A stretch of 32,671 nucleotides of DNA, taken from assembly GCA_013314855.1 (NCBI GenBank), contig JABUEW010000042.1, positions 1-32,671 on the forward strand, written 5' to 3'. This DNA comes from Bacillota bacterium. Its GTDB lineage: Bacteria; Bacillota; Clostridia; Acetivibrionales; DUMC01. The notes beneath the pieces are model-generated. The model worked only from the letters and a program-made list of their open reading frames with translations. It made no database searches and was not told where the DNA came from. Positions within the stretch are counted from its first letter, which is position 1; every line of letters starts with the position of its first letter. The position numbers and the translations under genes are program-made. This document shows positions 1 to 32,671 of the stretch, piece after piece.

Positions 1-67
1 ATTTTATCATTTCTATATCTTCAGGACTAAATGTCCTACCTGAAAATGTTCTATTAGTATTGTTCAT
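1..67 (-). CDS. N-terminus of a probable insertion-sequence transposase (cut by window edge)
   Basis: An open frame starts at the ATG whose complement is at 65-67 and runs off the left edge after 22 codons. A strong purine-rich ribosome site (GGGGGAGG on the minus strand, about 79-89) precedes it, which makes a real start likely. The peptide contains FSGRTFSPEDIEMIK, which resembles the N-terminus of DUF4338/DruA-like or related transposase proteins; that resemblance is from memory and rests on only 22 residues. A weak minus-strand promoter (TTGGAC at 121-126, TATAGT at 96-101, 19-bp spacer) may serve it. It could equally be an unrelated small gene. Confidence 0.4.
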   Translation of the reverse strand, partial: MNNTNRTFSGRTFSPEDIEMIK

Positions 68-211
68 GACTTGATTACCTACCTCCCCCAAGTCTACTAT
101 ACAATACTAATCTTGTACGTGTCCAACTCGGTTTTGCGAAAATATTTTTTTGCTACTCTCTATAACTCTTGTTTTCTCTTTCTTTTAAATTCGTGCTTCA
201 TCTCTGAATTT

Positions 212-1294
212 ATGAGTACTTTTAATGGATTAAACATGAATCTTGGAAATCTTTCAAGGTTATCTAAAGCCAAAACCCGCTCTATTAGTGCAGAGAATTT
301 TACAGGAGAAAAGGGCAAAGGCGGCATGGCAATTGAGGGTGTTTCTTCAAGAGCTGCAAGGGATTTAGGGCAGGGTTGGAAAGTCAACCCATATGTAATT
401 ATTAAAGCCGGAGAGACCTTTGTACTGGCTGATATTGAAGGTTCCGGAGCAATTCAGCATATTTGGATGACTCCTGGAGGTAAATGGAGGAATAGTATAT
501 TAAGGATATACTGGGATGATAGTGAGCTTCCTTCTGTAGAATGTCCTGTAGGTGACTTTTTTGCTTGTGGATGGAATGAATATGCACAAATTTCATCCCT
601 TGCTGTATGCGTTAACCCGGGTAGCGCATTGAATTGTTACTGGGAAATGCCTTTTAGGAAAAGATGCAAGATGACAATGACCAACAGGGCGGATGAAGAT
701 ATGGTGTTGTATTATCAAATAGATTATACCATTACTGATGTTCCTGAAGATGCTGCATATTTTCACGCTCAATTCAGGCGGGTCAATCCCCTACCTTATA
801 AGGAAGTGTATACAATACTGGATGGTGTTAAAGGACATGGGCATTATGTAGGAACATATATGGCCTGGGGAGTAAATAATAACGGATGGTGGGGAGAAGG
901 AGAGATAAAGTTCTATATTGACGGTGACAAGAAGTTTCCTACCATTTGCGGCACAGGAACAGAAGATTATTTTTGCGGTTCATATAATTTTGAAAATAAG
1001 GCTATTCGCCAATACCAGGAGTTTACTACTCCATATTCAGGCTTGGTACAGGTAATAAGGCCGGATGGTCTTTACAGGTCTCAAACCAGGTTTGGACTTT
1101 ACAGGTGGCACATTATGGACCCCATAAGGTTTGAAGAAGACATTAGAGTCACAATACAGGCGCTTGGCTGGAGGTCGGATGGAAGGTATTTACCGTTACA
1201 GGACGATATATCTTCAGTAGCTTATTGGTATCAGACTCTTCCAGTTGCTCCCTTCCCGAAATTGCCTGATAGGGATTATCTGGAAATAATTTAA
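212..1294 (+). CDS. DUF2961 / GH172-family glycoside hydrolase
   Basis: The 361-residue product belongs to the DUF2961 family, now GH172, whose characterised members act on difructose dianhydride or D-arabinofuranosyl linkages. The family N-terminus (LGNLSRLSKAKTRSISAENF), the IQHIWMT strand, the central GTGTEDYF motif and the C-terminal RFEEDIRVTIQALGW segment are all present, and the ending DRDYLEII fits the family, so the domain looks complete. The frame stays open back to 71, but the extra 47 residues look like translated intergenic DNA; I chose ATG 212 because family similarity begins just after it. No good ribosome site precedes either start. There is no signal peptide, so a cytoplasmic enzyme is likely. 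The IS-like gene diverging just upstream may have replaced the original promoter. The exact substrate cannot be inferred. Confidence 0.8.
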   Translation: MSTFNGLNMNLGNLSRLSKAKTRSISAENFTGEKGKGGMAIEGVSSRAARDLGQGWKVNPYVIIKAGETFVLADIEGSGAIQHIWMTPGGKWRNSILRIYWDDSELPSVECPVGDFFACGWNEYAQISSLAVCVNPGSALNCYWEMPFRKRCKMTMTNRADEDMVLYYQIDYTITDVPEDAAYFHAQFRRVNPLPYKEVYTILDGVKGHGHYVGTYMAWGVNNNGWWGEGEIKFYIDGDKKFPTICGTGTEDYFCGSYNFENKAIRQYQEFTTPYSGLVQVIRPDGLYRSQTRFGLYRWHIMDPIRFEEDIRVTIQALGWRSDGRYLPLQDDISSVAYWYQTLPVAPFPKLPDRDYLEII

Positions 1295-1471
1295 GAAAAA
1301 ACTATGAGTATAAATATAGCATTTTCTTACTTACAGGATAAGAGCAATTATGGTTTGGTTGCCGCTAATGTTAATGATTTCATGAGAGCGCTGATTAGAG
1401 TCCTGATTTCCAGTTCCTTTAACGGTAATTGGTATCTGTTTTCAAATAAGTTATACTTTCAAATAACTATA

Positions 1472-1500
1472 TTGAAAACAAAGTACAGTAATGGTATATT
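1472..1500 (+). promoter_or_regulatory. Probable promoter of asnS
   Basis: TTGAAA at 1472-1477 and TATATT at 1495-1500 are separated by 17 bp and lie about 80 bp upstream of the AsnRS start. A second TATAAT at 1519-1524 has no convincing -35 partner. The 290 bp between the GH172 gene and asnS shows no other gene and no T-box motif. Confidence 0.5.
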
Positions 1501-1584
1501 AAAAGTAAGCTAATGGTATATAATAAAGTAAATAAAGCTAGCCAAGAGAAAAACAGTGGGTGAAAATTAATACGGGGGATGGAA

Positions 1585-2979
1585 ATGATAAAGGTAACCA
1601 TAAAACAACTATATAGGAACACTAAGGAATATATTGGCAAACCTGTAACGGTTTCAGGATGGGTACGCACCCTTAGGGATTCAAAAGCGGTAGGCTTTAT
1701 AGAGCTGAATGACGGCTCCTTTTTTAAAAATCTTCAGGTTGTTTTTGAAAGAGATGTAATAGATAATTTTGATGAAGTGACAAAGCTTTCATCCGGAGCC
1801 TCAGTAATAGTGGAAGGTGAAATTGTAGAAACCCCTAACGCAAGGCAGCCCTTTGAGCTTAAAGCAAGTAAGGTTGAAATAGAAGGGCTTTCGTCGCCGG
1901 ACTATCCTTTGCAAAAAAAGAGGCATTCATTTGAGTTTCTAAGAACAATAGCCCATTTAAGGCCAAGGACTAATACTTTTTCGGCAGTATTCAGGGTAAG
2001 ATCCCTTGTAGCTTACGCTATACACAAGTTCTTCCAAGAGAGGGATTTTGTTTATGTCCACACGCCTATTATAACCTCAAGTGATTGTGAAGGTGCAGGT
2101 GAAATGTTCCGGGTATCGGTACTTGATCCGGAGAATTTACCTTTAAATGAAGAAGGTAAGGTGGATTTCTCAAAAGATTTTTTCGGCAGGAAAACAGGAC
2201 TTACTGTCAGCGGACAATTGGCCGGAGAGGCATATTGTATGGCCTTTAGAAACATATATACCTTTGGACCTACCTTCAGGGCGGAGAATTCCAACACTCC
2301 CAGGCACGCAGCGGAATTCTGGATGATAGAACCGGAAATTGCTTTTGCAGGTCTTAAGGAGGACATGGAACTTGCAGAAGACATGATAAAATATATAATT
2401 AGTTACGCCCTGGAATATGCTCCTGAAGAAATGGAGTTTTTTAACAGCTTTATTGATAAAAACCTTTTTGAAAGATTAGACAATGTTATTAATTCTGATT
2501 TTGGGCACATAACATACACTGAAGCAGTGGATATGCTCAAGAAGGCCAATGAAGCTTTTGAATACCCGGTAGAATGGGGCAAGGACCTACAAACAGAGCA
2601 TGAAAGGTATCTTACCGAGAAAGTGTTCAAAAAACCTGTATTTGTAACAGATTATCCAAAAGATATCAAAGCTTTTTACATGAGGTTGAACGATGACAAC
2701 AGAACAGTGGCTGCTATGGACCTTTTAGTACCGGGTGTAGGTGAGATAATAGGAGGAAGCCAAAGGGAAGAAAGGCTTGAATATTTGGAAAAAAGGATGG
2801 ATGAACTTGGACTGGACAGGGAAGACTATTGGTGGTACCTCGACTTAAGAAAATACGGGGGTACAAGGCATGCAGGGTTTGGTTTGGGTTTTGAAAGGGC
2901 AATAATGTATATAACAGGTATGAGCAATATAAGGGATGTAATTCCATTTCCCAGGACCCCAAGTAATGCAGAGTTTTAA
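1585..2979 (+). CDS. asnS: Asparaginyl-tRNA synthetase
   Basis: The 464-residue product charges tRNA-Asn with asparagine using ATP. An N-terminal OB-fold anticodon-binding domain (about residues 1-110, containing [19 protein letters not shown]) is followed by the class II catalytic core. Motif 2 is visible as [21 protein letters not shown] near residue 230 (split: [11 protein letters not shown] then [10 protein letters not shown]), and motif 3 as [15 protein letters not shown] near residue 430. Length and motif order fit a full bacterial AsnRS rather than AspRS. Two in-frame ATGs occur at 1579 and 1585; the GGGGG at 1574-1578 is correctly spaced only for 1585. The next gene follows after 100 bp. 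This is a housekeeping gene with no sign of damage. Confidence 0.96.
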
Positions 2980-3079
2980 ATTCCCAAATGGAAAAACTGA
3001 GGGGTTGGGAATAACCAGAGAGTGGGATGAATAATTAAGTAATGAATAATCAAGGATAATCAAGTAAGGAGGTTTTTAT

Positions 3080-3499
3080 ATGACTGAAGATTTAATTAAT
3101 GAAGTAGTTATTGAAGAAGAACTACATGAGGACAAATTAAAAATTGTGGATGAGGTAATAGAAACCATAGCCGGAATAGAGGCTTCCAAAGTACGGTGTG
3201 TTGCATCGATGAGTGGTGGATTTACCGATGGATTGGCAGGAATTCTTGGCAAGAAAAACTTAGGAAAAGGAGTTAGGGTAGAGACTCTTGGAAATGCAGT
3301 GAAGGTATTTCTCTCGATAGTAGTAGAATATGGATGCAGAATCCATATGGTAGCAAAGGATGTACAGAATATTGTAAGAGCAGCCATTGAAGATATGACT
3401 GGACTAAAAGTGGCGGAAGTAAATGTAAATGTTGTAGGTATAAGTATGCCTAAAGAGGCCAAGAAGGAAGAAGCAAAGGAAGAAGCAAAGGAAGAATAG
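3080..3499 (+). CDS. Asp23/Gls24 family protein
   Basis: The 139-residue protein has the Asp23/Gls24 (PF03780-type) fold: the GIEASKVRCVASMSGG segment, GKGVRVETLGNAVKVFLSI, and the late VQNIVRAAIEDMTGL helix followed by VAEVNVNVVGISMP. Such proteins are cytoplasmic or membrane-associated and linked to envelope stress, but their biochemical role is not settled. The start has a near-perfect ribosome site (AAGGAGG at 3066-3072). The C-terminus ends in a charged Lys/Glu/Ala tail made of a repeated EEAK unit, encoded by a short tandem DNA repeat. It is probably read with, or shortly after, asnS, since no terminator with a T-run separates them. It is not a translation factor despite sitting between asnS and a tRNA. 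Confidence 0.85.
   Translation: MTEDLINEVVIEEELHEDKLKIVDEVIETIAGIEASKVRCVASMSGGFTDGLAGILGKKNLGKGVRVETLGNAVKVFLSIVVEYGCRIHMVAKDVQNIVRAAIEDMTGLKVAEVNVNVVGISMPKEAKKEEAKEEAKEE
3461..3499 (+). repeat. 12-bp in-frame tandem repeat encoding EEAK units
   Basis: GAAGCAAAGGAA-type 12-bp units repeat at the 3' end of the Asp23-family gene, giving the acidic/basic tail EEAKEEAKEE. The repeat ends exactly at the stop codon, so copy-number change would only lengthen or shorten the tail. Confidence 0.6.
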
Positions 3500-3526
3500 G
3501 AACAATAAAAAATTTAACATAGCCTA

Positions 3527-3555
3527 TTGAATTTCTACAGCTCATATGCTAGTAT
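3527..3555 (+). promoter_or_regulatory. Promoter of tRNA-Leu
   Basis: TTGAAT at 3527-3532 and an extended -10 (TGC followed by TAGTAT at 3550-3555) are 17 bp apart. The predicted transcription start falls about 17 nt before the mature tRNA 5' end, as expected for a tRNA gene. Confidence 0.5.
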
Positions 3556-3578
3556 ATAAAATGCATTGCTGTAGTTGT

Positions 3579-3664
<86 letters not shown>

Positions 3665-3688
3665 CATTTATTTTGGTTTTTCAACCTG

Positions 3689-4792
3689 TCAGTTTCGCTC
3701 ACTGCAAAAAACAACTGTAAAGTAACTTGTCGTCTCACTGCTTCTTGCGCATGTAATTCTATCCGAATTGCTATGGCCAAGAATTTTCATATATTCAGCA
3801 CCTGACGCATCCATAGCTGAAAGCAGGGCGATAATGGAAGGCGGAGAGTCCATATAGTCATTATTAAAATGTTGAATCAGATTAATATCCCTGTTTTCTA
3901 TAGCTTTAATTGATATCTCATCCATTTGCTCAGCTTTCTCAAGAGGGAGATAATGAGAAAAATCAACAGAAGCAATTATCACACTTTTTTTATGTTCCTT
4001 TTCAAGTTTTTCATGAAGGTTTTGGCCAAGTTTTTGGGCTTTCTGCAATCCAAAATTTCCATGCAGCATGATTGGTACGATTTTACTGTCAGGCATATAA
4101 TACTTGATGTAGGGGACCAAACCTGCGATAGAGTGATCATCCTGGAGTAAATCAAAATTCATGTCTGCTATTTTTGAATCTATCAGCGAGTTCACAACAT
4201 CCGTATCCGCTTCCAATATACCAAAGGGAGTCTGCCAGCTCCAGTTTCCGGTATGTACTGTTTTTACTCCTGTTCCTTTGTGGTTGGGTGCTATCACCAC
4301 CACCACTTCAAATTGTTCAGCCGATATTGTCTTAAAAAAAGAAGCAATCATTCCCCCGGCAATGAGATGGTGGGGTACGATGCCGCCTTTTATTTCCGCC
4401 GGACATCCACTATCGCTTAACTCTTTAGCATTTATATCAACTGATTGCGCACTGTCTACTGACTGATTAAACTCTTTTTCACAATAGTATCTGCATTGAA
4501 GCCTTTTAGCACTTACCTGCAGATTATTTTGCAGGTGGGGCTGTTGTTTAAACGAGGCTCCAGGCACAGCATTCCTGTTACCCTGAATATTAGATGAAAT
4601 AGATGACAAACGAAGGAAGAACGTATTTTGCCAGCGCTCAAATATCGGCTGGCTTGAGACACTGTACCCGAATATCGGCTGGATTGAGGCATCATAAATT
4701 ACAGTACGATAATATGCTCCGGAAAGTAGCAGTATCATACATAATCCGGTTATTATAACAAATATAATAAAATGTTTATTAATGTATTTCAT
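3689..4792 (-). CDS. Membrane-anchored Memo-family protein (AmmeMemoRadiSam system protein B)
   Basis: The 367-residue product has one hydrophobic N-terminal segment (about residues 7-27, FIIFVIITGLCMILLLSGAY), an unconserved linker to about residue 125, and then a Memo-like domain. Family marks include GGIVPHHLIAGGMIASFF, VVVIAPNHKGTG, WQTPFGILEADTDVV, DDHSIAGLVPYI, SVDFSHYLP and a C-terminal SYFTVVF strand. Most bacterial family members are soluble and about 270 residues long, so the anchor and linker are additions that put the domain outside the cell. Memo proteins resemble extradiol dioxygenases and bind metal or copper; the reaction is unknown here. It starts 12 bp after the stop of the alpha-2-macroglobulin gene with only a weak GGTGA ribosome site, so it is probably translationally coupled to it. 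A radical-SAM or AMMECR1 partner is not in this window. Confidence 0.8.
   Translation of the reverse strand: MKYINKHFIIFVIITGLCMILLLSGAYYRTVIYDASIQPIFGYSVSSQPIFERWQNTFFLRLSSISSNIQGNRNAVPGASFKQQPHLQNNLQVSAKRLQCRYYCEKEFNQSVDSAQSVDINAKELSDSGCPAEIKGGIVPHHLIAGGMIASFFKTISAEQFEVVVVIAPNHKGTGVKTVHTGNWSWQTPFGILEADTDVVNSLIDSKIADMNFDLLQDDHSIAGLVPYIKYYMPDSKIVPIMLHGNFGLQKAQKLGQNLHEKLEKEHKKSVIIASVDFSHYLPLEKAEQMDEISIKAIENRDINLIQHFNNDYMDSPPSIIALLSAMDASGAEYMKILGHSNSDRITCARSSETTSYFTVVFCSERN
4641..4690 (-). repeat. Short direct repeat inside the Memo-like gene
   Basis: AATATCGGCTGG at 4641-4652 recurs at 4671-4682 with matching flanks (TTGAGAC/TTGAGGC), a 30-bp period. It encodes SIQPIF and SSQPIF in the extracellular linker just after the membrane segment, and looks like a small in-frame duplication. 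Confidence 0.6.
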
Positions 4793-4804
4793 TATTATTC
4801 ACCA

Positions 4805-7800
4805 TTATTCACCTACTTTTTTTATCTCCACCTGTACCTTTTCAGCAAACCCACAAATATCACTAAGACTATGCTTCATATACGTATAATCAGCTGTAAA
4901 TTGTCCCGGTGTTACTGCCCGCGCATAGTAGCTAATGCTTCTTTCCCGGTATTTGCTGTTTTTATTATAATAGAATCCAAATACTACCTTCTGCCCATTT
5001 CTTTCCACAGGATACCACTTCTGGTCAAATTGGTTGGCGGCTGAAACATACCGTAATCCGGCAGGAAGAATATCTGTAATCTCGTAATAGCCGTCGGGAG
5101 CGGTTTCTGAAAACTCAGGCTCCAGGGTGATTTTGATCAGCTGGGATTGGTTGAAACTCGATTGTGTTGCACCATCTACACTGTACATTCTTTTTATTTT
5201 TACCAGTTCATTAGCATCTTCCGCGAAATCCGTTATCGGTGCTGTATAGCTTGAGGTTACGGAAACATCACCTGTGATATTGGAAAATTTTATGTTTTGC
5301 AAAGCTTCAGGTGTAAGCACAAGCTTGAATACTTTGTTTTTATCCAGTGATACATTCTCTTTCCGCCCGTTTACCTCTACTGTAAAACTGCCTGCCTGGT
5401 TGGTGTCAGGAGTCATGTGGGTAACATATATCAACCTTTCTATATTATTAAGGATATACCGTGTGGAGTTGTCCTGTACATATTTAAATAAATCGTCCTT
5501 TTCAGGTGCATTGATTTTAGCAGCAAGAACAGAGCACAGGGAGGTAAGTTCAATAGTATCATCCCTGCCGGCTTTGGAGTCAATATATACATATGGGCTG
5601 TTTGTTACTCCATGTTGATTGATTATATCGTTGTAAACATTCCGCGCTTCATTCAAACTGCCAAGTTCAGCAAGAGCAATGCCGAGGTACAGTTTTTCTT
5701 TGATTCCTATATTTGATAGTTCATCAGGATGTGTATCAGACTGCAGGTCTGCGTTCAGCAGATTTTCAATATCAATTAAAACCGGCTCGTTTAGTGCTGC
5801 CAATCCCCAGAGGGAAGCTGCAGCATCTTCCGCGGTAACATTGGTGTTTTCGAGGGTTTTATAAAAGTACCACTTCATCGCTGTTTTGTCAAATAAATCA
5901 TAGGAGATGGAGTTGTTTAAAGAACTGATTTTTGCGGTTATTTCAGGATTGCTGCTGTCATAGGGAAGCAGCGCAATCCCTCCGTCATATTGCTGATATG
6001 ATTCCAATTGATAGTCTTCCGGGTTTTCTACCCATCTCATTTCTTCTCCATCTCCATAATGTTTTTTAATTAATTCACTTGCAATTTTTCCGGAAAGCTT
6101 CTGGTCGACACGCTCCCCCCAGCTATACAGCAATGAAAGCAGAGAGTTATAATAGGTTGATGTTCCTTCGTTATAGAATGAAAGAGTGGTAAGAGACTTC
6201 CCGCCTGCCGGTTTTAAACTGTCTGTAAGCTTGTAGTACTCTAGTTTACTTGCTTCCAGCAAGCTTTTTACTACCTTGAAATCCCTTTTTATTGCATCGT
6301 TGTATTTACCCTGCTTTGCACTTACTGTAACGGAATAATAGCCTTCTTCCAGTTTTCCTAATTCTATGTTTGTCAAACTATTGCCAATACCTTCTGCTTG
6401 ATAAGTTTTCTTATCTGCTTGATTAGTTTTCTCATCTGTATATTTCTGTTTGCTATCTTTACTAATATCAGCCTTCTTTTCAAGCAAAACAGTATACTCT
6501 ACTTTTTTATCGCTTTCGAGATGCGTGCCGAAGCTTCTGGCAGATATGGCAACTGTATCTCCATCCATAAAAACATTATTAAATATTACATCAACAAAAA
6601 AAGGCAGTTTTACAGGAATATTAATTTTGCCGCTTCCGGCTTTCAAATCATCGCTCGTCTTCTGGTAAGCGACCCCCTGAAAAGTAATTCTCCAGGATGT
6701 AAGGTTATCCGGCAGTTTGAAGCTTGTTTTTCCTTTACCATTGTTGTCTGTTTTAATAGTGCCAAAAAAGGCATTATCCTTAAATATGAACCTGACGGAT
6801 TGAGTTCCGCCTTCCCCTCCCATTTCCGGTGCGCCAAAATTAATATTTAAAGGTTTATAAGATAAATATTCCGAAAGTATTCCTGAGTTAAAGCAATATT
6901 GATACAGGGCGGCAAGGGTATCCACTTGCTGGTTATAAACAGCAAAAAAAGCCTCATCTACAACACTTAAGTTTACTTCGCTTATGCATGGGTTTCCCTG
7001 CGCATCTTTTACATCGATCTCCAGTTGTACGGTGTCGCCAGGCCGGTACTCCTGCTTATCTGTTTTCACATCAATTTTCAATTCTTTCTCTTTGTAATCA
7101 TAGCCAATCAGCTTGTTTCCCGCATCAAATACATTTTTACCATCAAAATATACTGCCTTTACATATATATTAGGTATATAATCTTTTGTAAAGTTAAAGT
7201 TAAAGTTGGGTTCACTTACCACGGTATATGAGAGTATTCCATTTTTGAGAGTCATGTACAGGAAACGGTTGTTTGGCATAGCGGGCAACTCAAGATTGTT
7301 CTTTTTAACAGCTAAACTTACCGTATCTCCCAACTTAAATTTTGCATTATTGTTTTCTGTGTTAATAGAATATCTATCAATATTTCCATCCTGAGGTTGA
7401 GCATATCTATATAAATATACTGTTTCCACAATGGATTTCTGCCTCGAATCGACACTCTCAACCTCGATAATGTAATTTTCATTTTCCTCAATTGGAAATT
7501 CATAAGAGTATTTGCCGTTTAATGTATTGGCACTAAACTCCTGCAGGAGATTTTTAACTTCAAAATAACGGTATTTTTTCTGTACCTTCTTATTGATAAA
7601 ATCATAATACTGGCCTATTTCTTCACGGTCCCAGTGCTGCTTGTAAATTCGTATTTTTAAAGGGATATCCGTTGTGTCTCCCCGGTATTGGTCTACATTA
7701 TACCAAAAGTCTGATTGCGTTTTAAGTTTCTCCAGCTCTATGCGGTTTGTTTTAACCTCTATCAGCCCTGCCTGGTTTTTGGAAGAAGCATTTACCTCTA

Positions 7801-10006
7801 TCATTGTATCTCTCGGGAAAACCATGACATTGCTGTAAGAATAAATTTCCTCTTCCTCTGCTTTTGCGTTGTTAATATTTATGTTTAGAGTGAGAGGATG
7901 CCATGAATTAACGGTAGATAAAGGTATTATATCCAAACCGGCTTTACCATTTTCATCACAAACTATATTTCCTTCTTTACGGGTATCCCAGGTAGTGTAG
8001 TACGAGTATCTTAAGTCCATACCTGATACGGGTGAGCCTTCAAAAAAGCTGGCCTGGATATCCACACTTAACTTTTCCCACTCGAACATTACTTTTTTAT
8101 CCGGAGTAATATCAACCTTATAGGCAGGTTTTGTGTATTGTCTTACGTCAAAATATTTCTGAATAACTGTTTCATCTCCCAATTTAAGCCGGATAAAATA
8201 ACTGCCCGGATTAAGATTGGACAGTTCCATGCTGCTTTTGAAAGTGCCAGCCTCGGATATGTCTATTTCCCTGCTTAAAATCTCCGATAAGGTTGAATTT
8301 TCCATATAAGCATAGTCTGTCCCATATGTATACTCTGCACGATGTAAATAAAGTGTGCCCTTAGAAGGTAAATCCCCTCCAATTCTCGGCCTTACTATGC
8401 CCCAGATTTGTACAGTGTCATCAGGGAGGTATAAACCTCGATCAGTGTACAGGTATGTCCAATACTTTAGTGCACTTTTGGAAACGGAATAATTGTAATC
8501 AAAATATTGCCAGGTATAATATGAAAGAGGTGCCAGGAAAACCGGGCCATCATCTTTCGAAATAGTAAAGAACAACATCTGGTTTTCTGGGCTCTTTAGG
8601 GCTTTCAACTCATTCGAGTCCTTGAATACCTTCTCCGGTATTACTGCAACACCATCCTTACCGGTTTTTACCGGCTGAATTTTATCAGATGTCAAAGATG
8701 TCTGTGATGTCTGTGATGTCTGAGATGTTTGAGGTGTTTGAGATGCCTGAGATGTCAGAGGTACCAAGGATATCGAAGCTCCCTCCACCGGCTTACCAGT
8801 GCTGGAACTGTTAACCCATACAAGGCTTTCATGTGACCCTGCCATAACATATACAGCCATATCATTTACCTGAATATGAGTTTGATATGTTGCATTTTTA
8901 GATTTTACGCTTATCAGGTAGTGACCTTCCGACAAATTTGAAGGGAATACTATAAAACTTCCGTACCAGTAGTTACCGCTATTATTTATAACTCTGGTGC
9001 TGAATTCACTTATCTTTTGCAGCTTGCTGGTATCAAACTTGAGGCTGCTGTTTCTGATGAATACTCGATAAGCAGGCGTGTCATATTGCTTCAGGTTTTC
9101 CAGCAAATCATCCACATTTGAATATTTATATACCTCTACTGAAATATCCTGGTCTTTAAAGTCCTGGCTTGCATATACCTCAAGTATGGGCTCAACCTGT
9201 GGGGTAAAGTTATAAAGTATGTCTGTAAAACTGAGGTACTCAGTGTTTTCCTGTTCAGGTGATTTGCGTGTCTCAAATGTAAAAGTATAATCTTCGGGGA
9301 GGGTTTCATCACTACCCTTAAGCCTCAGTCCTTTTTTTACAGTAACAGTATATATGGTACCATAATCCAGCTTTTCCGGCATAAAGACTACTGTTTTGCG
9401 GTACTGTTGGAATCTTCCGTTGACTTTGGGTGTTATTTCGAAATATTGTTCAATGTTTTCCACACCTTCATGAGTAAAGCTTAATTCTATGCCTGAATCT
9501 ACAGGTACATAGGTGCTTCGGTCACGAGGCAATGTTCTGACCAGTCCAAATGATGTTTTTGTTTGAAACGCCCATGAATAATTGTAACCGGATGTTAAGC
9601 TGATTTTATAGATAGTGTTGGGTTTTAGAGCATTACTAAAATTGATGTGAAATTCCTTATCCGAAACCTCTTTAATCTCATAAGCCTGCTGCGGAGTGAT
9701 GGTTAAAGCTTTTTGAAAAAACGATTTGGATTGTTTATTTTCACATAGAATTTTAAAATCGGAATTTACATCAACTCCTGTGCTGTCTGCCACCATTGGA
9801 ACAATGTCAATAGCACCATCAATTTTTAAATAGAGATTGTCATTATTACTGTCAGCATAAGTATCTCCCTGACTATATGACGAAGAAGTCCTGCCGGACA
9901 GCAGATTTGGTATTACCAATGAAGTTATTATAAGTATGGAAATAACAGTGATGACGGCAACACTGATGACTAATTTTTTGTTTTTAAACATATCTTTAAG
10001 ATTCAT
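4805..10006 (-). CDS. Alpha-2-macroglobulin family protein, membrane-anchored, lacking the thioester cysteine
   Basis: The 1733-residue protein starts with one transmembrane anchor (about residues 11-34) and then has Ig/MG-like beta domains that project outside the cell. Family marks are an MG domain with YTDRGLYLPDDTVQIWGIVR near residue 520, the bait-region core (EYRPGDTVQLEIDVKDAQGN, then VNLSVVDEAFFAV) near residues 990-1035, and the A2M core KTSFKLPDNLTSWRITFQG near 1085-1100, followed by the helical thioester-domain region and a C-terminal receptor-like beta domain. Where thioester members have a CxEQ motif, this one reads SWGERVDQKLS (W1296-S1305), so covalent trapping is not possible. 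Bacterial A2Ms are thought to protect the periplasm or envelope from proteases; PbpC, the usual partner in Gram-negatives, is absent. ATG 10006 has a well-spaced GGGGGA. It is the first gene of an operon with the Memo-like gene. Confidence 0.85.
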   Translation of the reverse strand: MNLKDMFKNKKLVISVAVITVISILIITSLVIPNLLSGRTSSSYSQGDTYADSNNDNLYLKIDGAIDIVPMVADSTGVDVNSDFKILCENKQSKSFFQKALTITPQQAYEIKEVSDKEFHINFSNALKPNTIYKISLTSGYNYSWAFQTKTSFGLVRTLPRDRSTYVPVDSGIELSFTHEGVENIEQYFEITPKVNGRFQQYRKTVVFMPEKLDYGTIYTVTVKKGLRLKGSDETLPEDYTFTFETRKSPEQENTEYLSFTDILYNFTPQVEPILEVYASQDFKDQDISVEVYKYSNVDDLLENLKQYDTPAYRVFIRNSSLKFDTSKLQKISEFSTRVINNSGNYWYGSFIVFPSNLSEGHYLISVKSKNATYQTHIQVNDMAVYVMAGSHESLVWVNSSSTGKPVEGASISLVPLTSQASQTPQTSQTSQTSQTSLTSDKIQPVKTGKDGVAVIPEKVFKDSNELKALKSPENQMLFFTISKDDGPVFLAPLSYYTWQYFDYNYSVSKSALKYWTYLYTDRGLYLPDDTVQIWGIVRPRIGGDLPSKGTLYLHRAEYTYGTDYAYMENSTLSEILSREIDISEAGTFKSSMELSNLNPGSYFIRLKLGDETVIQKYFDVRQYTKPAYKVDITPDKKVMFEWEKLSVDIQASFFEGSPVSGMDLRYSYYTTWDTRKEGNIVCDENGKAGLDIIPLSTVNSWHPLTLNININNAKAEEEEIYSYSNVMVFPRDTMIEVNASSKNQAGLIEVKTNRIELEKLKTQSDFWYNVDQYRGDTTDIPLKIRIYKQHWDREEIGQYYDFINKKVQKKYRYFEVKNLLQEFSANTLNGKYSYEFPIEENENYIIEVESVDSRQKSIVETVYLYRYAQPQDGNIDRYSINTENNNAKFKLGDTVSLAVKKNNLELPAMPNNRFLYMTLKNGILSYTVVSEPNFNFNFTKDYIPNIYVKAVYFDGKNVFDAGNKLIGYDYKEKELKIDVKTDKQEYRPGDTVQLEIDVKDAQGNPCISEVNLSVVDEAFFAVYNQQVDTLAALYQYCFNSGILSEYLSYKPLNINFGAPEMGGEGGTQSVRFIFKDNAFFGTIKTDNNGKGKTSFKLPDNLTSWRITFQGVAYQKTSDDLKAGSGKINIPVKLPFFVDVIFNNVFMDGDTVAISARSFGTHLESDKKVEYTVLLEKKADISKDSKQKYTDEKTNQADKKTYQAEGIGNSLTNIELGKLEEGYYSVTVSAKQGKYNDAIKRDFKVVKSLLEASKLEYYKLTDSLKPAGGKSLTTLSFYNEGTSTYYNSLLSLLYSWGERVDQKLSGKIASELIKKHYGDGEEMRWVENPEDYQLESYQQYDGGIALLPYDSSNPEITAKISSLNNSISYDLFDKTAMKWYFYKTLENTNVTAEDAAASLWGLAALNEPVLIDIENLLNADLQSDTHPDELSNIGIKEKLYLGIALAELGSLNEARNVYNDIINQHGVTNSPYVYIDSKAGRDDTIELTSLCSVLAAKINAPEKDDLFKYVQDNSTRYILNNIERLIYVTHMTPDTNQAGSFTVEVNGRKENVSLDKNKVFKLVLTPEALQNIKFSNITGDVSVTSSYTAPITDFAEDANELVKIKRMYSVDGATQSSFNQSQLIKITLEPEFSETAPDGYYEITDILPAGLRYVSAANQFDQKWYPVERNGQKVVFGFYYNKNSKYRERSISYYARAVTPGQFTADYTYMKHSLSDICGFAEKVQVEIKKVGE
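8687..8760 (-). repeat. 9-bp tandem repeat encoding Thr-Ser-Gln units
   Basis: Degenerate 9-bp units of the type GATGTCTGT (plus strand) repeat about eight times inside the alpha-2-macroglobulin gene. On the coding strand they give a run of SQT/TSQ triplets near residues 417-440. The unit length keeps the frame, so it can expand or shrink without breaking the gene. Confidence 0.75.
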
Positions 10007-10043
10007 AAAATCCCCCGTTCCGCTATATTCGTCTTATATAGCT

Positions 10044-10072
10044 ATCATACTATTATTAAGACTATTCTTCAA
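10044..10072 (-). promoter_or_regulatory. Promoter of the alpha-2-macroglobulin/Memo operon
   Basis: Reading the minus strand, TTGAAG (10072-10067) and TATGAT (10049-10044) are exactly 17 bp apart and end 37 bp before the ATG. This gives the operon its own start site, separate from the tetR gene 164 bp upstream. Confidence 0.6.
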
Positions 10073-10170
10073 TGGTAATTGTTCCAATTTTTAACTTGTA
10101 CAACTCAGGGTGTTTTCTTTTTGTTGTATTTTGTGTATAAGGAAATTAATCTGTTCGCACCACTTTTATT

Positions 10171-10740
10171 TTACTTTTCCATTAAACCGGAAAATATTAC
10201 TTTAAACATGGAATCTCTTATTTCTGTCAGCTCATACTTGTCTTTATTCTTAAGATAATATTTGCATGAACTGTCAAGCATACCTATTATGCCTGCCGCA
10301 ACCAGTTCATAATTTGCAGGAACTATTATTCCGTATTTATTACCTTCTTTCAGCAAATTCGCAATAAACTTTAAATACCTTTCCTTCAGTTGGGTAATTT
10401 CCGAGATGATTTCTTCATCCAGACCGCTTGTAATCTCATTTAGAAAAATAGTGGCAAGTTCGCTATACTGCAAGTATAAATCAATATTTTTATCCAACAC
10501 TCTTTTTAGTTGCTCATTAATGGGCAGATTACTATTAATCTCTTTTTGAACCTCATTTATTATAAAATCCAATCCTTCTGTTACCAGCGCTTTAAATAAT
10601 TCGGCCTTACTGGGAAAGTTATAATAGAGAGTACCTTTTGCAACCCCTGCGGCATTAGCTATTTCATCCATGCTGGCCTTATGGTAGCCTGATTTTGAAA
10701 AAACCGATACTGCTGCATCTAATATTTTTTGTCTACTCAA
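10171..10740 (-). CDS. TetR/AcrR-family transcriptional regulator
   Basis: The product of about 189 residues has a classical TetR N-terminal helix-turn-helix domain: ILDAAVSVFSKSGYHKASMDEIANAAGVAKGTLYYNFPSKAELFKAL (quoted in parts: SMDEIANAAGVAKG is the HTH, TLYYNFPSK the recognition-helix end). The C-terminal ligand and dimer domain is helical and not recognisable as to ligand. The frame opens at GTG 10749, but AGGTGAT at 10751-10745 overlaps that codon and is correctly placed for TTG at 10740, so I chose the TTG start. A perfect palindrome upstream (10836-10849) is the likely operator and implies autoregulation. The gene reads toward the alpha-2-macroglobulin operon, which has its own promoter. 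No efflux pump or other obvious target lies nearby. Confidence 0.88.
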   Translation of the reverse strand: MSRQKILDAAVSVFSKSGYHKASMDEIANAAGVAKGTLYYNFPSKAELFKALVTEGLDFIINEVQKEINSNLPINEQLKRVLDKNIDLYLQYSELATIFLNEITSGLDEEIISEITQLKERYLKFIANLLKEGNKYGIIVPANYELVAAGIIGMLDSSCKYYLKNKDKYELTEIRDSMFKVIFSGLMEK

Positions 10741-10835
10741 AACAATCACCTGCCGTTAACATATGAATTTACCTCAATTATTGGCTAAATTTATTCCAAT
10801 TATTTATTGACCTTGTTCACAAAAATAGTTATTTA

Positions 10836-10849
10836 ACTGACCGGTCAGT
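10836..10849. promoter_or_regulatory. Probable TetR operator (perfect 14-bp palindrome)
   Basis: ACTGACCGGTCAGT is a perfect palindrome 87-100 bp upstream of the tetR frame. TGACCGGTCA cores are typical of TetR/AcrR-family operators. I found no second copy in the window. Confidence 0.65.
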
Positions 10850-10902
10850 ATAAATAATGTCAGTGTAATTGTAATATAGAAGTTCCAGCATGTCAATAAA
10901 AA

Positions 10903-10949
10903 GATTTGTTATGTGATTTGTTATAATTATGATTTGTTATAATGTGATT
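10903..10949 (+). repeat. Tandem GATTTGTTATAAT repeats forming overlapping -10 boxes
   Basis: GATTTG occurs at 10903, 10915, 10931 and 10946, and the first three continue as TTAT or TTATAAT. Two copies create extended -10 elements (TATAAT at 10922-10927 and 10938-10943), and the last copy runs straight into the operator at 10950. The region reads as a duplicated promoter module. The rest of the 549-bp stretch 10750-11298 holds the TetR palindrome, two LacI-type operators, a second promoter and a hairpin; no gene is visible. Confidence 0.5.
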
Positions 10950-10963
10950 TGCAAACGGTGTCA
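10950..10963 (+). promoter_or_regulatory. LacI-family operator 1 (upstream copy, glycosidase operon)
   Basis: TGCAAACGGTGTCA is one of six near-identical sites in the window. It begins 6 nt after the TATAAT at 10938-10943, so a bound repressor would cover the start site. It also differs at only one position from the CcpA cre consensus. Confidence 0.7.
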
Positions 10964-11115
10964 TAAGAAAGAGGCGAAAGTATAACGCAGAAATGCAGGG
11001 AAAAGGTGAGACAAAGATAAAACAAATAAAACATCTCTCTCAGAACATGATATTTCCTTGCTGCACCTTGCTCATATAAAAATTTTAAAAGGTTATTTTA
11101 TTTTTATATCGTATA

Positions 11116-11124
11116 TGTTATAAT
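11116..11124 (+). promoter_or_regulatory. Extended -10 promoter of the glycosidase operon
   Basis: TGT followed by TATAAT (11119-11124) is a perfect extended -10; the -35 region is poor. The operator at 11131 starts 6 nt downstream. A start near 11131 gives a leader of about 165 nt. Confidence 0.55.
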
Positions 11125-11130
11125 AATATC

Positions 11131-11144
11131 TGCAAACGATGTCA
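11131..11144 (+). promoter_or_regulatory. LacI-family operator 2 (start-site copy, glycosidase operon)
   Basis: TGCAAACGATGTCA overlaps the predicted transcription start of the operon that begins at 11299. Its centre is 181 bp from operator 1, a distance compatible with repression by looping. Confidence 0.75.
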
Positions 11145-11162
11145 GGAAATTATTTAAAATTT

Positions 11163-11208
11163 GTTTGCGTGAACACTCTTGACTTCAGTCATGAGATGAA
11201 ACGCAAAC
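11163..11208 (+). other. Extended hairpin in the 5' leader of the glycosidase operon
   Basis: GTTTGCGT (11163-11170) pairs with ACGCAAAC (11201-11208). Inside lie a symmetric 5x5 purine-rich internal loop, CTC/GAG, a T-T mismatch, and TGAC/GTCA closed by a TTCA tetraloop. No T-run follows, so it is not an intrinsic terminator. It may be a structured leader RNA element, or in DNA form a dyad for a second regulator (it contains GCAAAC on both arms). Confidence 0.5.
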
Positions 11209-11298
11209 TACTTGATTATTATTTAATATAACAGCTTAGTTGCAAAGAAAGAAGAATGAAAATTTACTAAATTTTAATATATAAGGGGGATTGTATGT

Positions 11299-14073
11299 AT
11301 GGCAATAGGATTTCCACAGGAAGATAATATCAGAGCAGTAGAGTTCCCACATTTTCCTACCAGACAACAAGCTGTAATCTGGAGAAATTGGGGAATGGTT
11401 CCCGTTGAACGGTTAGCTCAAGTATTAAAGACCGATGAACGAAACATTTTAAATCTTGCAGAAGATATGGGTTTAGTTATCCCGCCCAGTATTAATAAAT
11501 ATTGGCTGGAGAGGGGTTACATTACAATTATACGGGCAAACTGGCACTTGCTTACATATAAACAGATACTTACACTTTTAGCATGGAGTGATGAAAAACT
11601 GAAATATACACTCAAAGAAGATGACTTCCTGTACATAAAACTAGGCTCTTTCAAACCTGATTTAGATGAAGTGACATACAGGCCTCTTTCTATTGAAGAA
11701 AAAGAACGAACAAAGGAGATTAGAGAAATACTGGCAAAACACTTTCCACAAAAACAGTTTACGGATATGGAGGCCTTTGATTTCCTAAATAGATTTATTT
11801 TAGATAAAGACTTTGACAAAGGTACAGATTTAAATCTACAAAAGGATAATACTAGGGTTAATACTTTCATTAGCAGGTTTCAAAAAATAATGGGAAATAA
11901 TTGGCGAATTAGGCTGGCAAGGGCTTCAGAAAATGGCAACAATAATAATGAAAATAATAATGATGAAAAAAATAATGAAATAGTCCTTGACATTAAAACA
12001 GATCCGAATCTTAAGTCAGAGAGCCATACAATAGAAATTAACCATAACAAAGTATATATAACAGCTGTAGATGAAGTGGGTCTTCTAAGAGGATTACAGT
12101 GGGTTGCTAAAGAAGTGGACGCAAATGGATGCTTATCAATTAAAAAAGGTATAATTAAACGTAAAACTCGTTTTGATTTGAGATACATTTATTCTTACTT
12201 TGCGGTTTATGGAGATCCCCTTTTGGACCCGGAAATCAATCCTTATCCTGATGGCTTGCTTTCCTGCCTTTCGGAACTTGGTATTAACGGTATATGGCTC
12301 CAAGGCGTACTATACAGTCTTGTTCCATGGAAAAAAGCACCGGAATTATCAACAGGCTGGGAAAAGAGGATAGAAGGGCTTAGGAATATTGTTAAAAGAG
12401 CAGGAGATTATGGTATCGGGGTATATTTGTATCTTAATGAGCCCAGGGCAATGCCGGAGGAATTCTTTAAGGAGCATCCTGAATGGAAGGGTTCCACTTT
12501 TCATGGATTAACATCCCTTTGTACCTCACATGAGGATATTCAAGATTATCTTCGGACCGGAACAGCAAGATTGTTTAGTGAGGTTCCCGACTTGGCTGGT
12601 GTTTTTACAATAACCATGTCGGAAAATCATACCAACTGTTACTCTCATACTTTTGCCGGGAACAAACCTGATTGCCCTATCTGTTCGAAGCGCTCACAAG
12701 CTGAGGTAATTGCTGAAGTAAACAATTTAATTGCTGAAGGTGCACACAGTATAAAACCTGACGCCCGGGTAATAGCCTGGACATGGGGATGGCATCCCCA
12801 GTGGTCTGATGAAGCTATTTCTTTGCTAAATGATAATGTAATGGTAATGTGTACCAGTGAAGAGGCAATGCCTACAAATATTTCCGGTGTTAAAGGAGAA
12901 GTTATTGACTATACTATGTCGATACCCGGACCTGGGGAAAGGGCTGTAAGAAATTGGAGAAAGGCAGCTGCTTTAGGCCATAAAACAGTTGCAAAAGTTC
13001 AGTTTAACAATACCTGGGAATGCTCTGCAGTACCATATTTACCAGTAATGGATTTAGTTGAGAAGCATATTAACAATCTAAGTAATTCAGGTGTAAATGG
13101 ATTGATGCTAAGCTGGACTTTAGGTGGATATCCATCTCTAAACTTAGAATTTGCTTCACAACTCTACTGGGAAGAAGAAATAATATATTTAGATCCACCT
13201 GCTAGTACCGGAGCACCAGTTACGAATGATGGCTCATCAATAGATACAGAACATACAGAATATCAAGAAAATGCAAGACTTCAGTTTGCCATACAAAAAT
13301 TTGGAGAAAAAGCAGCTCCTTACATTGTAAAAGTCTGGAGTACTTTCAGCAATGCCTTTAGGGAATTTCCATTCAATATAGGGGTTGTTTATACTGCGCC
13401 TCAGAACTACGGGCCCATGAACCTTTTATTCGAAAAGCCCACAGGATACAGAGCTACAATGATAGGATACCCCTATGATGACCTTGAAAGGTGGCGTTCA
13501 ATTTATCCGGAAGACATATTTGAAGAGCAGTTCCGCAAGCTGAGCGAAAAGTGGAAGGATGGGCTTGAATTTATAAGCAAGGCGAAATCAAGTATTAATA
13601 AGAATGATAATGATAGTAACAATGATAATGATAGTGATAATAACAATGACAGTGATGATGACAGCAGCAATGCTAATGGTATTAATAGTGCCTATGCCAT
13701 AAGGTTAAATTATATAAATGAACTGGAGTCCGTATCCTCTGCCGCATACTGCCACTTCAGAAGCACATACCTTCAAATTAAATTTGTGCGGTTGAGGAAT
13801 AAATTATTGCAGGCAGAAGGACTGGATGGAGCTAATCAGGCAGGAGAAGCGGTGAACATCCCGCTTACCGGCATTATAGATGAAATTATAAGTGTAATTG
13901 ATGAAGAAATAGAACTGGCAAAAATGCTTTATGGTATTGTAAAACGGGACTCCAGGATAGGTTATGAAGCCAGCAACCATTATTATTATACACCACGGGA
14001 TTTGCAGGAAAAGGTTATTAACTGCGAGTATCTACGCAAAAAATATCTAAACTATTACGCAAAAAATAATTGA
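11299..14073 (+). CDS. Large unclassified glycoside-hydrolase-like protein (TIM-barrel, GH20-like architecture)
   Basis: The 924-residue protein has no signal peptide. Residues 1-130 form a helical region with two HTH-like repeats (PVERLAQVLKTDERNILNLAEDM and LTYKQILTLLAWSDEKLKYTL, each given in part). Residues about 230-275 look like the alpha/beta domain that precedes the barrel in GH20-type enzymes (DEVGLLRGLQWVAKE). The likely barrel runs from about 290 to 640, with strands such as GINGIWLQG, a candidate acid residue E442 in TITMSENH, and a CPIC pair (C459, C462). The rest is helical. Two Asn/Asp-rich tracts (about residues 209-229 and 767-795) interrupt it. ATG 11299 is 8 nt after GGGGGA. 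First gene of a LacI-controlled operon, 15 bp before the next. I cannot assign a CAZy family or substrate; the glycosidase call is inference. Confidence 0.6.
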   Translation: MAIGFPQEDNIRAVEFPHFPTRQQAVIWRNWGMVPVERLAQVLKTDERNILNLAEDMGLVIPPSINKYWLERGYITIIRANWHLLTYKQILTLLAWSDEKLKYTLKEDDFLYIKLGSFKPDLDEVTYRPLSIEEKERTKEIREILAKHFPQKQFTDMEAFDFLNRFILDKDFDKGTDLNLQKDNTRVNTFISRFQKIMGNNWRIRLARASENGNNNNENNNDEKNNEIVLDIKTDPNLKSESHTIEINHNKVYITAVDEVGLLRGLQWVAKEVDANGCLSIKKGIIKRKTRFDLRYIYSYFAVYGDPLLDPEINPYPDGLLSCLSELGINGIWLQGVLYSLVPWKKAPELSTGWEKRIEGLRNIVKRAGDYGIGVYLYLNEPRAMPEEFFKEHPEWKGSTFHGLTSLCTSHEDIQDYLRTGTARLFSEVPDLAGVFTITMSENHTNCYSHTFAGNKPDCPICSKRSQAEVIAEVNNLIAEGAHSIKPDARVIAWTWGWHPQWSDEAISLLNDNVMVMCTSEEAMPTNISGVKGEVIDYTMSIPGPGERAVRNWRKAAALGHKTVAKVQFNNTWECSAVPYLPVMDLVEKHINNLSNSGVNGLMLSWTLGGYPSLNLEFASQLYWEEEIIYLDPPASTGAPVTNDGSSIDTEHTEYQENARLQFAIQKFGEKAAPYIVKVWSTFSNAFREFPFNIGVVYTAPQNYGPMNLLFEKPTGYRATMIGYPYDDLERWRSIYPEDIFEEQFRKLSEKWKDGLEFISKAKSSINKNDNDSNNDNDSDNNNDSDDDSSNANGINSAYAIRLNYINELESVSSAAYCHFRSTYLQIKFVRLRNKLLQAEGLDGANQAGEAVNIPLTGIIDEIISVIDEEIELAKMLYGIVKRDSRIGYEASNHYYYTPRDLQEKVINCEYLRKKYLNYYAKNN
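11928..11985 (+). repeat. AAT-rich codon repeat (Asn tract) in the glycosidase-like gene
   Basis: A run of AAT/AAC/GAA codons gives an Asn/Glu-rich insert at about residues 211-229, between the helical N-terminal region and the GH20-like alpha/beta domain. It looks like a trinucleotide expansion in a linker. Confidence 0.7.
13591..13685 (+). repeat. AAT/GAT codon repeat (Asn/Asp/Ser tract) in the glycosidase-like gene
   Basis: Repeated GATAATGATAGT-like units give an Asn/Asp/Ser-rich segment at about residues 765-795, between helical blocks of the C-terminal region. All units are multiples of three bases, so the frame is kept. Confidence 0.75.
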
Positions 14074-14088
14074 ATTGGGGGAGTTAAT

Positions 14089-16188
14089 GTGGACATGGGG
14101 AATATGTGGTTTAAAAAAAGTTTCAGGCGTAATTTGATTGATATGCATATTGCCGATTGGGACGAAAGGTTTTTAAGTGGATTTAATCCTGAAACTTACG
14201 CAGAAATGTTAAAACTGGCTGATGTTGATACAGCAATAATATATTCGGGTTCTTGCCTCGGGAACTGCTACTGGCCGACAAAGGTGGGGCATATGCATAA
14301 AAGCCTGAAAGGAAAGGACATATTAAAAGAAACTATAATAGAGTGCAAAAAAAGAGGTTTGAATGTTGTTGTATACTTCAATATATGGTCAAGATGGGCT
14401 TACGATACATATCCTGATTGGCGCATCAGAGATTGGGAAGGAAAAGGAATGATGGTTGAGAGAGGCGCCAGGTATGGAGTATGCTGTCCCAATTCCCCTT
14501 TTAGGGATTATGTAAAAGCCCAAATAGAAGACCTTTGCAGTAACTACGAATTTGATGGAATGTGGATAGACATGATAGGGTGGATCGGTATGGTATGCTA
14601 TTGCCCACATTGCAAGAAAAGGTATTACGAAGAGACAGGCATGGAAATTCCTTATACAATTGATTGGAAAGACAAGAACTGGGTTACATTCCAGAGAAAA
14701 AGGGAAGAATGGATGGCTGAGTTTGCTGAAATGATTACTAATACAGCCAAGGAAATTAAACCCGGTATTTCATTAGTACACCAATGTGCCTCATGGCTTA
14801 CAGGGTGGGCAGGTGGCGCATCTTACAGATTTTTTAAGCAAAGTGACTACCTGGCCGGTGATTTCTACTCGGGAGCGCTGGAACAGTCTCTTATATGCAA
14901 ATTCTTAAATTCAGTTACTGAAAACAGACCTATAGAGTTTATGACTTCCAGGTGTCCTGACCTTACAGACCACACCACTTTGAAACAAAAAGAACTTCTT
15001 GAAGCTCAAGTTTATTCCTCAATTTCAAATAATGCGGCCTTTGTTTTCATAGATGCTATAGACCCTGTAGGTACTATAAACCGTGAAGTTTATAAATTAA
15101 TGGGTAATATATTTAGAAATACAAAGTCGTATGAAAAATATCTGGACCCTTCGGCCAAACAATGCTTTGATGTTGGAATCTACATGGACTTTTCTTCTTT
15201 TATAAACTTTGATGATAATGGAAAACATGTAAAGGATGCATCGTATGGTACAAAACAAATTGAAAATACCTATAACATTGCAAAAACATTAATAGATTAT
15301 AATATTCCCTATGGTGTTGTTACTGCAAAAAATCTTAATGAATTGGAAGAATATCAAGTAATTGTATTATCTGATATTGTTATGCTTGATCAAGCTGAGA
15401 TAGAGGCACTAAAAAAGTTTGTACAAAACGGAGGAAGTATATATGCCAGTGGTCGTACTTCGTTGTTAACCAAAGACGGAAGCACTACCGGTGACTTTCA
15501 GTTGGCAGAACTGTTTGGGGTTTCATATAATGGTGAAACAGATGAAAATATCACATATATGGCTCCAACTGAAAGTGGCCAGGAGTTATTTACAGGTTTT
15601 TCGAAGAAGTATCCCATGATGATTTCAGATACACAAATAAAAGTAAGAGTTGAAGATGGGACAAATTGTAAACCGGAGGTATTGGCAAAGCTTAGTTTAC
15701 CGTACACAAATCCGAAAGATAATAACCGGTTTTCTTCAGCTATAAGCAACCCTCCGGGAATTGATACCAATATTCCTTCAATGGTGCTTAACAGATATGG
15801 TAGAGGAAGGGTAATTTATTCTTCAGGTAAACTAGAAATCATAAAACATGAAGCTCATAGGGAAGTATTTGCAAACATTATTAAACATCTTTTTGCAAAA
15901 CCGGCTAGTTTTGAAACCAATGCGTATAAACCGGTTGAAATAACACTATTTAATCAAGATGAGAACAGACGGTACATAATAAATGTACTTAACTATCAGA
16001 AAGACCTGCCTAATATTCCTGTGGATGGAATATGGGTACGAATTTTTTTAGATGGGAAAATACCTGTAAGGCTCATTAAGTTGCCGGAGGAAGAAAACAT
16101 GGATTATGGCATTTACGAAAACCGGCTTGAATTTAAGGTACCAAAGCTGGAAGTATTTTCAATGTTTGCACTGGACTATGATTATTAG
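14089..16188 (+). CDS. Glycoside-hydrolase-like protein (GHL6 barrel plus beta-galactosidase-type trimerisation domain)
   Basis: The 699-residue protein has an N-terminal TIM barrel of the 'hypothetical glycosyl hydrolase 6' type: IDMHIADWDERF at the start, VVVYFNIWSRWAYDTYPDW, then FDGMWIDMIGW with candidate nucleophile D161, followed at once by a cysteine cluster CYCPHC (C170, C172, C175). Residues about 370-540 form a glutamine-amidotransferase-like domain (VIVLSDIVMLDQAEIEALKKF, given in part, then GGSIYASGRTS), as in the trimerisation domain of GH42 beta-galactosidases. A small beta domain ends the chain. There is no signal peptide, so it acts in the cytoplasm. The GTG start 14089 is placed 6 nt after GGGGGAG; ATG 14095 is possible. 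It follows the previous gene by 15 bp and is surely cotranscribed. Substrate unknown; the GHL6 group has no agreed activity. Confidence 0.75.
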   Translation: MDMGNMWFKKSFRRNLIDMHIADWDERFLSGFNPETYAEMLKLADVDTAIIYSGSCLGNCYWPTKVGHMHKSLKGKDILKETIIECKKRGLNVVVYFNIWSRWAYDTYPDWRIRDWEGKGMMVERGARYGVCCPNSPFRDYVKAQIEDLCSNYEFDGMWIDMIGWIGMVCYCPHCKKRYYEETGMEIPYTIDWKDKNWVTFQRKREEWMAEFAEMITNTAKEIKPGISLVHQCASWLTGWAGGASYRFFKQSDYLAGDFYSGALEQSLICKFLNSVTENRPIEFMTSRCPDLTDHTTLKQKELLEAQVYSSISNNAAFVFIDAIDPVGTINREVYKLMGNIFRNTKSYEKYLDPSAKQCFDVGIYMDFSSFINFDDNGKHVKDASYGTKQIENTYNIAKTLIDYNIPYGVVTAKNLNELEEYQVIVLSDIVMLDQAEIEALKKFVQNGGSIYASGRTSLLTKDGSTTGDFQLAELFGVSYNGETDENITYMAPTESGQELFTGFSKKYPMMISDTQIKVRVEDGTNCKPEVLAKLSLPYTNPKDNNRFSSAISNPPGIDTNIPSMVLNRYGRGRVIYSSGKLEIIKHEAHREVFANIIKHLFAKPASFETNAYKPVEITLFNQDENRRYIINVLNYQKDLPNIPVDGIWVRIFLDGKIPVRLIKLPEEENMDYGIYENRLEFKVPKLEVFSMFALDYDY

Positions 16189-16229
16189 GAAGGTTATTAG
16201 AAAAGAACCATGAAAAGGGAGGAGCAAAA

Positions 16230-17306
16230 ATGACTAGCAGAGAAAGGGTTATTAATGCACTAGATTTTAAAAGAACAGATAGAATACCAAGGTATGAAAT
16301 TTTTCTTCCTGGATTTATTGATAAATGGAGGAAGGCTAAAAACATGCCTGATGACAGCTGGATCTATGATTATTATAACAAAGTGGATATAGGGACAGTT
16401 ATAGCAGACCAGCATGGGCCTTATTATTCAAAAGCTGTTATACTTAAAAGAGAAGGCAGTGCTTATTATGAGTTGGATAGTTGGGGGAGGATACTTTATA
16501 AAAAGCAGAATGCTTTTTTTGAAAAGGAAGTTGATGTAGCAATTAAAGAAAAAGGCAAAGAACCTCCCTTTGAATCTCCCCTGGATAAGAACAGGCAAAA
16601 GGCTTTTATGGATATACCGCCTAAGTTCAAGGAAAGTTTTGCATTAGTATCAGGTGTATTAGGCCTTTATATGGGGTGTTCGAGACTTAGGGGAGAGGTA
16701 CAGTTTCTAATGGATATTGCTGAAGATGAGCCTTACTGCAAATATCTTGCAGGACGTCTTGCAGATTTTACTACAGAACTTGGTTTGAGCATTGTAGAGA
16801 TAACAGGTACAAAAGATACAGCCATATGGGTGTATGATGAGCTTTCCAGCAGAACCGGTCCCTTGTTTTCACCAAATAGCTTCTATAAAATATTTTTTCC
16901 GTGTTATAAAAAGATGATTGACACGTGGAAGAAAAATGGAGTTAAAAATGTGATATTGCATTGCGACGGAAATAGCCTACCTTTGCTTGACATAATTATA
17001 GAAGCAGGGTTTACCGGAATCCAAAGCCTGGCGCCTACAACAGGCATGTGGCTTCCTGATGTAAAGACCAAATATGGAAATAGACTTTCTTTAATTGGAG
17101 GAATGTGCAATATTTATACTCTGTCAAGTGGTACCAAAACCGAGATAGAAAAACAGACAAAGGCAATTGTTGAAGCTGCAAAAGAGGGTGGTGTAATAAT
17201 TGGTACTCATTCGATAGATGAAGATATACCTGTTGAAAACTATGACTACTATTATTCAGTGCTTGAAAAATATGATGAGATGTGGCCTGTTAGGAGTGGT
17301 GAATGA
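16230..17306 (+). CDS. Uroporphyrinogen decarboxylase / MtaA-type family protein
   Basis: The 358-residue protein has the URO-D (PF01208-type) barrel found in haem biosynthesis and in corrinoid-dependent methyltransferases. The N-terminus MTSRERVINALDFKRTDRIP is the usual family start. The HxC zinc-type motif of the methyltransferase branch appears as ILHCDGN (H244, C245 adjacent in sequence), with a later cysteine in LIGGMCNIY (C293), and the C-terminal GTHSIDEDIPVENYDYYY helix is typical. With no haem genes around and two glycosidases upstream (41-bp gap, strong GGGAGG site), it is more likely a methyl- or alkyl-group-processing enzyme than HemE. No corrinoid protein is encoded here, so the methyl acceptor is unknown. 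Last gene of the first LacI-controlled unit; no terminator hairpin follows. Confidence 0.8.
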   Translation: MTSRERVINALDFKRTDRIPRYEIFLPGFIDKWRKAKNMPDDSWIYDYYNKVDIGTVIADQHGPYYSKAVILKREGSAYYELDSWGRILYKKQNAFFEKEVDVAIKEKGKEPPFESPLDKNRQKAFMDIPPKFKESFALVSGVLGLYMGCSRLRGEVQFLMDIAEDEPYCKYLAGRLADFTTELGLSIVEITGTKDTAIWVYDELSSRTGPLFSPNSFYKIFFPCYKKMIDTWKKNGVKNVILHCDGNSLPLLDIIIEAGFTGIQSLAPTTGMWLPDVKTKYGNRLSLIGGMCNIYTLSSGTKTEIEKQTKAIVEAAKEGGVIIGTHSIDEDIPVENYDYYYSVLEKYDEMWPVRSGE

Positions 17307-17336
17307 TGAAAAGTATTGCGAATGATTATTAAGTTA

Positions 17337-17350
17337 TGCAAACGGTATCA
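17337..17350 (+). promoter_or_regulatory. LacI-family operator 3 (upstream copy, transporter operon)
   Basis: TGCAAACGGTATCA lies 30 bp after the URO-D-family stop codon. Its centre is 173 bp upstream of operator 4. The 396-bp stretch 17307-17702 holds only these operators, the promoter between them and a leader of about 190 nt; no gene is visible. Confidence 0.7.
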
Positions 17351-17475
17351 GATAAAGTATGTATCTTTTGAGAACTAAAACCTGTTATTATGCAAAGACT
17401 GAGAAATGTGACAGGATATGATTATTAGAATATTAGAATGTTTTACAAAAATAACAAAAATATTTTCAAATAGTA

Positions 17476-17504
17476 TTGACTTTGCATAGAATATTATATA
17501 AAAT
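17476..17504 (+). promoter_or_regulatory. Promoter of the M24/ASRT/transporter operon
   Basis: TTGACT (17476-17481) and TAAAAT (17499-17504) are separated by exactly 17 bp. The operator at 17510 follows after 5 nt and would cover the start site. Confidence 0.7.
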
Positions 17505-17509
17505 AAATA

Positions 17510-17523
17510 TGCAAACGTTATCA
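17510..17523 (+). promoter_or_regulatory. LacI-family operator 4 (start-site copy, transporter operon)
   Basis: TGCAAACGTTATCA sits directly on the predicted +1 of the transporter operon promoter, the classical position for steric repression. Confidence 0.75.
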
Positions 17524-17702
17524 GAATATAGGTAAGTTATAACAGTAAAAAGTATAATGCATTATCAAGTCGCTAAAACGCTTAAAAATTTTTTCGTATA
17601 AAACTAGAGAAAGGGGGAATTTCAAAACAACATATCTATTAAAATAAAAAAGCACAACTCTGGAATTCCAAAACACCACAACTCTAACAGGAGGTAAACG
17701 TA

Positions 17703-18875
17703 ATGGCTTATTATGATGTTAAAGAACATGGTGAAAGGATTGCTAAAGTAAAGGAAATCCTTGAAAACAATGATCTTGATTTTGCATTTGTCTATTATGA
17801 TGAATTCAACCTGGCAAACGGATGGTATCTTACAGCATGGTGTCCCCAGTTTGAAAGTGGGGCAGTATTAGTTCCAAGAGAAGGTGAACCCATGATATTG
17901 GGAGGGCCTGAAAGTGAACCCTTCGCAAAACAGGACAGCGCAATAAAAGAGACAAGAAATCTTCCCGTCTTTATGGTTCCTGACGAAGAATACCCAAATG
18001 CTATAATTATTAATTTTAAAGAGTTATTTAATGAAATAAGTTCAGGCAAAAAAATTAAACGGGTCGGAATGGTTGGAGCAGAACAAATGCCGGTATCTGT
18101 GTATAAAGAAGTAGCAGAGAACTTCAAAGGAGTAGAATTAATTGATATCACAGGTGACTTCCTTAAACTTAGATACATAAAAAGTAAATGGGAAATTGAG
18201 CAAATCAGGCAGGCTTTTAAATTGGCACATTATTCCTATAAAGCAATGATAGAAAAAATCAAGCCTGGTGTACCCGAATATGAAGTAGCTGCAGCAGGAG
18301 AAGCGGCAGCACGGGCATTAGGAGCTAACGGATTTGCTTTTAAAACTATTGTAGGCAGTGGAAAACGCTCTAATGCAGTGGTTCCTACAGCGATGGACAA
18401 GATAATGGAAACCGGCGAGATGGTTATGTTAGGAATTTCCCCTAGATGGAAAGGATATAGCGGAGTGTTTGGAGATACTTTACCTGTAAGCGGGAAATTT
18501 ACACCTTCCCAGGAAGAATGCCTGAAGCATGTTAAAGAAGCCATGTACCTGACAAAACAGCAATTAATTCCAGGTAAAATCGGTAAAGAAATTGATGCGC
18601 CTGCCAGGGCATATTTTGAAAAAGTTGGGTATCTCAAATATCTTGTCTGTCCTTTTGCGCATACAATTGGAATTATGGAAGCGGAAGCACCCTTTTTCGG
18701 GCCTAACAGTACTGATGAACTGAAACCTGGGATGACAGTATGTGTCGATGTAAGTTTTTTCGGACACCCTGAATTCAACGGTTTAAGGATTGAAACAGGC
18801 TATGAAATTACAGAAAGCGGACCTGTACCCTTAAGTGAAGAAATGGATAAAATACTTCTAGGAAAAAGGAGATAG
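17703..18875 (+). CDS. M24-fold (creatinase/prolidase-like) protein with a degenerate metal site
   Basis: The 390-residue protein has the two-domain layout of prolidases and creatinase: a creatinase-type N-terminal domain (about 1-160) and a pita-bread C-terminal domain (about 165-385) introduced by LRYIKSKWEIEQIRQAFKLA. In metallopeptidases five ligands (Asp, Asp, His, Glu, Glu) hold two metals. Here the first Asp position reads LGIS (G244), the second may be D258 in VFGDTL, the His is present (H320 in FAHTIG), the first Glu is replaced by D349 in CVDVS, and the last Glu is kept (E364 in LRIET). This pattern resembles metal-free creatinase more than a peptidase, so the reaction may be C-N hydrolysis of a small molecule. 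It leads the operon after a good GGAGG site (17690-17694) and is followed 4 bp later by the ASRT gene. Confidence 0.82.
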   Translation: MAYYDVKEHGERIAKVKEILENNDLDFAFVYYDEFNLANGWYLTAWCPQFESGAVLVPREGEPMILGGPESEPFAKQDSAIKETRNLPVFMVPDEEYPNAIIINFKELFNEISSGKKIKRVGMVGAEQMPVSVYKEVAENFKGVELIDITGDFLKLRYIKSKWEIEQIRQAFKLAHYSYKAMIEKIKPGVPEYEVAAAGEAAARALGANGFAFKTIVGSGKRSNAVVPTAMDKIMETGEMVMLGISPRWKGYSGVFGDTLPVSGKFTPSQEECLKHVKEAMYLTKQQLIPGKIGKEIDAPARAYFEKVGYLKYLVCPFAHTIGIMEAEAPFFGPNSTDELKPGMTVCVDVSFFGHPEFNGLRIETGYEITESGPVPLSEEMDKILLGKRR

Positions 18876-18879
18876 TTCT

Positions 18880-19248
18880 ATGTGTATAGAGAAAGGGAAA
18901 AGAAACTGGGTTTTTTCCGATGGGGATCTGCCTCCCGCCGGAGACAAAGAACCATTTGGACATGAAGCTTTAATGGTTACCAATATGAACGAAGAAGACG
19001 CAAGCATAACTATTGATATTTATTTTGAGGATAAAGACCCGGTGAAAGGTATAAATATAACAGTACCTGCCGAAAGAGTAAAGTGCTTTAGATTGGACAT
19101 ACCTATAGGAGATAGGCAGTATCAAATACCTAAAGGCCAATATTCATTGGCTTTACATAGCAATATTCCTGTTGTTGCTGTGTTCGGGAGGCTTGATGTA
19201 AGGCAGCCAAACCTTGCTTATTACTCGGTGCAGGGGTATGGGTATTAA
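18880..19248 (+). CDS. ASRT-family (sensory rhodopsin transducer-like) small-molecule-binding protein
   Basis: The 122-residue protein matches the Anabaena sensory rhodopsin transducer family (PF07100-type), a small beta-sandwich. Family marks are RNWVFSDGDLPP near the start, GHEALMVTNM, the IYFEDKDP strand and the C-terminal FGRLDVRQPNLAYYS. No rhodopsin is present, so the light-sensing name is not meaningful here; the family as a whole is regarded as small-molecule binding, and a homologue of known structure exists in Thermotoga. It has no signal peptide or membrane segment and no other domain. It starts 4 bp after the M24-like gene with the ribosome site AAAAGGAGAT, so the two are translated together. 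Its place between an amidohydrolase-like enzyme and a solute-binding protein suggests it senses or carries the imported compound; this is inference. Confidence 0.85.
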   Translation: MCIEKGKRNWVFSDGDLPPAGDKEPFGHEALMVTNMNEEDASITIDIYFEDKDPVKGINITVPAERVKCFRLDIPIGDRQYQIPKGQYSLALHSNIPVVAVFGRLDVRQPNLAYYSVQGYGY

Positions 19249-19260
19249 TCTAATTCCAGG

Positions 19261-19298
19261 TTTAAACTCAAAAAAGAGTTTAAATTATAAATTTATAA
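19261..19298 (+). other. Intercistronic hairpin and palindrome before the solute-binding protein gene
   Basis: TTTAAACTC (19261-19269) and GAGTTTAAA (19276-19284) form a perfect 9-bp stem around six A residues, directly followed by the 14-bp palindrome TTATAAATTTATAA (19285-19298). No T-run follows. It lies just upstream of the solute-binding protein ribosome site and may act as a processing or stabilising element. Confidence 0.5.
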
Positions 19299-19311
19299 AG
19301 GAGGAGTTTCT

Positions 19312-21003
19312 ATGTCAATGAAAAGAGTATTATTTTTGAGTCTTGCCTTGTTGTTATGTGTTTCTGTTATTTTCACAGGTTGTGGGACGAAAAAGGGAAC
19401 AGAGTCCGGTGATAAGGATGTAAAGACTGGAGAAACAGGGGACAAAGGGAAACAGGAAGAAATACCTGATCCATTTGGAAAATATAATCCACCCATAACC
19501 GTAAAAACTGTTAGAACCACACCAAACCCTGCAACAGTTAAATATGCTGAGGGTGATTCACCTGAAAACAACCCATGGACCAGAGCATATGAAGAAGAAC
19601 TTGGTATTAAAGTAAAGTACGAATGGATAGTGGATGCATCCCAATGGGCTCAAAGAACAAACCTGATGATAGCTTCAGGAGAAATTCCTGACTTTTTCCA
19701 GGCAGATATGAATCAGTTTAACCAACTGGTAAAAGCTGACTTATTGGCTGACATGACGGAATCTTATGAAAAATATGCTTCACCTTATACTAAGCAAGTA
19801 ATTATGGAGAGCGGCCCTGCCCAATTTGAATCGGCCAAGGTAAATGGACGTCTTATGGCAGTTCCGTTTACAGCGATAACGAAAGAAGGAGTGCCCATTT
19901 TGTTGGTACGTGAAGATTGGCGTACTAAACTTAACCTTCCTGAACCCAAAACCATGAACGACTTATTCAAAATTATTGAAGCATTTACCAAAAATGATCC
20001 CGATGGAAACAAGAAAGATGATACTATAGGAATTTGCATTGATAATGCTCTATTTTCTAGTCAAACTTCCCAAGGGCTTGCTCTTGGCTATCATGCATAT
20101 CCAAAAAAGTGGATAAAAGATGCTTCTGGAAACCTGGTTTATGGCAGTATACAGCCTGAAATGAAAAATGTTCTAGCTAAGATGCAGGAGATGTATAAAA
20201 ATGGCCTAATTGATAAAGAGTTTGGCTCAAAAGACATAGTTAAGGCTTATGAGAGTCTTACAAGCGGGAAAGCCGGAGTTTTCTTCGGAGGATTTCCGTC
20301 TCCGTTATGGCCACTGCAGTCTCTATATACCAATGACCCGACTGTAGAGTGGAGTTATTATCCAATACCTTCTATTGATGGTAAAACAGCAAAAACAGTA
20401 GCTGAATCAAAACCTAACGGATATTGGGTTGTGAATAAGAATATGAAGAACCCGGAGGCTGTATTGAAACTAATGAATTATTGGACACAAACATTCTATG
20501 CTAACACTGACGATGCAATTTACGAAAAAATGGTTAATGCCAAAGATGGAAACGAAATATGGCAGAATGCGATATGTCAGACTCATAGAGGTTTTAAGAA
20601 TCTAGAGGCTTATTACAATGTTTCTGCAGCATATAAGGGAGAGAAACCAGTTTCTTCCTTAACACCTGAAGAAAGAGGATATCTCCAGAAAATCAAAGAT
20701 TTTGAAGCTGGCGACAACACATTATGGTGTTGGGGACAGATATTCGGGGTTGGTGGTATCCTTAAGGTTGTAGGTTATTATAGAGATAATGATTTATACG
20801 TACAAAATGAATTCTACGGTGAACCTACAAAAACTCAAACTGAAAAGGGTGCAACACTTAATAGCCTTGAAGATGAAACCTTTATGAAAATAGTAACCGG
20901 AGTTGCTCCGATAAGTGAGTTTGATAACTTTGTTGAACAGTGGAAGAAGCTTGGTGGGGATGACTGGACCCGGGAAGTAAATGAGTGGTACAAAAATAGA
21001 TAA
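19312..21003 (+). CDS. Extracellular solute-binding lipoprotein of a CUT1 (LplA-like) ABC importer
   Basis: The 563-residue protein begins with a lipoprotein signal peptide: MSMKR, a hydrophobic core, and FTGC with the lipidated cysteine at C24, followed by a charged linker. The mature part is a long family 1 solute-binding protein as found with LplB/YtcP permeases; it includes TRAYEEELGIKVKYEWIVD, GEIPDFFQADMNQF, a KNDPDGNKKDDTIGI calcium-like loop and the C-terminal VEQWKKLGGDDW. It binds a sugar, oligosaccharide or conjugate outside the membrane and hands it to the permeases. The ribosome site AAAGGAGGAG is strong. Stem-loops on both sides (19261-19298 and 21045-21076) are consistent with a higher mRNA level for this gene than for its neighbours. 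The ligand cannot be told from sequence. Confidence 0.9.
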   Translation: MSMKRVLFLSLALLLCVSVIFTGCGTKKGTESGDKDVKTGETGDKGKQEEIPDPFGKYNPPITVKTVRTTPNPATVKYAEGDSPENNPWTRAYEEELGIKVKYEWIVDASQWAQRTNLMIASGEIPDFFQADMNQFNQLVKADLLADMTESYEKYASPYTKQVIMESGPAQFESAKVNGRLMAVPFTAITKEGVPILLVREDWRTKLNLPEPKTMNDLFKIIEAFTKNDPDGNKKDDTIGICIDNALFSSQTSQGLALGYHAYPKKWIKDASGNLVYGSIQPEMKNVLAKMQEMYKNGLIDKEFGSKDIVKAYESLTSGKAGVFFGGFPSPLWPLQSLYTNDPTVEWSYYPIPSIDGKTAKTVAESKPNGYWVVNKNMKNPEAVLKLMNYWTQTFYANTDDAIYEKMVNAKDGNEIWQNAICQTHRGFKNLEAYYNVSAAYKGEKPVSSLTPEERGYLQKIKDFEAGDNTLWCWGQIFGVGGILKVVGYYRDNDLYVQNEFYGEPTKTQTEKGATLNSLEDETFMKIVTGVAPISEFDNFVEQWKKLGGDDWTREVNEWYKNR

Positions 21004-21044
21004 TGTGCTATAATATTATAAGCATGAATACCTATTTTTAAATT

Positions 21045-21076
21045 ACAGGGAGTGAGGAGATTTTCCCACTCCCTGT
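21045..21076 (+). other. Stable intercistronic stem-loop after the solute-binding protein gene
   Basis: ACAGGGAGTG (21045-21054) pairs perfectly with CACTCCCTGT (21067-21076), extended inside by GG/CC around one bulged A and a 7-nt loop. A purine- and AT-rich stretch, not a T-run, follows. This is the usual position for an element that protects the upstream transcript or partly attenuates the permease genes. Confidence 0.65.
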
Positions 21077-21135
21077 AAAATAATATAAATTGCCGGTTGG
21101 TAAAGTGAATGAATGGAAGGGGGTATGTGTTTATT

Positions 21136-22074
21136 ATGGAAGATAGTAAGTCAATAATAAAGAACCGTATAGAAAAAAAGAAAGGCAGGATAAGTCAAGC
21201 ACCATTATATATTATGGTCCTGCCTGCAATTATCATAGTATTTATTTATTCCTATATACCCATGGCAGGTATAGTAATTGCTTTTCAAGACTTTATTCCT
21301 GCTAAAGGACTCTTCGGGAAACAGACCTGGGTAGGATTTCAAAACTTTGTATTCCTTTTTCAACTTCCTAATTCCTTTAGAATATTTTGGAATACTATAT
21401 ATATTGCTGTCATGAAAATAATATCAGGTTTGACATTTCCTGTAATTATAGCCCTTTTACTTAATGAATTGAGGCATAAATGGTATAAAAGGACTGTGCA
21501 GACCCTCATTTACCTTCCAAATTTTTTATCATGGGTAATATTTGCCGGTATACTGGTAGACATTCTTTCACCCGGAACCGGTATTATTAACAAAATGTTA
21601 GAGTTTGCAGGTATAAAACCAATCTATTTTCTAGGTAACCCGAAATGGTTTCCATATACTATGGTTATAACAGATGTATGGAAAAATTTTGGATTTAGCA
21701 CAATAGTATATTTAGCAGCTATAACTAATATTGATCCAACTATATATGAAGCAGCTTACATAGATGGAGCTAATAAGTGGAAACAGACTATTCATGTTAC
21801 TCTTCCGGGAATGAAAGCCATAATTGTCCTGGTAGCAACTTTAAGCCTTTCCAATATACTAAATGCAGGTTTTGAACAAATATTCAATATGTATAGCCCT
21901 CAGGTTTACGAGACAGGAGATATTATTGATACTTTCGTTTACAGAATGGGACTTATAAATGCAAGGTACGGGTTAGCTACTGCTGTTGGTACTCTTAAAT
22001 CCGTAGTATCATGTATATTAATTTCGGTTTCATATTATCTGGCATACAAATTTGCAGATTACAGAATATTCTAA
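21136..22074 (+). CDS. ABC sugar transporter permease, LplB-like
   Basis: The product of about 312 residues is an inner-membrane permease with six predicted transmembrane segments, from IMVLPAIIIVFIYSYIPM to the C-terminal VVSCILISVSYYLAY. The EAA signature that docks the ATPase is present as EAAYIDGANKWKQTIHVTLP near residue 205. The ending KFADYRIF is typical of the LplB group. The frame is open from ATG 21109, but the purine-rich site AAGGGGG at 21117-21123 points to a start further in; ATG 21136 is 12 nt away and GTG 21127 only 3, so the start is uncertain. It pairs with the YtcP-like permease 44 bp downstream. No ATP-binding subunit is encoded, as is usual for this family, which shares a general ATPase made elsewhere. 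Confidence 0.88.
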   Translation: MEDSKSIIKNRIEKKKGRISQAPLYIMVLPAIIIVFIYSYIPMAGIVIAFQDFIPAKGLFGKQTWVGFQNFVFLFQLPNSFRIFWNTIYIAVMKIISGLTFPVIIALLLNELRHKWYKRTVQTLIYLPNFLSWVIFAGILVDILSPGTGIINKMLEFAGIKPIYFLGNPKWFPYTMVITDVWKNFGFSTIVYLAAITNIDPTIYEAAYIDGANKWKQTIHVTLPGMKAIIVLVATLSLSNILNAGFEQIFNMYSPQVYETGDIIDTFVYRMGLINARYGLATAVGTLKSVVSCILISVSYYLAYKFADYRIF

Positions 22075-22118
22075 ATATGAGCAATAAATAATATTATTGT
22101 GTGACAGGAGGGGATATC

Positions 22119-23012
22119 TTGAAAATTAAGCGGACACTAGGGGAACGAATATTCAATGTATTTAATTACACGTATATGCTTTTCCTTTCATTAATATGTA
22201 TATTGCCACTTGTTCATGTATTGGCCATTTCATTAAGTAATAAAGCAGTTGTTGATGCGGGAAGGGTAACCTTGATACCTATAGGTTTCAATCTCGAATC
22301 CTATAAGTATATACTTACAAAACCCGAGTTTATAAGGGCATTTACAATTACTTTAAAAAGACTTGCTCTTGGCATAAGTATAAATATGCTGCTTACAATA
22401 ATGACTGCATATCCCCTTTCAAAAGAGGTTAAAGCTTTTAAACACAGGACATTTATTGTATGGTATTTCATAATTACCATGCTTTTTGGTGGAGGGTTAA
22501 TACCCTTTTATATGACAGTAAAAGCTACTAAATTGATGGATACGGTTTGGGCACTTGTAATACCTGGAGCAGTACCAATATATAATGTAGTACTTATGCT
22601 TAATTTTTTCAGAAGCTTGCCTAAAGAATTGGAAGAATCTGCTATGATAGATGGTGCAGGACATTGGACGATATTGTGGAAGATATATGTGCCGGTATCT
22701 ACGGCTGGTATAGCGACAATTACCCTGTTTACGGCAGTAGGGCATTGGAATGCATGGTTTGACGGATTAATACTTATGAATAAACCGGAAAACTATCCTT
22801 TACAAAGTTATTTACAAACTGTAATATTGGGTCTTACAACTATGTTGGGTACTACTAGTATAGCTGAAGACTGGAAGGTGCTTCAGGTAATATCAGATAG
22901 AACTGTTAAATCTTCACAAATATTTCTAGGTGCACTTCCTATAATATTAGTATATCCCTTTCTCCAGAGGTACTTTATTAAGGGAATAGTATTAGGAAGT
23001 GTAAAACAATAA
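22119..23012 (+). CDS. ABC sugar transporter permease, YtcP-like
   Basis: The product of about 297 residues is the second membrane subunit of the importer. It starts with KIKRTLGERIFNVFNYTYM, has six predicted transmembrane segments, an ATPase-docking loop ESAMIDGAGHWTILWKIYVP near residue 175, and the family ending QRYFIKGIVLGSVKQ. The longest frame begins at GTG 22101, but the ribosome site AGGAGGG (22105-22111) lies inside that extension and is correctly spaced for TTG 22119, which I take as the start. The family N-terminus also fits TTG 22119. It is followed by a decayed gene whose last codons resemble the same permease family. Confidence 0.9.
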   Translation: MKIKRTLGERIFNVFNYTYMLFLSLICILPLVHVLAISLSNKAVVDAGRVTLIPIGFNLESYKYILTKPEFIRAFTITLKRLALGISINMLLTIMTAYPLSKEVKAFKHRTFIVWYFIITMLFGGGLIPFYMTVKATKLMDTVWALVIPGAVPIYNVVLMLNFFRSLPKELEESAMIDGAGHWTILWKIYVPVSTAGIATITLFTAVGHWNAWFDGLILMNKPENYPLQSYLQTVILGLTTMLGTTSIAEDWKVLQVISDRTVKSSQIFLGALPIILVYPFLQRYFIKGIVLGSVKQ

Positions 23013-23051
23013 CGGGTTTGCATATAGATAAGGTCTTACAGGAGGAAAGAC

Positions 23052-23505
23052 ATGCATCAAAGTACTCAACTTAAAAATAAGAAATGTTTTGTTAAAAAAT
23101 TACTATGTGTTTTTATAACAGTTTGGGAACCTTATATATAATGACTATCATAAAAAGTATCCTTCAGAAAGGGCAGAAACAGCACAGAAATGGAATTCAA
23201 TTATTAAGGAAACTGATGAGAAGTTTGGGTATGCTGCAGTATATGGTGGAAATGCCTATGTGTATGAACCTATAATATATCTTGGGAAGCCTTCACTATT
23301 ACCACTTCCTTCCATGTTGCCTTCCATTTATGATACCTTTAAGAAAGTAGTTGACTCACTGGAATCAGCAAAAATTATTGCCATGGTAACAGAAGAAGTA
23401 GTTATGGCCGCCACTTTTCTTGTAGTGTTACCTTTGTTGATAGTATATTTATTTTTGCAAAGGCAGTTTGTTGAGGGAATTGAACGTACTGGGCTTGTGG
23501 AATAA
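23052..23505 (+). pseudogene. Decayed transporter gene (signal-like start, frame change, permease-like C-terminus)
   Basis: ATG 23052, after a good GGAGGAAAG site, starts a frame with a hydrophobic signal-like segment (CFVKKLLCVFITVWE) that stops at 23139-23141. A second frame, open after a TAA at 23116-23118, continues with YNDYHKKYPSERAETAQKWN, GYAAVYGGNAYVYEPIIYLG and a C-terminal hydrophobic segment ending LFLQRQFVEGIERTGLVE, which closely resembles the end of a MalG-type permease and is unlike the paralogue just upstream. The only start in the second frame is a GTG at 23260 with no ribosome site. I read this as an internally deleted and frameshifted gene, possibly once a binding-protein/permease fusion; the central part is not recognised. 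Confidence 0.6.
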
Positions 23506-23559
23506 TGAGCTAAGTAAATTATATTAAACTTACAAAATATGATATTGGAGGGATCATAT

Positions 23560-24987
23560 ATGAAAATAGTTGTAGGCTCGTTACAGCAAGAAACAAATAC
23601 TTTTAGCCCCATTAAAGCTAGCTGGAAAGACTTTGACTATGTTGCGGGTGAAAGGGTTTTAAGTAAAGTCGCTGTAACCGATGTTTTTAGAGAAGCGGGG
23701 GCAGAATTGATTCCAACTATATATGCAAATGCCGTACCTTCAGGTAGATTGGATAAGGAAAGCTTCAAAAAGCTTTGTAATGAATTGGTAGAGGGTATTC
23801 CTGCCGGAAAAGAGATTGACGGGATCTGGCTCTACCTCCATGGAGCTATGGAAGTAGAGGATATAGGTAGCGGCGAAGTAGCATTATTGTCAATAATACG
23901 TGAGAAAGTTGGTTATAAGGTTCCAATTGCCATAGCCCTTGATTTTCATGCCAATAATTCTGAAGAGATTGTAAAGTATGCCAACATAATATGCGGTTAC
24001 AAAACAGCACCTCATACTGATATGGCAGAAACGCAGATAAGGGCTGCTCAATTATTGCTAAAATGTATTAGAGAAGAACTTCTACCTCAGCCTGTAATTG
24101 TAAGGATACCGCTTATGATTACAGGTGATATGGTAATTACAGAATGCGAACCGATGAAATCAATTATGGAGGAAGCAGAAAGAATTGAAGGCAAACAAGG
24201 TATACTTTCCGTATCGGTTTTCAATGGTCAAAACTGGGTAGATGCTCCTAATGTAGGGGCGAGTGTCATTGTTATTCCTGAAAGTGATAAAGATATGGCA
24301 CTAAAAGAGGCAAAACGCCTGGGTAAGATGTTCTGGGATTGCAGAAAAGATTTCAGATTTCAGGTAGATGCAATGGAACCTGAAGAAGCAGTTGATAAGG
24401 CTCTTAAAGCATCTGAAAACCTTATTTTCATAACCGATTCGGGAGATAATACTACTGCAGGGGCTGCAGGTGATAACACTTATCTACTGAAAATACTTTT
24501 ATCTAAAAATGCCCAAAATACACTTGTAGGCGGCATAACTGATAGTATAGCTGTTAAAGCATGTGAAAAACATAGAGTTGGCGACAGTATACAGCTTACT
24601 ATTGGGGCTAGACTTGCCCCGGAGAAGAGTGAACCTGCCCAAATATGCGGCATATTAAAGAATAAAGGTAATATTCTGGGCTGGGATGGTGAAGATGGTG
24701 GTAAGGCAGTAGTATTGGGAGTCCGAGGAATAGATGTTATTATAACTGAAAATAGATGTGCATTAATTTCACCTGAAATTTTTAAATCTATAGGTATTGA
24801 TGTGTTTAATTACAAAGTTGTTGTTGTAAAACTAGGATACCTATACCCCAAACTTGCCAAAATAGCTCAAATGGCAATTCTGGCACTGACACCGGGTGCG
24901 AGTTGTGAAGCCATTGAAAAACTCGAATTCCACAATATCAAAAGACCGGTATACCCACTTGATACTGATTTTGAGTGGATACCGTAA
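23560..24987 (+). CDS. M81 family (microcystinase C, MlrC-type) metallohydrolase
   Basis: The 475-residue protein belongs to the MlrC/M81 family, zinc enzymes first known for cleaving linearised microcystin fragments and widespread in bacteria with unknown natural substrates. The N-terminal QQETNTFSP, the metal-site motifs YLHGAM (H94) and LDFHANN (D128, H130), the CGYKTAPHTDMAET segment, and the DSGDNTTAGAAGDNTYLL loop that matches the usual DNPGGGAPGD are all present; the C-terminal domain is intact. The longest frame starts at ATG 23539, but TTGGAGGG at 23545-23552 fits ATG 23560. There is no signal peptide, so it acts on a compound already in the cytoplasm. It closes the transporter operon and, with the creatinase-like protein, implies that the imported ligand carries an amide or peptide-like bond. 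Confidence 0.88.
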   Translation: MKIVVGSLQQETNTFSPIKASWKDFDYVAGERVLSKVAVTDVFREAGAELIPTIYANAVPSGRLDKESFKKLCNELVEGIPAGKEIDGIWLYLHGAMEVEDIGSGEVALLSIIREKVGYKVPIAIALDFHANNSEEIVKYANIICGYKTAPHTDMAETQIRAAQLLLKCIREELLPQPVIVRIPLMITGDMVITECEPMKSIMEEAERIEGKQGILSVSVFNGQNWVDAPNVGASVIVIPESDKDMALKEAKRLGKMFWDCRKDFRFQVDAMEPEEAVDKALKASENLIFITDSGDNTTAGAAGDNTYLLKILLSKNAQNTLVGGITDSIAVKACEKHRVGDSIQLTIGARLAPEKSEPAQICGILKNKGNILGWDGEDGGKAVVLGVRGIDVIITENRCALISPEIFKSIGIDVFNYKVVVVKLGYLYPKLAKIAQMAILALTPGASCEAIEKLEFHNIKRPVYPLDTDFEWIP

Positions 24988-25016
24988 AAAATATGTAGAA
25001 ATTTAAAAATATAATA

Positions 25017-25030
25017 TGCAAACGTTATTA
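25017..25030 (+). promoter_or_regulatory. LacI-family operator 5 (upstream copy, lacI-type gene)
   Basis: TGCAAACGTTATTA lies 30 bp after the M81 stop and departs from the other copies at one position (C to T near the end). Its centre is 230 bp upstream of operator 6. Confidence 0.6.
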
Positions 25031-25049
25031 ATCGGATGTGCAAAAATAT

Positions 25050-25078
25050 TTGACATCAATATCAAGAATTGATAATAT
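25050..25078 (+). promoter_or_regulatory. Possible promoter of the LacI-type regulator
   Basis: A consensus TTGACA (25050-25055) is followed after 17 bp by TAATAT (25073-25078). A second, weaker -10 (TAAAAT, 25234-25239) ends 7 nt before operator 6 and may be the autoregulated start. Confidence 0.45.
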
Positions 25079-25246
25079 TATTTTAAATATAATGTCGTTT
25101 TAATATTGAAATTGTGGTAATGTAAACAAGATTGCTTTAAATTTAAATGGCAAAATATAACAAAATATATAACTTAATAAGAATACTGTAAACCTTTGTT
25201 TTAAAGGCAACTATATTTAATATAACTATCAAATAAAATATAGTTG

Positions 25247-25260
25247 TGCAAACGATAACA
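25247..25260 (+). promoter_or_regulatory. LacI-family operator 6 (next to the regulator's ribosome site)
   Basis: TGCAAACGATAACA ends 19 bp before the regulator's ATG and just ahead of its ribosome site. Binding here would block initiation or elongation and implies autoregulation. Confidence 0.7.
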
Positions 25261-25279
25261 TTATATTGGAGGAGAAGCA

Positions 25280-26305
25280 ATGTCAGCCACTTTAAAGGAT
25301 GTAGCAAAAAAATTAAATATTTCAGTTTCTACTGTTTCAAGGGTAGTAAATGATAAGAGTTATGTGAGCCCAAAGACAAGAGAAAAAGTTTTAAAAGCTC
25401 TAGAAGAGATGAATTATTCGCCCAACCAGGTAGCGAGAAGCTTAAAAAAGAAGTCTACAAATACTATAGGAATAGTTGTGCCTGATATTAGTGAAGTCTT
25501 TTTCGCCCATGTAATTAAAGGAATTGATGAAGTTCTCAGTAATAATGGGTATTCAATTATTTTATGTGATACCGGTGAAAAACCTGAAAAAGAAGAATTA
25601 TATTTAAACTTACTTATAGAAAAGCAAATAGATGGGATTATACTGGCCACAGTAAGCAAAAAACATGTGACTCTTCAGAGAATAATTGATAAAGCTTTGC
25701 CTGTAATATTTATAGATAACCTTCCTAATTTAAAAAGAGGATATGATTCTGTCATGATTGACAATAGCAAGGCCAGCTATATTGCAGTAGAACATTTAAT
25801 TAAACTGGGGCATAGAAACATAGGTATAATAACGGGTAAACAGGATGAAACCACAGGGTATGAGCGCTTACTGGGGTATAAAAAGGCTCTTCAGGATAAC
25901 AATATTAAAGTTGATGAAAACTTGATTACTATTGGGGATTTTAAGGAGAAATCCGGCTATGAAAATATGAAAATCCTATTAGAAAGGAATAAGGATATTA
26001 CAGCAGTTTATGTGGTGAGCAGTAAGATGACATATGGAGCAATAAAAGCAATAACCGAAAGAGGGTTAAAAATACCTAAAGACATTGCTCTGGTTGGTTT
26101 TGATGTACATGACCCATCAGGGCTGATTACTCCCAGTATTACTACTATGATTCAACCTGAAGAGCATATTGGCCAAGTAGCAGCAGAATTAATACTAAAG
26201 AGGTTAAAAGAGAATGGAGAAAGACATAACCAGAAAATAATTTTGGAACCTGAACTTTTAATAAGAGATTCCTGCGGAGGACTAAATGTAAATAAATGCA
26301 AATAG
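25280..26305 (+). CDS. LacI-family transcriptional regulator of the local regulon
   Basis: The 341-residue protein has a canonical LacI N-terminus: ATLKDVAKKLNISVSTVSRV is the helix-turn-helix, followed by the hinge helix (NQVARSLKKKSTNTIGIVVP), and a periplasmic-binding-protein-like sensor domain from about residue 60 to 335 (HVIKGIDEVLSNNGY, DGIILA, GHRNIGIITG, ALVGFDVHDPSGLITPSIT). Hinge and sensor are intact, so it should bind an effector such as a sugar derived from the imported compound. The start follows TTGGAGGAG at a good distance. Six matching operators occur in the 15 kb upstream, two before this gene itself, which makes it the obvious regulator of the three units. It ends in a strong intrinsic terminator. 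CcpA is unlikely, as it would not sit in such a cluster. Confidence 0.93.
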   Translation: MSATLKDVAKKLNISVSTVSRVVNDKSYVSPKTREKVLKALEEMNYSPNQVARSLKKKSTNTIGIVVPDISEVFFAHVIKGIDEVLSNNGYSIILCDTGEKPEKEELYLNLLIEKQIDGIILATVSKKHVTLQRIIDKALPVIFIDNLPNLKRGYDSVMIDNSKASYIAVEHLIKLGHRNIGIITGKQDETTGYERLLGYKKALQDNNIKVDENLITIGDFKEKSGYENMKILLERNKDITAVYVVSSKMTYGAIKAITERGLKIPKDIALVGFDVHDPSGLITPSITTMIQPEEHIGQVAAELILKRLKENGERHNQKIILEPELLIRDSCGGLNVNKCK

Positions 26306-26330
26306 AAGATGAGATTTTAAGAAGTACCGA

Positions 26331-26374
26331 GGGCATAGTAGGGGGAAACCTTCCTTTATTACTATGCCCTTTTT
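26331..26374 (+). terminator. Intrinsic terminator after the LacI-type gene
   Basis: GGGCATAGTA (26331-26340) pairs perfectly with TACTATGCCC (26360-26369), directly followed by TTTTT (26370-26374). It separates the regulon from the rhamnosidase unit downstream. Confidence 0.92.
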
Positions 26375-26493
26375 AGCTACCACGAACTATTGAGCACTTA
26401 CGTAAAGGAAGATGCAGCTTTATGTGAAGGAACATTTAAAGCAGGAGACTACATTTATTTTAATCCGGAATAATATTCATGTAAGGAATGCTC

Positions 26494-26522
26494 TAGACAA
26501 TCTGACAACAATAATGTATAGT
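26494..26522 (+). promoter_or_regulatory. Promoter of the rhamnosidase unit
   Basis: TAGACA (26494-26499) and TATAGT (26517-26522) each match consensus at five of six positions and are 17 bp apart. The predicted start lies about 20 nt before ATG 26550, so the upstream ATG 26412 would not be transcribed from it. No copy of the LacI operator is present here. Confidence 0.6.
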
Positions 26523-26549
26523 ATTGCCCAGAAAGGAGTGTCTTTTTGT

Positions 26550-29534
26550 ATGGATATCAAAAAATTTGAATCACCTGATTGCATATTCAGACCAGCACCT
26601 TTCTGGAGCTGGAATGACAAACTTGATAAAGGTGAACTTGAAAGGCAAATACAGGAGATGGCCGACAAAGGGTGGGGAGGATACTTTATGCACTCAAGGG
26701 TCGGCCTGGTTACAGGGTATCTGTCAACTGATTGGATGGACCTCGTCAAAGCATGTGCTGAAAAAGCCAGGGAAACCGGTACTTACGCCTGGCTCTATGA
26801 TGAAGATAAGTGGCCTTCAGGTTTTGCGGGAGGAGAGGTCCCCAAAAATGAAAAATATAGAAGTCGTGCACTGGTGTTACTTAAAGATGACCAGATAACG
26901 GAAAATGACCAGGTATTGCAAAGGCATGAACATGATGGTGTAGTGTACAATATATGTAGAAGAATATCACCCCTTGGTAATGCCTGGTTTAATGGGATGT
27001 CATATGTTGACCTGATGAACCCTGAGGCGGTTGATGCATTTATTAAGTGTACACATGAAAGATATAAAGAATATTGTGGAGAATACTTCGGAAAGGAAAT
27101 CCCGGGAATTTTTACCGATGAACCCTGTTATCTGATGTCCGGACATTATAATGTACCTGTAATGCCATGGTCTGATTACCTCCCGGAATTCTTCAATAAG
27201 CTTAAAGGTTACAATATTTTGTCACATCTTACGGAGTTGTTCTTTGAAACCGGGGATTATAAAAGGATACGGTTTGACTTTTTTGACAGCGCCACAAGGC
27301 TATTTATGGAAAACTTTACAAAGAGATATTATGATTGGTGTGAAAAAAACAATCTGATAATGACTGGGCATTTTATGGCGGAAGACAACCTTATTTCACA
27401 GCTCTCATGGATAGGTGCTGCAATGCCACATTACCAATATATGCACTGGCCAGGCATAGATAAACTTGGCAGGAATATAGAACAGGTAGTTACCGTAAAG
27501 CAGGTAACTTCGGTGGTAGACCAACTTGGAAAGGAACGGGCATTTTGTGAAGTTTTTGGGTGTGTAGGGCAACAAGTAAGTTTTTTCCATAGAAAGTGGA
27601 TTGCAGACTGGCAAGCAGTTCTTGGTATAAGCTTTGTGAACCATCACCTTTCGCTTTATTCTATGCGTGGAGAGAGAAAGAGGGATTATCCTGCCAACCT
27701 TTACTATCAGCAGCCCTGGTGGAAAAACGAAAAGAATTTTGCCGACTATATTGGAAGGCTTTCATATACGGTATCCCAGGGTAAAAGAAAGGTCGATATA
27801 CTTCTGTTACATCCAATAGCCAGTGCATGGAGTACATATTCACCTATTAAAACCGATAGTTCAATAAAATTTATGCAGGGTGGCGCAGATAATTTTGACA
27901 GGCTGGCAAAAGAGCTTATTGCAAACAAACTTGACTTCCATTTTGGGGATGAAATCATAATGGAGAAACATTGCAGGGTTTACAATGGTAAAATTGAGGT
28001 AGGACAGCATAGTTATTCGTGTGTCGTTGTTCCTCCAATGATAACATTAAGGAAAAACACCCTAAAACTTATAAGTGAATTTGCCAACTATGGAAATTTA
28101 ATTATGATGAAACCTGGCCCGGAAAGAATTGATGGAATAGAAACCGAAATACAGTGGCCACAAAGTATTAGATGGGCAAGTTCAATCGAGGAAGTGCTAA
28201 ATATCTTGGATTCTTTATACCCGGATAGAATAAGTATAACTGACAGGCTTTCCGGCAGTCCGGCAAAAAAAATCATATTGCAGCAAAGAGCGCTTGAAAA
28301 CGGTGAAATGTTGTTATTTGCAAATACTGATGAAAAGAGGGACATTTCAGCGGAAATCCGGATTCCCGGGGAACATGAACTAACCGCTGCCGATATTTGC
28401 AGCGGAAAGCTGTATAAAATTCCCTACAGGCTGGAAAACGGCTGCACAATACTGGAAGTTAAATTTTATCCTGCAGGGTCACTTTTACTTTTTATGGATA
28501 TGAAAGTACAGGATGCCAATCCTTCTCCGACAGTGCTGGATTCGGGTATTGAATTTTTTACACTGGGTGATTCGTCATTAATTATTGAAAACTGGAGTAC
28601 TCATATCCTTGAAGAAAATGTACTCCCGCTTAATGATGTCACATTATATTTAAACGGTAAAAAAGTAGCGGACAGACAACCGCTGGCTATGGTATGGCAC
28701 AACTTATTCTATAAGGCTGAAGATGGAACACCGTTCAGTGCCGAATACAATTTTAAAGTAATCAACATACCCGAGGGAGAGGTTTTCGCTGCAATAGAAA
28801 ATGCAGAAAATCTAGACTGTATTACTATAAATGGTAACCGGGTGAAACCGATGAAAACACCTGGGGAAATGGGAAGGTTTGATGTTAACAAGAACTGGAA
28901 AGATATAAGTTTTACAAAAGTTTCTCTGACGGGATTCATCAAGCAAGGTATCAATACTTTAAAGATAGAGGGTAAAAAGATTAATAATATAACAGGTCCT
29001 GGAACTCACATAGGGGTTAAGGACTTTAAAAACCATAATGCTACTGAAGTCGAAACCGTATATATTGTTGGGAAGTTTTCAGTAGTAGATGAAAACAGGA
29101 CGGTGTTCAGTATTGATGGAAGTATATTCGAACCTGATCACAAGGACATTACATCTTCAGGATATCCATTTTATGCCGGAAGTATTACACTTACAGCATC
29201 TGTAAATCTCGAAAATACAGGCAAAAAGGTATATCTTAGACTAAACAATATAAATGCTGCAAGTGCGAGTGTCAACGTCAACGGAAGGAATATTGGCCTT
29301 AAGTACTGGGAACCCTTCATATATGACATAACAGATGCCGTTGTTAAGGGAAGCAATGAAATAGAAGTAACTCTTGATACTACACTATTTAACCTCATGG
29401 GCCCGAATAGGATAAAGGATATTGTTGAAAAAGAATATGTTGGTCCTCACACATTTATTGCTTTTGATCAATATAAGGAAAAGTATGAATTGCTTCCGTT
29501 CGGTATGGGAAATGCAAGCATTTATGTGATATAG
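26550..29534 (+). CDS. GH106-type alpha-L-rhamnosidase family glycoside hydrolase
   Basis: The protein of about 994 residues has the GH106-like layout. The N-terminus (FRPAPFWSWNDKL, GGYFMHSRVGL, AWLYDEDKWPSGFAGG) is the hallmark of the family's barrel. IFTDEPCY places a likely catalytic or metal-site glutamate at E191. A Rossmann-like domain follows at about 410-540, then beta domains; near residue 890 a carbohydrate-binding-type jelly roll appears (VYLRLNNINAASASVNVNGR). The frame is open from 26412, but the AAAGGAG site at 26532-26538 and the promoter at 26494-26522 favour ATG 26550. No signal peptide, so it works on imported rhamnosylated oligosaccharides or glycosides. It is followed after 63 bp by a broken GH78 gene, and the two were probably one operon. 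Rhamnosidase specificity is inferred from the family. Confidence 0.82.
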   Translation: MDIKKFESPDCIFRPAPFWSWNDKLDKGELERQIQEMADKGWGGYFMHSRVGLVTGYLSTDWMDLVKACAEKARETGTYAWLYDEDKWPSGFAGGEVPKNEKYRSRALVLLKDDQITENDQVLQRHEHDGVVYNICRRISPLGNAWFNGMSYVDLMNPEAVDAFIKCTHERYKEYCGEYFGKEIPGIFTDEPCYLMSGHYNVPVMPWSDYLPEFFNKLKGYNILSHLTELFFETGDYKRIRFDFFDSATRLFMENFTKRYYDWCEKNNLIMTGHFMAEDNLISQLSWIGAAMPHYQYMHWPGIDKLGRNIEQVVTVKQVTSVVDQLGKERAFCEVFGCVGQQVSFFHRKWIADWQAVLGISFVNHHLSLYSMRGERKRDYPANLYYQQPWWKNEKNFADYIGRLSYTVSQGKRKVDILLLHPIASAWSTYSPIKTDSSIKFMQGGADNFDRLAKELIANKLDFHFGDEIIMEKHCRVYNGKIEVGQHSYSCVVVPPMITLRKNTLKLISEFANYGNLIMMKPGPERIDGIETEIQWPQSIRWASSIEEVLNILDSLYPDRISITDRLSGSPAKKIILQQRALENGEMLLFANTDEKRDISAEIRIPGEHELTAADICSGKLYKIPYRLENGCTILEVKFYPAGSLLLFMDMKVQDANPSPTVLDSGIEFFTLGDSSLIIENWSTHILEENVLPLNDVTLYLNGKKVADRQPLAMVWHNLFYKAEDGTPFSAEYNFKVINIPEGEVFAAIENAENLDCITINGNRVKPMKTPGEMGRFDVNKNWKDISFTKVSLTGFIKQGINTLKIEGKKINNITGPGTHIGVKDFKNHNATEVETVYIVGKFSVVDENRTVFSIDGSIFEPDHKDITSSGYPFYAGSITLTASVNLENTGKKVYLRLNNINAASASVNVNGRNIGLKYWEPFIYDITDAVVKGSNEIEVTLDTTLFNLMGPNRIKDIVEKEYVGPHTFIAFDQYKEKYELLPFGMGNASIYVI

Positions 29535-29597
29535 CAATGATTCCGGATTTGGGAGGGTGTTTTATAACATCCACAGATGTAATAGAGGTGGTTTTAA

Positions 29598-31222
29598 TTG
29601 TCTAAAGGTTTTAAAGTCGGTAATCTTACTTGTAACTATCTGAAAAATCCAGTTGGAATAGATTCCAAACCTCGTTTTTCGTGGAAACTTTACTCAGCAG
29701 TCCGCGGGCAACGCCAAACTGCATATCGACTGCTTGTTTCAAGCTCCAAAGAGAATTTTGATTGCGGCATTTATGATGCATGGGATAGTGGAAAGATTGC
29801 GTCATCAGACAGCGTACATATCGTCTACGCCGGAAAAACTCTATTGCCGCGTACACGCTACTGGTGGAAGGTTGTGGCGTATGATATGGAAGATATGCCT
29901 TTTGAAAGTGAAGCTGCATTCTTTGAAACCGGCAAAATGAATGAGAAATGGAATGCAAACTGGATTACAGCAAATTATATAAGAAATGAGTCTACTGCTT
30001 TTATTGCCCCATTTCTCCGCACTTCCTTCGAGCTTCATTGTACTCCTGTAGAGGCAAGGCTATATATCTGCGGACTGGGATATTTTTATGCCTATATCAA
30101 CGGTGTAAAACCTTCGGATGATGTGCTTTCTACTGCTTTTACCCGGTTTGATAGCACTGTTCTGTACCTCACATATGATGTCACGGAACTGCTAAAACCC
30201 GGCAAGAATGCTCTTGGTGTAATTTTAGGCAATGGCTGGTATAATTGTTTTACTGAAGACCCATGGAATACACGCCAGGCAACATGGAGACATTGGCCAA
30301 AAGTTATTGCAGAGCTACACATAAAACTTTCCGATGGCAGCGAGACCGTTATAATCACTAATCAGTCATGGAAGTCTGCACAGAGCCCTATTATTTTTAA
30401 CGGTATAAGAAACGGGGAATTTTATGATGCGCGTCTTGAAATACCGGGCTGGAATACTCCCGAGTTTGATGATTCAAAATGGGAAACTGCAAAAATAATT
30501 CGTCCACCTGGTGGGGTACTGCGTGCTTTTGAGCTTCAGCCCATAAGAATAACCCGTGAATTTCCGGCTGTGAAGAAATGGCGATCACCTTCAGGTACAT
30601 GGATATTTGATATGGGACAGAACTTTTCCGGTGTTGCAAGAATCAAAGTAGAGGGGAAAGCAGGCACAGAAGTGGTAATTAAGTATTCCGATATGCTCAA
30701 AGAAGACAATCTTAGCTTAAACCAGGTTCCGATTGCCGGCTTTGTAAAAAGTGGCGAGTTTCAGACTGACAAATATATAAAAAAGAGCGATGAGGTTGAA
30801 ATATGGCAGCCGGTTTTTGTGTATCACGGATTCCAGTACATAGAGCTTTCCGGACTTGATTACGAGCCTGGTCTGGATGCTGTGACTGGCCTTGTCATGC
30901 ATACTGATTTTGAAGAAAGAGGGCATTTTAGGTGTTCTGACGAACTTCTGAATACTGTCCAAAAGCTTTGTTATTGGTCGACGGTTTCAAACTATCACAG
31001 CATACCCACTGACTGCCCCCATAGAGAAAAGAATGGCTGGACAGGCGATTGGGTTCTTATGCAACACTTTATCTTCCAGTATACTACAATGGTAAGATAA
31101 AGGAAAACGGGGGCAGTATTGAAGGAGTATTCGGCATTAATATGGACATAAAAGGAAACAACCTTGTTTTAACTTTGGTTTCAGGCAAATATAAATTTGA
31201 AATTTGCAGGAGCACAGAATAA
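29598..31222 (+). pseudogene. GH78 alpha-L-rhamnosidase gene with internal deletion and frameshift
   Basis: A TTG start, 6 nt after GAGGTGG, opens a 500-codon frame with the N-terminal GH78 domains: the fibronectin-like region (NPVGIDSKPRFSWKL), the Bac_rhamnosid_N jelly roll (YICGLGYFYAYINGVKPSD, VILGNGWYN) and the concanavalin-like domain (FDMGQNFSGVARIKVEG). The frame reaches the catalytic motif DCPHREKNGWTGD (D472, D484) and stops 13 codons later at 31098-31100. A -1 frame from about 31082 then reads NGKIKENGGSIEGVFG and LTLVSGKYKFEI, the usual GH78 C-terminal tail, to a TAA at 31220-31222. The roughly 300-400 residue (alpha/alpha)6 barrel between them is missing. A shortened protein could still be made but should have no activity. 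Confidence 0.85.
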
Positions 31223-31253
31223 TTTGTGCTACCTGCTCTTTTGATAATTTTTT
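31206..31253 (+). terminator. Intrinsic terminator overlapping the end of the GH78 pseudogene
   Basis: GCAGGAGCACA (31206-31216) pairs with TGTGCT and CCTGC (31225-31236, one bulged A), followed by a T-rich stretch (31237-31253). The ancestral stop codon lies in the loop region. Confidence 0.75.
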
Positions 31254-31559
31254 ATTTAAGATTAATTTTATTTAACGTTAAACAGCACCAGGAATCAGGG
31301 AGGGGATTATGTGAAAAAATTCCTGTTAATAAGACAAGGTCTAAATAAATCGACTGTTTGAGTAAAATAATTACATTGATACCAAGGATATCACGATGGA
31401 ATTGGCCTTGAGGAGGTACCTTTTATGGCATCTTCTAAAGGCCAAATTTATATATAAAACATAAGGACACATTTTCCGTATAAAACTTAGACTTGACTAT
31501 TATAAAAGGTCTATAAAAATTATAAAGGAAATTTCAAAATTTATTAGTTTTTGGAAGGA
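31254..31559 (+). other. Gene-poor stretch with two mini-ORFs and an inverted repeat
   Basis: No full gene is visible. GTG 31311 after AGGGAGGGG opens a 16-codon frame (KKFLLIRQGLNKSTV), and ATG 31425 after the strong site GAGGAGG (31409-31416 area) opens a 10-codon frame (MASSKGQIYI). TTGGCCTT (31402-31409) and AAGGCCAA (31438-31445) form an inverted repeat around the second one. These look like leftovers of lost genes, but a leader peptide for the methyltransferase gene cannot be excluded. Confidence 0.35.
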
Positions 31560-32525
31560 ATGATAAAACAAATGAAATCATATACTCAACTTTACAAAAA
31601 ACTGCCCATAGATTTTTTGGAGCATATCTCGACTCAATACAGTCCGAATGAGCTTGAAAGGATTTATTCAGGATTTATGTCTGCAAGGCCAGTGACGCTT
31701 AGGGTGAACAGGTTGAAGACTGACATACGCAGTGTGATGAATATCTTCAGGAAAGATAATATAAAATTCGAGAGAGTACTCTGGTATGAAGATGCCTTGA
31801 TCATAAGAAATAAAAAGGAAAAAGACATTGAATTGCATGGACTTTTCGTGGATGGTAAGATATACCTGCAGAGTTTGTCTAGTATGATTCCTCCTCTTAT
31901 TATCCAGCCGCAAAAAGGGTGGAAGATACTTGACCTAACAGCGGCACCCGGAAGTAAAACTACACAGCTTGCATCAATCATGGGAAATGATGGGTTTATA
32001 TTGGCCAACGAATTGAATCCTATCAGGGCTGAAAGGCTTAAGTTCAATATAGAACGGCAAGGAGCAAATATTGTGGAGGTAAGGGTAGGAGACGGGAAAA
32101 GGTTAGAGAATAACTGGAATGAATACTTCGATGCAGTTTTACTTGATGCTCCTTGCAGCGGTACAGGTCTTTTTTCCATAAGCAGTCCTCAGAGCTATCG
32201 AGGGTGGACAATTAGAAACATGCTGCGCTGTTCAAAAGAACAAAAGAAGTTGTTGGAAACAGCAATTCGCGTATTGAAGACGGGAGGTGTACTTGTATAT
32301 TCTACTTGCAGTATTATGAAAGAAGAAAACGAGGACAATGTAGCATGGATGCTGGAAAATTTCCGTGGTCGGATTGAGGCGGAAAAGATAAATCTAAACC
32401 TTACGGGATTAGGTGTAGATGTGAAGAGGGTTGATATCGCGGGTTCTAGTGATAATATAATACTTATTTTACCGACAGCTCTTTATGAAGGATTCTTTAT
32501 AAGCAAGTTTAGAAAAATTGAATAA
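31560..32525 (+). CDS. RNA m5C methyltransferase of the RsmB/RsmF (NOL1/NOP2/Sun) family
   Basis: The product of about 321 residues transfers a methyl group from S-adenosylmethionine to cytosine C5 in rRNA or tRNA. After an N-terminal RNA-binding segment (ARPVTLRVNRLK, about residue 40) comes the Rossmann core: motif I ILDLTAAPGSKTTQLA near residue 125, motif IV DAPCSGTGLF with C199, and motif VI YSTCSIMKEENEDNVAWML with the catalytic C250. Both cysteines of the two-cysteine mechanism are therefore present. It lacks the extra C-terminal PUA-like extension of long RsmF proteins, so it is a short type. ATG 31560 and ATG 31572 are both possible, as GGAAGG at 31553-31558 is too close to one and rather far from the other. 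It is outside the sugar clusters and probably part of the core genome. Confidence 0.9.
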   Translation: MIKQMKSYTQLYKKLPIDFLEHISTQYSPNELERIYSGFMSARPVTLRVNRLKTDIRSVMNIFRKDNIKFERVLWYEDALIIRNKKEKDIELHGLFVDGKIYLQSLSSMIPPLIIQPQKGWKILDLTAAPGSKTTQLASIMGNDGFILANELNPIRAERLKFNIERQGANIVEVRVGDGKRLENNWNEYFDAVLLDAPCSGTGLFSISSPQSYRGWTIRNMLRCSKEQKKLLETAIRVLKTGGVLVYSTCSIMKEENEDNVAWMLENFRGRIEAEKINLNLTGLGVDVKRVDIAGSSDNIILILPTALYEGFFISKFRKIE

Positions 32526-32620
32526 TTAAGAGACATGAATAATTAAGGGCCTCTTCATAAAATTTTTTATACAGCAATAGAGCATATTTTAAAAAAGGGC
32601 TGGTTTTTTTAAGAGCAGCA

Positions 32621-32629
32621 TGTTATAAT
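32621..32629 (+). promoter_or_regulatory. Extended -10 element near the right edge
   Basis: TGT directly followed by TATAAT (32624-32629) lies upstream of an ATG at 32636 whose frame is open for 12 codons to the window end (METGVYSKDKKI). No ribosome site precedes that ATG, so whether a gene starts there cannot be decided. Confidence 0.35.
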
Positions 32630-32671
32630 AAAAATATGGAAACAGGTGTATATAGCAAGGATAAGAAAATT

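Follow-up and report, generated by a model that had tools for sequence, protein, structure and literature searches.

We describe here a pair of adjacent genes, coding for an A2M-family (alpha-2-macroglobulin) protein and for a Memo-domain protein predicted to be exported, whose products very probably form a two-component cell-surface module. The existence of this module is held with high confidence. Its full reading, in which Memo would be the catalytic component and the A2M its scaffold, sensor or substrate, is judged fairly probable, and confidence in a maturation step is low. The traits that lead to this proposal, all read from sequence, are predicted anchors in both proteins, adjacency with a frequent 4-bp overlap, near one-to-one co-occurrence in Clostridia, and a predicted thioester-free TED fold. 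The pair is located in the window, i.e. the whole stretch of 32,671 nucleotides that was analysed (Bacillota bacterium, assembly GCA_013314855.1, contig JABUEW010000042.1). The features discussed below, in window coordinates, are:

10171 to 10749, minus strand: gene of a TetR-family regulator (Pfam-type match), upstream of the A2M gene and on the same strand, listed without implying that it belongs to the unit
4805 to 10006, minus strand: gene of the A2M-family protein, an ORF of 1733 aa with Pfam domain matches, an N-terminal anchor and no CxEQ
9911 to 9967, minus strand: N-terminal hydrophobic segment of the A2M, residues 14-32 (hydropathy, mean 2.84)
6806 to 6829, minus strand: glycine-rich motif PEMGGEGG at the bait position, A2M residues 1060-1067, conserved in the alignment
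6092 to 6124, minus strand: SWGERVDQKLS at the thioester position, A2M residues 1295-1305, located by alignment column
5414 to 6169, minus strand: helical domain equivalent to the thioester domain, A2M residues ~1280-1531 (AF2 model)
4793 to 4804, minus strand: intergenic gap between the A2M and Memo genes, 12 bp, holding a Shine-Dalgarno-like GGTGA
3689 to 4792, minus strand: gene of the exported Memo-domain protein, an ORF of 367 aa with an N-terminal anchor and the Memo domain at residues ~126-362
4715 to 4771, minus strand: N-terminal hydrophobic segment of Memo, residues 8-26 (mean 2.71; helix 6-35 in the AF2 model)
4370 to 4372, minus strand: Memo His141, paired with the MEMO1 metal ligand His49 in the alignment
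4280 to 4282, minus strand: Memo His171, paired with the MEMO1 metal ligand His81 in the alignment
3848 to 3850, minus strand: the invariant Memo residue Asp315, which probably corresponds to MEMO1 Cys244 (ambiguous loop alignment)
3579 to 3664, plus strand: tRNA-Leu, convergent, the downstream boundary of the pair

On the minus strand, the A2M gene lies 5' and the Memo gene 3', and the GGTGA in the 12 bp between them is a plausible ribosome site. Promoter-like matches in the region numbered 37, against a mean of 26.3 (sd 6.2) after shuffling, a count that neither supports nor opposes a single promoter. Further along, positions 11299-31100 encode glycosidase-like proteins, an ABC transporter and a LacI-type regulator (these last two named by eye from the sequence), a probable sugar-catabolic cluster. 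Inside it lie an M81/MlrC-type metallopeptidase (23539-24987) and an alpha-L-rhamnosidase ORF (29598-31100), probably truncated, which stops some 50 residues into the 339-position match to the catalytic domain.

By hydropathy, the A2M and Memo have one strong N-terminal hydrophobic segment each, and their Lys-rich N-termini suggest an N-in/C-out topology for both. A preliminary description of this DNA had proposed a Memo-like protein anchored outside the membrane and encoded 12 bp downstream of the A2M; the segment at residues 8-26 and the measured gap bear this out, and the predicted topology would put the domain outside. Among related proteins, the hydropathy test was passed by 113 of 121 Memo ORFs and by 50 of 60 A2M ORFs above 1500 aa, counts in which ORF starts are those of the caller and two Memos and one A2M appear twice.

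The pair proved to be conserved. In 58 genomes of the order, taking as strong a PF01875 match with E<1e-13, a strong Memo was found in 15 genomes and an A2M of this type in 16: both were present in 15, the A2M alone in one and neither in 42, 13 of which had a more distant A2M. In the A2M-only genome (G037), the A2M is split over two frames and ends ~140 bp before the contig end. The two genes share a contig in 14 of the 15 genomes; in G057 they are on two contigs, the A2M being cut by the contig end. At one locus (L064, the same as L104), they are separated by an ORF of 251 aa that matches a beta-helix. Fisher's test on the co-occurrence gives 5e-13, a value that overstates the evidence because the genomes of the order are related. 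In the class survey (245 genomes), the seven strong exported Memos (E<1e-29) and the seven top A2Ms (798-887 bits, the next one scoring 621) fell in the same seven genomes, two of them also in the order set, and 32 further genomes had a lower-scoring A2M without a strong Memo of the exported type.

Weak Memo-family matches were excluded from the pair counts. PF01875 matched in 33 of the 58 order genomes, 15 times at E<1e-13 and 18 times at 2.7e-10 to 8.7e-4, and TIGR04336 in 91 of the 245 class genomes, with seven strong and 84 weak matches (from 1.7e-11). The weak ones are mostly frames of 450-500 aa, which we take for LigB-AMMECR1 fusions on the basis of motifs in 22 and of Pfam in one. As for the A2M paralogues, no Memo was found in their 18 loci (11-18.5 kb); in L084 and L090, however, the contig breaks off on the side expected to carry it. 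Three genomes (G030, G031, G033) possess both kinds of A2M, and Memo stands beside one kind only.

Patterns derived from the exported-Memo family were used to scan 84,980 species genomes. Among the best 80 of the 227 relatives, hereafter the named loci, an A2M lies directly upstream on the same strand in 66 and elsewhere in the locus in three; eight have a Memo-CapA fusion and no A2M in the locus, and three have no A2M in reach (L120, L145, and L111, which is the two-contig case of G057). Hosts include Clostridia (Petroclostridium, Pseudobacteroides, Sedimentibacter, Syntrophomonas, Tepidanaerobacter and MAGs) and candidate phyla (Moranbacteria, Uhrbacteria, Zambryskibacteria, Woesebacteria, Peregrinibacteria). 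When neighbours of these best 80 of 227 were clustered, an A2M turned up in 69 loci, against 10 for the next most frequent cluster. The commonest spacing was a 4-bp stop/start overlap (26 of the 69 loci measured), and longer overlaps may stem from the start choice of the ORF caller. Distances among A2Ms and among Memos were correlated over 61 pairs (r=0.735, against 0.192 for the best of 1000 permutations), as would be expected from co-inheritance alone. The order survey and this one are not independent, the DNA of at least 11 order loci being shared with named loci. The preliminary description had called for such a survey of adjacent A2M and Memo genes, and the pair held in the 15 order genomes as in 66 of the 80 best named loci. 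The support for the link is genomic and sequence-based, from genomes that are related; that the genes are adjacent, coupled and, in Clostridia, almost always present together argues for one functional unit.

The window A2M matches A2M_BRD (E=2e-15), MG2 (6e-10) and A2M (9e-6) in Pfam, and weakly bMG3 and bMG10. It is placed in the A2M superfamily by its MG2, BRD and A2M domains, after which come a helical TED and a C-terminal MG domain. Alignment confirmed the earlier statement that it has no CxEQ: SWGERVDQKLS shares its column with the GCxEQ of some relatives. Two marks of Type I A2Ms are thus absent, since the column reads WGERVDQ and the neighbours are Memo, tRNA-Leu and the TetR regulator instead of pbpC (PBP1c). 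Lack of CxEQ with a retained bait region is the Type II (MagD-like) definition in PMC5764988; the window A2M has both, a likeness of features and not a phylogenetic placement in the MagD clade. The six-gene mag operon has no counterpart here, as one same-strand gene follows the A2M and then the convergent tRNA. In an alignment of 34 A2Ms of the order, the window protein and 15 close relatives read WGxR[VIL]DQ and 18 distant paralogues GxR[IL]DQ, with CxEQ at the thioester column in none of the 34. The alignment indicates that the thioester is missing through descent rather than by local accident. The loss, to which attention had been drawn initially, is real, but Type II A2Ms such as MagD are already known without CxEQ (PMC5764988), so that it is not new by itself. 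A second thioester-less clade (GxR[IL]DQ; L080-L097) exists in the same order, and no Memo or CapA was found near its members.

Among 51 full-length A2Ms (the window protein and 50 from Memo loci), 44 lack GCxEQ and seven carry it. All seven come from candidate-phylum genomes, and classical trapping may thus still operate there. An AF2 model of residues 1020-1733 (mean pLDDT 80.9, pTM 0.64) contains the helical domain, with SWGERVDQKLS between its helices 1 and 2; in this model, a TED-like fold persists despite the loss of the thioester. Its top matches in the PDB are E. coli A2M entries (4ziu: Z 16.0, 521 aligned, rmsd 13.8; 4ziq: Z 15.5, 598 aligned, rmsd 7.8), the large rmsd being taken over a multi-domain chain.

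At the bait position, an [AP]ExGG motif is the mark of Memo-linked A2Ms. It was tested with a loose regular expression placed behind an anchor and asking for the AE form and a glycine pair. Of the 72 A2M ORFs of the named set, 16 had no such anchor and were excluded, and 53 of the remaining 56 matched; the three that failed were L116 and L130, which carry Hint, and L099, which reads PEQGGEGG. The window protein itself, with PEMGGEGG, fails the AE form, PE being also found in L099. Among 19 clade-2 A2M ORFs, one matched, 17 did not and one had no anchor. Among 31 Memo-less A2M loci in which a stretch of 75 residues could be read, the motif was seen in one (L348, by chance from its look); for Hint-bearing A2Ms, this stretch is uninformative. 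A bait position that is conserved and glycine-rich, instead of variable, counts against a broad protease bait. The initial proposal of a protease-trap-like A2M paired with Memo therefore stands as regards a conserved envelope unit, and is weakened by the bait motif as regards a broad protease bait.

A Hint/intein-like domain of ~128-130 aa, with a CF start and an HN end, is inserted at the bait position of some A2Ms. It was present in nine of the 51 full-length proteins (L116, L130, L134, L138, L141, L143, L155, L162, L166), between the BRD and A2M domains and always in candidate-phylum genomes. PT-HINT was above cut-off in the three of these nine that were scanned, and GCxEQ is retained in six of the nine. 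Such a domain might cleave the bait region, or splice it, on its own. Hint-bearing A2Ms also occur in Patescibacteria without a Memo within the 1.5 kb examined, hence the Hint domain is not tied to the A2M-Memo pair. Among the literature matches listed, no paper pairing Hint with macroglobulin was found.

Turning to Memo, the window protein scores 116 bits with PF01875 (E=2e-33; cut-off 27). A phmmer search with it against the PDB gave no match, profiles being required. In its AF2 model (61-sequence alignment), a long N-terminal helix is followed by a disordered linker and then by the domain, where ten-residue pLDDT means are at least 90 from residue 131 onward. Structural matches to the model were headed by MEMO1 (7kq8: Z 27.5, rmsd 2.6, 256 aligned), followed by extradiol dioxygenases (Z ~19). 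Both the curated cut-off and the MEMO1 fold thus place it in the Memo family. HMMER paired His141, His171, His220, Asp277 and His280 with MEMO1 H49, H81, H131, D189 and H192. In a set of 119 distinct related Memos (92 standalone, 27 CapA fusions), His141 (117 aligned), His171 (118), Asp277 (119), His280 (119), Asp315 (117) and Thr355 (119) are invariant wherever aligned, and His220 is retained in 116 of 118.

According to PMC11081632, MEMO1 binds Fe or Cu via H49, H81 and C244, which are equated with LigB H12, H61 and E242, and its authors did not detect dioxygenase activity with the substrates tried. Equivalents of the two MEMO1 histidines are therefore present in all aligned Memos, as His141 and His171. 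No Cys was found in the window Memo loop corresponding to Cys244, and Asp315 stands there instead, with a Ser following at a four-residue spacing, the same as for the Cys in the LigB-AMMECR1 consensus ECGLRS. Because hhalign places a gap in this loop, we infer the equivalence from spacing, and with it a LigB-type 2-His-1-carboxylate set formed by the invariant His141, His171 and Asp315. As judged from these alignments, the window Memo is a member of an exported family in which two His and one Asp do not vary.

In Patescibacteria, the exported-Memo profile matched in 70 of 286 genomes, sometimes weakly. We analysed 40 loci, the next 40 best places after G292:C43 and not a random draw, two of which (L256, L259) repeat Memos of named loci. 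An A2M was directly upstream in 10 and nearby downstream in one (11 in total). A Memo-CapA fusion was present in 19, one of them (L268) also after an A2M, and a DUF3160 protein in four (L269, L270 and L277, L285; by Pfam for three, by blastp for L285). An uncharacterised family of ~380-690 aa was found in 22 (with a weak match in L278), and never in the same locus as an A2M. This family (L161:6913-8745 and relatives), located beside or near exported Memo, carries AECGKPVIYLYP...GFTVVEWGG; no Pfam family was above cut-off in the four members scanned. No motif common to the A2M, this family and DUF3160 was evident when consensus strings were compared by eye. Given how frequent these other contexts are, A2M is not the sole partner of exported Memo. 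For CapA (PGA_cap), Pfam gave confirmation in L161, L178 and L268, the other calls being made with a profile built from four sequences. The plasmid collection held one relative of the window Memo, again a Memo-CapA fusion: L209:3809-5560, a Rhizobium plasmid protein annotated amrB (by profile, and by tblastn to annotated CapA proteins).

In the reading that we favour, the A2M and Memo would meet outside the membrane. The invariant metal-type site is what places the chemistry in Memo and makes the A2M a scaffold or substrate: the Memo domain would be the metal-dependent catalytic part, acting through His141, His171 and Asp315, and the A2M its large scaffold, sensor or substrate, with the glycine-rich motif as a likely point of contact or processing. 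A conformational change may take the place of covalent capture. The role might resemble that of MagD/MagB or YfhM/PBP1c, an envelope macroglobulin with its operon partner. A bolder version, which we put forward tentatively and consider rather unlikely, is that exported Memo represents a novel type of metalloenzyme (two His, one Asp), working outside the cytoplasm, by which large proteins of the surface are matured or activated. For Clostridia, a single dedicated substrate is envisaged, the thioester-less A2M, processed at the glycine-rich bait site; in Patescibacteria it would act on exchangeable partners, i.e. A2M (often with Hint in the bait site), DUF3160 and the 380-690-aa family, or be fused directly to CapA. 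The A2M would then be a signal-gated surface switch and not a protease trap.

Envelope defence is the main competitor of the scaffold or substrate role: the A2M would be a Type II-like non-covalent trap for proteases or cell-wall effectors, anchored, stabilised or matured by Memo. MagD does trap TEV protease non-covalently without CxEQ, and depends on MagB, encoded in the same operon and possessing a transmembrane helix, both to be located at the membrane and to be cleaved (PMC5764988); it also protects against some peptidoglycan-targeting T6SS effectors (PMC12663445). The window A2M retains BRD and TED-like regions, as a trap would. We nevertheless find this doubtful, as the bait position of Memo-linked A2Ms is conserved and glycine-rich, the invariant metal-type site of Memo exceeds the needs of a mere anchor, and membership of the window A2M in the MagD clade is no more than putative. 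Memo might alternatively bind iron or copper outside the cell, or act as an extradiol-type dioxygenase, the A2M merely holding it. Its fold, nearest to MEMO1 and then to extradiol dioxygenases, the metal binding of MEMO1 and the classical 2-His-1-carboxylate set that two His and one Asp would form all speak for this, against which stand the lack of MEMO1 dioxygenase activity with the substrates tried (PMC11081632) and the hhalign gap at Asp315, whose equivalence is drawn from spacing. The named hosts, e.g. Pseudobacteroides and Sedimentibacter, are largely anaerobes, and O2-dependent chemistry, ring cleavage included, looks unlikely in them; the metal or redox role as a whole appears improbable.

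We give hardly any credence to the last explanation, that Memo is simply protein B of the AmmeMemoRadiSam system with an incidental A2M neighbour. This is what the best NCBIfam model would call it, TIGR04336 reaching 128 bits on the window Memo and matching all 61 members of the Memo alignment. However, the radical SAM model TIGR04337 finds its match on another contig (C62, 280 bits; C60 is below cut-off), and not on the window's C42, so that no radical SAM gene is encoded with this Memo. Beside that match lies a second Memo-family protein detected by TIGR04336, in which AMMECR1 is fused to LigB (by Pfam, in a scan that covered this protein and part of the window ORFs). The window Memo is, moreover, anchored and paired with an A2M. 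The assignment as protein B was accordingly disfavoured. For the exported family as a whole, this automatic name seems misleading. The AmmeMemoSam_rS match (G000:C62:10405-11307) has two in-frame stops in its span, which may reflect a true break of the gene or an artefact of the frame.

The physiological function of bacterial macroglobulins and of Memo proteins is settled in few cases only. With a unit that extends from Clostridia to Patescibacteria, each of the two acquires an obvious partner to test, and if the metal-type site of Memo is placed outside the membrane, its substrate may be easier to find there. As the preliminary description had supposed, no account of the A2M-Memo pair was found among the literature matches listed, although an earlier one may exist; the PCAD-Memo superfamily survey of Burroughs et al. 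2019 may have defined families or contexts of exported Memo before.

Compared with the AmmeMemoRadiSam system (TIGR04336, PF01871, TIGR04337), the window has the Memo domain in common, but LigB-AMMECR1 and radical SAM are encoded elsewhere and its Memo is anchored and A2M-linked. Human MEMO1 (PDB 7kq8) has the same fold and equivalents of H49, H81, H131, D189 and H192; it is cytosolic with Cys244 as a ligand (PMC11081632), whereas the window Memo is anchored, predicted to lie outside, and has an invariant Asp in the loop. MagD of P. aeruginosa resembles the window A2M by its lack of CxEQ, its envelope location and its operon partners, one with a transmembrane helix. It belongs to a six-gene mag operon and is periplasmic in a Gram-negative, with no Memo among the partners described in the available parts of PMC5764988 and PMC12663445, while the window A2M is itself anchored, is accompanied by a single constant partner and carries a conserved, glycine-rich motif at the bait position. 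E. coli YfhM (Type I, with PBP1c) likewise has a single envelope operon partner, and it is E. coli A2M that the C-terminal half of the window A2M matches best; YfhM has CxEQ and a peptidoglycan synthase as partner (PMC4498604), whereas the window A2M has no thioester and Memo as partner.
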